64,000 nucleotides of DNA from Vasconcelosia minhoensis LEGE 07310 (GTDB lineage: Bacteria; Cyanobacteriota; Cyanobacteriia; Phormidesmidales; Phormidesmidaceae), in NCBI RefSeq assembly GCF_015207255.1, contig NZ_JADEXG010000024.1, forward strand, positions 1-64,000, given 5' to 3'. Made by a program: the position numbers and the translations under genes. Under the pieces are notes generated by a model. It was given only the letters and a program-made list of their open reading frames with translations. It had not been told where the DNA came from and searched no databases. This document shows positions 1 through 64,000 of the stretch, piece after piece (positions within the stretch are counted from its first letter, which is position 1; each line of letters begins with the position of its first letter).

Positions 1-62
1 GGCGTAGCCTCCCAATCTGGCTGCGGAATTCGGCTACCTGCTATCTCGACCTCTTCTGCCAT
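1..62 (-). CDS. possible 5' end of a CDS running off the window
   Basis: An ATG at 62 on the minus strand opens a frame that stays open for the 20 codons to the window edge, beginning MAEEVEIAGSRIPQP. A GAGG lies just upstream of the ATG, closer than usual for a ribosome binding site. The stretch is too short to assign a family, and an open frame of this length can arise by chance. Reported only as a possible partial gene. Confidence 0.2.
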   Translation of the reverse strand, partial: MAEEVEIAGSRIPQPDWEAT

Positions 63-212
63 AGCCTCAGCTTAGCGGATAAATCTGGCTGCAATCACCA
101 TTTTTCGTCGCCCCCCTGAACGGATACAATTTCTGTTAGTCAATTAGATAACTCTTGTGTCATGAAGATACTGCTACTAGAATTATTTGTGCCTCAACTT
201 GCCATATAAGCT

Positions 213-812
213 TTGAAGAAAAATGTAGTTTTTTGGCTTGTTTCTGCTGCATGTTCATGCGTGCCACTTTTGTTTCTGCAGCCAGGGTACGCAAAATTAG
301 AGATAACAAAAGCTGACAGTTCAAATGTTAATCTCGGACTTTTAAACGAAAATTTTAGTGAAACATCAATCCCTAGTAATCTTCAGGAAATAGATTCACA
401 TGCATTCATACCTGATGATAATCTGCTGATTGCTAACGCTTCAAATGGTCTATGCGATGGAACGTTTTCACATGAAGTGGGAAACGTTTATTTCACTTAT
501 GATTATGCAACAGGGCGTTTAGCTTTTGCCTTTATTTTGTCTCCCGGAAGTCAACTCATTCTGGGACAAAACGTTACTGTTGCAATGCTTGAGGCGGTAG
601 TCGGGTGGTATAAAATCAATCCGCCATACGCTCCACATACTCAGACATCTAACTATCAGTTTCACGGCAGTATTCGCAATTACAACCGTCTCGGAAGTTC
701 TGGGAATTTCACTGTGCAAAGAGGAGATAGGATATTGTTCACATGGCTTGCTACTTCGACAGATAATCGAAGAGCAGCAGTTATAAGAGCTGTTGAATGT
801 CGCATTCCATAA
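213..812 (+). CDS. hypothetical secreted protein
   Basis: Unrecognised 199-residue protein. The TTG start at 213 is chosen because it gives a convincing signal peptide: MKKN, a hydrophobic stretch to about residue 22, then a likely cleavage site after PGYA. The mature part is Ser/Asn-rich and predicted soluble, with no cysteine-pair or catalytic motif that I can name. It is more AT-rich than the genes after 1.9 kb. It is monocistronic with no clear partner. Export to the periplasm or outside is inferred from the signal peptide; function is unknown. Confidence 0.5.
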   Translation: MKKNVVFWLVSAACSCVPLLFLQPGYAKLEITKADSSNVNLGLLNENFSETSIPSNLQEIDSHAFIPDDNLLIANASNGLCDGTFSHEVGNVYFTYDYATGRLAFAFILSPGSQLILGQNVTVAMLEAVVGWYKINPPYAPHTQTSNYQFHGSIRNYNRLGSSGNFTVQRGDRILFTWLATSTDNRRAAVIRAVECRIP

Positions 813-976
813 GTAAGTGTTGTTTTTAAATAAGTGGGTAGTTGTGAACAAAGATTCTACAGATAGGTATAATGTCTATGGCTCAATAGCTGTGCCAGGA
901 AGATGAGTTAAAATAATGGCTGTGAGCCTTGCCCAGTTTGTGTTTTAGGTTATAGGCGAACCCAAAACTTAAAGCT

Positions 977-1513
977 ATGCACAGCAAAGGTTTAGGCAGC
1001 TTTCGCCCCAGACCTCGTTGTAATACACCTAGAGCCAAGAAAGGAATGAGTTTTACCAAAAGCCTTTTAGCTTCTTTCCAGAAATCAGCTCTAATTTGTG
1101 AGGTACGTTCTTTGATTCCCTCTAATTTCCAGAGTTCTGCTCCTATTAATCAGACCTTTGAAAAAGTACTATCTACGTATAAGTTTCGCTTTATTCGACT
1201 GTACACTGACGAATTCGCAATTCGTATTGAATACAAATGCACCCCTCCGATTCCCTCACCTGAAGAGATCTCCGCCATGCTTCCTTACGCAACTTTTTGG
1301 GGATATGCCGTGGATAATTTAGGAAACGAATATCAAAGTGTAGGCGGAGCTTTCGGTTTATCAGCTGACAAAGAATCGACGCAAGGAGTTCTTTCGTTTA
1401 CACCTCTTCCTGATAAGGTTGCTACTTCAATCAAGTTTACATTAGAACTTGAACAAGATGTAGATGAAAGAATTGAGTTCTCCGTTAGGATTTGTGACGT
1501 CAGCTCCACATAA
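977..1513 (+). CDS. hypothetical protein
   Basis: Unrecognised protein of 178 residues from the ATG at 977, or about 155 from the ATG at 1046, which follows AAAGGA too closely to be a standard Shine-Dalgarno. The second half (KFRFIRLYTDEFAIRIEYKC onward) alternates hydrophobic and polar residues like a beta-sandwich. No signal peptide or membrane segment is seen. It is AT-rich like the preceding gene, which suggests both belong to the same accessory patch. Confidence 0.4.
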   Translation: MHSKGLGSFRPRPRCNTPRAKKGMSFTKSLLASFQKSALICEVRSLIPSNFQSSAPINQTFEKVLSTYKFRFIRLYTDEFAIRIEYKCTPPIPSPEEISAMLPYATFWGYAVDNLGNEYQSVGGAFGLSADKESTQGVLSFTPLPDKVATSIKFTLELEQDVDERIEFSVRICDVSST

Positions 1514-1901
1514 ATAGGAGTTACCTCAGAAAAAAGCGGGGAAAGGTCGCCGAGATGGTTTATAGAACTATTTGCATCAGGGTAAGCACATCTTGATTAT
1601 TATTGACAAACGGTATCAAAATTGCCGCCAGGCTAAGGTAAGCAGGCGGTAAGCACCTTGAGTATATAGTCATCACCTATAGCCGCTCGGTTCGGCTTCT
1701 ATCGCGTGCTGCGCCGCAAAGACTGCTCGCGGTTGATCCTATGGAGCGTCAATTGAACTAAAAGATGCATCTGGAGGGCTGAGCGCGTTATGATTAACGA
1801 CTAATTCTGTCATCAGTGGAACGGGGTCTAAACCCACAAGGAGAATTTCAACTTTTAGAGTACCAACCCCGAACCTTTACTATCCAACTGAGGAAAATTC
1901 A
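1514..1901. other. intergenic region upstream of dps
   Basis: 388 bases without a convincing gene. It must hold the dps promoter, but no clear -35/-10 pair stands out. The dps start at 1902 is supported by GAGGAAAA about 6 bases upstream. A short open frame crossing into dps in another register looks like a shadow. Confidence 0.4.
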
Positions 1902-2438
1902 ATGCCTGAGACTCAAGTTTTACTCCAGCCCTTTGGCGAAATTGCCGATAACCCTGTCCTGCTTGAAAAAGCGGTCACCGAGCCGATCTGCGAAGGGCTG
2001 AGCGCCGCCTATGCCAGTTTTAATGCGCTGTATCTGCAATACTTCAAGCACCACTTTGTGGTCGAAGGCTCTGAGTATTACATGCTGCACGAGTACTTCG
2101 CCGAGAGCTATGCCGAAGTTCAGGGGCACGCTCATGATATTGGCGAGCGGCTGCACGGGCTGGGCGGCGTTCCCGCTCTGACTTTTGGCAAGCTGTCTGA
2201 GCTCTGCTGCTTTGATCAGGAGGCCGACGACGCCTATCGCTGCCGACCGATGATCGAGCACGACTTGCAGGCCGAGCAGGCCCTGATTGGGCTACTGCGG
2301 CGGCTGTCGGCTCAGGCTGAAAGTATGGGCGATCGCGCTACCCGCTACCTGGGTGAAAAAATCCTACTCCAAACCGAAGAGCGGGCCTATCACCTGGAGC
2401 ATTTCCTCACCCGCGATAGCCTCAAGCTGGGCTGGTAG
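1902..2438 (+). CDS. dps: Dps-family ferritin-like DNA-binding protein
   Basis: Dps proteins form 12-subunit cages that oxidise and store Fe(II) using peroxide and protect DNA during starvation and oxidative stress. The four-helix ferritin-like fold fits the 178-residue length. The first ferroxidase helix is visible (YLQYFKHHF, His about 51), then [20 protein letters not shown] with His63 and later Asp79 and Glu82. The residue four after His63, usually Asp, is Ala here, so the intersubunit iron site may be altered. Start chosen at 1902 behind GAGGAAAA. It converges on the minus-strand gene ending at 2449, with 10 bases between. Confidence 0.85.
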
Positions 2439-2448
2439 AAGCCTGGCT

Positions 2449-3162
2449 TCAGGGCATCCACTCTAAGCCAATCCCGACTCTGCGATCGTGCTGCTGCGGG
2501 CTGCTCTGCCACTGAAAGTCGGTGGAGACCCGCAGCTTCCCCGTTACCGCATAGCCCAGCCCCACCTCAGTCAGGCTAACCCGGCTGTCGCTGAAGGGAG
2601 CAACCCAGGTCTGGCTTAGGGTCAAGTCGGCCCCGGCAGTGCGGGACGGCACAATCCGCACCTGTAATCCCAGGTTTACCCCATCCTGGCTGAAGTCATC
2701 GAGTTCTACATGGCGGTAGCCGACAACGGGGGCCAGATTGACAGTGTTGCCCAGGGGCAGCAGGTAGTATTGCAAGTCAGCGCCGTAGGCTTCGCGATCG
2801 CCGTTTTGCCGATAGTCTGCACTGACGGTCAGGGCTGTTTCCCCAGCGAAGACATCTTCAACCCCCAGGTAAAATCCATCGACCCCGTTTAGCTGGCTGT
2901 AGCCCAGCCGCAGTCGGGTGTGAAAGCTAGGATCCTGGCGAATTTCGGCCCCTACATCTGGCACTTCCTCTAGCCAGCGCTGGAGCACCGGACTTGCTTC
3001 AATCACCTCCGGCGGCAGGTCTAGCTCTGAGCCGGGGAGCGGTGCAGCGGGATTGGGTTCGTCCGCCTGGGCGATTGAGACGCCTAGCCCTGGGCTAATT
3101 AGAGTGAGCGCCAGGCAGCCACCGCTTAGTACGGCCTGCGCGCGTTCGCAGAAACGTCTCAT
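2449..3162 (-). CDS. secreted beta-barrel-like envelope protein
   Basis: 237 residues with an N-terminal signal peptide (hydrophobic segment about 12-30, cleavage near IAQA). The rest alternates hydrophobic and polar residues in repeated strands, with turns such as YRQNGDREAYG, like a small outer-membrane beta-barrel, although the C-terminus (LEWMP) is not the classical terminal Phe. It starts within the stop of the M23 peptidase gene (ATGA overlap), so the two are translationally coupled. An envelope role is inferred from structure and coupling; the exact family is not recognised. Confidence 0.6.
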   Translation of the reverse strand: MRRFCERAQAVLSGGCLALTLISPGLGVSIAQADEPNPAAPLPGSELDLPPEVIEASPVLQRWLEEVPDVGAEIRQDPSFHTRLRLGYSQLNGVDGFYLGVEDVFAGETALTVSADYRQNGDREAYGADLQYYLLPLGNTVNLAPVVGYRHVELDDFSQDGVNLGLQVRIVPSRTAGADLTLSQTWVAPFSDSRVSLTEVGLGYAVTGKLRVSTDFQWQSSPQQHDRRVGIGLEWMP

Positions 3163-4370
3163 AAAAACTGCATCGGATTAATCGGCTCACCATTGCTGCG
3201 CACCTCAAAGTGGAGATGCGGCCCGGTCGAGAGGCCGGTAGAGCCCACCGCTGCAATCACCTGGCCCTTAGCCACGTCCTGCCCCTCGCCGACGTCGAGT
3301 CGGCTGGCGTGGGCATAGAGCGTCGTCAGCCCTTTGCCATGGTCAATAATCACCGCATTGCCGTAGCCGCCGTACCATCCAGCAAAAATCACCGTGCCCG
3401 CATCGGCGGCGCGAATGATGCTGCCATAGCTCGCGCCAAAGTCCGTCCCGGCATGAAAGCGGCTGTAGCCCAGCACAGGGTGAAAGCGGTTGCCAAAGTT
3501 GCTCGTAATCGGCCCTGCGACAGGATAAATCATGATTCCCGTACCTCGAATCTGGCCGCCCGCAGCCGCAATCCGCTCGCGAATTAGCCCAGTCAAATAT
3601 TCGGAGTCCGCCGCCAGCTGATTGATCGCCGCTGAAAGCGCCCCCCGATTTTCCTGAAGCCGACTGATTAAGACGGTCTGCTGCTGGGCTTGTTGGGTGT
3701 AATCCTGGTGCTGCACCAAAAGCTGCTGCCGTAGCAGCGCGATCGCGTTCTTTTGGGCCTCTACCCCCTGTTGTTGAAGCACGAGCTCGGCAGACTTTTC
3801 GGTCAGCTTTGTGAGCAGAGCCTGGTCGGCTTGGTAAACCTGCTTGAGCTGATAGCGTCGGTCTAGGAACTCATTCAAATCTTTACTCTGGAGCAGTACG
3901 GCCCAGCCCTGGCCCTGCTGCTGCCGCTGCATAAACTGGAGCCGCCCCACCGTCGCCTGCCGCACCTGCTCGTAGGACTGCTGCGCCGCAGTCAGGTCGG
4001 ACTCCAACAGCTGAATCTGCCGCTCTGCCTGGGCAATTTGATAGGCCGTGTCGTCAATCCAGGCGGTCGTACCTTGGATCGTGCTCTCCAGCTGCCTGAG
4101 CCGGTCGGAAGCCGCCGTTTCAATATTTTGTAACCGCTGCTGCTCGGTAGAAAGGGTTCGCTTCTGCGAATCAACCGCTTCCTGCTGCCGCTGTAAATCT
4201 TCGAGTTCGGTAGCGGGGTTGGCTGCGGCCACCAGTACCAGCCTAGCTTCGTCCCGGCTCCAGGCAGGCTGAGCCCAGGCCCCGGCCAGCATCCAAAGTA
4301 AGCAAAGCCCCAGGGCGAGACCCGCTATCCAACAGCGGTTATTTTTTTTAGGTGCTTGTCCCAGAACCAC
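3159..4370 (-). CDS. M23-family murein hydrolase activator (EnvC/NlpD-like)
   Basis: 403-residue periplasmic protein. An N-terminal hydrophobic segment (about 13-32) acts as signal or anchor. A long coiled coil rich in Gln/Glu/Leu follows (about 55-260). The C-terminal LytM/M23 domain carries RFHAGTDFGA (HxxxD), LYAHASRLDV and LHFEVRSNGEPINP. The HxxxD and HxH-like ligands appear retained, so it may be an active endopeptidase rather than only an amidase activator. In this family the coiled coil targets division sites. It is the first gene of a two-gene unit with the beta-barrel-like protein. Confidence 0.85.
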   Translation of the reverse strand: MVLGQAPKKNNRCWIAGLALGLCLLWMLAGAWAQPAWSRDEARLVLVAAANPATELEDLQRQQEAVDSQKRTLSTEQQRLQNIETAASDRLRQLESTIQGTTAWIDDTAYQIAQAERQIQLLESDLTAAQQSYEQVRQATVGRLQFMQRQQQGQGWAVLLQSKDLNEFLDRRYQLKQVYQADQALLTKLTEKSAELVLQQQGVEAQKNAIALLRQQLLVQHQDYTQQAQQQTVLISRLQENRGALSAAINQLAADSEYLTGLIRERIAAAGGQIRGTGIMIYPVAGPITSNFGNRFHPVLGYSRFHAGTDFGASYGSIIRAADAGTVIFAGWYGGYGNAVIIDHGKGLTTLYAHASRLDVGEGQDVAKGQVIAAVGSTGLSTGPHLHFEVRSNGEPINPMQFL

Positions 4371-4378
4371 AGCTTACT

Positions 4379-4981
4379 TCATCCCCTCAGGCTGAGGGCG
4401 ACAATACCAAAACCAAAAATCAGCAGGCCAAAAGCCCGATTCAGCCAGACCAAACGGCGGAGCGTCAGTCGCTGGCGAAACAGCGAAACCCCGGTGCTCA
4501 GCGTCAGCCACCACAGTGCCGACCCCAGCGTCACGCCAATCACGAGCAGCCCTGAAGCTAGGTATCCCCGCTCGGCCTGCGCAATCCCAAAACCCGCAAA
4601 AATAGCAACAAAGGAGAGAATAGTCGCAGGATTGGTCAGCGTCAATGCCAGGGTCGAAAAGTAGGCTCCGACGATGCCCCGGCCCCGCGCCTCAGCCGCC
4701 GTCGTCGCAGGCTTAGCCAGGGCAGTCGTGATCCCCAAGTAGCAGAGAAAAAGGCCGCCGCCAATCTGCAACCAGCCAGACTGATCGATCAGGAACTGGG
4801 AAATAAAAGTTAGGCCGAAGGCGGCGACAAAGCCATAGAAGCCATCTGCCGTAGCGGCCCCTAGACCCGAGACGAGACCGACCAGGCGACCCCGGTCGAG
4901 GGTGCGGCGGATGCAGAGCAGGCCGATCGGGCCGACGGGGGCGGCGAGCGCGAAGCCGAGGAGGAGGCCTTGGAGGAGCAT
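4379..4981 (-). CDS. LysE-family amino-acid exporter
   Basis: 200-residue inner-membrane transporter of the LysE/RhtB type with about six hydrophobic segments. The hallmark start MLLQGLLLGFALAAPVGPIG fits the family. I chose the ATG at 4981 rather than the upstream ATG at 5056, because the extra residues would encode a low-complexity run of Pro/Ser/Ile/His derived from a C-rich repeat. It lies just downstream of an Lrp/AsnC regulator in the same direction, a common pairing in which the regulator senses an amino acid and controls its export. The substrate is not predictable. Confidence 0.85.
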   Translation of the reverse strand: MLLQGLLLGFALAAPVGPIGLLCIRRTLDRGRLVGLVSGLGAATADGFYGFVAAFGLTFISQFLIDQSGWLQIGGGLFLCYLGITTALAKPATTAAEARGRGIVGAYFSTLALTLTNPATILSFVAIFAGFGIAQAERGYLASGLLVIGVTLGSALWWLTLSTGVSLFRQRLTLRRLVWLNRAFGLLIFGFGIVALSLRG

Positions 4982-5054
4982 GGGGGGAGCGGGTGATGGG
5001 GTGATGGAGTGGATGGGTAGGGGGTAGATGGGTAGGGGCTTGGTTGCCAAGCCC
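4982..5054 (-). repeat. hairpin plus C-rich dispersed element (copy 1)
   Basis: Read on the coding (minus) strand, an 8-bp perfect hairpin GGGCTTGG-CAA-CCAAGCCC (5054 to 5036) is followed by a C-rich run of CTACCCATC and CACCCCATCACCC units, ending one base before the start codon of the LysE gene. The same architecture occurs at 27756-27816 with a compensatory stem change. Confidence 0.65.
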
Positions 5055-5078
5055 ACACGGCAAGGTTTTCGGGTAGGG

Positions 5079-5540
5079 TCAGTCGGGGGTAAGGGGCAAA
5101 TTGAGGGTTTCTTTGGCGGTGGAGAGGACGATGGCGGTGTGGGTTTGGCCGACGCTGGCCTGGCCTTTAAGGCCGTGACTGATGATTTGCTCTAGCTGGG
5201 CCGTGTTGCGACAGCGGACTTTGAGCAGGTAGTCGCCGCTGCCGGTGACGTGATGGCATTCTTGAATTTCGGCAGTGCTTTCTACATAGGCCAGGAAGGC
5301 TGGACGGTGCTCGGTTTTCTCTAGGCTGACGGAAATGAAGGCGGTGAGGTCATAGCCGAGCTGCGGGGCATCGAGCCGGATGGTATAGCCCTGGAGGATG
5401 CCGCGCTTTTCTAGGCGGCGGACGCGGTCCGCGATCGCGGGTGAGGACACCTCAAACCGCTCGGCCAGCTCTGACCAGGTGGCCCGCCCCTGCTGGCTCA
5501 GAGCCTGAATAATTTTTAGATCCAAAGAATCTAGAACCAT
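5079..5540 (-). CDS. Lrp/AsnC-family transcriptional regulator
   Basis: 153 residues, the usual length for the family. The N-terminal winged helix-turn-helix (LDLKIIQALSQQGRATWSEL, then VSSPAIADRVRRLEKRGIL) is followed by the C-terminal RAM/AsnC ligand-binding domain (CHHVTGSGDYLLKVRC). Lrp/AsnC proteins are DNA-binding regulators that respond to amino acids. The next gene is a LysE exporter, the probable target. The start is at the first Met, preceded by the AT-rich region 5541-5766 shared with the divergent tldD gene, where an operator would be expected. Confidence 0.9.
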   Translation of the reverse strand: MVLDSLDLKIIQALSQQGRATWSELAERFEVSSPAIADRVRRLEKRGILQGYTIRLDAPQLGYDLTAFISVSLEKTEHRPAFLAYVESTAEIQECHHVTGSGDYLLKVRCRNTAQLEQIISHGLKGQASVGQTHTAIVLSTAKETLNLPLTPD

Positions 5541-5766
5541 TTTCTTTTTAAAATAACCTTTTAGAAGCTATAACTTTAAAAACAAAGTAAAATATCGAAT
5601 TTATTTATTCATGCAAAATTTTTGGCGAACTTTTCTTAAAAACCATTTTTGAGAGTTTTAGTTCAGGTGACACTTCTTTAGGGCGCTAAATAAGATAAGA
5701 AAGGTTACAGACCTCAGCGTCTCAACCGCCTAACCGGGCATATGCCGTTTTTCTAACAAGCTTTGA

Positions 5767-7206
5767 ATGATTGATTGTCTTTTGGCAGCCTTGCAGCAGG
5801 TGCAGCTGACGGTGGAGTGGGTGGGCATTCGGGCACTGCGAGAGACCCGGACGCGGCGGTCGGTTCGCGACGGGCGGCCAGAGCAAAACCAGCGACAGCT
5901 GATCCAGGGGGCTATGGTCGAGGTGCTGGCCCAGGGGCAGTTTGGCTATAGTGCGACCAATCAGCTAACCCCTGAGGCGCTCCAGGCCGCGATCGCGCAG
6001 GCCCACGCTCAGGCGATCGCGGCCAGCCCCTGGCGGCTGTATCCCTTTACCGAAGCTGTTCGCCCGCCGGTCGTGGGCGAATATTGCTCCCCCCATGAGA
6101 AGCCGCTGTCGGCTTTAGGTGCCGCTGAGATTAACGATCTGCTGGTGCGCCTCTGTCAGACGCTGCGGGTTTCTGACCAGATTGTGAGATCGCGGGCCGT
6201 GGCTCGGTCGAGCGAAGTCGAGTCCTGGTTTGTCAGCAGTAACGGGTCGGAGATTTATCAGAAATTTTTGATTATTGAGACCGGCTTTGACGCGATCGCG
6301 CAGGCCGACGGCGTTACCCAGTCCCGCAGCGACAATGGCCTTTTGGCCCGCAGCTATCAGGGCGGGTGGGAGCTGTTCCCCGACCCGACCCTTTGGGAGC
6401 GGGCGCGGCGGGTGGGAGAGCAGGCGGTGGAGCTGCTGAGCGCGCCGGACTGCCCGACGACGGCGACAACGTTGGTGCTGGCTCCCGACCAGATGATGCT
6501 CCAGATTCACGAAAGCGTTGGCCATCCCCTGGAACTTGACCGAATTTTGGGCGACGAGCGTAACTATGCGGGCGGCAGCTTTGTCAAACCGACAGATTTT
6601 GGCCAGCTGGCCTATGGCTCACCGCTGATGAATATCACCTTCGACCCTAGCACCAGCGGCGAACTGGCCAGCTATCGCTATGACGACATCGGGGCGACGG
6701 CAGAAAAACAGTATTTAATTCGGGAAGGACGGCTAGAGCGCGGCCTGGGCAGCCTGGAAAGCCAGACCCGGCTGGGGATTCCCGGCGTCGCCTGTGCTCG
6801 CGCTTGCAGCTGGAATCGGCCGACGATTGACCGGATGGCGAATATCAATCTAGAGCCGGGGGATAAATCCCTCGCAGAGATGATTAGCTCAATCGAGCGG
6901 GGCGTTTATATGGAAGCAAACCGCTCCTGGTCGATTGACGACCAGCGGCATAAGTTCCAGTTTGGCTGCGAGTATGGGCGGCTGATCGAGCAGGGGCAGC
7001 TGACCCAGACGGTAAAGAACCCCAACTACCGAGCCACCACCCCTCAGTTTTGGCATAGCCTGTCTCAGGTGGGCGATCGCGCCACCTGGGAAACCTACGG
7101 CACCCCCTGCTGCGGTAAGGGCGAACCCAACCAGCTGATCCGCGTTGGCCATGCGGCCCCAACCTGCGTATTTGAAAATATTGAAGTATTTGGAGGGGCA
7201 GCGTGA
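5767..7206 (+). CDS. tldD: TldD-family metalloprotease
   Basis: 479-residue member of the TldD/PmbA (U62) family. TldD carries the zinc-binding HExxxH motif, seen here as HESVGH near residue 250. The family works as a TldD-TldE heterodimer that degrades unfolded peptides or processes peptide precursors such as microcins. The stop overlaps the start of the following tldE-like gene (GTGA), so both subunits are translationally coupled. The start at 5767 is the first ATG of the frame. No precursor-peptide gene was recognised nearby, so a general proteolytic role is more likely. Confidence 0.88.
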   Translation: MIDCLLAALQQVQLTVEWVGIRALRETRTRRSVRDGRPEQNQRQLIQGAMVEVLAQGQFGYSATNQLTPEALQAAIAQAHAQAIAASPWRLYPFTEAVRPPVVGEYCSPHEKPLSALGAAEINDLLVRLCQTLRVSDQIVRSRAVARSSEVESWFVSSNGSEIYQKFLIIETGFDAIAQADGVTQSRSDNGLLARSYQGGWELFPDPTLWERARRVGEQAVELLSAPDCPTTATTLVLAPDQMMLQIHESVGHPLELDRILGDERNYAGGSFVKPTDFGQLAYGSPLMNITFDPSTSGELASYRYDDIGATAEKQYLIREGRLERGLGSLESQTRLGIPGVACARACSWNRPTIDRMANINLEPGDKSLAEMISSIERGVYMEANRSWSIDDQRHKFQFGCEYGRLIEQGQLTQTVKNPNYRATTPQFWHSLSQVGDRATWETYGTPCCGKGEPNQLIRVGHAAPTCVFENIEVFGGAA

Positions 7207-8537
7207 CCCAGTCGAGAGAGGACGTTTTTCGCCAGCTGGCCGAACGAGTTATAGACACCGTGCAGCCCGCTGAACAGTTCACCCTCACCCTGGCGGGCGA
7301 GATCAGCCAGTTTACCCGCTTTAACCAGGCTCAGGTACGCCAGACGGGTACGGTCAGCGATGGCAACCTGCGCTTGGCCCTAATCTGCGATAGGCGAACG
7401 AGCACCTACAGCTTGCCCTTTACCGGCCAGCTGGCGGCAGACTGGCAAAGCCTGCACGGGGCAATGCTCGACCTGAGGGCAGAGCTGCCCCAGCTGCCTG
7501 CCGACCCCTATATTGTTCACCCCTCTGGCAATGCCCAGAGCCGCGAGGTCGATCAGGGCAGTTTGCTGGCAGGGGATGCGATCGCGCCCACCCTCCTACC
7601 GCCAGTCGCCGACCTGACTTTTAACGGCTTCTACGCTGGCGGCCTGGTCTTTCGCGCCTATGCTGACTCTGCCGGTCAGTTCCACTGGTTTGAGACACCT
7701 TCGTTTGCCCTGGACTATTCGCTATTGGACGATCGCGGGCAGGCAGTCAAAGGCACCGTTGCGGGCCGCAGCTGGGATCAGGTCGGCTATCTACAAAAAA
7801 TTACCGCGTCTAAGCAGCAGCTGACCTTACTCTCTAAGCCCGTCCGAGCCATACCGCGCGGCCAGTATCGCACCTATTTTTCACCCACCGCCGTAGCCGA
7901 TCTCATGGGAATGTTTTCCCGAGGTGGCGTCGGCGAAGCGGATTTACAGCAGGGCAGCAGTGCTCTAGGACTGCTAGAGCGAGGTGAGATGCCCCTATCG
8001 CCAAAATTCTCATTGCAAGAAAATTTTGAGCGCGGCGGCGTACCCCGGTTTAACAGTTTGGGGGAGGTAGCCCCGGTGCAGCTGCCGATTATTCAGTCGG
8101 GCCAGCTGGTGAATAGCCTGGTCAGCGCTCGCAGCGCCAAGGAGTATGGCAAGCCATCCAATGGAGCTGAGCTGCGAGAAGGACTGCGAGCGCCTGAGGT
8201 CAGTCCGGGACAGCTCGCGCTCGCAGATATTCTCCCGAAGCTCGATACAGGCCTTTATCTCTCTAACCTGCACTACCTCAACTGGAGCGATCGTCCCCGT
8301 GGTCGCGTCACCGGCATGACCCGCTATGCCTGCTTTTGGGTCGAGGCAGGCGAAATCGTCGCCCCGATTGAAAACCTCCGCTTCGATGACAGCCTCTATC
8401 GCTATTTAGGCGAAACCCTGATTGAACTGACCAACGTTCAGGAATTTATCCCCAAAGTCGGTACCTACGACCAGCGCTCCCTCGGCGGCATCTGGACCCC
8501 CGGCCTATTGGTAGAAGACTTCCGATATACGCTCTAA
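7203..8537 (+). CDS. tldE: TldE/PmbA-family protein
   Basis: 444-residue partner of the upstream TldD. It shares the family fold but lacks the HExxxH motif, as expected for the non-catalytic TldE/PmbA subunit that shapes the tunnel to the TldD active site. The C-terminal part has the typical segments ALADILPKLDTGLYLSNLHY and YDQRSLGGIWTPGLLVEDFR. The GTG start at 7203 overlaps the tldD stop by four bases, supporting coordinated synthesis. A soluble cytoplasmic complex is inferred. Confidence 0.85.
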   Translation: MTQSREDVFRQLAERVIDTVQPAEQFTLTLAGEISQFTRFNQAQVRQTGTVSDGNLRLALICDRRTSTYSLPFTGQLAADWQSLHGAMLDLRAELPQLPADPYIVHPSGNAQSREVDQGSLLAGDAIAPTLLPPVADLTFNGFYAGGLVFRAYADSAGQFHWFETPSFALDYSLLDDRGQAVKGTVAGRSWDQVGYLQKITASKQQLTLLSKPVRAIPRGQYRTYFSPTAVADLMGMFSRGGVGEADLQQGSSALGLLERGEMPLSPKFSLQENFERGGVPRFNSLGEVAPVQLPIIQSGQLVNSLVSARSAKEYGKPSNGAELREGLRAPEVSPGQLALADILPKLDTGLYLSNLHYLNWSDRPRGRVTGMTRYACFWVEAGEIVAPIENLRFDDSLYRYLGETLIELTNVQEFIPKVGTYDQRSLGGIWTPGLLVEDFRYTL

Positions 8538-8647
8538 AATTTCGAAATCGCTAAACTAGGGAAGCCAAATTCAACCCACAAAACTTACCCCCACTCCGTC
8601 ACGCCTACTCTTCACGCTTTCCTCTTCACCCTTCACCTCTCCTTCCC

Positions 8648-9808
8648 ATGACTTCCGAACAGCGAATAACGCTCTCCTTCAGCAGCGTTCTACTCGTCCT
8701 CGTCGCGATCCCGGCATTTATTCTGCTGTGGAAGCTGAGAAGCCTGTTACTGCTGGTGATGATCTCAGTGGTGCTGGCCTGCTCGATTTCCCCTGCTGTG
8801 GACTGGGCCGAGCGCTACCGGGTACCGCGCTGGCTGTCGGCGCTGCTAGCCTACCTGATTTTACTGGGGGGGCTGGTGGGCGTGGGCCTGCTGATCGGCC
8901 CCACGATTATTGAGCAGATTGAGCGACTGGTGCGGCAGGTACCGGTTTCGCTACGGGGAATCATTGCCCAGGTAGAAGTCTGGGTGGTGGCACTCAACGA
9001 CACGCGGCCAGAGCTGACCGGACAGGTGTTTGACCAGGTAGACGTGCAGGCGCTGGTCGGCTGGGTAATTCGCTCCAGTCAGCAGCTCGTTCTGCGCTCT
9101 TTCAACGTCACGACGGACATTGTGGGCAGCTTCTTCAGCGTGATTTTGGCGCTCTTTATCTCGACCTATATGCTCGCCGATAGCCGTACACTGACTCAGA
9201 ATTTGATTCGGCTGCTGCCCTACCCCTGGGATGAGCGGCTGGAGCCGCAGCTGGGAGAGGTGAGCCAGCGGATTGGCGGCTATATCCGGGGGCGGCTGCT
9301 AGTTTCGTCGCTGCTGGCCGTAATTATCAGCCTGAGTCTAAGCCTGATTGGGCTAAAGGATTTTGCCATTGGTCTGGGCGCGATCGCGGGCGTCACCAAC
9401 CTGATCCCATTTTTGGGTCCCATCCTGGGTGCAATCCCCGCCCTAGCGGTGGCGATTCCCCAGGGCGGCTGGATCGTGCTGTGGGTGATCATCCTCTATG
9501 CCATCATTCAAAATCTGGAGACCTACCTACTCGATCCGCTACTGGTGGGCTCTGCGGTGGGCGTCCATCCGCTCTACCAGCTGCTGGCGGTTCTAGGCGG
9601 AACCCAGGTTCTAGGCATTATTGGGGCGCTGATCGTGCCGCCCTGGGTGGCAGGCGGGGCGGTAATTTTAGAAAACCTGTATCTGCGGCCTAAGCTGCGG
9701 GCAGAGCGTCAGCAGCGTCGTGACTTGTCCCGACTGGCCGTCGCGGCGGGCTCCCTCACGCCAGAGACGGACTCGGTCGAAACTTCAATAACCGCTGGGA
9801 ATCCTTAA
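8648..9808 (+). CDS. AI-2E family transporter (TqsA/PerM-like permease)
   Basis: 386-residue polytopic membrane protein. Hydrophobic segments lie near 9-30, 33-48, 60-85, 155-175 and several between 210 and 345, with the family-typical GVTNLIPFLGPILGAIPA. The AI-2E/TqsA/PerM family includes exporters and antiporters, so the substrate cannot be named. The ATG at 8648 follows a pyrimidine-rich stretch instead of a Shine-Dalgarno. The C-terminal tail is hydrophilic. The gene ends 4 bases into a small convergent gene. Confidence 0.82.
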   Translation: MTSEQRITLSFSSVLLVLVAIPAFILLWKLRSLLLLVMISVVLACSISPAVDWAERYRVPRWLSALLAYLILLGGLVGVGLLIGPTIIEQIERLVRQVPVSLRGIIAQVEVWVVALNDTRPELTGQVFDQVDVQALVGWVIRSSQQLVLRSFNVTTDIVGSFFSVILALFISTYMLADSRTLTQNLIRLLPYPWDERLEPQLGEVSQRIGGYIRGRLLVSSLLAVIISLSLSLIGLKDFAIGLGAIAGVTNLIPFLGPILGAIPALAVAIPQGGWIVLWVIILYAIIQNLETYLLDPLLVGSAVGVHPLYQLLAVLGGTQVLGIIGALIVPPWVAGGAVILENLYLRPKLRAERQQRRDLSRLAVAAGSLTPETDSVETSITAGNP

Positions 9809-10029
9809 TCAGTGGAAGTTAGCCTCCGATCAATCCACTGTTTTGCCCGCTGAATAGCGACTCTCCGCGATGGAGCATAGGGCACCGCTACGGCGCTGCA
9901 CTGCTCGTTATCGGCCCAGGCAGAATAAATGATTTGTCCATCTAACTCGCCTTGATCAAGGGTTATTTTCCACCCTTTATAGGTAAAAGATATAACAATT
10001 TGAAGATAGTCAGTTTGAGACTCTTCCAT
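9805..10029 (-). CDS. small hypothetical protein
   Basis: 74 residues, unrecognised. It looks like a small compact protein: beta-rich ITLDQGELDGQIIYSAWADN, then a C-terminal amphipathic helix RRVAIQRAKQWIDRRL. No signal peptide. It overlaps the end of the AI-2E transporter gene by 4 bases and lies 73 bases downstream of sodB in the same direction, so it could be cotranscribed with sodB. That arrangement is the only hint of function. Confidence 0.5.
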   Translation of the reverse strand: MEESQTDYLQIVISFTYKGWKITLDQGELDGQIIYSAWADNEQCSAVAVPYAPSRRVAIQRAKQWIDRRLTSTD

Positions 10030-10102
10030 GGACAGGTATTAAAACAAATGATGAATGGCTCTGCCAGTGTGAGACAGAGCCAGCAAAGCTATCGTTTCGG
10101 AC

Positions 10103-10699
10103 TCAGGCAGCCGCTAGATTTTGGGCGGCAAAATCCCAGTTGACTACTTCTAAAAAAGCATCGATATAGCTGGGACGCTGGTTTTGGTAGTCTAGGTAGT
10201 AGGCATGTTCCCATACATCCATGGTCATCAGCGGGGTTTGACCGCTGGTGAGGGGATTGACGGCATCAGGGGTTTTGGTCACCTTCAGGGTGTTACCATC
10301 GAGCACCAGCCAGGCCCAGCCGCTGCCAAACTGAGTCGCGCCCGCAGATTTGAAGGCATCGACAAATTTCTCGAAGCTGCCAAAGTCAGCTTCGATTTTT
10401 TTCGCGAGTTCGCCGGTCGGCTGCCCGCCCGCGTCGGGTTTCATGCTATGCCAGTAAAAGGTGTGGTTCCAAGCCTGGGCAGCGTTGTTAAACAGGCCGC
10501 TCTGTTCAGAGTCGTCTGCGATCGCCTTGATCACCTCTTCAATTGGCTTGCTATCTAGGTCAGTGCCCTGAACTGCATCGTTGTATTTGCGAACATAGGC
10601 AGCATGATGCTTATCATGATGAAACTCCAGCGTGTTCTTAGAAACATGAGGCTCTAAGGCCGAGTAATCGTAGGGTAAGGGGGGTAATTCGTAGGACAT
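10103..10699 (-). CDS. sodB: iron superoxide dismutase
   Basis: 198 residues, typical for cytoplasmic Fe-SOD, which converts superoxide to oxygen and hydrogen peroxide. The metal ligands are visible: His27 (EFHHDKHH), His79 (QAWNHTFYW), Asp161 and His165 (MTMDVWEHAYYLDY). Gln75, in the NNAAQAWNH segment, is in the position that distinguishes the Fe from the Mn enzymes. No signal peptide. In cyanobacteria this enzyme protects photosystem I and Fe-S proteins from superoxide. Confidence 0.97.
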   Translation of the reverse strand: MSYELPPLPYDYSALEPHVSKNTLEFHHDKHHAAYVRKYNDAVQGTDLDSKPIEEVIKAIADDSEQSGLFNNAAQAWNHTFYWHSMKPDAGGQPTGELAKKIEADFGSFEKFVDAFKSAGATQFGSGWAWLVLDGNTLKVTKTPDAVNPLTSGQTPLMTMDVWEHAYYLDYQNQRPSYIDAFLEVVNWDFAAQNLAAA

Positions 10700-10801
10700 A
10701 GAATTGGGTTTCCTCTCTTCAACCGGAACGTATCACAGGTCAATAGCGTCTTGCTATGCCTACCGGGGGGAGAAAATTTCGGTTGAGTACGCAGCAGAAG
10801 T

Positions 10802-11383
10802 TCAGCCTATAAAGCGCTCAACCGAAAGCGTAAATCCGGGGAGGACTGACTCGCCAGAGAGGGTTGTGGGCAGAGATCGCACCTCTGGTGGCTGCTCGGG
10901 TCGATAGATTTCGACCTGCTGAGCCTGCGGGTTGAATAGCCAGCCCAGCCTGACGCCGCTGTCCAGATATTCTTGCAGCTTCGCCTGGAGCATTGGCAGC
11001 GAGTCGGTCTGAGACCGCAGCTCAATCACAAAATCTGGCGCAATTGGTGGAAACTTGGTCCGCTGCTCTGGGGTGAGCGCCTGCCAGCGCGACAGCTCTA
11101 CCCAGGCCGCATCGGGGGAGCGATCCCCACCGCCCGGCAGCTTGAAGATCGTCGAAGAGCTAAAAACCTTGCCGAGCTGGGTCTGGCGATTCCAAATGGC
11201 CAGGTCTGCGCCTAGCTCCAGTTCACGATTGCCGCTTTCACCGCCCACCGGAGGCATCAGTAACAGCCCTCCCTGAGGCGTCCGCTCAACCCGCAGCTCG
11301 GGATTAGCCATGCAGAGCCGATAGAATTGCTCATCGCTCAGGTGAACAGTCTGGAGGTCAAGCGTTAGCGGTTCAGATAGCAT
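10802..11383 (-). CDS. Uma2-family (DUF820) putative endonuclease, copy 1
   Basis: 193-residue Uma2/DUF820 protein, a restriction-endonuclease-like (PD-(D/E)XK) fold strongly expanded in cyanobacteria and of largely unknown function. Visible elements are LSDEQFYRLCMANPELRVER, GDRSPDAAWVELSRW with the catalytic-type Asp, and APDFVIELRSQTDSL with the Glu. The catalytic lysine is not obvious. By eye only 12 residues differ from the adjacent copy at 11469-12050. They form a recent tandem duplication with an 85-base spacer. Confidence 0.85.
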   Translation of the reverse strand: MLSEPLTLDLQTVHLSDEQFYRLCMANPELRVERTPQGGLLLMPPVGGESGNRELELGADLAIWNRQTQLGKVFSSSTIFKLPGGGDRSPDAAWVELSRWQALTPEQRTKFPPIAPDFVIELRSQTDSLPMLQAKLQEYLDSGVRLGWLFNPQAQQVEIYRPEQPPEVRSLPTTLSGESVLPGFTLSVERFIG

Positions 11384-11468
11384 GAGTTTTTGCGAACCAT
11401 TGCTCTAGTTAATTATGGCAGATGCTGATAGCTCTAACGCTGCAACTAAGACCGCGGCCCCCAATTCG

Positions 11469-12050
11469 TTAACTTGCAAAGCGCTCAACCGAGAGCGTAA
11501 ATCCGGGGAGGACTGACTCGCCAGAGAGGGTTGTGGGCAGAGATCGCACCTCTAGCAGCCGCTCGGGTCGATAGATTTCAACCTGCTGAGCCTGCGGATT
11601 GAACAGCCAGCCCAGCCTGACGCCGCTGTCCAGGTATTCCCGCAGCTTCGCCTGGAGCATGGGCAGCGAGTCGGTCTGAGACCGTAGCTCAATCACAAAA
11701 TCTGGCGCAATTGGTGGAAATTTTGTCCGCTGCTCGGGCGTAAGCGCCTGCCAGCGCGATAGCTCTACCCAGGCCGCATCGGGGGAGCGGTCGCCACCGC
11801 CCGGTAGCTTGAAAACGGTTGAAGAGCTAAAGACCTTGCCCAGCTGAGTCTGCCGATTCCAAAGATAGAGCTCGCCGCCCAGCTCTAGTTCGCGATTGCC
11901 GCTCTCACCGCCTACCGGAGGCATTAGTAGCAGCCTTCCTTGGGGCGTCCGCTCAACCCGCAGCTCGGGATTAGCCATGCAGAGCCGATAGAATTGCTCA
12001 TCGCTCAGGTGAACAGTCTGGAGGTCAAGCGTTAGCGGTTCAGATAGCAT
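11469..12050 (-). CDS. Uma2-family (DUF820) putative endonuclease, copy 2
   Basis: 193 residues, the tandem sister of the gene at 10802-11383. The differences cluster in three spots: around residues 39 and 60-65 (ELELGGEL versus ELELGADL), in the YRPERLLEV segment, and at the last two residues. The core SPDAAWVE and DFVIELRSQTD motifs are identical, so both copies appear equally intact. The role of this family is unresolved (DNA repair, mobile-element-associated, or other). Confidence 0.85.
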   Translation of the reverse strand: MLSEPLTLDLQTVHLSDEQFYRLCMANPELRVERTPQGRLLLMPPVGGESGNRELELGGELYLWNRQTQLGKVFSSSTVFKLPGGGDRSPDAAWVELSRWQALTPEQRTKFPPIAPDFVIELRSQTDSLPMLQAKLREYLDSGVRLGWLFNPQAQQVEIYRPERLLEVRSLPTTLSGESVLPGFTLSVERFAS

Positions 12051-12128
12051 CGGGATGGTGCAAACCAGTGCTTTGGCCAGTGCTTTGAACTGATTATGGC
12101 ACGGGTACCAACTGGATTGATATTGTGA

Positions 12129-12785
12129 TTAGAACTGCGGTACTAGGGCGGTGGTGGGCTGAGTCAGGTCTAAAATGCGATTCTCCTTGGGAGAGGCTCC
12201 GCCAACGCACAGTCGCTTCAGCAAAGCCGCATCGTGACCAATCACTAGCAAACCCAGCTGATGCTGCTGAACATAGGCCAACACCGTCTGCCAGATTTGG
12301 GCTTGAGTATTGGCATCGAGCATTGCTGTAATCTCATCGGCAATCAGGTAGCGGGTTGCCGGGTTGAGGACGCGGGCAATGGCCACCCGCTGTAGTTCAC
12401 CGCCGCTGAGCTCGTGGGGATAGCGCCTCAGCCAGCCGGGATGAACGCCTAGCCGGTCAAGCTGGGTTGGGGCTTGCCCCTCCCGCAGAATTCGCTCAAT
12501 TCGCCAGCGCGGATTCACTGTCAGTTCGGGATTTTGAAAAATCAGCTGCACTGGGCAGTAGCCCCGCCGGGGGAGGGGATTGCCCTCTACCAGCACCGAC
12601 CCTCGATGGGGGGACAGATAGCCTGCCAGCAGCTTGGCCAGAGTCGTTTTACCATAGCCGGAAGGAGCCATCAGCCCCACCACTTCCCCCTGGCCCACCG
12701 ATAGGCTGATATCCCGCACCGTCCAGGGATGCCGGGGGCTGTAGCGAAACCAGAGTCCCTGACCCACCAGGCCGTTAGTCTGCAT
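12129..12785 (-). CDS. nickel/oligopeptide-type ABC transporter ATP-binding protein (second)
   Basis: 218-residue ATPase of the DppF/NikE type. The Walker A is GYGKTTLAKLLAG, preceded by LMAPS. The signature is LSGGELQRVAIARVL and the Walker B is YLIADEIT, with the switch His in VIGHDAALL. It is shorter than usual and lacks the C-terminal oligopeptide-transporter extension. It is the last gene of a five-gene operon and overlaps the upstream ATPase gene by 11 bases. It supplies one of the two nucleotide-binding subunits of the importer. Confidence 0.88.
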   Translation of the reverse strand: MQTNGLVGQGLWFRYSPRHPWTVRDISLSVGQGEVVGLMAPSGYGKTTLAKLLAGYLSPHRGSVLVEGNPLPRRGYCPVQLIFQNPELTVNPRWRIERILREGQAPTQLDRLGVHPGWLRRYPHELSGGELQRVAIARVLNPATRYLIADEITAMLDANTQAQIWQTVLAYVQQHQLGLLVIGHDAALLKRLCVGGASPKENRILDLTQPTTALVPQF

Positions 12786-13698
12786 GAATGCACCTCACCA
12801 GTCCGCCGCGCACTGAGCGCAGGGCCGGACGTTCCGCCGCGCAGTCAGGTGTAAACCAGGGACAGCGATCGCTAAATAAACATCCCGTCGGCAGCTGGTC
12901 AGGGCTGGGCTGATGGCCGGGAACGGGGATAAAGTCATTTTGCGGCAGCGATCGCCAGAGCGCCTGAGTATAGGGATGGCGCAGGCGCTCGGGAAAATCA
13001 GCGGCGGCGGCAATTTCTACCGTCGTCCCTGCATAGAAGACGGCGACCCGATCCGCGATTTGCAGCGCCGCTTCAATATCGTGGGTAATTACCATGACGC
13101 CGCGCCCTTCGTCCGCTAGCTCTCGCAGGTGAGTCAGCGTCTCGGTGGCAATTTCAGGATGCAGTCCCGGCGTCGGCTCGTCGGCAATCACTAAGTCTGC
13201 CTGGCTGACCACGGCAGTCGCGACCAGCACCCGCCGAGCCATGCCGCCAGAAATCTGGAACGGATAGCGGCCCTGGGTAGAAGGCAGCAGATCGTAGCGA
13301 TTGAAGGTACGGCCAACGGCGGTTTGGGCCGCCGCCTTGGAAAGTCCGCCGAGCTGGGCCACCCGCCGCACCTGCGGCCCCACCTTCATCAGCGGGTCGA
13401 GATAGCCCACCGACTGCGGAATCAGCGCGATGTCCTGACCTCGCAGCTGGGCACAGCGAGCCGGGGTCAGGGGCTGGCCCTTAAACCGGAGGCTGCCGGT
13501 GACCTGAGCATTGTCGGGCAAGATGCCCAGTACGGCGTGGGCCAGCAGGCTTTTGCCAGAGCCGCTAGCGCCGACCACCGCGACCACTTCCCCCGCCTGA
13601 ACCTCCAGGTCAAGATCGGTGATCACCGTGAGCTGTCGCTGATTCAACCCCTGGTCATACTGGGTAAAGCTAACGCCGAGCTGGCGAATGGAAAGCAT
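12775..13698 (-). CDS. nickel/oligopeptide-type ABC transporter ATP-binding protein (first)
   Basis: 307-residue DppD/NikD-type ATPase. Walker A VGASGSGKSLLAHAVLG, a Q-loop at IPQSVGYLDP, signature ISGGMARRVLVATAVV, Walker B LVIADEPTPGLHPE, and H-loop MVITHDIEAAL. The C-terminal oligopeptide-transporter domain is present, with cysteines in GCLFSDRCPWFTPDC that in this family can bind an Fe-S cluster. It follows the permease gene with a two-base gap, so it is in the same transcript. Confidence 0.9.
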   Translation of the reverse strand: MLSIRQLGVSFTQYDQGLNQRQLTVITDLDLEVQAGEVVAVVGASGSGKSLLAHAVLGILPDNAQVTGSLRFKGQPLTPARCAQLRGQDIALIPQSVGYLDPLMKVGPQVRRVAQLGGLSKAAAQTAVGRTFNRYDLLPSTQGRYPFQISGGMARRVLVATAVVSQADLVIADEPTPGLHPEIATETLTHLRELADEGRGVMVITHDIEAALQIADRVAVFYAGTTVEIAAAADFPERLRHPYTQALWRSLPQNDFIPVPGHQPSPDQLPTGCLFSDRCPWFTPDCAAERPALRSVRGGLVRCIHAD

Positions 13699-13700
13699 TG

Positions 13701-14552
13701 CTACCCCTGGCTGGTCTTAGGATTGAGCAGGGCGCGCAAATTTTCACCCAGCAGGTCAAATGCCTGCACCGTCAGCAGCAAAAGCAGGCCCGGCATGACG
13801 CCCAGCCACCAGTAGCCGGTCGAGAGATGGCGCATCGACTCGGCCAGGATAATGCCGATCGCGGGCAGGTGGGGCGACAGGCCAATGCCAATGAAGGAAA
13901 GCGCCGCTTCGTGCAAAATCGCGTGGGGAAACAGCAGGATCAGGCCGACGAGCAGCTGCGGAATCACATGGGGCACCATGTGATGTCGGGCAATCCAAAG
14001 GTGCGATCGCCCCAGCTTGTGCGAGAGCCGCACGTAGTCGGCGCTGTTGACCTGGAGCACTTCAGCCCGAATGATTCGGGCCAGACTGGTCCAGTGGGTC
14101 AGGGCGACTGCAATGATCACGCCCTGGGTACCGCCGCCGACCGCGAAGGCAATCATAATCAGTAAAACCAGGTGGGGCAGGCTAAAGAATATGTCGATCA
14201 TCCAGGTGATGACCGCATCTACCCAGCCGCCCAGGGTTCCCGCTGCGAGCCCCAGGCTGGTGCCAATCAGGGCGCTGACGGTCGCCGCCAGCAGGCCAAC
14301 CCGAACGCTCAGCGACATGCCATAGAGCGATCGCGTCAGCATATCGCGCCCCAGCCAGTCGGTCCCGAAGGGATGGGCCAAGGAAGGGGGCTGGTTACGA
14401 GCCGTCAGCAGCGGGTCGAGACCGGTCCTGCCGATGATGGTACTGCTGAGGACAATGCCGAGTAAAAAAACAGCACCTACGGCGATCGCAGCTAACGTGA
14501 CCTGTCGTCGGTTCCAGCGGGGAGCCGAACTCGTTTGAGGCAGACCGATCAT
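13701..14552 (-). CDS. nickel/oligopeptide-type ABC transporter permease (DppC/NikC-like)
   Basis: 283-residue inner-membrane permease. A hydrophobic segment near 17-40 is followed by the periplasmic stretch HPFGTDWLGRDMLTRSLYG that marks DppC/NikC proteins. Further segments lie near 85-110, 125-155, 200-225 and 240-265, and the coupling motif is EVLQVNSADYVRLSHKLG. It overlaps the upstream permease gene by four bases (ATGA), so the two permease subunits are translationally coupled. Confidence 0.9.
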   Translation of the reverse strand: MIGLPQTSSAPRWNRRQVTLAAIAVGAVFLLGIVLSSTIIGRTGLDPLLTARNQPPSLAHPFGTDWLGRDMLTRSLYGMSLSVRVGLLAATVSALIGTSLGLAAGTLGGWVDAVITWMIDIFFSLPHLVLLIMIAFAVGGGTQGVIIAVALTHWTSLARIIRAEVLQVNSADYVRLSHKLGRSHLWIARHHMVPHVIPQLLVGLILLFPHAILHEAALSFIGIGLSPHLPAIGIILAESMRHLSTGYWWLGVMPGLLLLLTVQAFDLLGENLRALLNPKTSQG

Positions 14553-15553
14553 CGCTCACCCCCAATCCGAATTCGCGGATCGATCACCTGATAGGCAAAG
14601 TCAGCCAGCGTATTGCCGGTATAAACAAAAAGGGCACTGAAGAAGACAATCCCCACCAGCAGCGGCACATCGCTGCGTAGGGCCGCCTGGACAGTGGCTT
14701 CCCCCAACCCCGGATAGGCATAGACCTGCTCCACCAGAACGGCCCCGCCAAATAGCTCGCTCAGCGAAGCAAATTGGAGCGTAATCGCCGGTAGCAGAAT
14801 ATTGCGCAGGCCGTGATGACGGATAATGCCCGCCAGGCTCTCACCCTGAGCTTTGGCAAAGAGCACATAGTCGCTATGGAGCACTTCAATCAGCTTCTGG
14901 CGCGTGTGCAGGGCAATGCTGGCAATGCCGATAATACTCAAGGTAATGGCAGGCAGCAGCAGGTGATGCAGCCGCTGCCCCAGGGTAACATTGGCGGCCA
15001 GCGTTCCCGGTGGCGCCGCGCAGCAAATCGGCGCAATCCGCAGCGATACTGCAAACACAATCAGCAGCAGCAATGCCACCCAAAAGGTCGGCGCTGACGC
15101 CAGCACATAGGCATAGAGCCGGATGCCGCGATCCAGCCAGCTGCCCTCGTAGGCCCCGGCGAAAATTCCTAAGCCCAGGCCGAGCAGACCCGAGAGCAGC
15201 CACGCGATCGCGAGCATCTGTAGCGAAGCCTGAAATCGCTGCCCAATCACGCTCAGCACCGGCTGATTGAAAATCAAAGACGTCCCCCAGTTTCCCTGCA
15301 CAAACTGCCTCAGCCATTGCCAAAACCGCACGATCATTGGCTGGTCTAACCCCCAGCGCTCGGCAATCAGCTGCCGCTGCTCGGGGCCAATCTGCATAAT
15401 GTCGGCACCGACGTAGGCATTGACAGGGCTGATCGGCGATAGGCTGATCAGCACAAAAGTAAATACGGATACTGCCATTAGCAGCAGCCCCAACCGGACT
15501 AACCGGCTCCCGGCAAATCTAATTAGGTCAGCTAATCGCATATCCACTGCCAC
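14549..15553 (-). CDS. nickel/oligopeptide-type ABC transporter permease (DppB/NikB-like)
   Basis: 334 residues with about six membrane segments and the DppB/NikB hallmarks: SPINAY-like SPVNAYVG, then ERWGLDQPMIVRFWQWLRQF, GNWGTSLIFNQPV, and the coupling loop EVLHSDYVLFAKAQGES. An alternative start at 15541 (MRLADLIRF) would shorten it by four residues and reduce the overlap with the binding-protein gene. It pairs with the downstream permease to form the channel. Confidence 0.9.
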   Translation of the reverse strand: MAVDMRLADLIRFAGSRLVRLGLLLMAVSVFTFVLISLSPISPVNAYVGADIMQIGPEQRQLIAERWGLDQPMIVRFWQWLRQFVQGNWGTSLIFNQPVLSVIGQRFQASLQMLAIAWLLSGLLGLGLGIFAGAYEGSWLDRGIRLYAYVLASAPTFWVALLLLIVFAVSLRIAPICCAAPPGTLAANVTLGQRLHHLLLPAITLSIIGIASIALHTRQKLIEVLHSDYVLFAKAQGESLAGIIRHHGLRNILLPAITLQFASLSELFGGAVLVEQVYAYPGLGEATVQAALRSDVPLLVGIVFFSALFVYTGNTLADFAYQVIDPRIRIGGER

Positions 15554-17151
15554 GCTGCAATGTTGGCGGTAATCGGCCAGCCGTGCCCGTGGGGTTCAAT
15601 TTGGGGATCACCAATGTCGAGGCATTCGCTGACAAAATAGGTATGGTCAAGGTTGACCAGCCAGGCCCAGGCGGCATCGCCCTTCGCAGTGACGCCCTGC
15701 TGACCGTCCCACTGGGCGGCTTGCCAAAACGCGATCGCTTCCGCCTCCGAAGGCGCTCCCATGGCTAAATCCAGCGTCCGGTCGATGGCCTGATTGGCAT
15801 AGTAGCCTGCGTTGTAAAAGTCGCCCTGAGCCGCTTCGCTGTGGTAGAGATTGTACAGCTCTGTCTGGTCGTGACTGCCCCAGCCGAACACCACCACATT
15901 GCTGTGCATTAGCGGCTCAATCTGATCCCAGCTTTTACCTTCAACGCTGGCCTGAATGCCAACTGGCTTTAGCATTTCTGCCGATGATAGGGCCAGCGCC
16001 TGACGGATGCTGTCGTCAGCCGGGTAGAGAATCGTAAATTCGGCGGCCATACCGTCCTTTTCTAGAACGCCATTACCATCCTGGTCGGCCCAGCCGCCCT
16101 CGGCTAGGATCTGCTCTGCTTTCTCCGGCTGAGCGTCCTCGATCTCGGCGCTGGGCTCCTCCCAAGCCAGGCCGCTGACCGGCCCATAGGCGGGTGAGCC
16201 GTAGCCTTCCAGGACGCCTTCAACCAGCGCCTGCCGGTCAATTGCATAGTTCACCGCCTGTCGAATTGCCGGGTCGGCGGTCACGTTGTTTCCAATTGGG
16301 TCGCCGTCAGCAGTTGTTTGCCCGGTGGTGGCATAGGGAAACATCAGCCCTCGATTGTCTACGCTGGTGACGTCATACAGCTCCATGCCGTCAATATTCT
16401 GCACGGCCAGTGACTGCGGTACGCTCGCGACCTGAGCCTGTCCGGATTTTGCTGCGGCAAAGGCCGCATCTTCTTCGACAAATAGGAAAACCAGCCGCTG
16501 TATCTCCGGTGGGTCACCGTAATAGTTGGGACTGGCCTCTACAATCAGCTGTTGGCCTTCATCCCACTGCACCATCTGGTAGGGGCCAGAGCCGATGGGG
16601 TTGCGGGCATAGTCAGGACCGTGGGCGTGTTGGGGTACAATCCCCAGCGTTACCAGCCGGTTAACGAAGGTGCTTTGGGGTTCCTTCAGCCTTAGCTCGA
16701 CGGTGTAGTCATCGGTGGCAACGGCTGCTTCCAGTCCGGTCATGTCGGTCAGCCCACCGCTCTCGGCGGCCTGGCTGAAGGTATAGGCCACATCTTCCGC
16801 AGTTAGCGGTTCGCCGTCGGAAAATACCGCATCCTGACGAATCGACACCGTCCAGGTTTTGCGATCTTCGCTGACGCTGTAGTCTGTCGCCAGATCGTTA
16901 ACCAGCTCTAGATTCTCATCTCGACGCAGCAGCGTACTCTGGAAGAGGGGCGAGCCATAGCGGCCCCAGCCTAAGGTCGGGTCGTAGCCTTCTTCGCTCT
17001 CGCCGCCAATCGCTAATACAATCTGCTCAGCCGATCCTTGGGCATTTCCACCCGTCGCTTCACCCGTCTGGTCAGGCGAACAGGCCGCCAAACCTTGACC
17101 TAACAGCAGCAGTCCTAAAGACCAGGCAGGGAAATGGGTCAGCAGTTTCAT
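15532..17151 (-). CDS. ABC transporter substrate-binding lipoprotein (NikA/OppA family)
   Basis: 539-residue periplasmic binding protein of the nickel/dipeptide/oligopeptide family. I chose the ATG at 17151, which gives a lipoprotein signal peptide ending LGQGLAAC (lipobox LAAC); the ATG at 17214 would add 21 charged residues. Family motifs include GGESEEGYDPTLGWG near the N-terminus and GWGSHDQTELYNLYHSEAA. The C-terminal EPHGHGWPITANIAAW contains two His residues. The GWGSHD and HGHGWPI segments recall metal- or metallophore-binding members such as NikZ and CntA, so nickel or a metal chelate is a reasonable guess, not proven. It is the first gene of the five-gene operon. Confidence 0.82.
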   Translation of the reverse strand: MKLLTHFPAWSLGLLLLGQGLAACSPDQTGEATGGNAQGSAEQIVLAIGGESEEGYDPTLGWGRYGSPLFQSTLLRRDENLELVNDLATDYSVSEDRKTWTVSIRQDAVFSDGEPLTAEDVAYTFSQAAESGGLTDMTGLEAAVATDDYTVELRLKEPQSTFVNRLVTLGIVPQHAHGPDYARNPIGSGPYQMVQWDEGQQLIVEASPNYYGDPPEIQRLVFLFVEEDAAFAAAKSGQAQVASVPQSLAVQNIDGMELYDVTSVDNRGLMFPYATTGQTTADGDPIGNNVTADPAIRQAVNYAIDRQALVEGVLEGYGSPAYGPVSGLAWEEPSAEIEDAQPEKAEQILAEGGWADQDGNGVLEKDGMAAEFTILYPADDSIRQALALSSAEMLKPVGIQASVEGKSWDQIEPLMHSNVVVFGWGSHDQTELYNLYHSEAAQGDFYNAGYYANQAIDRTLDLAMGAPSEAEAIAFWQAAQWDGQQGVTAKGDAAWAWLVNLDHTYFVSECLDIGDPQIEPHGHGWPITANIAAWQWICD

Positions 17152-17498
17152 AGGCTCTGAAAAATGTTTTAAGCATCTCTTACGAGAAATGTTTGATTTC
17201 TCAGACCCTATCACCGCTCATAGGTCAGTACAATCCGGGGGAGAGGGATACGCAGCGCTTACAGCAGCCCTCAGTCGGAGTTGGCCCTCACTTTGCCCCC
17301 AACAGCTCAGAGGAGTAGCTCGACGGAATTAGCCTCAGCCCATTCATATTTTTTTTGCAAATATCGCAGCGAGGTTAGTAAACCTGAGGCAAAACCTGGG
17401 TCAAATCAAGGTCGAGGTGTTCTCAGTCCTCTGGACTAGCGATATTATCTAGGGCAGTGCGAATGTAATGGTCAGTAGTAGGAGCTATTGAGAACGCT

Positions 17499-18050
17499 AT
17501 GGGTTTAGAACATCGCGGAGTCACCGTCTGGTTCACCGGCTTGAGCGGCGCAGGCAAATCCACCATCACCGAGGCTTTAGAGAAAAAGCTGCGGGCGATG
17601 GGCACCAAGCTAGAGGTGCTCGATGGTGACATTGTCCGCACTAATCTGACTAAGGGCTTGGGCTTTAGTAAAGAAGACCGGGACGAAAATATTCGCCGGA
17701 TTGGCTTTGTCTCTCACCTGCTCACCCGCAATGGGGTGATTGTGCTAGTGTCGGCAATTTCGCCGTACCGAGCGGTACGTGAGGAAGTGCGCGATCGCGT
17801 TGGCGACTTTATCGAAGTCTACGTCAGCGCCCCGGTTGAGGTCTGCGAAGCCCGCGATGTGAAAGGTCTGTACAAAAAGGCGCGGTCGGGTGAAATCAAG
17901 CAGTTCACCGGCATCAGTGACCCCTACGAAGCCCCGACCAATCCCGACGTGAACTGCGAAACTCATAACGAGTCGCTAGAGGAAAGCGTCAATAAGGTAA
18001 TCGCCAAGCTCGAAGAAATGGGCTACCTGCCCACTGGCGTCGCCGCCTAG
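17499..18050 (+). CDS. cysC: adenylyl-sulfate kinase
   Basis: 183-residue APS kinase, which phosphorylates adenosine 5'-phosphosulfate to PAPS in sulfate assimilation. The Walker A motif GLSGAGKST lies at residues 14-22. [10 protein letters not shown] and RIGFVSHLL are the APS-binding segments, and [20 protein letters not shown] is the family-typical lid region. No sulfurylase gene is adjacent. It is transcribed divergently from the ABC operon. Its stop overlaps the convergent thpR-like gene by four bases. Confidence 0.95.
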
Positions 18051-18625
18051 TCAGCCGAGTTCTGAAGCGGAACTTGGCCAAACACCTCCCAGCGCTGACC
18101 GCTGTGTCGCAGCAGCGTCAGCGCCTCTGCCATGAACTCAAAATGCACTGGCTGAGATTCAAACTCGGGCCAGGCCCGGCGAAAGGCAGCGGGCTTGAGG
18201 TCCCGAAAGGCCACGGTCAGATGCGGCTTGAAGGGGCGATTGCGGTCTTTCTTATCGATCAGCCCCAGCTGCGCCTCGGTAAAGTCCATCAGGGCAGGCT
18301 TCAGCGCCATCAGCTCTGGACTTTTGACCACGTCGATATAGATTACCCGGGGCGGGAAGGCGGCAAAGCCATCTAGCATAATCGGCAGGCTTTGCTGGCT
18401 CGCGGCAAATTTGGTCAGGGCAGCGGTGAGGGTGTCGCGATCGCGTTCCGGCCATTGAAAAGGCGGCTGCAATGTGATGTGCGGCGGCGAGCGAAACGCG
18501 GCTTTGCTGTGAAAGCGATCGCGAAATACCTGCTTCACCTGATTGGCATAGTCCTGCACCGGCTGCGGCGGCACCAGCGCAATAAAGAAACGACTCAGCG
18601 GCTCAGCGGAATCTTGCGGTTGCAT
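18047..18625 (-). CDS. thpR: 2'-5' RNA ligase / RNA 2',3'-cyclic phosphodiesterase family protein
   Basis: 192 residues. The 2H phosphoesterase family is marked by two HxT/S motifs, seen here as [10 protein letters not shown] (near residue 45) and [11 protein letters not shown] (near residue 137). These enzymes hydrolyse 2',3'-cyclic phosphates in RNA and can ligate tRNA halves in vitro; the biological substrate is usually unknown. The gene is convergent with cysC and overlaps it by 4 bases. The symbol follows the family name. Confidence 0.82.
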
Positions 18626-18652
18626 GGGATGAAAGCTGTGGCAATTACCAAA

Positions 18653-18838
18653 TCACTCTGGGTAAAATACTCGTCTAAACGGCTGATCTCGATAGCGGCG
18701 ATAGATGTCAAAGTCTTTATCCAATGTCGCAATGCCTGAAATGTCTAGACGTTCAGAAACTGCAACTAATGCCAAATCCGAAAAATCAGCAGGCATATCG
18801 GAATACTGGGTGTTTAACTCCGCAACCCTTGCAAGCCA
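18653..18838 (-). pseudogene. remnant of a PIN-domain toxin
   Basis: Translating this strand gives about 61 residues with the sequence DMPADFSDLALVAVSERLD, then GIATLDKDFDIYRRYR and a C-terminus at VFYPE. This is the C-terminal half of a VapC-type PIN domain, including the D..D pair of the metal site. It begins directly after an in-frame stop codon and has no start, so the first half is lost. The antitoxin-like gene at 18814-19092 lies immediately upstream and overlaps it, as in an original antitoxin-toxin pair. Confidence 0.7.
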
Positions 18839-19092
18839 TTATCCTGACTGTACTTCTGCTGTAGACGCATCGAAATCAAATCGCGGCGGCAATCGCGATC
18901 TGACAGCCCACCCACAGAAAGCATACGTTTAGGTTCCCCACCCATACGTTCTAGAACAGTTTTTTCCTGAGCAGAGGGCACCGCTTCGGGTAATTGCTGC
19001 CGCTTCAACACCCTAAGCAATCCTAGAAGCGCCCAAACTAGATCATCGGGCGATCGCTCAATTGCCTGAATCAGTTCATCTTTTGGTGTCAT
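18814..19092 (-). CDS. antitoxin-like small protein, cognate toxin degraded
   Basis: 92 residues from the ATG at 19092 (MTPKDELIQAIERSP), preferred over the ATG at 19116 because AGGAGGTTAACC lies upstream. The N-terminal helical segment DDLVWALLGLLRVLKRQQ and the C-terminal LSDRDCRRDLISMRLQQKY look like cyanobacterial antitoxins encoded next to PIN toxins. The last about 10 residues run into the remains of the PIN gene, so the protein may carry an unnatural tail. With no working toxin it is probably an orphan. Confidence 0.5.
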   Translation of the reverse strand: MTPKDELIQAIERSPDDLVWALLGLLRVLKRQQLPEAVPSAQEKTVLERMGGEPKRMLSVGGLSDRDCRRDLISMRLQQKYSQDNGLQGLRS

Positions 19093-19250
19093 GGTTAACC
19101 TCCTAAAATCTCTCAAAATAACCCAATAGCTGAATCAGAATCCTTCAGTCATGGCTTTGAGGCTAAAACTTCGGTATGGGCACCTTCGCGCTTGCGGCTT
19201 TGGTATAACCAGAGTATAACTTAAAGGACAGACTCGCGGCCAAAGTCATT

Positions 19251-19487
19251 ATGAAAACTGCTATTTCGCTTCCAGATTCGGTTTTTGAAGAGGCAGAAGC
19301 GCTTGCTCAGGAATTAGGGGTGTCACGTAGTGAGCTTTATACAAAAGCGTTACAAGCGTATCTAAAGAAATACAACCGCAGCCAAATCTTGCGCAAGCTC
19401 AACCAAATTTACGCTGAAGAGTCTTCTGAATTAGATTCAGCGATGGCGAAGATGCAGTTTATGTCTCTGCCCTATGAGGATTGGTAA
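19251..19487 (+). CDS. ribbon-helix-helix antitoxin (MazE/CopG-like)
   Basis: 78 residues. The N-terminus MKTAISLPDSVFEEAEALAQ is a classic ribbon-helix-helix strand and helix; LGVSRSELYTKALQAYLKKY completes the DNA-binding dimer fold. The C-terminal tail would bind and block the toxin. It overlaps the MazF-type gene by one base (TAATG), the usual antitoxin-first order. Such antitoxins repress their own operon, so an operator is expected just upstream of 19251. Confidence 0.85.
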   Translation: MKTAISLPDSVFEEAEALAQELGVSRSELYTKALQAYLKKYNRSQILRKLNQIYAEESSELDSAMAKMQFMSLPYEDW

Positions 19488-19825
19488 TGCATCGGGGGGA
19501 AATTTGGTGGGCGAATTTACCTGACCCAGTAGGCTCAGAGCCCGGATACCGTCGTCCCGTTTTGGTTGTTCAAGATGATATTTTTACTCAAAGCCGTATT
19601 AGTACGGTTATTGTTGTAATTATCACTTCAAATACTCAGCTAGCAGAAGCCCCAGGAAATGTGTTGTTACCCCGTGAAGTATCTAGTTTATCTAGGGATT
19701 CTGTAGCTAACGTATCTCAGATTTTTGCGGTTGATAAAACGTTCTTGGTTGAACGTATTGGTTCACTGCCAGACGACTTTCAGGAAGAGGTAGATCAGGG
19801 CTTGCGAACCATCTTGTATCTCTAA
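19487..19825 (+). CDS. MazF/PemK-family mRNA interferase toxin
   Basis: 112 residues from the ATG at 19487, which overlaps the antitoxin stop; a TTG two codons upstream is less likely. MHRGEIWWANLPDPVGSEPG and YRRPVLVVQDD are the hallmark N-terminal segments of the SH3-like MazF fold, with the catalytic Arg in RRPVLV. ISTVIVVIITSNTQLAEAPG supplies the conserved Thr/Ser strand. It cleaves mRNA at short sequences when released from its antitoxin. It appears intact. Confidence 0.9.
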   Translation: MHRGEIWWANLPDPVGSEPGYRRPVLVVQDDIFTQSRISTVIVVIITSNTQLAEAPGNVLLPREVSSLSRDSVANVSQIFAVDKTFLVERIGSLPDDFQEEVDQGLRTILYL

Positions 19826-19829
19826 CGAC

Positions 19830-20099
19830 TCAACGGCACTGACGTGGTTGAGCAGCTTCCGCTGAAGTCCTCACTGGGATAACTTTAAGTTGTCCGAGAT
19901 CGCTCCAAGCTTTGACCCATACATCAAATAAGGTTCGGTCATCCGTTCACATGAGTTGGAAGCACCGGAAATAGTCTAAATCGACCCAACTGTCCACATA
20001 CTCAAGACCTGATGGTAATTTACGACCGAGATCGCAGGCACGGTGACAGGTAGCAGCAGCGGCTCCTGCATTGAAATGTTCGATGACCATGTAAAGCAT
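19830..20099 (-). pseudogene. DUF3303-family protein with an in-frame stop
   Basis: The minus strand encodes a 90-codon frame starting MLYMVIEHFNAGAAAATCH and continuing LGRKLPSGLEYVDSWVDLDY and FRCFQLM, then a TGA at 19949-19947 (codon 51), then TDDRTLFDVWVKAW to a stop at 19830. The pieces on both sides match the DUF3303 family, a small cyanobacterial dimeric alpha-beta barrel-like protein, so a single nonsense mutation has broken it. The stop replaces a residue that is usually acidic. Confidence 0.7.
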
Positions 20100-20242
20100 G
20101 GATTTCAACCTCAGCAGCCACTTCGTAAATTTAATTCACCGATTGCTCAATCATCTCACAGATAACCTTTGGTCACAGCCACAACTGGTAACGCAAGCCG
20201 CCCAAAGACCAAGCTCACCGAATACAGATAACCATGAACTCA

Positions 20243-21202
20243 TCACCAGCAGCCTCCGTCTGTCCGCTGCCACGAAGTGTTAGACTGCTGGTATTTTGAA
20301 CTCAATTCGACTTTTTTAGCAAACTCCTGAATTACACCAAAATCCTCTTTCAGAAGTGAGTAGTATATATTTTCATCATCTTGTATCTCGCTTTTAAGAT
20401 TGAGCAATTGTTGATATACTTCACCCAAATTTTGTTGAGCTTTTGTATCAAAGCGGTTAAATATACGCTTTGTCATTAGCCCTAGACATATTACGATATT
20501 GATCCTGGCAATAAGAAAGTTTGTTCTATTTCTGTACGTTTCGCTTATTCTGTGCGTTTCACTTAAACGCCAGTTAAAAGTGTCAAATTCATCAATAGAG
20601 TTAGGCAACTCATAAGAAGTGAAGTTCCTTAGATCTTCGAGAACAACTTTGAGTTTGCGAAAGTATCTTACAAGAACCTCCAGCTTGCTGGACTTAAACA
20701 ATTTGATCTCGTCTAACTTTCCTTTATACAGGTCATCATCCCTAATGGTGCGCTCTCGATCCTTAATTCTTTCAGTATCCATTAATAAACCTCTTCTCTC
20801 TTCAGCAGTTCGTTGAGGCTCAAGCACAGTGGTGTTTGGATCATTTTGTGAGCCAATAATAGTCCTAGCATGAGTAGTCAATCGAGTTCTTATGTTTTCA
20901 CATGCAATTTGGATATTATAAAGGTCATCTATTTGATTGCTGACAACTAGGTCAAATACTTTTGAAGTATCATTGATTAAGTTTCTGTATTTAAAGATAT
21001 TGATTACCAAATTCCCCAAAACTATTCCTAATCCAGTGTTTATTGCTGGATTTGATATATTCTGAGGAAACTCGAGAGATTTAATCAGAAAATCTGGCAG
21101 ATGCGTTACATATCCTCCTAGTGCTTCACAACTAAAGTTAGTAGACATAAAAAGAAGCAGTAGACAGAAAAACAAAAGAGCAGTTGCTTCAAAAGAAATC
21201 AT
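20243..21202 (-). CDS. hypothetical membrane-anchored protein
   Basis: 319 residues, unrecognised. One hydrophobic segment lies at the N-terminus (ALLFFCLLLLF), a weaker one near 55-70 (GLGIVLGNLVINIF) and another near 232-245 (FLIARINIVICLGLM). The centre is charged and helical (RTAEERRGLLMDTERIKDRE), consistent with a coiled coil. The gene is markedly AT-rich compared with its neighbours, suggesting recent acquisition. It sits in a zone of toxin-antitoxin genes and pseudogenes. A defence role is possible but not supported by any motif. Confidence 0.45.
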   Translation of the reverse strand: MISFEATALLFFCLLLLFMSTNFSCEALGGYVTHLPDFLIKSLEFPQNISNPAINTGLGIVLGNLVINIFKYRNLINDTSKVFDLVVSNQIDDLYNIQIACENIRTRLTTHARTIIGSQNDPNTTVLEPQRTAEERRGLLMDTERIKDRERTIRDDDLYKGKLDEIKLFKSSKLEVLVRYFRKLKVVLEDLRNFTSYELPNSIDEFDTFNWRLSETHRISETYRNRTNFLIARINIVICLGLMTKRIFNRFDTKAQQNLGEVYQQLLNLKSEIQDDENIYYSLLKEDFGVIQEFAKKVELSSKYQQSNTSWQRTDGGCW

Positions 21203-21363
21203 ACGCTCTGTATCAGCCAGTAACCATAGCTATCTATGTTAGCCCATAGATATGCTGGGAGTACCGCCCTCACCGGAGAATGAAGCAGCCCAACGGGGCG
21301 CGAGATAAACGGAGACCCACGAGCGATCGCCCACCGGCGCAGCCGACCGGATGCATTTGATTT

Positions 21364-21600
21364 TTAGCGCCTCTTTTGCTGTGCAACATACTCATCGAGC
21401 AGTTGCCTGATCATTTTCTGGTATTGTGTGTGATGCTTTTTCGCCGCTTCTTTGAAAAAGGCAACGCTTTCTGAGCTCAACGTGATTGTGACCTTCGTTT
21501 GCTCATTCTTCAGTGCCAGTTCTTCGGGGGAAGGAAGAAAATCTGGCACCAATTTGATTTCGCCAATCGACTCTTCGCTATATCGAATTTGCTTGCTCAT
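21364..21600 (-). CDS. brnA: BrnA-type antitoxin
   Basis: 78 residues from the ATG at 21600 (MSKQIRYSEESIGEIKLVPD), preferred over the ATG at 21636 because it matches the family start and overlaps the brnT remnant as usual. The C-terminal ribbon-helix-helix segment KVTITLSSESVAFFKEAAKK and YQKMIRQLLDEYVAQ is intact. BrnA neutralises the BrnT RNase and represses the operon. Its partner upstream has lost its start, so this antitoxin is probably an orphan. Confidence 0.75.
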   Translation of the reverse strand: MSKQIRYSEESIGEIKLVPDFLPSPEELALKNEQTKVTITLSSESVAFFKEAAKKHHTQYQKMIRQLLDEYVAQQKRR

Positions 21601-21844
21601 AAACCTTCTTACCTTTGCGCCAATAACCTGCACCAATGATTCGGATGCAGCTAGATCGATAGGTGAACCGAACGGTGAGAATGCCTGTCCCCTCCCGATT
21701 TGAACCGAAGCAGTAATATCGCAGCTCTTTCTGGCTGTGGCTCAGATCTTCGGCAATTACACGTTTTGTATCGAGAAAGGCGTACTGGGCTTCATAGAAC
21801 GAAACCCCGTGCTTCCGTTGATTGGCAGTACCTCGGTGAAATGA
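21578..21844 (-). pseudogene. BrnT-type toxin lacking its N-terminus
   Basis: The minus strand encodes NQRKHGVSFYEAQYAFLDTK, RVIAEDLSHSQKELRYYCFG, ILTVRFTYRSSCIRIIGAGY and WRKGKKVYEQANSIY, ending at a TAG overlapping brnA by about 23 bases. This is a near full-length BrnT toxin, but the conserved first residues before NQRKHG (normally starting F.WD) are absent. The frame runs back to a TAG at 21845 with no usable start codon, so the toxin is inactivated by decay at its 5' end. Confidence 0.75.
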
Positions 21845-22021
21845 CTATGTAACTTCAAGCTGAAACTGATAGTAAGCGATCGCAGTCTCAGCCGTCTGAG
21901 ACCAAATCAGTGACTGTCTGAAAACCGATTTGATTTGCTCTTGGAGGGTTTGACTCACAGTAAGATAGTTGCATGTAGAGTAATCCAGCTCAGCCAGAGC
22001 GTTCCTGAGTCAATTTAGCCT

Positions 22022-22288
22022 ATGGCATGGTTCGTAAAAATTGAGCGCGGTATTGTGGATAAGCGCCGGTTTGATCAGTTTATTCACGCCCATAAAGCCT
22101 ATGTTCAGAAACTGATCGAGCGGGGGCATCGGGCTAAGACCGGCTATTGGGCCGAGTATGGCGGCGGGATGCTGCTGTTTGAGGCCGAATCGATGACGGC
22201 GGCGAAGGCAATCGTTGAGGCCGACCCGCTGATTCAGAACGACTGTGTAGAATATGAGCTACATGAATGGTGCATTGTGGTGGAGTAG
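22022..22288 (+). CDS. YciI-family protein
   Basis: 88 residues, a typical length for YciI-like proteins, which adopt a dimeric alpha-beta barrel (ferredoxin-like) fold. MAWFVKIERGIVDKRRFDQF and HKAYVQKLIERGHRAKTGYW carry the conserved His that lines the pocket. MLLFEAESMTAAKAIVEADP and VEYELHEWCIV form the second half. The catalytic role of the family is uncertain. The gene ends 3 bases before smpB, so the two are probably cotranscribed. Confidence 0.8.
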   Translation: MAWFVKIERGIVDKRRFDQFIHAHKAYVQKLIERGHRAKTGYWAEYGGGMLLFEAESMTAAKAIVEADPLIQNDCVEYELHEWCIVVE

Positions 22289-22291
22289 GCG

Positions 22292-22768
22292 ATGGCAAAA
22301 TCAGAGGCAGGCGGCGGCTTTAAGATCGTCAGCGACAATCGGCAGGCCCGCTTTACTTACGAAATTTTAGAGACCTACGAGGCCGGGGTGGTGCTGCTCG
22401 GTACCGAGGTAAAGTCCATTCGGGCGGGTAAGGTAAATCTGCGCGACGGCTACGCGCTGGTGCGGGATGGCGAAGTCTGGCTGCTGAACGTGCATATTTC
22501 GCCCCACAATATGACCAATCAGGTCTACAACCACGATCCGCGCCGCACCCGCAAGCTGCTGCTGCACAAGCAGGAAATCCGCAAGCTGATCGGTCAGGTT
22601 GAGCAGAAGGGGCTGACCCTGGTACCGCTGAAGATGTACCTGAAGGGCGGCAAGGTGAAAGTTAGCCTGGCCCTGGGTCGGGGTAAAAAGCTTTACGACA
22701 AGCGCGAAGACCTCAAGCGCAAGCAGGAGAAGCGCGAGACGGCGAGGCTGCTTAAAGATCGGCTGTAG
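22292..22768 (+). CDS. smpB: SsrA-binding protein SmpB
   Basis: 158 residues. SmpB binds tmRNA and positions it on stalled ribosomes for trans-translation. The OB-fold core is visible: [60 protein letters not shown] and [20 protein letters not shown]. The basic C-terminal tail [17 protein letters not shown] inserts in the mRNA channel. It starts at ATG 22292, three bases after the YciI gene. Its 3' end overlaps the convergent ligase gene by 17 bases. The tmRNA gene itself is not in this window. Confidence 0.97.
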
Positions 22769-24317
22769 CCCGGTCCAGGCTAGACACCACCTGCTCATAG
22801 ATCGCCTGGGCTTCCTCTAGGCTATTGCCAATGCAGGTCAGCCCCAGCTTGCCATATTCCGACAGGCAGCCCATCAGGTGAAACACCGCGCCGACGCCGT
22901 CGATGGCGCTGAAGTGGAGCTGCTCACCCATGATGATATCCATTAGGTCATTGGGCAGCAGGCCGCGATAGGACTCCTTTTGCAGCGTGTCAGACGCCTG
23001 ATAGTACTTGGGCTGGCCGTGCTTGGTGTAAAACTGTCCGTCCTCAGGGCTGTAGTAGCCATTAGTTAGCAGCTTTAGTGCCATAAAGGGATGGGTGGTG
23101 CCGCCCTTTCGCAGGTTGATCTCAATCGCCGAAAACTGCCAGGGCTCCTGGGCATTGTCCGGCTGCGGGACGGCAATAAAGTCTACGCTGTAGCGCTCCA
23201 GCGCCCCCTTGGCGGCCAGATTTTCACCAACGCGGCGGCCCATCTCCTGGAGCGCCAGCCGATAGCGGTCGTCCGCCGGAAACGTGCAGCCCAGAAAAAT
23301 TTGTCCGTCTGGGCCACCCAGCATCTGGTCGTGGGTGGAGAGAATTTCGACTTCGCCTAGCGGGGTCACCCGGCCCTGGACGCTAGGGGAATGCTTGACG
23401 CTGCCTTCGACAAAGGCTTCCGCGATCGCGCCCAGCTCATGAATCTTCAGCTCAAAATGCTCCCAGGTCTCGGTCGGACACTGAAACCGCAGCTCGGCCA
23501 GCTGAGTCTGAATGGCCTCTACCCTGACTCGGTGCGAAGCCTGATCGGGAGCCACCGTCGCCAGCTCAGACAGCGGCAGCAGGGCATTCCCCTCGCCCGA
23601 AAAGCCCTCATTCAGCTTGATCACAATTCGCTGTAGTTCAGGCTGACGTTCCCACAGCTCGGCGGTCACCTCAGCTAAATCGGCGGCGGTATGGGTGAGC
23701 TGGCTGCCGTCGGGATGGGGAATTTCGCATTCCGCAAAAATCTGACGGCTGCCGCTTTTGGTTCCCCAGTAGAGCAGGGCCGGATCGACCGCGAGCAAAG
23801 GCAGCCCGAGCTGAACTGACAGATCGGCCTCCAGCTGGGTCGAGTTGAAGCAGGTCATGTAGGCCTGGTCGGGATTGAGCGTTTCCCGCAGCCGCTTGAT
23901 TAGCCGGGGCCGGTCTAAGATTTTTTCTGACAGCGGGCGGCGTGAGGCGTCGTAGGTAGAAAACAGCTCTAGCCGATTGCGGGCGTGGGAGCTAGGAATG
24001 CCCGGCAGCAGCTCTAGATAGTAGTCCACGATGCTGGGATGCAGCGGCTGTGAGGTGACGTAGACCAGCCGGGTCTCAGGGTTGCGCAGCCGGATCAGCG
24101 AAAACAGCAGCCGTTCTTCGTAGTGATGCACCCCTTCAATTTTCGTTAGCTCGGCCTGGTCGAGGCTGAGCGAGGGGACGACTAAAATTTGCCGGGGCTG
24201 ACGATCGAACTCGTCAACGGAACGCCAGCGGTCTTTGAGCTCCAGCTGCAAGCGGTGAAACTGAGAAGACTCTGAAATCTGAGCGGGCTGGGTCGGCGCT
24301 TGAACGGCTTCTATCAT
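22752..24317 (-). CDS. ATP-grasp peptide ligase (PGM1-related)
   Basis: 521-residue ATP-grasp protein related to PGM1, the peptide ligase of the pheganomycin pathway, with relatives in most cyanobacteria. The ATP-binding elements are [20 protein letters not shown] and [20 protein letters not shown]; the metal-binding carboxylates lie in [20 protein letters not shown]. The N-terminal part holds [20 protein letters not shown]. It probably joins a carboxylate to an amine through an acyl-phosphate, but the substrates are unknown and no tailoring genes are adjacent. Confidence 0.75.
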
Positions 24318-24438
24318 TGCAGGATTACAACAGGCCTGGTTTCTAAAAGCTTAGCTGCTCTGTAGGGGTGAAAATGGCCTGAGTCAATAATTATTCGCGA
24401 TGCTGCCCGGCTATCCCCCCAACTGCAGGCGACTCACG

Positions 24439-24474
24439 AAAAAGTCGGCGGGTTCGCAGGCCGAACCCACCGAC
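24439..24474 (-). terminator. rho-independent terminator of sigF
   Basis: On the minus strand a 13-bp stem with one mismatch (GTCGG.GGGTTCG paired with CGAACCC.CCGAC) is followed immediately by five T residues. It lies 65 bases after the sigF stop. Confidence 0.75.
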
Positions 24475-24538
24475 TCATCAACTCTGACATTGGTCTGATT
24501 TGAAAGCCGGACTTATCCGGCGCTAGACGCCCCTGGCT

Positions 24539-25330
24539 TTAGCACTCAGCATCAGTCTGGACCAGCTGCGGCTGCAGGTAGGCAATCATCTGCTCGATAC
24601 CGCGTTGAATCCGTCGGGTTACGGTCATCGGGCTGACGCCAATCCGCTCCGCTACTTCTTTCCGCGATAGGCCGTTGAAAAAGACGAACTCAATCGCAGA
24701 GCGGGTTTTTTCCTCCAGCTGGGCCATGGCCCGCTGCACTTGCTGCCGGTCTTCCTCCAGAATTTGCAGGAACTGGTAGTGGGCATCGGGCAAGGTGTCG
24801 CCGAGGGTGATGGTCGAGTCAATTTGCTTACAGACCGTTGCATCCAGGCTCAGGGGCATACGGTTGCGGTTAGCCAGCTTGACCTCACGCCACTCATTCA
24901 CCGAAACCTCAAGGGCAGCCGCCATTTCATAGTCCGAAGGCTGACGACCATACTGACGCAGCAGCTCGGCCTGGCGCTTTTGGCCTTCTTTTTGTAGATC
25001 TTGCCAGCGACGGGGAATCTTAACCGTAGTGCCGCGATCGCGGAGGAAATGCAGCATCTCACCCCGAATGTAGGGCACTGCAAAAGAGCTAAAGGCGCAG
25101 CCCTGAGCCGGGTCAAACCGCTCAATCGCACGGATTAGGCCAAGGTAGCCAATTTGCTCCAGGTCTTCATAGGGCTCAGAACACTGATGGCTCACCCGGT
25201 GGGCGATTTTGCGAACCAGACCGGCGTTAAGGCGAACCAGGTCGTTGCGCAGCTTCACCGAAGGATTCTGCTTGTAGCCGATCAGCATTTCCATACCACG
25301 AGAGCGCAGGGAAGAGGTTTGAGTCGTCAT
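24539..25330 (-). CDS. sigF: RNA polymerase sigma factor, SigF-like (group 3)
   Basis: 263 residues from the ATG at 25330, chosen over the ATG at 25405 because AAAGGA lies at a good distance upstream and the family start MTTQTSSLRSRGMEML follows. Region 2 is NAGLVRKIAHRVS through YEDLEQIGYLGLIRAIERFD and AFSSFAVPYIRGEMLHFLRD. Region 4 is SRKEVAERIGVSPMTVTRRI. No region 1.1 is seen, consistent with an alternative sigma. In Synechocystis SigF controls pili, motility and envelope genes. No anti-sigma partner was recognised nearby. Confidence 0.9.
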   Translation of the reverse strand: MTTQTSSLRSRGMEMLIGYKQNPSVKLRNDLVRLNAGLVRKIAHRVSHQCSEPYEDLEQIGYLGLIRAIERFDPAQGCAFSSFAVPYIRGEMLHFLRDRGTTVKIPRRWQDLQKEGQKRQAELLRQYGRQPSDYEMAAALEVSVNEWREVKLANRNRMPLSLDATVCKQIDSTITLGDTLPDAHYQFLQILEEDRQQVQRAMAQLEEKTRSAIEFVFFNGLSRKEVAERIGVSPMTVTRRIQRGIEQMIAYLQPQLVQTDAEC

Positions 25331-25789
25331 GGGAGGGTCCTTTGTCAGAGCAAGTTGAATGGTTGAATTGATTCCATTTTCGGGAAGTCGCCCTGTCCTC
25401 ACCATCGTTGAATCACGGTACTCCCGAGGGGTACCCCCCCATCCCCTCAGCGGATTTACGCAAGGGAGCGATGGGGTCTAATCGGCAATACCAGACGAAA
25501 AGTGCCATAACAAAAAGCGTCGAAGCATTCGACTCGTAGATCTGCTCGACGCCAAAATCCCAGCTATTTTTCTTGAATTAGGCTATGGGTTTAATCTAGG
25601 CCAAGATTTCAAATCGTTAAACCCATTGGCCTGACGTTCTGGCCTGACGTTGGCCTGATGATTCTGGGATCAGATAGGTAGGGCTATCCGTAAAGGCTTT
25701 TGGGTATCGCTGCCAAACTGAATCTGCCCAGAAGTGGCCGGATTGAGTAAAATTTAGGGAGCCGTACTCATTCAACCCGAAGGAGGTTT
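25331..25789. other. divergent intergenic region between sigF and a BI-1 homologue
   Basis: 459 bases without a credible gene. It should hold both promoters. A short direct repeat GGCCTGACGTT occurs around 25628-25650, and a GGGGTACCCCCCC palindrome-like run at 25429-25441. No confident -35/-10 pair was identified. AAGGAGGT directly before 25790 is a near-perfect Shine-Dalgarno. Confidence 0.4.
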
Positions 25790-26518
25790 ATGAGCAACAC
25801 CAGTAATTTTCGAGAAGCGATGCGCAAGGCTAAAGGTCAGGCGCTAGTCGGGCCAAACGTCATTGCCAAGGCGCTGCCCTATGTCGGCGCGGGGCTCGTC
25901 CTGACCGCAGCGGGCACCTATGGCGGCCTTAGGGTCATGGAGGCTAATCCCAATCTGTTCATGACCACCTTCTGGGTGGCGCTAGTGGCTGAAATTGCGC
26001 TATTTTTTATCGCTGGCAATATTGCTAAAAAAGGTAACGATGCTGTAGCACTGCCGCTGTTGGCCACCTACAGCCTGCTCACTGGCTACACCATTAGCGG
26101 CTTAGTCCTGGTGGCCCTGCAAACGGCGGGCGTCGGGATTGCAGGCGTCGGCTTTGCGGCCCTATCCTGCGGCGTCACCTTTATCGGCGCTCGCTCCATC
26201 GGCTCTAACCTATCCGAAGAAGATGGGATGGCGCTGATGAAGACGGTGCGGCTGGGGATTATCGCCCTGGTGGTGGTCCTGGTCGCCCAGCTGCTCTGCA
26301 CGCTGTTCGGCATTTACACCCCGCAGTTTCTAGAGATTGCGATCTCCGCCTTTGGCGTTTTGATTTTCGTCGGGGCAGCGGTGGTCGATTTCTACATCCT
26401 GCCGCGGACTTATAAGGATGACCAGGCGCTATCAGCAGCCTTATCGATGTATCTCACCTACGTCAACCTGTTTGTGTTTATTCTGCGACTGCTGATTGCG
26501 ATCAACGGTCGAGACTGA
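25790..26518 (+). CDS. Bax inhibitor-1 (YccA/BI-1) family membrane protein
   Basis: 242 residues with about seven hydrophobic segments: near 28-48, 58-78, 85-110, 112-135, 153-175, 182-205 and 220-238. The last is preceded by the family-typical SAALSMYLTYVNLFVFIL. BI-1/TMBIM proteins are pH-sensitive calcium-leak channels or protease regulators; the bacterial role is open. A very strong ribosome binding site (AAGGAGGT) precedes the ATG. It is followed by a stem-loop and then prfB. Confidence 0.8.
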   Translation: MSNTSNFREAMRKAKGQALVGPNVIAKALPYVGAGLVLTAAGTYGGLRVMEANPNLFMTTFWVALVAEIALFFIAGNIAKKGNDAVALPLLATYSLLTGYTISGLVLVALQTAGVGIAGVGFAALSCGVTFIGARSIGSNLSEEDGMALMKTVRLGIIALVVVLVAQLLCTLFGIYTPQFLEIAISAFGVLIFVGAAVVDFYILPRTYKDDQALSAALSMYLTYVNLFVFILRLLIAINGRD

Positions 26519-26526
26519 CGGCAGTT

Positions 26527-26578
26527 CGCTCCCGGTTCTTCCTGGTTTCCTGGGCCGGTTTCTTGGGAGCGACTTTTC
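26527..26578 (+). terminator. possible terminator between BI-1 gene and prfB
   Basis: A 7-bp stem CGCTCCC/GGGAGCG encloses a long loop that contains a second CCGG/CCGG pairing, followed by ACTTTT. The T-run is short, so it may be a weak terminator. Confidence 0.45.
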
Positions 26579-26603
26579 CTACCGTCCTTTCACTAAATCA
26601 GCC

Positions 26604-27729
26604 ATGCTAGAAATTCCCCAAATTAAACGCGACCTCGATCAGCTATCTGAGCGCCTGAGTAAAACTCAGGGCTATCTTTGACCTGCCCGCCCTCAAAGCT
26701 AAAATTCACGACCTGGAACAGCTAGCGGCCCAGCCTGACTTTTGGGATGACCCCGACGCCGCTCAAAAGCTGCTCCAGGAGCTGAGCGACTATAAGAATA
26801 GCCTTTCCCAGCTGCGCACCTGGCAGGGTCAGGTCGAAGATACCGGTGCCATCCTTGAGCTGATCGAAGACGAGCCTGACACCGCATTGATGGAGGAGGC
26901 TCAGAAGAACGTCTCCAGTTTGGATCATGAGCTGGCCCAGTGGGAGCTCCAGCAGCTGCTCTCTGGCCCCTATGACAAATCTGGCGCGGTTCTGAGCATC
27001 AATGCGGGGGCTGGCGGCACTGACGCCCAGGACTGGGCCGAACAGCTGCTGCGAATGTATACCCGCTGGGGTGAGCAAAGCGGCTACCGGGTTCACCTGG
27101 TGGAAATCTCAGAAGGCGATGAGGCCGGGTTGAAGTCGGCCACGTTGGAAATTGAAGGCCGCTACGCTTACGGCTATCTCAAAGCCGAGAAAGGCACCCA
27201 TCGGCTGGTGAGAATTTCACCCTTCAATGCGAATGGCAAGCGTCAGACCAGCTTTGCTGGCGTTGAAGTGATGCCGCTGCTCGAAGAAGATCTGACTCTG
27301 GACATTCCCGAAAAAGACCTGGAGATTAAAACCTCCCGCTCGGGTGGGGCCGGTGGCCAAAACGTCAACAAAGTAGAGACTGCCGTGCGGATTACTCACC
27401 TGCCGACGGGAATTTCGGTACGCTGTACCCAAGAGCGATCGCAGCTACAAAACCGCGAAAAAGCGATGGTCATTCTCAAGGCCAAGCTGATGATTATCGC
27501 CCAGGAGCAGCGCGCCCAGGAAATCGCCGACATCCGCGGCGACATGGTTGAAGCCGCCTGGGGCAACCAAATTCGCAACTACGTCTTTCACCCCTACCAG
27601 ATGGTCAAGGACTTGCGCACCAATGAAGAAACCACCGCCGTAGACGATGTCATGAACGGCGACCTTGACCCTTTTATCCAAGCCTACCTAAGACAGGAAA
27701 ACCAGGTCCTGCAAGAAACCGCCGTCTAA
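26604..27729 (+). CDS. prfB: peptide chain release factor 2, with programmed +1 frameshift
   Basis: RF2 recognises UGA and UAA stop codons and triggers peptide release. The gene is in two frames: 25 codons from the ATG at 26604 ending CAG GGC TAT CTT TGA, then +1 to GAC CTG CCC from 26680, giving 374 residues. The slippery CTT TGA C with AGGG just upstream is the classic autoregulatory site: scarce RF2 makes the ribosome pause and shift. The domains are complete: VRISPFNANGKRQ with the SPF stop-codon-reading tripeptide and TSRSGGAGGQNVNKVETAV with the catalytic GGQ. Annotating only from the ATG at 26887 would miss about 94 residues. Confidence 0.95.
26664..26683 (+). promoter_or_regulatory. 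prfB programmed frameshift site
   Basis: The sequence TCAGGGCTATCTTTGACC combines an internal Shine-Dalgarno-like AGGG, the slippery codon CTT, the in-frame stop TGA (26679-26681) and a following C, which weakens UGA termination. It matches the organisation known from E. coli prfB. Confidence 0.92.
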
Positions 27730-27755
27730 CGCCGGATCACCCCGATTCCCTATAC

Positions 27756-27816
27756 GGGCATGGCAACCATGCCCCTACCTATCCACCCCATTACTCAATC
27801 ACCCCATCACCCTTCC
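27756..27816 (+). repeat. hairpin plus C-rich dispersed element (copy 2)
   Basis: An 8-bp perfect hairpin GGGCATGG-CAA-CCATGCCC (27756-27774) is followed by C-rich CTACCTATCCACC and CACCCCATCACCC units that end directly before the ATG at 27817. It is a sister of the element at 4982-5054 in the same orientation to its downstream gene. Confidence 0.65.
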
Positions 27817-28011
27817 ATGACCCAAGACACCTCTCCCGCTAGCTCACCCACTCGCAAACCCAACCCCTCCCTGGACGAGCCGCCGCCAAGCTTTATCAAG
27901 CTAGCCATGCGCAATATGGTCAAAAAAGGCGGCACGTCTTTATTCCACTTTTTTCTAACCGCGGCAGGACTGCTCTCGCTACTGGTGGGTCTCGCCTACC
28001 TGACTCGATAG
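27817..28011 (+). CDS. DUF3285 single-pass membrane protein
   Basis: 64 residues from the ATG at 27817. The earlier ATG at 27760 would translate the C-rich repeat element and is rejected. The family core [20 protein letters not shown] is followed by one membrane helix [23 protein letters not shown]3285 proteins are restricted to cyanobacteria and plastid relatives and have no known function. The gene is 11 bases before ybeY, an arrangement I associate with cyanobacteria, and they are probably cotranscribed. Confidence 0.8.
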
Positions 28012-28022
28012 GGAGCGGTTTT

Positions 28023-28538
28023 GTGGAAACGATAGCGCCGCCGATAGTGGTTGAGGTGACCGTTGATGGCTGTGCAGCTGAGCGCTGTACAGAATCGATT
28101 GCAATTGCAACCTGGCAATCCTGGTTTCAGCAATGGCTTCAAGCCCTGGCTCCTGGCCTATCGCCAATTGGTGCCTATGAGCTGAGCCTGCGGCTGACCG
28201 ACGACAGCGACATTCAATCGCTGAACACCGCCTATCGCCAGATGCCCCGGCCCACTGACGTGCTGGCCTTTGCGGTCCTGGAGACCGAGCTGCCTGACAT
28301 GGCAGAACTGCACCAGCAGCAGCCGCTATATCTGGGAGATATTGTGATTTCAGCCGACACCGCCGCACGACAGGCGGCTGAGCAGGGCCATTCCCTCCGC
28401 CACGAGCTTGCCTGGCTCGCTGCTCATGGGCTGCTGCATCTGCTGGGTTGGGATCATCCCGATCAGGCTAGCCTGATCGGGATGCTGGCCCAGCAGGCAC
28501 AGCTTTTATCGCTGACTTCGGGCACAGACGCTCGATAA
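28023..28538 (+). CDS. ybeY: rRNA maturation endoribonuclease YbeY
   Basis: 171 residues from the GTG at 28023. YbeY is a zinc endoribonuclease needed for 16S rRNA 3'-end processing and ribosome quality control. The zinc site is [19 protein letters not shown] (family pattern HGxLHLxGxDH), and the [19 protein letters not shown] segment carries the conserved NxxYR..xxPTDVLSF-type motif. The N-terminus is somewhat longer than in E. coli, as is common in cyanobacteria. It forms a small operon with DUF3285 and possibly dgkA. Confidence 0.93.
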
Positions 28539-28690
28539 GATACATACAGCGCCCTTTAGAAGCCAGTAAAATAACACGATGCCTTCAGCTGTGAGCATCT
28601 GACGGCTACAAATGGGCTCTATAAAGGAAGCTTCCCGATTGCAAAAATTAAAATTGCGATCGCGGGCTTCCAACCGGGTCAGTAGCGGAT

Positions 28691-29158
28691 TTGCCGATGT
28701 CTATGTCCCCAAATGTGCCAAAACTCCCGTCTGAAGCGGAGTCCCCTAGTCAGGAGCGAGACTCCTGGCAGGTCGCACCCAACTTATTTTCTAGCTTCAA
28801 ATATGCCTGGTCTGGCATTACCTATGCCTTTCAGACCCAGCGCAATTTTAGGATTCATTCCGGCATCGGGCTGATTGCGCTGACACTGAGTATCCTGCTG
28901 AGGGTGAGCCCGGTCGAAGCGGCAATTGTGGCTTTAACAGTGGCTGCGGTAATGGTGATGGAAATTTTGAACACGGCGCTAGAGTCCCTGGTTGATCTCA
29001 CCGTGGGGCAAACCTATCATCAGCTAGCCAAAGTGGTTAAAGACTGCGCGGCAGGAGCTGTGCTGCTGGCAGCGGTAGCCGCTATCCTAGTAGCAGCACT
29101 GATTTTCGGGCCGCCCCTGTGGGGACTTTTACGGCCCTACCTCGCCTCGCTCGTATGA
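28691..29158 (+). CDS. dgkA: diacylglycerol/undecaprenol kinase
   Basis: 155 residues. Small integral-membrane kinase that phosphorylates diacylglycerol or undecaprenol. The hallmark is the helix VMEILNTALESLVDLTVG, with Glu and Asn of the active site, followed by KVVKDCAAGAVLLAAVAAIL. An additional N-terminal helix pair starts SFKYAWSGITYAFQTQRNFR. An about 30-residue hydrophilic N-terminus precedes it; the start could be either ATG at 28691 or 28697. The stop overlaps the trpG/pabA-like gene (ATGA). Confidence 0.92.
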   Translation: MPMSMSPNVPKLPSEAESPSQERDSWQVAPNLFSSFKYAWSGITYAFQTQRNFRIHSGIGLIALTLSILLRVSPVEAAIVALTVAAVMVMEILNTALESLVDLTVGQTYHQLAKVVKDCAAGAVLLAAVAAILVAALIFGPPLWGLLRPYLASLV

Positions 29159-29745
29159 TTTTAGTGATTGACAACTACGACAGCTTTACCTACAACCTGG
29201 TGCAATATTTGGGTGAGCTTGGCCAGAGCCTGCCCGTAGCCAAAGCGATCGAGGTATTTCGCAACGATCAGATTAGCCTTGAGCAAATTCAGGCTAAGCA
29301 ACCCGACGGCATCGTGATTTCGCCGGGGCCGGGCCGACCGGATGATGCGGGCGTGTCGCTGCAAATTATTCGCGAACTGGGGCCGACGCTACCGATTTTG
29401 GGCGTTTGCCTGGGGCACCAGAGCATTGGTCAGGTCTATGGCGGCAAAATTACCTCGGCGGCAGAGCTGATGCATGGTAAGACCTCTCCGGTGCGTCACA
29501 CAGGCGCTGGGGTCTTTGCCGGGCTAGAAGATCCGCTGGTGGCGACGCGCTATCACAGCCTGGTAATTGACCGAGAGACCTGCCCTGAGGTGCTCGAAAT
29601 TACCGCCTGGGTGGATGACGGGACAATTATGGGCGTGCGGCATCGGCAGTATCCCCAGCTTCAGGGTGTACAGTTTCATCCTGAAAGCGTGCTGACGCAG
29701 TCGGGCAAGCTGCTACTGAAGAATTTTTTGAAAGACCTCAGCTAG
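29155..29745 (+). CDS. anthranilate/aminodeoxychorismate synthase glutaminase component
   Basis: 196 residues from the ATG at 29155, which overlaps the dgkA stop. Class I glutamine amidotransferase that supplies ammonia to TrpE or PabB. Start MILVIDNYDSFTYNLVQYLG is diagnostic. The nucleophile is in LGVCLGHQSIGQ, and the His-Glu pair in GVQFHPESVLTQ. Sequence alone does not separate TrpG from PabA, and many cyanobacteria use one amphibolic subunit for both tryptophan and folate. No trpE or pabB lies nearby. Confidence 0.92.
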   Translation: MILVIDNYDSFTYNLVQYLGELGQSLPVAKAIEVFRNDQISLEQIQAKQPDGIVISPGPGRPDDAGVSLQIIRELGPTLPILGVCLGHQSIGQVYGGKITSAAELMHGKTSPVRHTGAGVFAGLEDPLVATRYHSLVIDRETCPEVLEITAWVDDGTIMGVRHRQYPQLQGVQFHPESVLTQSGKLLLKNFLKDLS

Positions 29746-29845
29746 CTTTCAAAGGGCCAATTCAGAAAACTGTCCCGATTTAGAAGCCACAGAGGGAACA
29801 AAGTGCGGCAGGATGGATCACATCTTTAATTGATTTGAGGACGTT

Positions 29846-30622
29846 ATGAGACGGCGACATCTGCTCCGCTACGCCAGCGCTGGCTTTTTGAGTACGCTAG
29901 GTCTTGGGCTCGTATCGAGTCTGCAATCCTATCAGGCCCAGACCGAAAGCGGGCCGCTTTCGGTGCAGACCCTAGGGCATACGGCTTTCCTTTTCACCGG
30001 CGGCGGCCAGCGAATTTTGGTGAACCCGTTCCGGCCCATCGGCTGTACGGAGGGGTACCCAGCTCCGACGGCAGCGGCTGACCTGGTTTTAATCAGCAGC
30101 CGCCTGTTTGATGAAGGCTATCTTGAAGGCAGCTACGCCAATGCTCAGGTGCTTAGCCAGCCGGGCATTTACGAAATTCGAGGACTAAATATTCAAGGCA
30201 TCAGTATGCCCCACGATCGCGAAGGGGGCCGCCGCTTTGGTACGAATGTTGCCTGGGTATGGAACCAGGCTGGGGTTAAAATTGCCCACCTCGGCGGAGC
30301 TGCGGCTCCAATTGCGCTAGAGGATAAAATTTTAATTGGCCGTCCCGATGTGCTGCTGGTGCCGGTCGGCGGCGGTCCCAAAGCCTATACGCCGCAGGAA
30401 GCAGTCGAAGCGGTGCGATCGCTCAATCCCAAGCTCGTGATTCCCACCCACTATCGCACCCAGGCCGCTGATGGCGACGCCTGCGACATTGTCGCCCTGG
30501 ATGAATTCCTGACCCTCATGCAGGAAACGCCGGTGAATCGCGTCAACAGTACGCTATCGGTCAGTCCCTCGGTCCTGCCCAGCGATGGAATGCGCATTGC
30601 CGTATTGAACTATCCCTTCTAG
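29846..30622 (+). CDS. metallo-beta-lactamase fold hydrolase with Tat-like signal
   Basis: 258 residues. MRRRHLLRYASAGFLSTLGL looks like a twin-arginine signal, so the protein may be exported folded with its metal. The body resembles the UPF0173/UlaG-like branch of the metallo-beta-lactamase family: LGHTAFLFTGGGQRILVNPF at the N-terminal strands and LNPKLVIPTHYRTQAADGD at the C-terminus, with the final His. The central HxHxDH motif is not present in standard form, so catalysis is uncertain. It is followed 7 bases later by pepP. Confidence 0.7.
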   Translation: MRRRHLLRYASAGFLSTLGLGLVSSLQSYQAQTESGPLSVQTLGHTAFLFTGGGQRILVNPFRPIGCTEGYPAPTAAADLVLISSRLFDEGYLEGSYANAQVLSQPGIYEIRGLNIQGISMPHDREGGRRFGTNVAWVWNQAGVKIAHLGGAAAPIALEDKILIGRPDVLLVPVGGGPKAYTPQEAVEAVRSLNPKLVIPTHYRTQAADGDACDIVALDEFLTLMQETPVNRVNSTLSVSPSVLPSDGMRIAVLNYPF

Positions 30623-30629
30623 ACTGCCT

Positions 30630-31931
30630 ATGCAAGCGTATCTCCAGCGTCGTCAGGCCGTGATGGCCGCCATTGGCCAGGGCACGGCTATTTTTCACAG
30701 CGCCCCGATGGCGGTAATGCACAACGATGTCGAGCATCCTTTCCGCCAGGACAGCGACTTTTTCTACCTGACCGGCTTTAACGAGCCAGGAGCGGTGGCG
30801 GTGCTCGCCCCCCATCACGAGGAGCATCAGTTTGTTCTGTTCGTGCAGCCTAAGGACCCGGAAAAGGAAACCTGGACGGGCTATCGGGTCGGCGTAGAGG
30901 CCGCTAAGGAACGCTTTGGCGCAGACATTGTTTACCCGATTGCCGAACTCGATGAAAAGCTAAAGCAGTATGTCGAGAAGGCGGACCGGCTGTACTATCA
31001 CTTTGGCCGCGATCGCGTCTTCAACGACCGGATCATTGCCCTCTGGCAGGAGCTGCTGGCTACCCAGGCTAAGCGCGGCACCGGGCCGGTGGCGATCGAA
31101 GATACTCGGCTGCTGATGCAGCAGTTTCGGCGGGTGAAGACTGCGGCGGAGATAGAGAAGATGCGGCGCGCGATCGCGATCTCGGTCAAAGCCCATGAGC
31201 AGGCCCGCGCCATGGCCCAGCCCGGACGCTACGAGTACGAAATCCAGGCAGAGATGGAGCGTATCTTTCGGATGGAGGGCGCTTTGGGACCGGCCTATCC
31301 CTCCATCGTGGCTTCGGGCGAGAATGCCTGCATCCTCCACTACATCGAGAACAGTCGGCAGATGCAGCCCGACGAGCTGCTGCTAATCGATGCGGGCTGC
31401 GCCTACGACTACTACAACGCCGACATCACTCGCACCTTCCCAGTCAGCGGTCAGTATACGCCTGAGCAGCGAATTCTGTACGAGCTGGTACTAGACGCCC
31501 AGCTCAAGGCAATCGAGCAGGTACAGCCCGGCAAACCCTTTAACGCCTTTCACGATGCCGCAACCCACACGCTGACGACGGGCTTAGTAGAGCTGGGGCT
31601 GCTGGTAGGCGATGTCGAGACGCTGATTGAGGAGAAAAAGCACAAGGCATTTTTCATGCACGGTACCGGCCATTTCTTGGGCCTGGACGTCCACGACGCC
31701 GGAATCTTGCGCAATCCCGATAAGACCTGGCAACCCTTTGCTCCGGGCAATGTCGTCACGGTGGAACCCGGCCTCTACATTTCTCCCTACTACAAACCTG
31801 AAGAGGGACAGCCGGAAGTCGATGAGCGCTGGCGGGGCATCGGGATTCGGATTGAAGACAATCTGCTCGTGACTGAGACCGGCCACGAGGTGCTGACGGC
31901 AGCCGTTCCGAAAGCAGCCGAAGTTGGCTGA
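30630..31931 (+). CDS. pepP: Xaa-Pro aminopeptidase (M24B)
   Basis: 433 residues. It removes N-terminal residues that precede proline. The N-terminal domain includes NDVEHPFRQDSDFFYLTGFN, typical of PepP. The pita-bread catalytic domain supplies the dinuclear metal ligands: two Asp in LLIDAGCAYDYYNADITRTF, His in HGTGHFLGLDVHD, Glu in VVTVEPGLYISP and Glu in IGIRIEDNLLVT. It follows the metallo-hydrolase by 7 bases. The 3' end overlaps a short Uma2 remnant. Confidence 0.95.
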   Translation: MQAYLQRRQAVMAAIGQGTAIFHSAPMAVMHNDVEHPFRQDSDFFYLTGFNEPGAVAVLAPHHEEHQFVLFVQPKDPEKETWTGYRVGVEAAKERFGADIVYPIAELDEKLKQYVEKADRLYYHFGRDRVFNDRIIALWQELLATQAKRGTGPVAIEDTRLLMQQFRRVKTAAEIEKMRRAIAISVKAHEQARAMAQPGRYEYEIQAEMERIFRMEGALGPAYPSIVASGENACILHYIENSRQMQPDELLLIDAGCAYDYYNADITRTFPVSGQYTPEQRILYELVLDAQLKAIEQVQPGKPFNAFHDAATHTLTTGLVELGLLVGDVETLIEEKKHKAFFMHGTGHFLGLDVHDAGILRNPDKTWQPFAPGNVVTVEPGLYISPYYKPEEGQPEVDERWRGIGIRIEDNLLVTETGHEVLTAAVPKAAEVG

Positions 31932-32097
31932 ATATCAGGAGAACGGGGCTCGTTTGGGCTGGCTGATCAACCGTCAGGACAGACAGGTTGAGATTTATCG
32001 ACAGCAGCAGTCAGTAGAAGTCTTAGAAAATCCCAATATTCTTTTGGGAGAAACGGTATTGCCAAGCTTTGTACTGAACCTTGATTCCATTTGGTAA
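31927..32097 (+). pseudogene. C-terminal fragment of a Uma2-family gene
   Basis: A frame without a start encodes EYQENGARLGWLINRQDRQV and EIYRQQQSVEVLENP, ending VLPSFVLNLDSIW and TAA at 32097. This is the last about 55 residues of a Uma2 protein (compare YLDSGVRLGWLFNPQAQQVE in the copies at 10.8-12.1 kb). It is fused to the 3' end of pepP, overlapping its stop, so the rest of the gene was lost by deletion. Confidence 0.7.
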
Positions 32098-32112
32098 GTC
32101 TTTCCTTTAGTC

Positions 32113-32932
32113 TTATGCAAAAGGTCCAAAACGGTTTCTGAGTATAACAAGAGATTGCCTAAGTTTCTCGTTTCTATATTGAAGACCTGAGTCTCTCATA
32201 TACTTTGAAAAAGTAGCCCCTACAGAGAACATAAAAAATGCAAGGCTCTCCAGACTTAGTTCTTGTATAAATCTAAAACTTTCAAACCCTAAAACTACAG
32301 AGATCCACTTTATAAGAGAGACAAAGACATCACCTGCTATGAACACAGTCATAAAAGAGCAATAGAAGCCAAAAAGTGCATGAAACAAGTATGCTTTTTT
32401 CTCTTGATAGCCCAAACTCGAAATTTCATCTTCTATGATGCTTTCAGAAATAATTTTTACTTTGTTATGAAAACCATCTGTATTTGCATCGTTTAGTTGA
32501 CTTAGATAACTAACGATTTTCTCTAAAACTCTGCTCGTGTTTAGAAAAACTTCCTACTGTCCAGTTAGCCAAAATAATTTGAAAAGTTTCTCCATTAAGA
32601 AAAAAAGCAGCAACTAAGGCTGATAAAGCTGCCAGTCCTAAATATCTATACAGTTTAGGCAATGAAAAGAAAGAAAATGAAAACCTCTCCGAAAGGTTTG
32701 GCGGCTGATACATTGACTGAACAGTTTGTTTGAGTCCATCTGAATTGCCAAAATATCTATTTATCTCAATGTACTTGTGCCTTCTTTTTCGAAAAACTAA
32801 CTTGGACGCTTCCGAGTAAAAATAATTGCTGAATATTATCTCTTCTTTTTCTTTCAAACTATAGGCTGGAAGGGTCATTAGCTGCTCGAGAATAGCTTGA
32901 AGTAAATAATCTTTGGCTAAGCTATGTACCAC
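32113..32932 (-). pseudogene. hypothetical membrane protein, single gene split by a frameshift
   Basis: Two open pieces, 32932 to 32510 (start MVHSLAKDYLLQAILEQL) and a downstream piece ending at 32113, lie in different frames. Between them the second frame is open upstream through EVFLNTSRVLEKIVSYLSQL and IISESIIEDEISSLG. A one-base change near the T run at about 32545-32555 would join them into one protein of about 273 residues. Hydrophobic segments lie in YLGLAALSALVAAFFL, FYCSFMTVFIAGDVFV and LAFFMFSVGA. The DNA is AT-rich and the family is not recognised. It may be a real mutation or a homopolymer sequencing error. Confidence 0.55.
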
Positions 32933-33434
32933 GGCGCATTCTCCAAATACAGTATCGGAATTAAATAATATAAATAGACAACGGAACTCAGCTTATCGAC
33001 AATACAGGCTCAAATTTATAGTTAATAAAACCTCTCAAAACAGAAATCGGATTAACAAAATCCAAAGTAAGGCGATGTTTGCTGTGAACTTGTCATTAAT
33101 AGTACTTATATACTATCGGATGGAATTTGATTGTGCAAGTGGCGCAGAATACATTTTCAAAAATTAAAACGATATCTATCTAGTAAAAAACAGCTTATTG
33201 ATTGTACAGATGGTTTGGAGTTTAAACCCATAGGCCCATAGGTTGGAATTCAAATACTGTGCAGATCGTATCTAAGGCAAAAATTGATTTGAGTTAGAGC
33301 TTGCGTGGGCAGCCTCATCCTCTTAGTAGAGTGAACGGGTTTGTTTGATCTGCCAAAGGTCCAGAGATTGAGTTGCGATGCGGCGGTTCGTTGAGTACAA
33401 TACTAAGCTGGGATAAAAAAGGGTTGAACGGAAA
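32933..33434. other. AT-rich intergenic region upstream of rplI
   Basis: 502 bases. An open frame of 84 codons (32913-33167) has no recognisable motif, overlaps the start of the membrane protein on the other strand, and is not believed. The right end contains the rplI promoter. Nothing else is evident. Confidence 0.4.
33373..33401 (+). promoter_or_regulatory. predicted sigma-70 promoter of rplI
   Basis: TTGCGA (33373-33378) and TACAAT (33396-33401) are separated by exactly 17 bases, a good match to the housekeeping consensus, 33 bases upstream of the rplI ATG. Confidence 0.5.
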
Positions 33435-33893
33435 ATGGCTAAGCGAGTACAGCTGGTACTGAATCAGGACGTCAGCAAACTAGGCAAGACAGGCGATCTC
33501 GTCGAAGTCGCGCCGGGCTACGCGCGCAACTATTTGATGCCGCGCAGCATGGCCTATCGGGCGACGCCGGGCGTGCTGAAGCAGGTGGAGCGCCGCCGCG
33601 AAGCCGAGCGACAGCGGCTAGAGGCGATTAAGCAAGAGGCCGAGGCGACGCGGACGGCCCTAGATACGATTGGCCTGTTTACGGTGAGAAAGCCGGTGGG
33701 CGAAAATGAGGCGATCTTTGGGACGGTGACTGCCGCAGATGTCGCTGAAGCGGTAGAGGAAACCTCAGGGAAGGAAATTGACCGTCGCAATATCACCCTG
33801 CCGGACATTAATAAGCTGGGCGAGTACCGAGTGGACGTCAAGCTGCATAGCGAAGTGACGGCGACGATCAACCTGCGGGTGGCGGCAGCTTAG
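33435..33893 (+). CDS. rplI: 50S ribosomal protein L9
   Basis: 152 residues. L9 binds 23S rRNA near the L1 stalk and helps maintain reading frame. The N-terminal domain [20 protein letters not shown] and [16 protein letters not shown] is the family signature. A charged connecting helix [20 protein letters not shown] leads to the C-terminal domain [19 protein letters not shown]. The gene precedes dnaB, the usual bacterial neighbourhood. Confidence 0.97.
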
Positions 33894-33977
33894 CGCTGGC
33901 GTAGTCGCTTTAGAGAATCGAGCTTACTAATACAAATGTTCGCTATACTAGGGCAGGGATAATCCTTACTCTAGGGA

Positions 33978-36900
33978 ATGTCCGTGGTTCAAGAACCCCG
34001 CTTTAAGCCCGCCGTAGACCGCCTGCCGCCTCAGAATATCGAGGCGGAGGAAGCGATCCTGGGCGGCATTTTACTGGACCCAGAAGCGATTGGTCGGGTA
34101 ACCGAAATCCTGACGCCCGAGGTGTTTTACATTGGGGCTCACCGCGAAATCTATCAGGCGGCGCTAGAGCTCCAGGCGCGGGGGCTGCCCACCGACCTGA
34201 TGGGGATCACGTCCTGGCTAAAGGATCAGGGCAGGCTGGAGAAAATTGGCGGCCAGAGCCGACTGGCCCAGCTGGTGGATCGCACGATTAGCGCCGCCAA
34301 CATCGATCAGTACGCGGCCCTGATCGTCGATAAATACACTCGTCGTAAGCTGATTCAGTCCGGTGGCGAAGTGATTCAGCTGGGCTACGAAACCGAAACG
34401 CCGATTGAGTCCGTCCTCGACCAGGCCGAGCAAACGCTCTTTGGCGTTACCCAGGTGCGCCCCCAGCAGGGCCTGACGGCGACCTCTGATATTTTAACAG
34501 CGACGTTTTCGGATATTGAACAGCGATCGCTAGGCATGGTGCTGCCGGGCCTCTCCTGCGGCTTCTACGATCTCGACGCAATGACCCAAGGCTTCCAACG
34601 CTCCGACCTGATCATCGCCGCTGGGAGGCCGGCTATGGGCAAATGCCTCAGCGCGACCGCCGAGATTTTGCTAGCGGATGGGTCTGTCGCTACGATCGAG
34701 GCGATTTATCAGCAGCAGCAAGCCAAGCTGCTCACCCTCAATCAGCGCTGGCGCTTTGAGCTAACCGAACCATCCGCTTTTGTAGATGATGGTTTGAAGC
34801 CCGTCTTTAGGGTGACGACCCGCCTAGGTCGGCAAGTTGAGACCACCTTGACCCATCCCTACCTGACGATGCAGGGATGGCGGCCCCTGTCTAGCCTGAC
34901 AGCGGGCGATCGCATTGCCGTACCCAGACAGTTCCCTATTTTTGGCAATTGTCCCCTCCCCGAGCATCAGATTAAGCTTCTAGCTTACTTTATTGGCGAC
35001 GGCGGTCTGACTGGGCAATCCCCTCTAGAATTTAAGCTTTGGCACTGTAGCGCTCGCGAAAAAGCGATTCCTGATGTGGTTTTCACGCTACCTAAAGCTC
35101 AGCTTGCCCTGTTTCTGAATCGGCTGTTTGCGACTGACGGCTGGGCATCTGTACTGGCTAGCGGTCAGGCTCAAATCGGCTATGCGACGGTCAATCCAAA
35201 ACTGGGCCGGCAGATTCAGCATTTGCTATTGCGCTTTGGCATTGTTGCAGCTCTAAAGTCGCGGCAGGTGAAGTATCAGGAAACCCGACGGGCGGTATGG
35301 CAGTTGGATATTACCGACGCGATCGCGCTGGCTACCTTCATCGATGAAATTGGCATCTTCGGCAAAGAAACCGCCGTTCGCAAAGTGGCAGAGGCCATCA
35401 GCGGGAAGAAATATCACACTAACCGAGACCTGATTCCCGTCGAAGTTTGGGATACGCTTAAAGCCGCAAATGGGCAGGAAAGCTGGAGCGGTTTAGCGCG
35501 TCGGGCTGGGCTAGTTGGCATAAGCAACATCCACGCGGGCAAACGAGCGGTCAGCCGCTCTCGCCAGGCATCGCTTGCGGCGACCCTGGAGAATCCTGCC
35601 CTACAAGACCTTGCCGCCAGTGATATCTACTGGGATGAAATTGTCGCGATTGAATCAGTCGGCGTTCAGCAGGTTTACGACTTAACGATTCCGGGCACCC
35701 ATAACTTTGTTGCCAATGACATTTGCGTCCACAACACTAGCTTTGTGCTCAACGTAGCCCGCAACATTGCGGGATTGCATAAGCTGCCGGTCGCCGTCTT
35801 TAGTTTGGAGATGTCCAAAGCCCAGCTGATCTATCGGCTGCTGTCTTCGGAAGCCAAGATTGAGAGCGGCAGACTGCGCACCGGGCGGATTGCTCAGCAC
35901 GAGTGGGAGCCGCTGGGCCATGCGATCAATTCCCTATCGCTATTGCCCATCTACATCGACGATACGCCCAATGTTTCAGTGACTGAGATTCGCTCCAAAG
36001 CCAGGCGATTGCAGGCCGAGCAGGGCGGCGCGTTGGGTCTGGTCGTCATCGACTATCTACAGCTGATGGAAGGCAGCGGCGATAACCGCGTCCAGGAGCT
36101 GTCTAAAATCACCCGGGCGCTGAAGGGCCTCGCCCGCGAACTCAGCGTTCCAGTGGTTGCCCTTTCTCAGCTCAGCCGCGGCGTCGAATCGCGCACCAAC
36201 AAGCGTCCGATGATGTCTGATTTACGTGAATCGGGCTGTCTCAGCGGCGATACGCTGATTACCCTGGCCGATAGCGGGCGACAGATACCGATTCGTGAAC
36301 TATCAGGACGATCGGGATTTGCCGTGTGGGCCTTGAATGAGGACACCTGCAAACTTGAGCGAGCAGCGGTTAGCAAAGCTTTCTCAACCGGTATTAAGCC
36401 AATATTTAAGCTGACAACGAGCCTGGGGCGAACCATTCGTGTGACTGGCAACCATCCGTTTAGAACCTTGGAAGACTGGCAGCGGTTGGATACACTCAAT
36501 CCGGGCGATAGGATTGCTTTGCCTAGGCAACTATCCAGCCCCTATCCGCAAACGCTGACGGATTCAGCACTCGGACTGCTAGGCCATCTAATTGGTGATG
36601 GCTGTACCTTGCCACGACATGCCATCCAATACACAACTTGTGAGATCGATCTAGCGCAGCGAGTTGCTGACTTAGCAACCAATATCTTTGGAGAAAGCAT
36701 TCGTCCTCGAATTGTCAAAGAACGGCAGTGGTATCAGGTTTATCTATCAGCCAGTCAGCGGTTGACCCATGGAGTCAGAAATCCAGTCGCTCGATGGCTC
36801 GATGGGCTAGGAATATTCGGGCTGAGATCGCACGAAAAACATATTCCTGAAGTCGTCTTTGAGCAGCCTGAAGCCGCGATCGCAAAGTTCTTGAGCCACT

Positions 36901-37712
36901 TATGGAGCACAGACGGCTGCATCAAACTTCTCAAAGGTAGATCCGCTCGACCAGTTGCATACTATGCAAGCAGCAGTCCTCAGCTGGCTCAAGATGTTCA
37001 AACTTTACTGCTTCGATTAGGAATTAATGCTCGTCTACAAAGGATTGAGCAAGGTAGCAAAGGCCGTCCTCAATACCATGTAGTTATCAGTGGGAAAGCA
37101 GATTTGGATATATTTGTTGATAAAGTCGGCGCTATCGGCGCTTATAAGTCTCAGGCGCTAACAGCAGTTCAGCACCATCTGGCGCAGGGAGTAGCAAACA
37201 CCAATCGTGACGTTATCCCGTTGGAAGCGTGGCGCTTGTATGCACTACCCGCGATGCAAACAGCGGGGTTATCCCAGCGAAAAATGCAGGCAGCTTTAGG
37301 AATGTCCTACTGCGGGACTAGTCTACATCGGCAGAACCTAGGTCGTGAAAGGGCGCAGCGCTTAGCCCAAGTAGTGCAGTCTGCTGACTTAGAAAAGCTA
37401 GCTTCCAGCGAATTGTATTGGGATAAAATTGTCTCCATTGAACCGGACGGTATCGAAGAAGTCTTTGACTTAACCGTTCCCAGACACCACAACTTTGTTG
37501 CGAATAACATTATTGTCCACAATTCTATTGAGCAAGATGCCGATTTGGTCATGATGCTTTACCGCGAAGAATATTACGATCCCGATACCCCTGATCGCGG
37601 TATTGCCGAAGTCATTGTCACCAAACACCGCAACGGGCCAACTGGAACCATTAAGCTGCTTTTTCAGCCTGAGTTCACCGAGTTTAAAAATCTAGCTCGT
37701 CAGAACTTGTAG
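33978..37712 (+). CDS. dnaB: replicative DNA helicase DnaB with two inteins
   Basis: 1244 codons. Removal of two inteins leaves a 451-residue DnaB, the normal size. DnaB is the hexameric helicase that unwinds DNA 5' to 3' at the fork. The N-terminal domain starts RLPPQNIEAEEAILGGILLD. The Walker A (GRPAMGKTSF) is interrupted after GK by intein 1. Walker B-type LGLVVIDYLQLM and ALSQLSRGVESRTNKRPMMS follow. The motif DLRESGSIEQDADLVMMLYR is interrupted after ESG by intein 2. Both insertions hit essential ATPase motifs, so splicing is required for activity. Confidence 0.96.
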   Translation: MSVVQEPRFKPAVDRLPPQNIEAEEAILGGILLDPEAIGRVTEILTPEVFYIGAHREIYQAALELQARGLPTDLMGITSWLKDQGRLEKIGGQSRLAQLVDRTISAANIDQYAALIVDKYTRRKLIQSGGEVIQLGYETETPIESVLDQAEQTLFGVTQVRPQQGLTATSDILTATFSDIEQRSLGMVLPGLSCGFYDLDAMTQGFQRSDLIIAAGRPAMGKCLSATAEILLADGSVATIEAIYQQQQAKLLTLNQRWRFELTEPSAFVDDGLKPVFRVTTRLGRQVETTLTHPYLTMQGWRPLSSLTAGDRIAVPRQFPIFGNCPLPEHQIKLLAYFIGDGGLTGQSPLEFKLWHCSAREKAIPDVVFTLPKAQLALFLNRLFATDGWASVLASGQAQIGYATVNPKLGRQIQHLLLRFGIVAALKSRQVKYQETRRAVWQLDITDAIALATFIDEIGIFGKETAVRKVAEAISGKKYHTNRDLIPVEVWDTLKAANGQESWSGLARRAGLVGISNIHAGKRAVSRSRQASLAATLENPALQDLAASDIYWDEIVAIESVGVQQVYDLTIPGTHNFVANDICVHNTSFVLNVARNIAGLHKLPVAVFSLEMSKAQLIYRLLSSEAKIESGRLRTGRIAQHEWEPLGHAINSLSLLPIYIDDTPNVSVTEIRSKARRLQAEQGGALGLVVIDYLQLMEGSGDNRVQELSKITRALKGLARELSVPVVALSQLSRGVESRTNKRPMMSDLRESGCLSGDTLITLADSGRQIPIRELSGRSGFAVWALNEDTCKLERAAVSKAFSTGIKPIFKLTTSLGRTIRVTGNHPFRTLEDWQRLDTLNPGDRIALPRQLSSPYPQTLTDSALGLLGHLIGDGCTLPRHAIQYTTCEIDLAQRVADLATNIFGESIRPRIVKERQWYQVYLSASQRLTHGVRNPVARWLDGLGIFGLRSHEKHIPEVVFEQPEAAIAKFLSHLWSTDGCIKLLKGRSARPVAYYASSSPQLAQDVQTLLLRLGINARLQRIEQGSKGRPQYHVVISGKADLDIFVDKVGAIGAYKSQALTAVQHHLAQGVANTNRDVIPLEAWRLYALPAMQTAGLSQRKMQAALGMSYCGTSLHRQNLGRERAQRLAQVVQSADLEKLASSELYWDKIVSIEPDGIEEVFDLTVPRHHNFVANNIIVHNSIEQDADLVMMLYREEYYDPDTPDRGIAEVIVTKHRNGPTGTIKLLFQPEFTEFKNLARQNL
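34644..35735 (+). other. DnaB intein 1 (P-loop insertion, 364 residues)
   Basis: Residues 223-586 of the precursor. It begins CLSATAEILLADGSVATI (nucleophile Cys1), has the block B TLTHPYLTMQGW with TxxH, and ends YDLTIPGTHNFVANDICVHN, followed by extein Thr (+1). Between them, LLAYFIGDGGLTG and LNRLFATDGWASVLASGQA are the two LAGLIDADG-type (DOD) endonuclease helices. All splicing residues appear intact, so it is probably active. The site splits the ATP-binding P-loop. Confidence 0.92.
36237..37523 (+). other. DnaB intein 2 (ESG/SIEQ insertion, 429 residues)
   Basis: Residues 754-1182 of the precursor. It begins CLSGDTLITLADSGRQIPIR, has RVTGNHPFRTLEDW as block B, and ends FDLTVPRHHNFVANNIIVHN, followed by Ser (+1). 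LLGHLIGDGCTLPRHA and FLSHLWSTDGCIKLLKG are the two LAGLIDADG-type helices. This is the same insertion point as the well-known Synechocystis DnaB intein. Splicing residues are intact. It is larger than intein 1 and somewhat more AT-rich. Confidence 0.92.
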
Positions 37713-37770
37713 CAAACGTCGGGCAAATCTTTAACATAGGTTCAGTGAATGCAGGCTATACATACCCGCG

Positions 37771-38367
37771 ATGCCCAAAATTCCTGACGACGGCAGCCTG
37801 GATAGCGCCCTAGCGCTGGTCCTTGAAGGCTATGAATTTATCCCGAATCGGTGTCAGCGCTTGCAGACCGACATTTTTCAAACTCGGCTGCTGTTTGAAA
37901 AAACCATCTGTCTGAGAGGAGAAGCGGGGGCGAGGCTGTTTTACGACACCGAAAAATTCACCCGAAAAAAGGCGGCCCCGGAGCGGCTGAAGAAAACGCT
38001 GTTTGGCCAAAACGGCGTCCAGGGGCTAGACGGCGACGCCCATCAGCACCGCAAGCAGATGTTCATGGCGCTGATGTCGCCCGAGGGCATTCAGCGGCTG
38101 GCTGAGCTGGCTCGGGAGCAGTGGCTGGCCTATGCCAAAAAGTGGGCGTCGCAGCCGCAGGTCGTCTTTATCCCCCAGGGTGGCGGCAGCTACGAAACCA
38201 ACCACCGCTGCCCCGGCGAATGGATCACCATCGCCGTGATGAAGACGACGCTACAATTTCTGACCCGGGACATCACCTATGACGTCCCTGCACAAGATCT
38301 AACCATCCGAGTCTCTCGCCTGCCAACCATCCCAAAAAGCCGCTTCATCATCAGCAACGTAAGATAG
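37771..38367 (+). pseudogene. fatty-acid peroxygenase-type cytochrome P450 (CYP152) with internal deletion
   Basis: 198 residues in one frame, but P450s of this type have about 420. The first about 130 residues (IPDDGSLDSALALVLEGYEF, GDAHQHRKQMFMALMSPEGI) are the N-terminal part. At VVFIPQGGG the sequence jumps to the heme-binding region NHRCPGEWITIAVMKTTLQF and the C-terminal LTIRVSRLPTIPKSRFIIS. The helices that form most of the active site, including I and K, are missing. The Cys ligand is kept but the protein is very unlikely to be catalytic. The deletion kept the reading frame. Confidence 0.8.
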
Positions 38368-38389
38368 ACTTAGCTTAACTGATACGCTT

Positions 38390-38595
38390 CTACTGCCCTC
38401 GTCCTGGTTTGCAATCCGCAAAGCCTAGAGCCTCGGCGTCGAGGAAACTGGCAACTGCCATCTCGACCACGGCTTCAACCGGATTTCAATTTCAGCGGCG
38501 CGAGCTATTAACGCGGCTCGAATTCGCTCAGGCAAGCGTTCTAGAATGACCTCGACATCGGCAGCGGAGAGCTGCTCCTGAAGTTTAGCTGGCAT
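38390..38595 (-). pseudogene. small hypothetical gene with a one-base frameshift
   Basis: The minus strand encodes MPAKLQEQLSADVEVI-like sequence (MPAKLQEQLSAADVEVILER, LPERIRAALIARAAEIE) from 38595. A change of frame then gives VEAVVEMAVASFLDAEALGF and ADCKPGRGQ, stopping at 38390. The total is 206 bases, one short of 69 codons, so one base has been lost near GAAATTGAAATCCGG. Both halves read as one compact protein of about 68 residues. The family is not known to me. The unshifted frame would stop at about 38410. Confidence 0.5.
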
Positions 38596-38734
38596 CGCGT
38601 CACCTTTCAGTTGGAATTTGGACGTTATAGGGTGGCAGAAATCCTCCGAACCTGACTTTGCAAGTCAGAGTCGTTTGTCGGCATGATAGCAGGGTGACCC
38701 ATCTACAGAGCTGATGCTCTCACGATAGATAACT

Positions 38735-39535
38735 ATGGCTAAAATCGCTTTGATTACTGGAGGTTCCCAGGGCAGTGGCCGGGCGACGGCGCTGCTGTTT
38801 GCTCGGAAGGGATATGACGTTGCGATCGCGGCCCGCAGCCCAGAGCTGCTCCACCAGGTGGCCGACGAAATTACCGCCTTAGGCCGACAGGCCCTCGCCG
38901 TCCCGACGGATGTCACCGATCCCCAGCAGGTGCAGGCCCTGGTGGACAAAACCCGCGATCGCTATGGCCAGGTAGACGTACTGGTCAACAGCGCCGGCAT
39001 CTGCCTCACCGGCCCCTCCCAGCATACGAGCCTGGAAGACTGGCACAAGCTGTTTGATACCAACTTCTGGGGCTACCTGCATACGATTAAGGCGTTGCTG
39101 CCCCACTTCATCGCTCGCCGACAGGGCACCATCGTCAACATCGGCTCCTTTGGCGGCAAAATGCCGCTGCCCCAGATGACCGCCTATACCGCCAGTAAAT
39201 ATGCCGTCACTGGCCTCACCGACGCTCTGAGGCTGGAGCTGGCCGAGCATAAAATCCACGTCGCCGCCGTCCATCCCGGCGTCATCCAGAGCAGCTTCAT
39301 GGAGCGAGCCATGTTTCGGGGGGCAGACGAGCAGGCCAGCCAGGCGGCCCAGGAGCGGATGACCAGCGTGCTCAACATGGGCTGGGTGAGTCAGCCGGAG
39401 GATATTGCCAAGGCCGTTTGGGAGGCGGTTGAGAAGCGAAAGCATGAAATTGTGGTGGGGCCGATTGCGATCGCGACCGAAGCCCATCGGTTGTTTCCTG
39501 GGTTGGTGGAGTGGGCGATGGAGCGGGCGACTTAG
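38735..39535 (+). CDS. SDR-family oxidoreductase
   Basis: 266-residue short-chain dehydrogenase/reductase with a Rossmann fold. The cofactor loop is TGGSQGSGRATALLFARKGY (GxxxGxG). VLVNSAGICLTG is the NNAG-type motif, and the catalytic YTASKYAV (YxxxK) is preceded by Ser in VNIGSFGGKMP. The Arg in AARSPELL after strand 2 suggests NADPH preference. The C-terminal tail lacks membrane helices. The substrate cannot be predicted and the neighbours do not help. Confidence 0.88.
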   Translation: MAKIALITGGSQGSGRATALLFARKGYDVAIAARSPELLHQVADEITALGRQALAVPTDVTDPQQVQALVDKTRDRYGQVDVLVNSAGICLTGPSQHTSLEDWHKLFDTNFWGYLHTIKALLPHFIARRQGTIVNIGSFGGKMPLPQMTAYTASKYAVTGLTDALRLELAEHKIHVAAVHPGVIQSSFMERAMFRGADEQASQAAQERMTSVLNMGWVSQPEDIAKAVWEAVEKRKHEIVVGPIAIATEAHRLFPGLVEWAMERAT

Positions 39536-39615
39536 TACCTTACGGCACAATCTGAGCCTCAAAACTTGACTAGAGTATAGCGTTGACGCTCAGCCACTTT
39601 GAGGAAACGCTATCT

Positions 39616-40671
39616 ATGGGACATCGGCTAGTTTCGGCCATTTTAATCAGTCTTCTGAGCCTAGGAACGCTACTGCTACCCGCCGCACCAGCTCAGGCCG
39701 TCAACTGTATGCTGACGGCGATTGTCTGGGAAGGCTATACCGATCCTGCTTTTACAGACGACTTTGAGGCGCAGACGGGCTGCCGCATCAAAGCCACCTA
39801 CGCTGGGTCGAGCGACGAGATGTTCGCCAAATTTCGGGCCGGAGGCGGGCGCAACTACGACCTGATCTCGGCCTCGGGCGACATTACCGAGCGGCTTTAT
39901 CGAGCGGGGCTAGTACGCTCGATTGAGACTGAGCGACTGACCAACTATGACGAGGTGTTCTCACCCTTCCAAGGCGGCAAGTGGAACACCTTTGACGGCC
40001 AGCCCTACGGCGTCACCTTTGCCTGGGGGCCGAATGTCCTGATTTACAGCACCGACGCCGTCTCTCCTGAGCCCGACAGCTGGAATGTCCTATTCGACCC
40101 CGCCTACGAAGGCCAGGTCACCATTCCCGACAATCCCATGACTATTGCCGATGCGGCGCTCTGGCTAGGCAAGACCGATCCCTATGGCCTGAGCGAGGCC
40201 GACCTGGCGCAGGTCAAAGAAAAGCTGCTGGAACTACGCCCACAGATTCGCAAGTTTTGGACCACGGCGGGAGAGCTGGCCAACCTGTTTCAGTCGGGGG
40301 AGGTGGTTGTGGCCCATGCCTGGCCGATTACCGAAAAGCAGCTGACTGAGGCCGATTTCCCAGCAGAGTCCGTCAGCCCGCCGGGCAAGCTCACCGGCTG
40401 GACCGACTCCTGGATGATTTCCCAAAAGGCCCGCAACGTCGATGCGGCCTACCAGTGGATTGACTTTATTCTCAGCGGCGCAGGGCAGAAGGGCGTGATT
40501 GAGGCGACGGGCTACTCCGGCGCGACCGAGCTGGGAACGGAGGCGGTTGGCCCTGAGCGCGCCAAGGAGCTATTTATGGATGACCTGTCGCTGCATTCAA
40601 AGATCAATATGTGGCAGAGCGTCAAAAACTACGATCGATGGGTCGAGGTCTGGAACGAGATTCGCAGCTAG
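39616..40671 (+). CDS. potD: spermidine/putrescine-type ABC transporter substrate-binding protein
   Basis: 351 residues from the ATG at 39616; the upstream TTG would add 11 residues before the signal peptide. The signal peptide is LVSAILISLLSLGTLLLPAA, cleaved near AQAV. The mature protein is a PotD/PotF-like binding protein: WEGYTDPAFTDDFEAQTGCR, GGGRNYDLISASGDITERLY, and LTGWTDSWMISQKARNVDAA near the C-terminus. It lies 9 bases before potB. Acidic residues for polyamine binding are likely but were not positioned. The specific ligand is inferred from family and context. Confidence 0.82.
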   Translation: MGHRLVSAILISLLSLGTLLLPAAPAQAVNCMLTAIVWEGYTDPAFTDDFEAQTGCRIKATYAGSSDEMFAKFRAGGGRNYDLISASGDITERLYRAGLVRSIETERLTNYDEVFSPFQGGKWNTFDGQPYGVTFAWGPNVLIYSTDAVSPEPDSWNVLFDPAYEGQVTIPDNPMTIADAALWLGKTDPYGLSEADLAQVKEKLLELRPQIRKFWTTAGELANLFQSGEVVVAHAWPITEKQLTEADFPAESVSPPGKLTGWTDSWMISQKARNVDAAYQWIDFILSGAGQKGVIEATGYSGATELGTEAVGPERAKELFMDDLSLHSKINMWQSVKNYDRWVEVWNEIRS

Positions 40672-40680
40672 GAGAGTTCT

Positions 40681-41544
40681 GTGACCGCAATCTCGCCGCC
40701 CACCGCCCGCCGCCCGCCCGTCGGACTCTATGCCACCCTGCTGCCGCCGCTGCTGTGGATGGGGCTGCTTTACTTTGTTCCCCTGGCGCTGCTGATTGTC
40801 TACAGCTTTTGGCGGCTGGACTCCTTTGAGATCGTGCAGGAGTTTAGCCTGGACAATTTTCAGACCATTTTTGCCAGCGCGGCCTATCGGCGGGTGCTGG
40901 TGAGAACGGGGATGACGGCGCTGGGGGTGACGTTGATTGATGCCGCGATCGCGATTCCCCTAGCCCTGGCGATCACCCGCTACGGCGGGCGGTGGCGTTC
41001 CCTGCTGACGCTGCTGATCATCCTGCCGCTGTGGTCGAGCTATCTGGTACGGGTGTTTGCTTGGAAGATCATCTTGGGCTATAACGGCGTGATCAACAGC
41101 GCTCTGGTAGGGCTAGGGATTTTACAAGAGCCAAGTTCAGCCTTTCTCTACAACAGCTTTTCGACGATGCTTACCTTTGTTCATGTCTGGCTGCCATTTA
41201 TGGTGCTGCCGGTGATTACAGCCTTTGAGCGTCACCCGCCGGAACTGCTGGAGGCGTCTGCTGACCTGAACGCGCCGCCCTGGGGTACGTTTCGCCGGGT
41301 GACGCTGCCGCTGGTGCTGCCGGGGGTTTTGGCGGGTTCGATTAATGTGTTTGCGCTGACGCTGGGAGACTTCATTACGCCTGGGCTGGGCGGAGGACCT
41401 CAGGGAATTATGCTGGGAAATCTGATTGCTTCTCAGTTTGGCGTTTCCTATAACTGGCCTTTGGGGGCGGCTTTTGCGCTGCTGGTGATGGTTGTAGTTT
41501 GTTCTGGTTTGGCGGTGATGCTTCGATTGATAAGAACTTTCTGA
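40681..41544 (+). CDS. potB: spermidine/putrescine-type ABC transporter permease PotB
   Basis: 287 residues from the GTG at 40681. Six membrane segments can be drawn: near 18-38, 82-102, 110-132, 155-178, 215-235 and 257-280. The coupling motif is ELLEASADLNAPPWGTFRRV (EAA loop). The LGDFITPGLGGGPQGIMLGN segment is typical of PotB. The last residues (LRLIRTF) may have been altered by the deletion that removed the start of the next gene. Confidence 0.85.
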   Translation: MTAISPPTARRPPVGLYATLLPPLLWMGLLYFVPLALLIVYSFWRLDSFEIVQEFSLDNFQTIFASAAYRRVLVRTGMTALGVTLIDAAIAIPLALAITRYGGRWRSLLTLLIILPLWSSYLVRVFAWKIILGYNGVINSALVGLGILQEPSSAFLYNSFSTMLTFVHVWLPFMVLPVITAFERHPPELLEASADLNAPPWGTFRRVTLPLVLPGVLAGSINVFALTLGDFITPGLGGGPQGIMLGNLIASQFGVSYNWPLGAAFALLVMVVVCSGLAVMLRLIRTF

Positions 41545-41568
41545 TTATAAATTCTTTGCGCGGCAGGT

Positions 41569-41976
41569 TTGAAACTAGAACTGGAGCTGTCGTTGCTAAC
41601 GGTGATTCTAGGTCACGGGGTCTTTGGGCTGCCCGTAGCGTTCGGCCCGATTCTCACCCGGCTCTCCCAGTTTCCCCGCAGTCTGGAAGAAGCAGCCTAT
41701 GACCTGGGGGCAAAGCCAAGTGAAGTGTTTCGGGATGTTTTATTCCCCTACCTGCGCAGTGCGCTGATTGCTGGGGCACTGCTGGCCTTTACCCTGTCCT
41801 TTGATGAAGTCGTGGTAACGATTTTTCTCACCGGGCGAGAGAATACGCTGCCGATGGAGATCTGGAGCCGCTTGCGGATTGACATTACGCCGGAGATTGC
41901 GGCGGTGGCAACGCTGGTGCTGTTGGGCAGCGGCGGCGTTGTTCTGCTGAGTCAGCAGCTGGGGGGGACAGAGTAG
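41569..41976 (+). pseudogene. potC: PotC permease lacking its N-terminal half
   Basis: About 135 residues from a TTG at 41569; PotC normally has about 260. What remains begins in the middle of the protein at LSLLTVILGHGVFGLPVAFG and continues through the EAA loop SLEEAAYDLGAKPSEVFRDV to LSFDEVVVTIFLTGRENTLP and a final helix. The first two or three membrane helices are absent, and only 24 bases separate it from potB. The transporter is therefore probably not functional, unless this stub still couples to PotB. Confidence 0.75.
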
Positions 41977-43068
41977 TTGAGTCCCCATCGGCAACAGAAC
42001 AGCGTGGTCTATCTCGATGCGGTGAGCAAGCGGTATCCCACGGCGGACGGCGTATTTTACGCGGTTCAGGATGTGAGCCTGGATGTTCAACCAGGAGAAT
42101 TTTATTCTCTGCTGGGGTCGAGCGGGTCAGGGAAAACGACGACGCTTAGGCTGATTGGTGGCTTTGAGCGGCCCGATCTGGGCGAGGTCTTCATCGGCGG
42201 CGAACGGGTGACGGCGCAGCCGCCCTACCGCCGCAGCGTACATACGGTGTTTCAAAACTATGCCCTATTTCCCCACATGAGCGTGGCGGAGAATGTGGCC
42301 TATCCGCTCAAGATTGCTCGGGTGCCGCGCAGTGAGTTCGGGCCGCGATTGGAGGCCGTTCTAAAGCTGGTGCAGATTCCTGAGCTGGGCGATCGCGCCC
42401 CGTCTCAGCTCTCCGGCGGCCAGCAGCAGCGCGTTGCCCTGGCCCGCGCCTTGATCAATCGGCCTAAAGTCCTCCTGCTAGACGAACCGCTCTCCGCCCT
42501 GGATGCCAAAATCCGCGACGAACTGCGCCAGGAGCTGCGGCAGCTCCAGCAGCAGACGAACCTCACCTTTATCTATGTCACCCACGACCAGGAGGAGGCG
42601 ATGGCTCTATCCGACCGGCTGGCGGTAATGCATCGCGGTCGGGTGGAGCAGATTGGCACTCCAGCAGAGATTTACAACGCCCCAGCTTCGGCCTTTGTGG
42701 CCCAGTTTATCGGCCAGGCTAATTTTCTTTCAGGCGAAATAATGGAGCTGACGGCGGAGGGCGCGATCGCGCTCATCAACGACGTCCCCCTCAAGGTCAC
42801 CTATCCCGACCAGCCGCCGACCGTCGGAGAAACCGTGACGCTGATGATCCGCCCCGAACGCATTCAGGTAGGCGCTGCTACAGCGGATAATCAGCTGGTG
42901 GGCAAGACTCTGGGGATGACCTACATTGGCCAGCTCACCGAACTCCAGGTCGAGACGCCGGTGGGGCAGCTAAAGGTGGTGCAGCTGGGGCAGGCTGGGG
43001 AAGCGCGATCGCTGAGCTGGCAGGCCAAGGACTGTATTATTGTCCCCTCATTCAATTCCAAGGCTTAG
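41977..43068 (+). CDS. potA: spermidine/putrescine-type ABC transporter ATP-binding protein
   Basis: 363 residues from the TTG at 41977, directly after the potC stop. Walker A LLGSSGSGKTTTLRLIGG, signature QLSGGQQQRVALARALINRP, Walker B VLLLDEPLSALDAKI, H-loop YVTHDQEEAMAL. The C-terminal TOBE domain is present (VTLMIRPERIQVG). It energises the PotBC channel in intact systems. It appears complete although potC is truncated. Confidence 0.88.
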   Translation: MSPHRQQNSVVYLDAVSKRYPTADGVFYAVQDVSLDVQPGEFYSLLGSSGSGKTTTLRLIGGFERPDLGEVFIGGERVTAQPPYRRSVHTVFQNYALFPHMSVAENVAYPLKIARVPRSEFGPRLEAVLKLVQIPELGDRAPSQLSGGQQQRVALARALINRPKVLLLDEPLSALDAKIRDELRQELRQLQQQTNLTFIYVTHDQEEAMALSDRLAVMHRGRVEQIGTPAEIYNAPASAFVAQFIGQANFLSGEIMELTAEGAIALINDVPLKVTYPDQPPTVGETVTLMIRPERIQVGAATADNQLVGKTLGMTYIGQLTELQVETPVGQLKVVQLGQAGEARSLSWQAKDCIIVPSFNSKA

Positions 43069-43119
43069 AACTCCCTTAAACTTTCATCAAGCTCCCAGAA
43101 AACTTCCAGAGGTAACGCC

Positions 43120-44601
43120 ATGCAAACGCTAGAAAAAACGATTCACTATTCCATGGTGATCGGCGCAGACAGCCCTTCGACCGGTAAGCAAGAGCTGGTT
43201 GATCCCGCTACAGGAGAAGTCTTTGCCACCGTTGCCGTCGGCACCGCCGCCGATGTAGACCGTGCCGTCGCTGCGGCTAAAGCGGCGCAGCCGGAATGGG
43301 CCGCCCTTTCGGTCGGCGAACGCAGCGTTGCCCTGATGAAATTCGCCGATGCGGTCGAAGCCCAGAGCGAGCGGCTGGCCGAGCTCGAAAGCCAGAATAC
43401 CGGCAAGCCGATGAAGCTGACGACCGGCGGCGACGTTCCCTTCTCAGTAGATAATCTACGTTACTTTGCCGCTGCCGTTCGCCGTCAGGAAGGCGCGGTG
43501 GCTGGCGAATACGTCGGTGGCTACACCAGCCTGATTCGCCGCGAGCCCATTGGCGTTGTTGGCGCGATCACGCCCTGGAACTATCCGCTGATGATGGCGG
43601 TATGGAAGCTGGGGCCAGCCCTAGCGGCAGGTAATGCAGTGGTGATCAAGCCCGCCCCAAATACGCCGATTACGACGATTGAGCTGGCTAAAATCGCGCT
43701 AGAGGCGGGCCTTCCCGCCGGGCTGATCAACGTGGTGACAGGCGATGCTGAAGTGGGCGAAGCGATCTGCAATCATCCCGACATTCGGATGATTAGCTTC
43801 ACCGGCAGCACCCGCACCGGTAAGCGAGTGGCAGCGCTGGCCAGTGCCGGGGTAAAGCGAGTCTCTTTGGAACTGGGTGGCAAGGCTCCCTTTGTTGTCT
43901 TTGCTGACGCCGACATCGAGGCCGCCGCCCGGGGGGCAATTCCAGCCGCCTACATGAACACCGGCCAGGACTGCACGGCAGCAACCCGCATCTATGTCCA
44001 GGACGAGGTTTTTGAGCCTTTCCTCGAACGCTTTACGGCCCTCAGTGAAAAGATTCGCTTTGGCAAACCCTTTGACGATGCGACTGACATGGGACCTTTG
44101 GTGAGTGAAGTCCAGCAGCAAAAGGTCGATGGCTACGTTCAAGCAGCCCGGCAGCAGGGCATCCGCGTCGCTACGGGAGGAGAGATTCCTGATCAAAAAG
44201 GATTCTTCTATCCGCCAACCATCCTGGTAGAAGCGCCCCAGTCCGCCGCCTGTGTGCAGGAAGAGATTTTTGGCCCAGTAGCTGTCGTGAACCGCTTTAG
44301 CGACGAGGCCGAGGCGATCCAGCTGGCCAACGATGTGCCCTATGGTCTGGCGGGCAGCGTCTGGACGCTGAACGTGCAGCGGGCGATGCGGATGTCGGCG
44401 GCGATGGAATGCGGCACCGTCTGGGTGAACGACCATCTGCCGATCGCTAGCGAAATGCCCCACGGCGGCTTTAAGCAGAGCGGCTTTGGCAAGGACATGT
44501 CACACTATGCGCTGGAGGAATATACCATCGTCAAGCATGTGGTGATCGACAATACGGGAGATGCTAAAAAAACCTGGCACGCCGTTGTGTTAGAAGATTA
44601 G
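43120..44601 (+). CDS. NAD(P)+-dependent aldehyde dehydrogenase (aminobutyraldehyde/betaine-aldehyde type)
   Basis: 493 residues, the standard ALDH length. The nucleotide-binding region contains TPWNYPLMMAVWKLGPALAA and FTGSTRTGKRVA. The catalytic Glu lies in SLELGGKAPFVVFADAD and the nucleophile Cys in YMNTGQDCTAATRIYVQD. It resembles gamma-aminobutyraldehyde or betaine-aldehyde dehydrogenases. Its place 51 bases after a polyamine-type importer suggests a role in putrescine breakdown to GABA. Substrate assignment is inference. Confidence 0.87.
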   Translation: MQTLEKTIHYSMVIGADSPSTGKQELVDPATGEVFATVAVGTAADVDRAVAAAKAAQPEWAALSVGERSVALMKFADAVEAQSERLAELESQNTGKPMKLTTGGDVPFSVDNLRYFAAAVRRQEGAVAGEYVGGYTSLIRREPIGVVGAITPWNYPLMMAVWKLGPALAAGNAVVIKPAPNTPITTIELAKIALEAGLPAGLINVVTGDAEVGEAICNHPDIRMISFTGSTRTGKRVAALASAGVKRVSLELGGKAPFVVFADADIEAAARGAIPAAYMNTGQDCTAATRIYVQDEVFEPFLERFTALSEKIRFGKPFDDATDMGPLVSEVQQQKVDGYVQAARQQGIRVATGGEIPDQKGFFYPPTILVEAPQSAACVQEEIFGPVAVVNRFSDEAEAIQLANDVPYGLAGSVWTLNVQRAMRMSAAMECGTVWVNDHLPIASEMPHGGFKQSGFGKDMSHYALEEYTIVKHVVIDNTGDAKKTWHAVVLED

Positions 44602-44823
44602 CGGTGTGCTAGATCACAATTCTCCAGGATTGAGCTGGGTGAACGTCGAAGGTACCAACTGCTACCCCCTCAATCGGTAGAGGTTTTGATTGTGAGAGCC
44701 TGCTGGATTGTCCGTCTCAGGGCAGTTTAGCAGGTTGCTCTAGTTAGTTAAGATATGTAACAGCGGTTGAGACCTTTTGAGATTATTTCAAAAGCGATCG
44801 GCCTGTTGACACATCGGTATTTT

Positions 44824-45279
44824 ATGACATACACCACGCTTAACGAAATCAAACAGCCCCTAGCCGAATTCAAGAAATTCGACGCTGACACCCAGCTCGC
44901 GCTGCTCTGGTACGGCTACCTGGACATTAAAGACCAGCTCAACCCCGCTCCCCCGAACGATATTGAAGCGATTGGTAAAGCGCTGTACGACAAAGTAGAG
45001 TCGCTTTCCAAAGAGGAACAGCTCCAGGCCCAGCGCGATATCGCCAACGGTGCCGGCACCAATCTAAGCAAAGAGTATGGTGCCCTGCACAACTCGGCCC
45101 AGCTCGACTTCTGGCTGCTGCTGGCTCAAGGCATGGAGTCGGGTTCTATCATCACCGTGCCCGATGACTACGAGCTACCTGAAAACACCAGCGGCTTCGT
45201 TGAAACTGTCAAAGGGCTCGACTTTGAGCAGCGCGTCAACCTGACCCGCAATATCGTAGCCGAGATGGGCCAAAAGTAA
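44824..45279 (+). CDS. helical carotenoid protein (OCP N-terminal domain homologue)
   Basis: 151 residues from the ATG at 44824; the earlier start at 44767 would add 19 unconserved residues. The whole protein matches the all-helical N-terminal domain of orange carotenoid protein: FDADTQLALLWYGYLDIKDQ with the carotenoid-contacting Trp/Tyr cluster (Trp29, Tyr30, Tyr32) and LHNSAQLDFWLLLAQGMESG. The C-terminal sensory domain is absent, so this is a stand-alone helical carotenoid protein, which in other cyanobacteria quenches singlet oxygen or phycobilisome excitation. No carotenoid ketolase, FRP or C-terminal homologue is adjacent. Confidence 0.88.
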   Translation: MTYTTLNEIKQPLAEFKKFDADTQLALLWYGYLDIKDQLNPAPPNDIEAIGKALYDKVESLSKEEQLQAQRDIANGAGTNLSKEYGALHNSAQLDFWLLLAQGMESGSIITVPDDYELPENTSGFVETVKGLDFEQRVNLTRNIVAEMGQK

Positions 45280-45332
45280 TCTTTGGAAATCGTCTCTAAA
45301 CTTGATTCGCTAGCTCCTCAATGAGCTAAATC

Positions 45333-45368
45333 CGCAGGAATGCTAGAGCGTTCCTGCGTTCTTTTATT
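45333..45368 (+). terminator. rho-independent terminator after the carotenoid-protein gene
   Basis: Perfect 8-bp stem CGCAGGAA/TTCCTGCG with a 10-base loop, followed by TTCTTTTATTT, 53 bases after the stop codon. Confidence 0.8.
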
Positions 45369-45468
45369 TCTCGCGTTCTCCAAGGTTTGCGATCGCGAGT
45401 ATCTCCCTGTCCTCAGCTAGTTTACCCAGCCCGCTGCACCGAGCACCCTGCCTCATATAATCTCGAAC

Positions 45469-47427
45469 ATGGATACGGATCGCCCTATGACTCAACCGAC
45501 CACTGCTCCCTTTGGCACCTGGAAATCGCCGATCACCGCCGAGCTGATTGTCGCCAACACCCTGCGCCTGGGTGAGATTCGCCTGGAGGATGAGGTGATT
45601 TACTGGAATGAGCTGCGCCCTTCTGAAGGCGGTCGATCGGTTGTTGTTCGCTGTTATGCTGCCGGGGCAGCCCCAGAAATCACCGATGTGACCCCCGCCC
45701 CCTTCAACGTGCGTACCCGCGTGCATGAGTACGGCGGTGGGGCCTATCTGGTTGATCAAGGCATCGTCTATTTTTCTAACTTTCAAGACCAGCGGCTCTA
45801 CCGACAGTCACCGGGAGAAGCGCCGACGCCGCTGACGCCCGAAGCCCCGCTGCGCTACGCCGACGGTGTGATCGATCGGCAGCGCCAGCGGCTGATCTGC
45901 GTACAGGAAGACCATCGTGGTGATGAGGTAGTGAACGCGATCGCGGCCATTCCCCTCAACCAATCCGAACCCACAATCCTAGCCCAAGGCAGCGACTTCT
46001 ACGCCGCGCCCCGCCTTAGCCCCGACGGCTCCCAGCTGGCCTGGGTCAGCTGGAATCATCCCAACATGCCCTGGGACGGCACCGAGCTGTGGCTGGCCGA
46101 TATCACCGCCAATGGGCAGCTGAGCAATCTCCAGCAAATTGCCGGAGGCCCCACCGAGTCAATCTTTCAGCCCGAATGGTCGCCCGGTGGCATCCTCCAC
46201 TACATCGGCGATGCCACCGGCTGGTGGAACCTCTATCGCTGGCGGGGCGAGTCCGAACCGCTGTGCCCAATGGCCGCTGAATTTGGCCTGCCGCAGTGGG
46301 TGTTTGGCCTTTCGACATATGCTTTTGAATCCGAGCGCAGCCTGCTCTGCACCTACCGTCAAGACGGCGTCCAGCACTTTGCCCGGCTGGATACAGAAAC
46401 GCGATCGCTCACCCCAATTGAAACGCCCTACGACCAGATCGGCGGCCTTCAGGTCAGCGCAGGCGCAGCCGTTTTTATCGGTGCAGTCGCAACCCGACCC
46501 AGTGCGATTGTCCGTCTCGATCTCGCTACCGGCGAAATTCAAGAACTCCGGCGTACCAGCCAGCTCGACATCGACCCCAGCTATCTGACTGAGCCAGAAT
46601 CGATAACTTTTCCCACGACCGACGGCCTCAGCGCCCACGGCATTTACTATCCGCCCAAAAACAATGACTACCAGGCCCCCGCAGGCAAACGCCCGCCGCT
46701 GCTGGTCAAAACCCACGGCGGCCCCACCGCTGCGACCTCTAACGCCTTTAACCCCGGTATTCAGTATTGGACCAGTCGCGGCATTGCCGTGCTGGATGTC
46801 AACTATGGCGGCAGCACCGGCTACGGGCGAGAGTATCGCGAGCGGCTGAAGGGCCGCTGGGGCATTGTTGATGTGGATGACTGCGTGAACGGGGCGCTGT
46901 ATCTGATTGAGCAAGGGAAAGCAGACCGCGATCGCCTCGCCATCGACGGCGGCAGTGCTGGCGGCTACACCACGCTGGCGGCGCTAACCTTTCGCGATGT
47001 GTTCAAAGCCGGAGCGAGCTACTACGGCGTCAGCAATATGGCCAGCCTAGCGGAGGAAACCCACAAGTTCGAGTCGCGATACCTGGATAGCCTGGTCGGA
47101 CCGTACCCCGAGCGGCGAGATTTGTATGAAGCGCGATCGCCGATCAACCATGTCGATCAGCTTTCCTGCCCGGTAATCTTTCTCCAGGGCAACGAAGACA
47201 AAATCGTCCCGCCTAACCAGGCCGAACTCATGGTGGAAGCCCTCCGCGCTAAAGGCATCCCCGTCGCCTACGTCCTCTTCGAAGGTGAACAGCACGGCTT
47301 CCGCAAAGCCGAAAACATCAAACGCGCCCTGGATGCCGAGCTATTTTTCTACGCTCAGGTGTTTGGTTTCTCACCTGCCGACAAGATTGAACCGGTAGAA
47401 ATCAGGGGGTTAAGCTCGTCTAGCTGA
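45469..47427 (+). CDS. S9-family prolyl oligopeptidase-type peptidase
   Basis: 652 residues (646 if started at the ATG at 45487). The N-terminal half is a beta-propeller with repeated blades such as PRLSPDGSQLAWVSWNHPN. The C-terminal alpha/beta-hydrolase has the nucleophile in LAIDGGSAGGYTTLAALTF, Asp in LQGNEDKIVPPNQ and His in FEGEQHGFRKAENI. It is a dipeptidyl/acylaminoacyl-peptidase-like enzyme with no signal peptide, so it is cytoplasmic. Two degraded fragments of similar genes lie downstream at 48188-48282 and 49046-49236. Confidence 0.9.
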   Translation: MDTDRPMTQPTTAPFGTWKSPITAELIVANTLRLGEIRLEDEVIYWNELRPSEGGRSVVVRCYAAGAAPEITDVTPAPFNVRTRVHEYGGGAYLVDQGIVYFSNFQDQRLYRQSPGEAPTPLTPEAPLRYADGVIDRQRQRLICVQEDHRGDEVVNAIAAIPLNQSEPTILAQGSDFYAAPRLSPDGSQLAWVSWNHPNMPWDGTELWLADITANGQLSNLQQIAGGPTESIFQPEWSPGGILHYIGDATGWWNLYRWRGESEPLCPMAAEFGLPQWVFGLSTYAFESERSLLCTYRQDGVQHFARLDTETRSLTPIETPYDQIGGLQVSAGAAVFIGAVATRPSAIVRLDLATGEIQELRRTSQLDIDPSYLTEPESITFPTTDGLSAHGIYYPPKNNDYQAPAGKRPPLLVKTHGGPTAATSNAFNPGIQYWTSRGIAVLDVNYGGSTGYGREYRERLKGRWGIVDVDDCVNGALYLIEQGKADRDRLAIDGGSAGGYTTLAALTFRDVFKAGASYYGVSNMASLAEETHKFESRYLDSLVGPYPERRDLYEARSPINHVDQLSCPVIFLQGNEDKIVPPNQAELMVEALRAKGIPVAYVLFEGEQHGFRKAENIKRALDAELFFYAQVFGFSPADKIEPVEIRGLSSSS

Positions 47428-47496
47428 TACATACAATGCTGTCTGTCTCGATCAGGGTCGTAAAATAGAAATATACACAAGCTGTAGGTAAAGCCC

Positions 47497-47757
47497 ATGG
47501 AGATCGCCACCCAACTTGATAATGACCACGCTAAAAAACTAGCTTATATTCAAGCGCAAACCCATCAAGACCTTACCGAGGTTTTGAACCAGGCGATCGA
47601 CCTGTACTACAAACAATTGAACCCAACGCAAAAATCACCCCTAGATATTCTGACCGAAGCGGGTCTAGTGGGGTGCTTTGAGGGTGCCCCTGATTTGTCA
47701 AGCAACTACAAGTCAAGTGTCAATGAATATCTCGATCAGAAATATCCCCCTGAGTAG
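47497..47757 (+). CDS. antitoxin of a VapBC-like pair
   Basis: 86 residues. MEIATQLDNDHAKKLAYIQA and DLTEVLNQAIDLYYKQLNP look like a ribbon-helix-helix DNA-binding domain; the tail after about residue 55 is flexible and would bind the toxin. Two bases separate its stop from the PIN-domain gene, so they are cotranscribed and probably autoregulated. Confidence 0.7.
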   Translation: MEIATQLDNDHAKKLAYIQAQTHQDLTEVLNQAIDLYYKQLNPTQKSPLDILTEAGLVGCFEGAPDLSSNYKSSVNEYLDQKYPPE

Positions 47758-47759
47758 CC

Positions 47760-48179
47760 ATGATCATTGTCGATACGGGTGCCTTTTTGGCACTTTTCAA
47801 CCAGTGTGATACCTACCATGCAACAGCTCGACAGGCCTTTGATAGATTCTCACAGCCTCTAATCACGACCTATCCAGTCATTACGGAAACCTGCTATTTG
47901 CTGATGAAGTGGGTCAATCAAACTGCCCAGCAGAGTTTTCTCAAAGCCTTGTGTCAGAGCGTGTTTGAGATTTTTCAGTTGGAGCGTCATCACTTAGGAC
48001 GGATGTCCCAGCTGATGGAGCAATATGCTGATCTGCCGATGGATTTGGCGGATGCTTCTTTGATTGTGCTAGCAGAACATTTAGGGCACGGGCGTATTTT
48101 GACCATTGATCGTAGAGACTTTGACGTCTATCGATGGGGGAACAGCAATCCCTTTCAAAATCTTCTGCTCAACACGTAG
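47760..48179 (+). CDS. PIN-domain toxin (VapC-like RNase)
   Basis: 139 residues. The PIN fold's acidic residues are visible: Asp5 in MIIVDTGAFLALFNQCD, Glu in PVITETCYLLMKW, and the D/D pair in MDLADASLIVLAEHLG and RILTIDRRDFDVYRWG. These bind Mg/Mn for RNA cleavage. It looks intact. It lies directly after its antitoxin and before a fragment of an S9 peptidase gene. Confidence 0.88.
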   Translation: MIIVDTGAFLALFNQCDTYHATARQAFDRFSQPLITTYPVITETCYLLMKWVNQTAQQSFLKALCQSVFEIFQLERHHLGRMSQLMEQYADLPMDLADASLIVLAEHLGHGRILTIDRRDFDVYRWGNSNPFQNLLLNT

Positions 48180-48187
48180 TAATCCCT

Positions 48188-48282
48188 AAACGTGCCCTAG
48201 ATGCAAGCTGTATTTTCATGCTCAGATGTTTGGATTCGAGATCGCCGATGACATTGAGCCCGTAGAAATTAATAGACTATAG
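48188..48282 (+). pseudogene. fragment of an S9 peptidase gene (C-terminal tail)
   Basis: The sequence from AAACGTGCCCTAGATGC matches the region of the upstream S9 gene encoding KRALDAEL. After a one-base deletion it continues as LYFHAQMFGFEIADDIEPVE ending INRL and TAG at 48282, parallel to the true gene's FFYAQVFGFSPADKIEPVEI. Only the last about 30 codons remain. Confidence 0.75.
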
Positions 48283-48300
48283 AAACTGTAGGTAATCGCC

Positions 48301-48522
48301 ATGAGCCATCAACTCACAATTGAACTCCCTGCTGACATCACGCTTCAGGAAGCAAAGTTTCTGCTTGCTGCTAAACTTTTCGAGACGGGTCGCCTTTCTT
48401 TAGGACAAGCGGCTGAGCTGTCTGCATATTCCAAATCCACCTTCATGGAGCTACTTGGAAAAACTGGCATACCAGTCTTTGATTATCCAGCAGAGGATCT
48501 AGAGCAGGAAATGCATCTTTGA
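48301..48522 (+). CDS. UPF0175-family antitoxin
   Basis: 73 residues, starting MSHQLTIELPADITLQEAKF. LLAAKLFETGRLSLGQAAEL and AYSKSTFMELLGKTGIPVFD form the UPF0175 helix-turn-helix. These small proteins are normally found directly before DUF3368 PIN-like toxins, as here: the stop overlaps the next gene by four bases. Confidence 0.8.
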   Translation: MSHQLTIELPADITLQEAKFLLAAKLFETGRLSLGQAAELSAYSKSTFMELLGKTGIPVFDYPAEDLEQEMHL

Positions 48523-48974
48523 CGGATAGCCGAATTGTGAGTAACAGCGCTGGTCTAATTGCTCTGGAACGCATTCAGCGGTTGGACCTCCTCCCTCGGG
48601 TGTATTCAACCTTATGGATTCCTCAGGCAGTTGAAGCTGAAATTGGCTTTGAAACCGACTGGCTACTGGTACAAACAGTTGAAAATCAGGCGCTCGTCGC
48701 CAACTTGAAAACTCAGGTCGGTGCAGGTGAGTCAGAAGCGATCGCCCTTGCTTTGGAAATAAAAAATATTCCTGTGCTGCTAGACGATAAAAAAGCTCGC
48801 CGGATTGCCAAGCAGCTAGGCCTTCAGGTTACAGGGACTGTGGGAATGCTGCTCAAAGCGAAGAAGCAGGGTATTGTTTCAGCTATCGAGCCCATTTTGG
48901 ATGCGCTGGAAAACGTTGATTTCCGGGTATCTTCTGAATTGCGGACGCTCGCTTTGGAATTAGCCAACGAATGA
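48519..48974 (+). CDS. DUF3368 PIN-like toxin
   Basis: 151 residues from a TTG at 48519. The start RIVSNSAGLIALERIQRLDL has Asn-Ser where PIN toxins often have Asp-Ser, so the first catalytic Asp may be changed. AGESEAIALALEIKNIPVLL and DDKKARRIAKQLGLQVTGTV are diagnostic of DUF3368, with the second acidic cluster intact. It is coupled to the UPF0175 antitoxin by a four-base overlap. Confidence 0.8.
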   Translation: MTDSRIVSNSAGLIALERIQRLDLLPRVYSTLWIPQAVEAEIGFETDWLLVQTVENQALVANLKTQVGAGESEAIALALEIKNIPVLLDDKKARRIAKQLGLQVTGTVGMLLKAKKQGIVSAIEPILDALENVDFRVSSELRTLALELANE

Positions 48975-49045
48975 TAAGGGCGATAGCCTTGCGTATGACA
49001 CTTAGGATAGTAAGTTCAAAACTGATATCGTGACTACGCTGTATC

Positions 49046-49236
49046 GGAGGCTACACCACTTTAGCCGCGCTGACCTTTTGCGATTTGCTCAAGGCCGGGG
49101 CCAGATACTACGGCGTCAGCAATATAGTCAGCCTGGCCGAAGAACTTCACAGGTTCGAAGCGCCATATCTGGATAGCCTAGTAGGAGCGTACCCGGAGAA
49201 AAAGGAGCTGCATGAAGCGCGATCGCCAATCAACCA
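49046..49236 (+). pseudogene. fragment of an S9 peptidase gene (catalytic-domain part)
   Basis: The frame GGYTTLAALTFCDLLKAGAR, YYGVSNIVSLAEELHRFEAP and YLDSLVGAYPEKKELHEARS is parallel to residues from the nucleophile loop onward in the peptidase at 45469-47427, but the Ser of GxSxGG is lost upstream and similarity stops after SPINH. A TTG-started frame (49085-49306) covers it but is not a real gene. Confidence 0.78.
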
Positions 49237-49247
49237 CTCTGAATGGA

Positions 49248-49275
49248 CTCCGTTTCATCACGGAGAAAATTTTTT
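49248..49275 (+). terminator. rho-independent terminator upstream of the CRISPR locus
   Basis: 6-bp stem CTCCGT/ACGGAG with a six-base loop, followed by AAAATTTTTT. It insulates the cas regulator gene from the toxin-antitoxin block. Confidence 0.65.
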
Positions 49276-49296
49276 GCTGCCTCTGAATATCGTTTC

Positions 49297-49321
49297 AACC
49301 CGGTAAAGTTTTTTCCGGGTT
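49297..49321 (+). promoter_or_regulatory. inverted repeat upstream of the WYL regulator
   Basis: Perfect 7-bp arms AACCCGG and CCGGGTT flank an 11-base AT-rich centre, 38 bases before the regulator start. It could be an operator for autoregulation by the WYL protein or an RNA hairpin. No T-run follows it. Confidence 0.4.
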
Positions 49322-49359
49322 GGCTGGGTAGACTGTTTTCAGATTCGCAAATTTGAACC

Positions 49360-50352
49360 ATGTCACGTCACCTGGAAAGGCTACTTGCTATCGATGCGCT
49401 GCTGCGATCGCCCGAGCGACAGACTGCGCCCGCTATGGCTGCGGTGCTGGAAGTGAACGAACGCACTATCCGTAACGATATTGCGTTTCTGCGCGATCGC
49501 TACTCTGCCCCGGTTCGGTATAGCAAAACCAGAGGATTTCATTACACTGACAGCGATTGGCGACTGCCGAGTATTTCGCTTTCAAAAGGTGAGCTCTTTG
49601 CGCTCATGCTAGGCGCAAGGATGCTGGAAACTTACTCTGGCTCTGCCTATATTTCCGAACTCCGATCGGCAATCGAGCGCTTAGCAGAACGCCTGCCCGA
49701 GCAGACCTGGATCGACCTACAGCAGGTGGCAGACGAGCGCATTAGTTTTCGCTCAGGTGCTGAAACGAATTTAGACCCGGAAATTTGGCATGGCTTAGAG
49801 GTTGCTGCTCAGGCTTCTCAACAGGTTTGGATACGCTATTACACTGCCAGCCGGGATGCGTATTCAGAGCGAGCCGTTGATCCTTACCTGCTGCATATTT
49901 ATCGAGGCACGAACCCCTATCTCATCGGCTTTTGTCACAAGCGTCAGGAGGTTCGATGGTTTCGAGTAGATCGCATTCAAGAGCTACGTCAGCTCAATCA
50001 GGCATTTGTCCGCGATCCCAAGTTCAATGAAAAAGATCATATGGAAATGATCTTTCAGCATGAAGCGGGTGGCGTCCCGATGACGGTGCACATTTGGTTT
50101 GATGCGCCGACGGCTCCCTACATCCGCGAGCGCCGCTGGCATGGTTCTCAAAAATTGGCTGAGCAAGAAGATGGATCAGTCACTTTGCAAATGACGGTCC
50201 GTGGGCTAAACGACGTGAAGCGGTGGATCCTGGGATATGGTAAGGGTGCCAGGGTTTTAGGACCGCCAGCCTTACTGAATATGCTGAGAAACGAAATCCA
50301 GGACATGCAACAACAGTATTCCAACGAAATTCCAGTTAGAGAATCGAAATGA
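49360..50352 (+). CDS. WYL-domain transcriptional regulator of the cas operon
   Basis: 330 residues. The N-terminal helix-turn-helix lies in RLLAIDALLRSPERQTAPAM and VNERTIRNDIAFLRDRY. The central WYL domain is at about 140-230 (QQVWIRYYTASRDAYSERAV, YLIGFCHKRQEVRWFRVDRI), and a WCX C-terminal extension follows. WYL proteins next to CRISPR loci sense a nucleotide-type ligand or single-stranded nucleic acid and activate or repress cas genes. Its stop overlaps cas3 by four bases, so it is part of the operon. Confidence 0.88.
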   Translation: MSRHLERLLAIDALLRSPERQTAPAMAAVLEVNERTIRNDIAFLRDRYSAPVRYSKTRGFHYTDSDWRLPSISLSKGELFALMLGARMLETYSGSAYISELRSAIERLAERLPEQTWIDLQQVADERISFRSGAETNLDPEIWHGLEVAAQASQQVWIRYYTASRDAYSERAVDPYLLHIYRGTNPYLIGFCHKRQEVRWFRVDRIQELRQLNQAFVRDPKFNEKDHMEMIFQHEAGGVPMTVHIWFDAPTAPYIRERRWHGSQKLAEQEDGSVTLQMTVRGLNDVKRWILGYGKGARVLGPPALLNMLRNEIQDMQQQYSNEIPVRESK

Positions 50353-53066
50353 GTTCAGAAAGATTTTGGGCGAAGACAGGCAAAGGCGAGTTTCGAGAAG
50401 ACGGGCAGCCGGAGTACCATCCCGTCATTTGCCACCTGGCCGATACAGCGGCTGTGGCGATGGAAATTTTGAGAATCCACCTGAGTCCCCTGGCTCTGAA
50501 TCACCTGTCCCAAGGTTTAGGGCTCACGGGCGAATCCCTGATCCGCTTTTGCGGCTTCATGGCGGGTAGTCACGACCTGGGTAAAGTCAGTCCCGCCTTT
50601 CAGTTTCAGGTCAGCGAAGTGGGGAAGATTCTAGCTGGAGAAACCCTCTATGACTGCTGGTCATCTTTGCCCCGGGAACGGCAGATTGGCGATGCGCCTC
50701 ACGGTAGAATTACCGCAGCAACTCTGCCTGAGTTTTTAGTTGAAATAGGCTTGGGCGGCGACCTCTCAAAGCGCCATGCCAAAAAACTAGCTCGGCGGTT
50801 GGGCACAATCGTCGGCGGCCACCATGGCTTTTTTCCAGCTCAGCACGAGATTGACGCGCTAGATAGCGCCATTGCCGGAAATGATGAGCGTAGCCTCTGG
50901 CGACAGTATAGCCTGACCATTTTTCAACAGCTTCGAGACTTTGTTGGTCTCACTTCAGCCGACCTTCCCAGCCAATGCGACAACGCCGCCGCCATGATTT
51001 TGGCTGGGCTGACCACGGTATCGGACTGGATTGCCTCTAACCCTGACGCCGACTCCGGGTTTCCCTATGCCAATGACACGCCATTTGAGACCTACGCTGC
51101 CGAGCTTCCTAACAAAGCAAAAAATGCCCTGGCTAAGCAGGGATGGGGTCAGCCCGCGACCGGAAAACCTTTAGCTTTTACAGAATTATTTTCCTTTATC
51201 AGCGAGCCTCGCCCCTTACAGGAGGCGGCGATTCAGTTCACCGCCACCCTGACCCCACCTTGCCTGGTGATGGTAGAAGCCTCGATGGGGGAGGGCAAGA
51301 CCGAGGCGGCGCTGTATTTAGCCGACCATCTCCAACATCAGGCTGGGGCTGGAGGCTTCTATATCGGGCTACCCACCCAGGCCACCAGCAACGCCATGTT
51401 TAAGCGGATTCAGGACTTTTTACGGCAGCGATATCCGCAGAATGTGATCAATTTAACCCTCAGCCACTCAGCCGCTGCCCTGAAGGAAGACTATCAGAGT
51501 ACCGTCTGTCGGCTGGATCAGGTCTATGACCGAGAATCGGGAGTGGTCGCAAGCGAATGGCACACGGCCCGCAAACGTACGCTGCTCAGTCCCTACGGCG
51601 TTGGAACATTGGATCAGGGCCTGATGGGCGTCGTGCGATCGCGCCATCAGTTTGTTCGCCTCTTTGGTCTGGCAGGTCGCACCATCATTCTGGATGAAAT
51701 CCATGCCTATGACCTCTACACCAGCACGCTGCTGGAACGGTTCCTGGAATGGGCAGCGGTTCTGGGATCGCCTGTGATTGCCCTATCGGCTACTTTACCG
51801 GCCACGACCCGCCAAAGGCTTTTGACCGCTTACGCTAACGGCTGTGGACATTCTGCGCCGCCCTTACCGCCTGCGCCCTATCCCCGAATTACCGCCTTTG
51901 CCAGTGGGGAAGCGGTGGCTCAGTCATTTGCCGCATCCGATCATGTGCGGCGTTCCCTAGCCATTCGCTGGGCCAACGATCAGGAATGGCCTGAAACCTT
52001 GCAACAGGTATTGGCCGATGGGGGCTGTGCTGCGGTCATCTGCTCTACGGTTAACCGAGCGCAGGCCGTCTATCAGGGGCTTCAGGACTACTTTTCCGAG
52101 GAAGAGCTCGGTCTATTTCACGGACGCTTTCTATTCCAAGACCGAGAACGGATTGAGCAGGACTGTCTGAGTAAGTTTGGCAAAGGGCAGGATCAGCGAC
52201 CTCATCGATTTGTACTCGTCGCGACTCAGGTAATCGAGCAAAGTTTGGACGTAGACTTTGACCTGATGATTAGCGACCTCGCACCGATCGACCTGCTACT
52301 CCAGCGCTCTGGACGACTGCATCGCCATGTCCGAGACTGTCGTCCAGCCCAGCTACAAACGCCAACGCTTTGGATTATCGAGCCGACCTTGATGAAACAG
52401 AGTAAAGCTGACTTTGGCGATAGTGGCTATATCTATGACCGGCATGTGCTACTCAGAAGCTGGCTGGCGCTACGGCAGCGAGGCGCTATTCAGCTTCCTG
52501 AAGAAACTGATGACCTGATTGAGTCAGTCTATCACCTGGAAATGCCGATTCCAGAAGAACTCGACCCTACCCATGCCGATGATTGGCAAGCTTCCTTAGA
52601 GAAGTACAAGGTCGAAGAGGAGGAACGTAAACGGGCGATCGCAAACCAGGTAAAAGTGCCACCGCCCAGATCAGATGTTAAGCCTTCTGACTTTACTCGC
52701 CGGGGCGAAGAAGACGATGAGGGCGCGATCGCGGCCATGACCCGTCTGGGCGAACCCTCGGTGACGACTATCTTTTTGCAGCAAACCAAGGCTGGTCTGG
52801 TGTTTCCTAGCAGCCAGGACTCAGTGGACTTAAAAACCAGACCTAACTTAGCCCTGATCCGCAACCTCCTTGCCCACAGCACCCGCCTCTCTAAGCAGGG
52901 GCTAGTTCAAGCCTTACTGAGCCAGGAGAATCCTCCCAAGTGGACTTCTGCATTACTGCGAAACTGCCGATATGTAGAACTCAATGCCCAGGGAGTAGCT
53001 GTAGTCGGGGGTTGGCGGCTGACCCTGAACCCATTGCGAGGGGTGCTGATTGAAAAAGCGGAGTAG
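50349..53066 (+). CDS. cas3: Cas3 helicase-nuclease (type I-E)
   Basis: 905 residues, HD nuclease fused to SF2 helicase. The HD domain has His29 in YHPVICHLADTAAV, MAGSHDLGKVSPAF (His75-Asp76) and GGHHGFFPAQH. Helicase motifs: I VEASMGEGKTEAALYL, II ILDEIHAYD, III IALSATLP, and VI RSGRLHRH. Cas3 is recruited by target-bound Cascade, then unwinds and shreds DNA. It overlaps the regulator by four bases and precedes cse1 by 72 bases. All key motifs are present. Confidence 0.95.
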   Translation: MSSERFWAKTGKGEFREDGQPEYHPVICHLADTAAVAMEILRIHLSPLALNHLSQGLGLTGESLIRFCGFMAGSHDLGKVSPAFQFQVSEVGKILAGETLYDCWSSLPRERQIGDAPHGRITAATLPEFLVEIGLGGDLSKRHAKKLARRLGTIVGGHHGFFPAQHEIDALDSAIAGNDERSLWRQYSLTIFQQLRDFVGLTSADLPSQCDNAAAMILAGLTTVSDWIASNPDADSGFPYANDTPFETYAAELPNKAKNALAKQGWGQPATGKPLAFTELFSFISEPRPLQEAAIQFTATLTPPCLVMVEASMGEGKTEAALYLADHLQHQAGAGGFYIGLPTQATSNAMFKRIQDFLRQRYPQNVINLTLSHSAAALKEDYQSTVCRLDQVYDRESGVVASEWHTARKRTLLSPYGVGTLDQGLMGVVRSRHQFVRLFGLAGRTIILDEIHAYDLYTSTLLERFLEWAAVLGSPVIALSATLPATTRQRLLTAYANGCGHSAPPLPPAPYPRITAFASGEAVAQSFAASDHVRRSLAIRWANDQEWPETLQQVLADGGCAAVICSTVNRAQAVYQGLQDYFSEEELGLFHGRFLFQDRERIEQDCLSKFGKGQDQRPHRFVLVATQVIEQSLDVDFDLMISDLAPIDLLLQRSGRLHRHVRDCRPAQLQTPTLWIIEPTLMKQSKADFGDSGYIYDRHVLLRSWLALRQRGAIQLPEETDDLIESVYHLEMPIPEELDPTHADDWQASLEKYKVEEEERKRAIANQVKVPPPRSDVKPSDFTRRGEEDDEGAIAAMTRLGEPSVTTIFLQQTKAGLVFPSSQDSVDLKTRPNLALIRNLLAHSTRLSKQGLVQALLSQENPPKWTSALLRNCRYVELNAQGVAVVGGWRLTLNPLRGVLIEKAE

Positions 53067-53138
53067 TCCCACAAGCAAAAGCCTATCATCGCGTCTCATT
53101 CATAGATGTTTGTTCATTTACTAGATAGAAGGTGATTT

Positions 53139-54686
53139 ATGCCGTTCAACTTGACCGAAGAAGCCTGGATTCCCGTTGTAGGAAACGATTTCAAAGTCCG
53201 AGAAGTCTCACTGGTTGAACTATTTGACAATTGGGAAACCCTGCGCGAGATCCAGTCAGATAATCCACCCACAACACTGGCTCTTTATCGATTCCTACTC
53301 GCTATTCTGCATCGAGCTTATCAGGTGCCACGAAATGAGGAGCATTGGGAAGAAATTTTTGAGGATAACGGTGAAGAAGCAATTACATATCTACAAGACC
53401 GTGCCGACCGCTTCGATCTGCTCCATCCAGAACATCCCTTTATGCAAGACATGGCACTACCCATTGATAAAGCCGTGTCAGTCCACGCCATCCATACCAT
53501 GAGCACTTCCAAAGTATTCTCTCACGAGCATGAGTGGAGCGGCTACAGCCTCTCACTCCCAGAGGCAGCCCGTCTGTTAGTACGGCTTCAGGGGGTGGAT
53601 ATCACCAGTTTGCGGGCTTACTACGTGGGGCAAACTAAAGGCAATCGCTCTGCGGTCAATACGCCGACCATTAACGCAGCTAATGTATTAGTTCAAGGAT
53701 CAACTCTGAAACAAACCCTGCTGTTCAACCTGATGCGTTACGATCCAAACTCTGAGATTTCTGGCGCTATAAAAGGCGAAGATATACCTACTTGGGAAAC
53801 CAGTTACGCAGGTAGGCCGACTAAATCTATTCCTCAGGGCTACATTAGCTATCTGACCTTCCCGTGGCGCAGACTCAAGCTATTTGTTGAAAATAATAGC
53901 GTTAGCCAAATCGCGATTACTATGGGCAACTCCTTGCCAGACAAGGTAACGCCTCAGCAGTGGGAATGCGGCATTGCCTACCGGGATGATCGACCGGTGC
54001 GGATGTCATTAAATAGGCAGCTTTGGCGAGATGTTGATAGCTTTCTCCTCTCTGCCGAAAAGAATCACCGTCCCCGTATTATTGACTGGCTTGCTGAGCT
54101 GCGATCAGAAGAACTGGTCGAAGATATCGTCACGCTCCAAATTGTGGGCTTTAGTGCCGATAAGGCTAAACCGCTGGGCTGGAGTACGCAGCAGTTTTCA
54201 GCCCCAAAAGCTTATATCGTCGATACAGAATTAGCTACTACGCTAAAGCTAGCCATTAATACTGCTGAAGAACACCAGCAAATCTTCCGTTCCTTCCGGG
54301 GGAGCCCTTACTATGCCCTGGCAGAGATCCTCAAACACGGCGATGCAGGCAGCTTAGCCCAAGCCCTAGACGGCGAATCTCGCTACTGGGCTACGCTTGA
54401 TCGCGAGTTTCCCAAACTGCTCTATGCATTGCCCCAGGACACCGAAACGGGTGCAGACGGCATCACCCGGTACGGTCATCGGCAACTTCCCGCCTGGACC
54501 CAGACCGTTCAGAACGCGGCCAGGGATGCTTTTACAGAGTCAATTCAGTCAATCCGCAACTACCAGGCGCGGGCCGCCGCTCTGCGATCGCTTAGCTACC
54601 AACTAGCCAAGTTTCGAGGTGAGACAGGCCAAAAAACTGGGAAAGATAAGGCATCTGAGAAATTTCCCCAGGCCAAGGCGAGCTAA
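53139..54686 (+). CDS. cse1: Cse1/CasA, large subunit of type I-E Cascade
   Basis: 515 residues. Cse1 (Cas8e) recognises the PAM and recruits Cas3. The start MPFNLTEEAWIPV is diagnostic of CasA, followed by HPEHPFMQDMALPIDKAVSV (the L1-loop region) and SAVNTPTINAANVLVQGSTL. The C-terminal four-helix bundle is at about 380-500. Ribosome binding site AGAAGGTG is 6 bases before the ATG. It lies 23 bases before cse2. Confidence 0.92.
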   Translation: MPFNLTEEAWIPVVGNDFKVREVSLVELFDNWETLREIQSDNPPTTLALYRFLLAILHRAYQVPRNEEHWEEIFEDNGEEAITYLQDRADRFDLLHPEHPFMQDMALPIDKAVSVHAIHTMSTSKVFSHEHEWSGYSLSLPEAARLLVRLQGVDITSLRAYYVGQTKGNRSAVNTPTINAANVLVQGSTLKQTLLFNLMRYDPNSEISGAIKGEDIPTWETSYAGRPTKSIPQGYISYLTFPWRRLKLFVENNSVSQIAITMGNSLPDKVTPQQWECGIAYRDDRPVRMSLNRQLWRDVDSFLLSAEKNHRPRIIDWLAELRSEELVEDIVTLQIVGFSADKAKPLGWSTQQFSAPKAYIVDTELATTLKLAINTAEEHQQIFRSFRGSPYYALAEILKHGDAGSLAQALDGESRYWATLDREFPKLLYALPQDTETGADGITRYGHRQLPAWTQTVQNAARDAFTESIQSIRNYQARAAALRSLSYQLAKFRGETGQKTGKDKASEKFPQAKAS

Positions 54687-54709
54687 ACTCCTATCTACAG
54701 AGACTACCC

Positions 54710-55261
54710 ATGACAACCTCAACTTCCAGACTCGCACCCGCTGAACGAGAGACAAAATTTCTAGAGTCTGTTCAGCAGCAGACCCAAAACGACAGCGGTG
54801 CCAAAGCTATCCTCAAACGGGCTCTGACGGATGAGCCCAGACATCTACGGGCCGCCTATCCGCTGGTATTGCCCTACTTGGGCGGCATTCAGTATCACCA
54901 GGATGAATGGATCTTTGTCGCCTGCCTGTCTGCTTACTATCCCCAAGGGCTGCATCGGGAAAACCGACAAACCTTTGGTCACAGTGCTCGCCGTTTAACC
55001 GGCGAAGGCAGTTCTAAGGGAGCCGACCGCCGCTTTCGCGCTCTGCTAGATACTTCTCTAGAAGATTTGCGATCGCCCCTCTCGGCCCTGGTTCGCCTGA
55101 TGAAATCAAAGGATATTTCCATTGACTACCCCCAGCTGCTAGCAGACCTCTGCCGCTGGGAGCACCCCGATCAGTACATCCAAGACAAATGGGCAAGAGC
55201 ATTTTGGGGTGCGCCATCTAGCCAACAAGAAGAGCAGCCGAGCCAGAATAATGATGACTAA
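54710..55261 (+). CDS. cse2: Cse2/CasB, small subunit of type I-E Cascade
   Basis: 183 residues, an all-helical protein that binds the crRNA and non-target strand inside Cascade as a dimer. Basic segments HSARRLTGEGSSKGADRRFR and LRSPLSALVRLMKSKDISID are typical. The C-terminal tail (SSQQEEQPSQNNDD) is acidic/polar. It is followed not by cas7 but by a hicBA toxin-antitoxin pair. Confidence 0.9.
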   Translation: MTTSTSRLAPAERETKFLESVQQQTQNDSGAKAILKRALTDEPRHLRAAYPLVLPYLGGIQYHQDEWIFVACLSAYYPQGLHRENRQTFGHSARRLTGEGSSKGADRRFRALLDTSLEDLRSPLSALVRLMKSKDISIDYPQLLADLCRWEHPDQYIQDKWARAFWGAPSSQQEEQPSQNNDD

Positions 55262-55264
55262 AAT

Positions 55265-55280
55265 TAGTGAATACTCACTA
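55265..55280 (+). promoter_or_regulatory. palindrome upstream of hicB (candidate operator)
   Basis: TAGTGAATACTCACTA is a perfect inverted repeat with 6-bp arms and a four-base centre. It lies between the cse2 stop and the hicB start, 16 bases before the ATG, overlapping the likely promoter. Confidence 0.5.
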
Positions 55281-55296
55281 TTCAAGGAGATGAAAA

Positions 55297-55518
55297 ATGC
55301 ATCAGCTGTCTGTCGTGATTGAAAAAGATGAGCTTGGCTACTATGCCTACTGCCCAGCGCTAGAAGGCTGTCAAACTCAGGGCGATTCAATGGAAGAGGT
55401 GCAAATCAATATCAAGGAAGCAATTTCTTTGTATCTGTCAACTCTCTCGCAAGTTGAGAAGGAGGAAATTTTTAGCCGAGAGCTGACTGCAGTTGTGATG
55501 GAGGTACAGGTTGCCTAA
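55297..55518 (+). CDS. hicB: HicB-type antitoxin within the cas operon
   Basis: 73 residues, matching short HicB antitoxins. MHQLSVVIEKDELGYYAYCP, ALEGCQTQGDSMEEVQINIK and EAISLYLSTL form the partial RNase-H-like fold that blocks HicA. A strong ribosome binding site AAGGAG precedes the ATG. It overlaps hicA by eight bases. The unusual antitoxin-first order (hicBA) is common in cyanobacteria. Its place between cse2 and cas7 is not part of standard type I-E loci. Confidence 0.9.
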   Translation: MHQLSVVIEKDELGYYAYCPALEGCQTQGDSMEEVQINIKEAISLYLSTLSQVEKEEIFSRELTAVVMEVQVA

Positions 55519-55714
55519 ACAACCTAGACTTACGGCCTCTGAAGCAGAAACACTCGTACTCAAAGCGGGTTTTCAGCTGCTGCAAAGTGCGGGCAGCCAT
55601 CGAATTTATGGAAAAGACCGGCTCAGGGTAGTCATTCCTTTCCACTCTGCTAAGATTCTGCATCCCAAAATTGTCAAACAAGTTCTGAAAGCTATCAAGG
55701 CTGATGAATCTTGA
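55511..55714 (+). CDS. hicA: HicA-type mRNA interferase toxin within the cas operon
   Basis: 67 residues from a TTG at 55511. The double-stranded-RNA-binding-like fold of HicA is marked by LKAGFQLLQSAGSHRIYGKD with the catalytic His (GSHRIY) and VVIPFHSAKILHPKIVKQVL. HicA cleaves mRNA and tmRNA unless bound by HicB. It appears intact. It is followed by a second short palindrome and then cas7. Confidence 0.9.
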   Translation: MPKQPRLTASEAETLVLKAGFQLLQSAGSHRIYGKDRLRVVIPFHSAKILHPKIVKQVLKAIKADES

Positions 55715-55725
55715 AGTATTTACTT
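55714..55725 (+). promoter_or_regulatory. palindrome between hicA and cas7
   Basis: AAGTATTTACTT is a perfect 5-bp inverted repeat with a two-base centre, starting at the last base of the hicA stop codon and 41 bases before cas7. It may be a regulatory site or half of one. Confidence 0.3.
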
Positions 55726-55766
55726 AAGTCATTTCAACCCAATCATACCGAAGAGGAAAATCAACT

Positions 55767-56912
55767 ATGCAACTCGAAATTCACATTCTACAAAGCTTTC
55801 CCCCCGCCAACCTAAACCGGGACGAGAACGGCATGCCAAAATCTACGGTGTTCGGCGGTCGCCCCCGAGCTCGGATTTCTAGCCAGTGTCAGAAGCGGGC
55901 AATTCGTCTGTTTTATCAGGACTATTCCAACCTTGCACCAGAACAATTTGCCGCTCGCTCTCGGTCCTGGCTGCCTGAATTGAAAAAGCTGCTGGTTGAT
56001 CAGGGCATTGCCGAGGCTCAGGCTGAAGCAGCCGCCCGCTTAGCCTTAGAAGATGGGCTCAAGCTCAAGCTCGATGAAAAGACAGGGGAGTCGAAAACGA
56101 TCGTGTTTCTGGGCCGGACAGAGATAGCCGCGATCGCGAATATCCTCATCAGCAATTGGAACACGATTGAGCCAGCACTCTCTGGAGACAGTCCCCAGCT
56201 GCCTGCAAAAGATCCCAACATTGCCAAAGTCATTGAGAAAGCGCTGGTAGATACGGGTAAGCCGGGCGATGTTGCCCTGTTCGGGCGCATGATGGCCTCT
56301 CTGCCCACCGTTAACGTGGATGCCGCTGTGCAAATGGCCCATGCTATCAGCGTTAACAAACTTCAGCAGGAGTTCGACTTCTTCACCGCAGTGGATGATC
56401 TCGGATCCAGTGAAGATACCGGCGCTGACCATATGGGTGAGACGGGCTACAACAGCTCTACCTACTACCGCTTCAGCGTCCTGGATACTGAACAGCTGAA
56501 GCGAAACCTGGGGGCTAGCGATGAGCAGGCGGCCAGTGTGGCAATGGCGTTTGCAGAAGCGTTTGTTAAAGCGATTCCCACCGGGCACCAAAATGGGTTT
56601 GCCGCTCATAGCCGACCAGCTGCGGTACTGGCCGTTGTCCGCCAGGGCCAGCCTATTTCACTGGTAGACGCCTTTGAAGATCCGGTTGCGCCTAGAGGCG
56701 GTAAGAGTTTGTTAGAAAATGCGGTCTTTAAGCTAGACGAGCACTGGGCAGAGCTGAGCAAAATGTACGGTGAAAAGTCTGTCGCCTTTAAGGGAATTGT
56801 CACCCGCACTCAGCTGGCCCAGCAGCTCAAGCATCTTGCCGACTGCGAACTGCCTGCGGTCGATGAGCTGCTCAAAGACGCGATCGCAGCCGCATTCTCC
56901 CAAGGTGAATAA
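55767..56912 (+). CDS. cas7: Cas7e (Cse4/CasC), backbone of type I-E Cascade
   Basis: 381 residues. Six Cas7 copies form the helical backbone that holds the crRNA. MQLEIHILQSFPPANLNRDE is the diagnostic start. GRPRARISSQCQKRAIRLFY, DDLGSSEDTGADHMGETGYN and STYYRFSVLDTEQLKRNLG follow. The ribosome binding site is GAGGAAAA. It is the first cas gene after the hicBA pair, 52 bases away. One base separates its stop from the cas5 start. Confidence 0.95.
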   Translation: MQLEIHILQSFPPANLNRDENGMPKSTVFGGRPRARISSQCQKRAIRLFYQDYSNLAPEQFAARSRSWLPELKKLLVDQGIAEAQAEAAARLALEDGLKLKLDEKTGESKTIVFLGRTEIAAIANILISNWNTIEPALSGDSPQLPAKDPNIAKVIEKALVDTGKPGDVALFGRMMASLPTVNVDAAVQMAHAISVNKLQQEFDFFTAVDDLGSSEDTGADHMGETGYNSSTYYRFSVLDTEQLKRNLGASDEQAASVAMAFAEAFVKAIPTGHQNGFAAHSRPAAVLAVVRQGQPISLVDAFEDPVAPRGGKSLLENAVFKLDEHWAELSKMYGEKSVAFKGIVTRTQLAQQLKHLADCELPAVDELLKDAIAAAFSQGE

Positions 56913-56913
56913 G

Positions 56914-57561
56914 ATGCCTACTCTCCTACTCCGCATGCGGGCACCGATGATGAGCTGGGGCGACCACAGCCGATTTACAAATCGGGATACCCGCCGAGAA
57001 CCAACTAAATCTGCTGTGATTGGGCTCCTCTGTGCCGCACTGGGCCGCCCTCGTTGGGAGCCGGTCGAGGATTTGACTGCCCTCAAAATGGGGGTGAGGG
57101 TTAATCAGGAAGGAACCGTCCAATGTGATTATCACACCATCATGGATAGCATTAGACCTAATGGAAAGAAGGTCAAAACGGAACTGAGCTGGCGCTATTA
57201 CGTGGCCGATGCCGACTATCTGGTGGGGCTGGAGGGGAATCACCTGCTGCTCGAAACCCTAGATACGGCTCTGCAATCGCCGACCTGGCAGCTTTACTTT
57301 GGCCGCAAAAGTTTTGTGCCTAGCTGCCCAATTCAGGTTGGCATTGTGGAGCAGCCGCTGCTCGCAGCCCTAGAGCAGCCAATTCACCGTAAGCGCACTT
57401 TCACTCGCGAACAGCCAGATCGCCTGCGCTGTGTTGTCGAGGTGCCAGACAGTCTGGACGTACGGCAGGACGTGCCCCTCGACTGGCAAAAGCGGCTGTT
57501 CGGTCGCCGCTGTGTAGACACTCACTTCATCAATACTGAGCTATGTATCTCTCAAAATTAG
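56914..57561 (+). CDS. cas5: Cas5e (CasD) of type I-E Cascade
   Basis: 215 residues from the ATG at 56914, one base after cas7. A longer upstream frame exists but overlaps cas7. MPTLLLRMRAPMMSWGDHSR is the family-typical start; FTNRDTRREPTKSAVIGLLC contains the conserved Thr/Arg that grips the crRNA 5' handle. Cas5 caps the 5' end of the crRNA next to Cse1. It overlaps cas6e by 19 bases. Confidence 0.93.
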   Translation: MPTLLLRMRAPMMSWGDHSRFTNRDTRREPTKSAVIGLLCAALGRPRWEPVEDLTALKMGVRVNQEGTVQCDYHTIMDSIRPNGKKVKTELSWRYYVADADYLVGLEGNHLLLETLDTALQSPTWQLYFGRKSFVPSCPIQVGIVEQPLLAALEQPIHRKRTFTREQPDRLRCVVEVPDSLDVRQDVPLDWQKRLFGRRCVDTHFINTELCISQN

Positions 57562-58163
57562 TCCTGAATCGACGCCATCCCAAAGTCCAAACCGATTTGA
57601 GCAACGCCCATAAACTGCATCAGCGAATCATGCATGGGTTCCCTGACGAGGAGCCAGATCGTCCGCGTGAGAACTGGCAAATTCTGTTTCGCCAGGAGCC
57701 CGATAACGACGTGGTGTTAGTGCAGTCAGAGATTGAGCCTGACTGGTCGAAGCTTCCAGAAGGATATTTGAGCGACCATGCCGTAAAGTCAGTGGATTTT
57801 GATGCGGCTCAACTAGGGCCGGGACAACTTTTACAGTTTCGGCTCAAGGCTAACCCGAGCAAGCGCGATCAGAAAACCAGAAAGACCATTGGCCTCTTTC
57901 GTCAGGCGGATCAGCTGGCCTGGCTAGAACGGCAGGCCAGCCGCTGCGGCTTTAAGCTTCATGGGGTCAATGTCATCCCTTCGCCTAACGTATTTGGCCT
58001 CAAGGATAAAGGTGCTGCGCCGATCCGAATTACGACGGCGCTGTATCAGGGAATTCTAGAAGTGACTGAACCCAGTCAGTTTCAGCAGATGCTACAGCAG
58101 GGCATTGGGCGCGGAAAATCCTACGGCTGTGGCCTACTGTCGATTGCTCGGGTTCAACCTTAG
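57543..58163 (+). CDS. cas6e: Cas6e (Cse3/CasE) crRNA-processing endonuclease
   Basis: 206 residues with two ferredoxin-like domains. MYLSKLVLNRRHPKVQTDLS and NAHKLHQRIMHGFPDE hold the His and Tyr of the active site; the C-terminal GIGRGKSYGCGLLSIARV is the glycine-rich loop. It cleaves the repeat RNA at the base of its hairpin and stays bound to the crRNA 3' end. The repeat here forms the stem CCCCACGCCTGTGGGG, suitable for this enzyme. Confidence 0.94.
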   Translation: MYLSKLVLNRRHPKVQTDLSNAHKLHQRIMHGFPDEEPDRPRENWQILFRQEPDNDVVLVQSEIEPDWSKLPEGYLSDHAVKSVDFDAAQLGPGQLLQFRLKANPSKRDQKTRKTIGLFRQADQLAWLERQASRCGFKLHGVNVIPSPNVFGLKDKGAAPIRITTALYQGILEVTEPSQFQQMLQQGIGRGKSYGCGLLSIARVQP

Positions 58164-58187
58164 CCAACTCTACCGGGGGCTCGGATT

Positions 58188-59099
58188 ATGTCTAGATTAC
58201 GCACTCTGCCCAAGGCCCGCGATCGCATTAGCTTTTTGTACTTTGAGCATTGCCGGATCGAACAGGATGATCGCGCGATCGCAATTTTCAAAGACAAAAG
58301 CAAGTTCTTCGTTCCCTGCGCGGCTATTTCTACGCTGCTGCTAGGGCCAGGAACGTCGATCACCCATGCTGCCATCAAAACCCTAGCTGACAATGTCTGC
58401 GAGGTGCAGTGGGTAGGGCAGGATCTGACGCGCTTTTACGCTAGCGGGCGCAGTGGGGCTAGCAATGCCAGGCGTCTTATTCATCAGGCGACGCTATGGG
58501 CCGATCCCATCCAGCGATTAGCAGTGGTCAGGCGAATGTATACCTTTCGCTTCGATGAACCGCTCAGCGAAGATTTAACACTTCAGCAAATTCGAGGGTT
58601 GGAAGGGGTGCGCGTGCGGACGATGTACCAACGCTGGAGTAAGGAGACCGGTGTTGAGTGGAAGGGCCGTAATTATAAGCAGGAAAACTGGGACGATGCT
58701 AACCCTATCAACCAAGCCCTGTCTATTGCTAACACCTGCCTCTATGCCGTGTGTCAGGCTGCGCTGAATTCAGTAGGCTATTCCCCAGCCCTCGGATTTA
58801 TTCATACCGGAAAACCGCTGTCATTCGTTTATGACGTTGCGGATATGTATAAGGCGGAAACAACCATTCCGGCTGCTTTTGAGGCCGCTGCGGAAACATA
58901 TTTTGACCTCGATAGGGTCGTTCGCCGTAAATGCCGAGATAGGTTCAATGACTATCGCCTGATGCATCGCCTGGTTCAGGATATTGACAAGGTTTTAAGC
59001 TTTGGTCATGAGGATGAAGCGGAACCAATCTGCTTCCTGTGGGATGACGTTTTGGAGTCGGTGGAAGGCGGAAAAAATTGGTCCGATAAGGAGGGCTAA
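58188..59099 (+). CDS. cas1: Cas1 integrase (type I-E)
   Basis: 303 residues. Cas1 with Cas2 inserts new spacers. YFEHCRIEQDDRAIAIFKDK is in the N-terminal beta domain. The metal site involves Glu in QIRGLEGVRVRTMYQ, His in PALGFIHTGKPLSFVYDVAD and Asp in the same segment (YDVADMYK). Acidic and His ligands are all present. It follows cas6e by 24 bases and its TAA abuts the cas2 ATG. Confidence 0.95.
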   Translation: MSRLRTLPKARDRISFLYFEHCRIEQDDRAIAIFKDKSKFFVPCAAISTLLLGPGTSITHAAIKTLADNVCEVQWVGQDLTRFYASGRSGASNARRLIHQATLWADPIQRLAVVRRMYTFRFDEPLSEDLTLQQIRGLEGVRVRTMYQRWSKETGVEWKGRNYKQENWDDANPINQALSIANTCLYAVCQAALNSVGYSPALGFIHTGKPLSFVYDVADMYKAETTIPAAFEAAAETYFDLDRVVRRKCRDRFNDYRLMHRLVQDIDKVLSFGHEDEAEPICFLWDDVLESVEGGKNWSDKEG

Positions 59100-59372
59100 A
59101 TGGTGGTATTCATTCTCGAAAATGCTAAGCCTGCCCTGAGAGGAGAGCTGAGCCGCTGGCTGTTTGAGATCAAGGCAGGAGTTTTTGCTGGCCGTATTTC
59201 TGCTTTGGTTCGAGATGAGCTATGGGAGCTGATTGAGCAGAAACTTGGAAAAGGCTCTGCCGTCATGCTCTATTCACAGCGGAATGAGCAAGGCTTCGAT
59301 GCCCGAATGCTTGGAAATCCCTCTAGGGCTTTAGTAGACATAGAGGGTGTACTACTGGTAAAAGTTCAATAG
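59100..59372 (+). CDS. cas2: Cas2 (type I-E)
   Basis: 90 residues. MVVFILENAKPALRGELSRW and LFEIKAGVFAGRISALVRDE are typical of the I-E Cas2, and NEQGFDARMLGNPSRALVDI matches the C-terminal half. It forms the bridge between two Cas1 dimers. Its stop at 59370-59372 is only 19 bases before the first CRISPR repeat. Confidence 0.95.
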   Translation: MVVFILENAKPALRGELSRWLFEIKAGVFAGRISALVRDELWELIEQKLGKGSAVMLYSQRNEQGFDARMLGNPSRALVDIEGVLLVKVQ

Positions 59373-59391
59373 AATCAACCGTTTTGCAAGT
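59373..59391 (+). promoter_or_regulatory. very short CRISPR leader with an IHF-like site
   Basis: Only AATCAACCGTTTTGCAAGT lies between the cas2 stop and the first repeat. Its first 13 bases match the IHF consensus WATCAANNNNTTR at all but the last position. In E. coli such a site in the leader bends DNA for spacer integration. Any further leader function would have to lie in the 3' part of cas2. Confidence 0.4.
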
Positions 59392-62300
59392 GCTGTCCCC
59401 ACGCCTGTGGGGGTGAACCCTATTACGTTCGTCGGAACCAAATTCAAAGCAAACGCTGTCCCCACGCCTGTGGGGGTGAACCGAATTGGGACAGACAGCG
59501 TGCCCCGACCGTCGTATGCTGTCCCCACGCCTGTGGGGGTGAACCGGATCCGATACCCAACCCGCCCGAAGAGTACGTTGGCTGTCCCCACGCCTGTGGG
59601 GGTGAACCGGCAGGCCACTGACTATCAGGTCAAAACACGCTGCTGCTGTCCCCACGCCTGTGGGGGTGAACCGTTATGGAAGAAACACTTTTGCTTGAGC
59701 AAAACATCGCTGTCCCCACGCCTGTGGGGGTGAACCTCTTACATCCAAGGCCAACGCAGCAGTTCTAGACGGCTGTCCCCACGCCTGTGGGGGTGAACCG
59801 TTGTTTATGAAGGACGTGTGTCTAAGAAGACTTTGCTGTCCCCACGCCTGTGGGGGTGAACCGTAACGTACGCGAATACTGGTAGACAATGGGACGAGCT
59901 GTCCCCACGCCTGTGGGGGTGAACCAGCCCGGCGGGGAATTCAGCGAAGGGGAATATTACGCTGTCCCCACGCCTGTGGGGGTGAACCGTCCGGTCATAC
60001 ACTTTCCAGCTCACTGATGCCGGCGCTGTCCCCACGCCTGTGGGGGTGAACCGGACATCCCGAGCGGCGAACATGAAACCGGGGCCGGCTGTCCCCACGC
60101 CTGTGGGGGTGAACCGATGTGTCCACCCAAAGCATGTAGTCTTTTGGGTTGCTGTCCCCACGCCTGTGGGGGTGAACCGGGGCTACTAAGCACCATGACC
60201 AGCGCCACCCCTGAGCTGTCCCCACGCCTGTGGGGGTGAACCGAATCACTGGCAGCAAGCCTAGACCTCGAGCAGAGCTGTCCCCACGCCTGTGGGGGTG
60301 AACCGCATGAATGCCCTATCCAATCTAGCTGAGATTTCGCTGTCCCCACGCCTGTGGGGGTGAACCGCGGCTAGCGGCAGGCGCTATTACCGGCGTGGCT
60401 AGCTGTCCCCACGCCTGTGGGGGTGAACCGGGTACAAGTCCTTGGTAATTCCTGGTCGATACCCGCTGTCCCCACGCCTGTGGGGGTGAACCGTTGTGGT
60501 TAGCCAGATTCAGATTCTTGTCGATAGGCTGTCCCCACGCCTGTGGGGGTGAACCGAGCTGGTCAAGCTGACCGGTGTAATGGCGGTTAAGCTGTCCCCA
60601 CGCCTGTGGGGGTGAACCTTATTTCTATTCGGTCTTTCATCCATGCCGACACCCGCTGTCCCCACGCCTGTGGGGGTGAACCGAGAAGCATCCCGACTAC
60701 TCTACAGACTGGCCCACGCTGTCCCCACGCCTGTGGGGGTGAACCGCATAGGGCTAGGGAATGGGCTTGCCCATACATCGCTGTCCCCACGCCTGTGGGG
60801 GTGAACCGTCATGGGAGTGGAGTCCTGAATTGGAGGAGTATGCTGTCCCCACGCCTGTGGGGGTGAACCGCGATCGAGCCGTTACCGCCATTGCTTTTCT
60901 TGCCGCTGTCCCCACGCCTGTGGGGGTGAACCGAATTCGTCTTCAGCTACTAACATACGCCCGGACGCTGTCCCCACGCCTGTGGGGGTGAACCGATGGC
61001 CTAGCCACATTTGAACTTGGTTATCAGGGGCTGTCCCCACGCCTGTGGGGGTGAACCGATTACGGCGCGGGATGACCGGGATACAGGGCAGTGCTGTCCC
61101 CACGCCTGTGGGGGTGAACCGCTCTTAGCCGGTGGAAGACAGAGCCCATGGTTGGCTGTCCCCACGCCTGTGGGGGTGAACCGGCTATTCGCAAAGCCCA
61201 GAAACGATTTGGAAAAGGCTGTCCCCACGCCTGTGGGGGTGAACCGGCATATGTCGAGCCACTAGAAGCAAAATTGGAAGCTGTCCCCACGCCTGTGGGG
61301 GTGAACCGCCCGCGACTTACTTAAATCGGTGCGCGGAAATACGCTGTCCCCACGCCTGTGGGGGTGAACCGCTATTAGAAAGGATTGGTGAATACGAGGA
61401 CATCCGCTGTCCCCACGCCTGTGGGGGTGAACCGGGTGATGCTTCCCGCCCTAAACGCTTGCAGCATTCGCTGTCCCCACGCCTGTGGGGGTGAACCGCG
61501 AACTAGCAAACGACGCAGGAATCGTAATGTTAGCTGTCCCCACGCCTGTGGGGGTGAACCGACCTAAGTAAACAATTGTCTACCCAGGCCCCTATCGCTG
61601 TCCCCACGCCTGTGGGGGTGAACCGACTCAAGGACAGTGGGCGGCATTCAAACGGACTCGCTGTCCCCACGCCTGTGGGGGTGAACCAGAGTTTGAAAGC
61701 AGTTTTGAGAGCTTTGAAGGCCGCTGTCCCCACGCCTGTGGGGGTGAACCGGAGGTAGCGAATAATGGTAGCCCTAAAACCCGTTGCTGTCCCCACGCCT
61801 GTGGGGGTGAACCGGAAAGGGAGAAATCGATGTAAGCCCGTGCGACGCTGTCCCCACGCCTGTGGGGGTGAACCGCACGTCGCCCCTACTCCCGAACCGT
61901 CGAAGGTCGCTGTCCCCACGCCTGTGGGGGTGAACCGTTGGGGGGAAATGGTATGTGATGGTTTCAAAGAAGCTGTCCCCACGCCTGTGGGGGTGAACCG
62001 TAGTCACAGAGATAGCCCAGACGCTGGTAGAGCAGCTGTCCCCACGCCTGTGGGGGTGAACCGCATTCCTTCGTAGACGGTAGGAGGGCGAGCTGTACGC
62101 TGTCCCCACGCCTGTGGGGGTGAACCGTTTTCTCCGACTTGTACTGCCCCTTCTAAGGTTGCGCTGTCCCCACGCCTGTGGGGGTGAACCAGAGCGCGAC
62201 GTATGGGCATCAATGGGGCGTCAGCAGCTGTCCCCACGCCTGTGGGGGTGAACCGCGTAACCGGTTTAGCCGGGCGGTTGCCGCTGCTTGCTGTCCCCAC

Positions 62301-63628
62301 GCCTGTGGGGGTGAACCGTCGTACTCCTGAGGTTCGGTGGTCTGGTCTTCTAGCTGTCCCCACGCCTGTGGGGGTGAACCGCCTTTAGCCCACAGCTCAT
62401 AAAGGCATTTTCGGCGCTGTCCCCACGCCTGTGGGGGTGAACCGGGTGGCTATCTTTGCCTTGCCGACTGGCAGTAGGCTGTCCCCACGCCTGTGGGGGT
62501 GAACCGCTATAAGTGTCTTCAACGGTTACGGCTTCAATCCGCTGTCCCCACGCCTGTGGGGGTGAACCGATTCTAGGACTCCAGCTGGTAGAGTTGGGTA
62601 GCGCTGTCCCCACGCCTGTGGGGGTGAACCGTTGCCGACGGCCAGGACGACCACGAAATCGACGCGCTGTCCCCACGCCTGTGGGGGTGAACCGCTTGCA
62701 CCAGGGTCGGCAGCGCACCCAATACGACGCTGTCCCCACGCCTGTGGGGGTGAACCCGATGATGGTGACGAAAAGCAGTTAGAGTTTCTTGCGCTGTCCC
62801 CACGCCTGTGGGGGTGAACCGAACCCGTTGAGGTCACCCCCGCATGAAATAATCAGCTGTCCCCACGCCTGTGGGGGTGAACCGGTCTGCTGACTCAAGA
62901 TGACGCCGCCAAGATTAGCTGTCCCCACGCCTGTGGGGGTGAACCGGTCCATATCCCCACCCCCGAACCCTAATATTCAGCTGTCCCCACGCCTGTGGGG
63001 GTGAACCGTTAAACGCCCCGATGGCTGGCGCTACCGGATGGCGCTGTCCCCACGCCTGTGGGGGTGAACCGTCGTCCTACATTGAGCTAGTAGACGCGGT
63101 CGGCACGCTGTCCCCACGCCTGTGGGGGTGAACCGCCATGGGGTGTTGGGTGCAAAAGGAAACTAACTCAGCTGTCCCCACGCCTGTGGGGGTGAACCGC
63201 CGCAGCCAGCGGCCCACCGTACAGCGAGATACGGCTGTCCCCACGCCTGTGGGGGTGAACCGCGTATCCTCCCAGGTAGGCCAATGACGCTAGAGACGCT
63301 GTCCCCACGCCTGTGGGGGTGAACCGTCCCCGGCGATGTCCGATAGGACGTTTTTGTCAAGCTGTCCCCACGCCTGTGGGGGTGAACCTTATTATCATCG
63401 AGCTGCGCCTGACTGAAGCCGAGCTGTCCCCACGCCTGTGGGGGTGAACCGTTTACGTGACCGGCGTTGGGGGCGAAAATGGTTGGCTGTCCCCACGCCT
63501 GTGGGGGTGAACCGCGTACTAAGACCCAACCCATACCTTATCTTTTAGCTGTCCCCACGCCTGTGGGGGTGAACCGGCGGATTGTCTCGGGTCAGAAAAA
63601 TGACATAGAGGCTGTCCCCACGCCTGTG
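59392..63628 (+). CRISPR. type I-E CRISPR array, 68 repeats and 67 spacers
   Basis: Repeats of 28-29 bp begin GCTGTCCCCACGCC and end GGGGGTGAACCG; the last G varies (C, T or A in repeats 1, 6, 9, 21, 38, 45, 54 and 64). I counted starts from 59392 to 63611, with spacing 61-64 bases and mean 63, giving spacers of about 32-35 bases. The stem CCCCAC..GTGGGG and the 3' handle GTGAACC match the orientation of the E. coli repeat, so transcription runs rightward from the cas2 side. Repeats 1-67 are almost identical; repeat 68 keeps only its first 18 bases. No spacer duplicates were noticed by eye. Confidence 0.98.
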
Positions 63629-64000
63629 AGTGTTAAATGTCAAGGCCGTAGCGGTGACGTGACAGTCAGTTGTCGTGATGAGTGACATTTGGTAGAGACT
63701 ACAAAGACTCATCGTGAGACTCATCGAATACAAGTACTGGGTGGCATCAGCGTCAGACGGCAGCCAGTGATCAAAATGACACTGCGTGATCAGTTAAAGA
63801 AATCGGGTGCATGAGGGCATTCTCTGCCGTGCTAGTCTTTGTTTCGAGTAGTAGCTGCCTGCTGACGGTAGCTTTTGGCCTTGATTTCAAAGATGACAGC
63901 ATGATGAACGAGGCAGTCAACGGCGGCCACGGTCATCATTGAGTCAGGGAAGATGCTATCCCACTGACTGAACGGCTGATTGGCCGTAATCAGTAAGCGC
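63629..64000 (-). mobile_element. IS21-family element, right part outside the window
   Basis: The element begins where repeat 68 breaks off (63629-63631, TGTTAAATGTCA). Internal copies of its end motif occur as AGTGACATTT (63681-63690) and AAAATGACACT (around 63775), plus a TGATCA pair, in keeping with the multiple terminal repeats of IS21 elements. The istB gene lies at 63832 onward on the minus strand. The other end and istA are beyond 64000. Confidence 0.65.
63832..64000 (-). CDS. istB: IstB helper ATPase of an IS21-family element (partial)
   Basis: The last 55 codons are visible, reading RLLITANQPFSQWDSIFPDS, MMTVAAVDCLVHHAVIFEIK and AKSYRQQAATTRNKD before TAG at 63832. This is the IstB C-terminus (family pattern TTNxxFxxWxxxFxD, then AxxDRLxHH and SYR). 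IstB is an AAA+ protein that selects the target and activates the IstA transposase. The 5' part is outside the window. The Arg usual in AVDRLVHH is Cys here. Confidence 0.85.
   Translation of the reverse strand, partial: RLLITANQPFSQWDSIFPDSMMTVAAVDCLVHHAVIFEIKAKSYRQQAATTRNKD

Follow-up and report, generated by a model that had tools for sequence, protein, structure and literature searches.

Toxins tied to CRISPR-Cas systems have been described in several forms. CreTA, a CRISPR-regulated RNA toxin-antitoxin (TA) of types I-B and I-F, is a TA unit within the cas locus and is suspected to act as a guard (PMC8501985, PMC10097628). CrePA links a protein toxin, CreP, to CRISPR-Cas of type I; a crRNA-like guide represses this toxin, for which there is no protein antitoxin (PMC12737573). 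The hypothesis of immunity-suicide coupling predicts toxins associated with CRISPR operons, and the corresponding survey states that immunity loci seem to lack typical antitoxins (PMC3506569). CRISPR operons are easily lost; how they are kept, and whether this involves suicide fallbacks, is the question at stake.

Class-2 hicBA modules are protein TA pairs. According to PMC10865869, hicB precedes an overlapping hicA, HicB comprises 60–90 residues and lacks a DNA-binding domain, HicA comprises 60–85 residues and is proposed to act in anti-phage defence, and HicAB classes 1 and 2 had seen no experimental study. The pair analyzed here shares the gene order, the protein sizes, the overlap and the missing DNA-binding domain. 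It differs in being embedded in a Cascade operon, at the junction of cse2 and cas7 (cse2|cas7); the passages of PMC10865869 that were consulted mention CRISPR in general terms only. The pair belongs to an ordinary TA family and occupies an unusual and recurrent place.

Results

The hicBA pair resides in a complete type I-E operon

The window, i.e. the whole analyzed stretch of 64,000 nucleotides, contains a complete type I-E CRISPR-Cas operon on the plus strand. At its head lies a gene for a WYL/WCX transcription factor (49360..50352; PF13280, PF25583 and the PADLOC WYL CAS-associated models). It is followed by cas3 (50349..53066; Cas3 HD, helicase and C-terminal domains), cse1 (casA/cas8e; 53139..54686; TIGR02547, 334.7 bits) and cse2 (casB; 54710..55261; TIGR02548, 79.6 bits). 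Downstream of the TA pair follow cas7 (cse4/casC; 55767..56912; TIGR01869, 306 bits), cas5 (56914..57561; PF09704, 143.7 bits), cas6e (cse3; 57543..58163; TIGR01907, 97.9 bits), cas1 (58188..59099; TIGR03638, 367.9 bits) and cas2e (59100..59372; TIGR01873, 81.6 bits). The array (59392..63640, plus strand), delineated from the sequence, the repeat count and a pattern search of the window's own genome, consists of 67 intact repeats, 66 spacers and one degenerate terminal repeat. The latter (63611-63640), gctgtccccacgcctgtgagtgttaaatg, indicates the far array end.

Several neighboring features were recorded in the same stretch. A C-terminal-like fragment (46900-47250) of a peptidase gene (45469-47427) occurs again at 49085-49306, just before the WYL gene, and two PIN-type toxin gene units (47760-48179 and 48301-48974) lie between both peptidase-like copies; this arrangement, recognized by eye, is possibly an insertion scar. 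The second unit is a UPF0175-DUF3368 pair matching the PADLOC candidate defence system PDC-S70. Farther upstream (33978-37712), a replicative DNA helicase-like protein of 1244 residues apparently carries two intein-like insertions, likewise noted by eye.

As originally predicted, an intact hicB-hicA pair lies between cse2 and cas7 on the same strand as the cas genes and leaves both flanking genes unbroken, which is confirmed by the coordinates and by Pfam. The gene hicB (55297..55518, plus strand) encodes 73 residues and scores 30.0 bits against PF15919 (cut-off 27); hicA (55511..55714, plus strand) starts with TTG, encodes 67 residues and scores 42.5 bits against PF07927 (cut-off 27). The end of hicB and the start of hicA overlap by 8 nt (TTGCCTAA). 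The strong ribosome binding sites that had been predicted are present as Shine-Dalgarno-like motifs, AAGGAG before hicB and GGAGG before hicA.

The AlphaFold model of HicB has a pLDDT of 91.5; its best PDB match is 2yzt, followed by the HicB antitoxins 4p78 and 6g1c. Judged by this model, HicB is a bare core lacking a DNA-binding domain, as stated for class-2 HicBs in PMC10865869. The HicA model (pLDDT 87.3) has the order helix, three strands, helix (alpha-beta-beta-beta-alpha) and reaches TM values of 0.72 to 1whz and 0.70 to HicA of B. pseudomallei (6g26). In an alignment of 15 HicA homologues, S29, H30, I32 and Y33 are invariant. The TTG start within the end of hicB is common to the homologues found by tblastn, where the first residue reads L; toxin synthesis should therefore stay low. 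With a short HicB upstream of hicA and overlapping genes, the pair has the layout of a class-2 hicBA type II TA module.

TA pairs recur at the cse2|cas7 junction

A close type I-E cas7 was detected in only three out of 386 genomes of a phylum sample. A scan of genome contigs and a class sample of 390 cyanobacteria yielded 24 genomes of this type I-E clade, 23 of them with a readable cse2|cas7 junction. The cyanobacterial clade carrying such TA pairs is a rare branch. The survey of these relatives found hicBA at the identical junction in six other species. The premise that cse2 and cas7 are normally adjacent also holds for this clade: the genes are directly joined in 12 of the 23 scorable genomes, and nearly so in a 13th, G422, which retains a 23-nt relic of DUF2283 (21/23 identical positions; none of 60 shuffles was as good).

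Seven of the 23 junctions contain hicB, namely three intact pairs, one pair with a frameshifted hicA, and three wrecks. The intact pairs belong to the window genome, to Acaryochloridaceae cyanobacterium RU_4_10 (G559, L013/L027) and to G443 (L080). In G280 (L079), an intact hicB and the frameshifted hicA are accompanied by an extra DUF4258-DUF2283 pair. The wrecks comprise DUF2283, a DUF2281-PemK pair and a truncated hicB in Petrachloros mirabilis (G472, L015), remnants of the PemK pair and of hicB in G449 (L075), and a hicB remnant fused to DUF2283 in G593 (L018). Three further junctions (G406, G448 and G477) carry a DUF4258-DUF2283 pair and no hicB, with DUF4258 apparently frameshifted in G406. 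Taken together, a TA module or its clear remains occupy 10 of the 23 junctions, the DUF2283 relic being found at an 11th, and a working TA is absent from 13. The families assigned to these other pairs were checked; the match of the PemK partner to DUF2281 is below the Pfam cut-off. In G472 (L015 5604-6000) and G449 (junction of L075), similar repeat-like DNA interrupts hicB at approximately the same residue, which suggests a shared old insertion.

TA genes occur at other junctions of these operons as well. An antisense BrnT-BrnA pair is located at cas3|cse1 in the relatives G598, G541, G388 and G591, and an antisense HicB at cas6|cas1 in G598, G464, G472 and G280; a RelE/ParE-like pair, recognized by eye, was seen at cas6|cas1 of G280 only. 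All insertions are confined to the looser junctions cas3|cse1, cse2|cas7 and cas6|cas1, none being found at tight ones; the cse1|cse2 gaps are roomy too, yet contain no TA. The two junctions flanking csc2 in 30 cyanobacterial type I-D loci served as a control, and no TA gene was found in any of them (0/30); these junctions instead held two transposase-like genes and a gene for 202 residues. The difference between the type I-E junction and type I-D corresponds to a Fisher value of 6e-5, which ignores relatedness and so treats related loci as if they were independent. A TA was likewise absent from the junction in four loci of Streptomyces and in two distant type I-E loci of the phylum. In several type I-D loci, one of them in the window's own genome, the gene for 202 residues is flanked by csc3 and csc2 (L104 730-1338 in cas-sense; L093 793-1401).

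Origin and age of the junction hicBA genes

In a tree of HicB and HicA, all seven junction hicBs and one orphan (G451, L028) are separated from 14 other cyanobacterial hicBAs with a support of 99/98. This grouping argues for essentially one old acquisition, and repeated independent captures are not favoured. When the CRISPR-borne copies were held together, the AU test gave p 0.09 because of the orphan L028, and exact monophyly falls short of being shown. On the Cascade tree the occurrence of hicB is scattered and requires at least five changes of state, such that old exchange between type I-E loci may have contributed. The simplest reading of this distribution is one gain followed by several losses. 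For cse2 and cas1-cas2, G280 (L079) and G472 (L015) differ far more than for cse1, cas7 and cas5, which points to an exchange of modules inside the operons.

A comparison of the window genome (G000) with G559 yielded dN 0.077 and dS of about 1.9 for hicB, dN 0.078 and a saturated pS of 0.85 for hicA, and dN 0.186 for cas7. Thus, synonymous sites of hicBA are about as saturated as those of the cas genes, and the protein change of HicB and HicA is below that of Cas7. These values point to an old resident under purifying selection, both genes having apparently been constrained over roughly the period in which the flanking genes diverged. A recent transfer of hicBA between loci was rejected due to the near saturation of synonymous sites, as in the cas genes. 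A viral source was not adopted either; only three viral contigs had HicA relatives, with identities of at most 60%. According to the original prediction, occurrence in this strain only would mark the pair as a passenger insertion. With six other species carrying hicBA, and with the signs of age, selection and near-single origin, this is not the situation encountered.

The TA genes are closely linked to the Cascade genes

In the relatives, the first TA gene touches or nearly touches cse2. A four-base ATGA overlap including the cse2 stop codon joins cse2 and hicB in G443, and the two genes are 2 nt apart in G559. The same ATGA overlap links cse2 to DUF4258 in G280, G406 and G448, and cse2 to DUF2283 in G472; in G477, the overlap reads GTGA. 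In the window, the gap between cse2 and hicB measures 35 nt and contains a good ribosome-binding site. Promoter-like and terminator-like sites were sought on the plus strand of the window's cse2|cas7 junction and not found. Considering these two lines of evidence, it is natural to infer that hicBA is co-transcribed with the Cascade genes and, in the relatives, translationally coupled to them. The ATGA overlaps and the 2-nt gap of the relatives leave little or no intergenic room for a promoter, in keeping with the proposal that hicB is supplied by transcription running through the operon.

The cas genes remain where hicA is broken (G280, G472, G449 and G593). This retention, and the 13 relatives without a working pair, indicate that the module is dispensable. 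In G477 (L078 5900-7431), only fragments of cse2 and cas7 are left of the type I-E operon, located between uppS-like and aconitase-like genes and flanking a DUF4258-DUF2283 pair that is still open. This pair has outlived the operon and hence did not save it. Its survival is what a module would show that serves its own protection first and, for the DUF4258-DUF2283 pair, argues against a toxin strictly dependent on Cascade. Natural losses such as this one show that an interference operon can at least be lost.

Operators, promoters and CRISPR-derived guides

The pair had been thought to be framed by two perfect palindromes. The upstream element (55265..55280, assigned to no strand) is an imperfect inverted repeat, TAGTGA-ATAC-TCACTA, with 6-bp arms and a 4-nt loop; about 4% of shuffles of the 35-nt gap contain one as good. 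The downstream element (55714-55725) reads AAGTA-TT-TACTT with 5-bp arms, and its first base is part of the hicA stop codon; a search of 55715-55766 for inverted repeats whose arms comprise at least five bases found none. Neither repeat is conserved in the relatives: G559 offers no room, the genes overlap in G443, and the sequence is different in G280. Being imperfect and not conserved, the palindromes were rejected as operators. Likewise, their binding by HicB, which consists of the 73-residue core only, finds no support, nor does a separate promoter brought in by the pair, given the plus strand of the junction described above.

The idea that Cascade or its crRNA controls the supply of hicB found no support. 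The best match to a degenerate CRISPR repeat (psi-repeat) near hicBA comprised 15 of 29 positions and equalled that of shuffles. Ectopic repeats were not found in the window's own genome outside its two arrays, and the spacers of the window array, the only ones compared, had no 13-nt match to the junction. Three 13-mer spacer matches fall at other places of the window, including one in cse2, and this number is expected by chance. Furthermore, hicBA is present in G451 (L028), a genome in which this type I-E cas7 was not found. Neither a crRNA-like antitoxin with degenerate repeats nor, among the spacers of the window array, a guide partially matching the toxin promoter was detected, and control of the CreTA or CrePA type is therefore not supported for hicBA.

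A different element was observed in five relatives and is absent from the window. Two degenerate repeats and a pseudo-spacer lie between cas3 and cse1 (cas-sense coordinates L008 3436-3557, L009 3455-3593, L073 4861-4982, L079 4219-4349 and L010 3216-3352; L073 and L079 were reoriented). The pseudo-spacer matches 12–14 of 15 positions, position 6 being ignored, of a site 40–58 nt upstream that overlaps a -35-like box and has an AAG PAM in five of five cases. These psi-arrays resemble a CreR-like repressor and are candidates for Cascade-guided autorepression. In three of the five relatives (L008 3077-3452, L009 3110-3471 and L073 4503-4877, cas-sense), the Cascade target lies about 50–70 nt upstream of the divergent brnT start codon; these three may possibly possess a CRISPR-repressed BrnT-BrnA pair.

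Discussion

Possible function of the embedded pair

We regard hicBA, with due reserve, as probably an addiction module embedded in the operon. Class-2 hicBA would have entered cse2|cas7 once, early in the history of the clade, and its later history would be mainly one of inheritance along with the operon, interrupted by many losses. Transcribed within the cas mRNA, with its first gene translationally coupled to cse2 in the relatives, the pair would yield a HicB that neutralizes HicA by direct binding, the conserved TTG start keeping HicA scarce. Antitoxin would then be supplied only as long as the Cascade operon is transcribed and translated, so that deletion, silencing or host shut-off of the segment should set free the HicA RNase, the more stable partner. 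The first role would be that of an addiction cassette for its own operon segment, possibly combined with growth arrest as a fallback during phage-induced host shut-off.

The main rival sees hicBA as an abortive-infection layer of type I-E that a phage or an anti-CRISPR, by perturbing the operon, would co-induce or unbalance, and that was selected for this effect and not for its own retention. The signs that hicBA has long resided in a defence operon and evolved under purifying selection, the presence of several TA families in these operons and the anti-phage role proposed for HicA in PMC10865869 are in line with it; the frequent decay of the toxin next to intact cas genes is not, no sensing element was found, and we consider it unlikely. 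Decay and loss would be expected of a neutral passenger, i.e. of TA modules that land at an insertion-tolerant junction, disappear slowly and have no effect on CRISPR: 13 of 23 junctions are without a working TA, several contain remnants, and insertions are limited to the looser junctions. However, toxin and antitoxin stayed intact while synonymous sites became saturated, with dN below that of Cas7, the near-single origin does not resemble repeated random landing, and the cse1|cse2 gaps, roomy as well, hold no TA, which makes a passenger rather improbable.

Two other explanations assign a specific control function to the locus, and we give both very little credence. Repression of hicA by Cascade and a crRNA-like guide, with release of the toxin upon loss of Cascade, has precedents in other subtypes (PMC8501985, PMC12737573) and a parallel in the self-targeting psi-arrays at cas3|cse1 of relatives. 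It conflicts with a psi-repeat match no better than in shuffles, the lack of ectopic repeats outside the two arrays and of a spacer match to the junction, the occurrence of hicBA in G451, and the fact that HicA has its own protein antitoxin. Equally hard to credit is a regulatory insert, whose promoter or operator shifts the levels of Cas7-5-6-1-2 versus Cas3-Cse1-Cse2. The inverted repeat in the 35-nt gap and the WYL regulator at the operon head might be cited in its favour, but the repeat is not conserved, HicB is predicted to lack a DNA-binding domain, plus-strand promoter- or terminator-like sites were not found, and the overlapping genes of the relatives leave a promoter no room outside cse2.

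An extension of the addiction reading, which we put forward as doubtful, is that cse2|cas7 of cyanobacterial type I-E operons might be a dedicated slot for translationally coupled protein TA pairs (hicBA, DUF4258-DUF2283 and DUF2281-PemK). The cell would sense the loss or shut-off of Cascade via the antitoxin supply, and the slot would be a guide-free protein counterpart of CreTA.

Comparison with known systems

With CreTA, the junction pair shares the position of a TA unit in the cas locus and the suspected role of a guard; in contrast, its toxin and antitoxin are both proteins, and no creA-like psi-repeat or guide was found near it (PMC8501985, PMC10097628). With CrePA, it has in common a protein toxin linked to CRISPR-Cas of type I, but HicA is paired with HicB, whereas CreP is repressed by its guide (PMC12737573). 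Toxins associated with CRISPR operons are what immunity-suicide coupling predicts; unlike the loci of that survey, complete TA pairs reside here inside the operon (PMC3506569). As far as the papers searched show, the embedding of a TA pair in a Cascade operon has not been described. The pairs are joined to the Cascade operon by overlapping codons and form a natural series that ranges from intact via half-broken to lost modules, which makes the question of retention directly testable. Protein TA pairs in a Cascade operon thus stand in contrast to the guide-RNA toxin guards of other subtypes.
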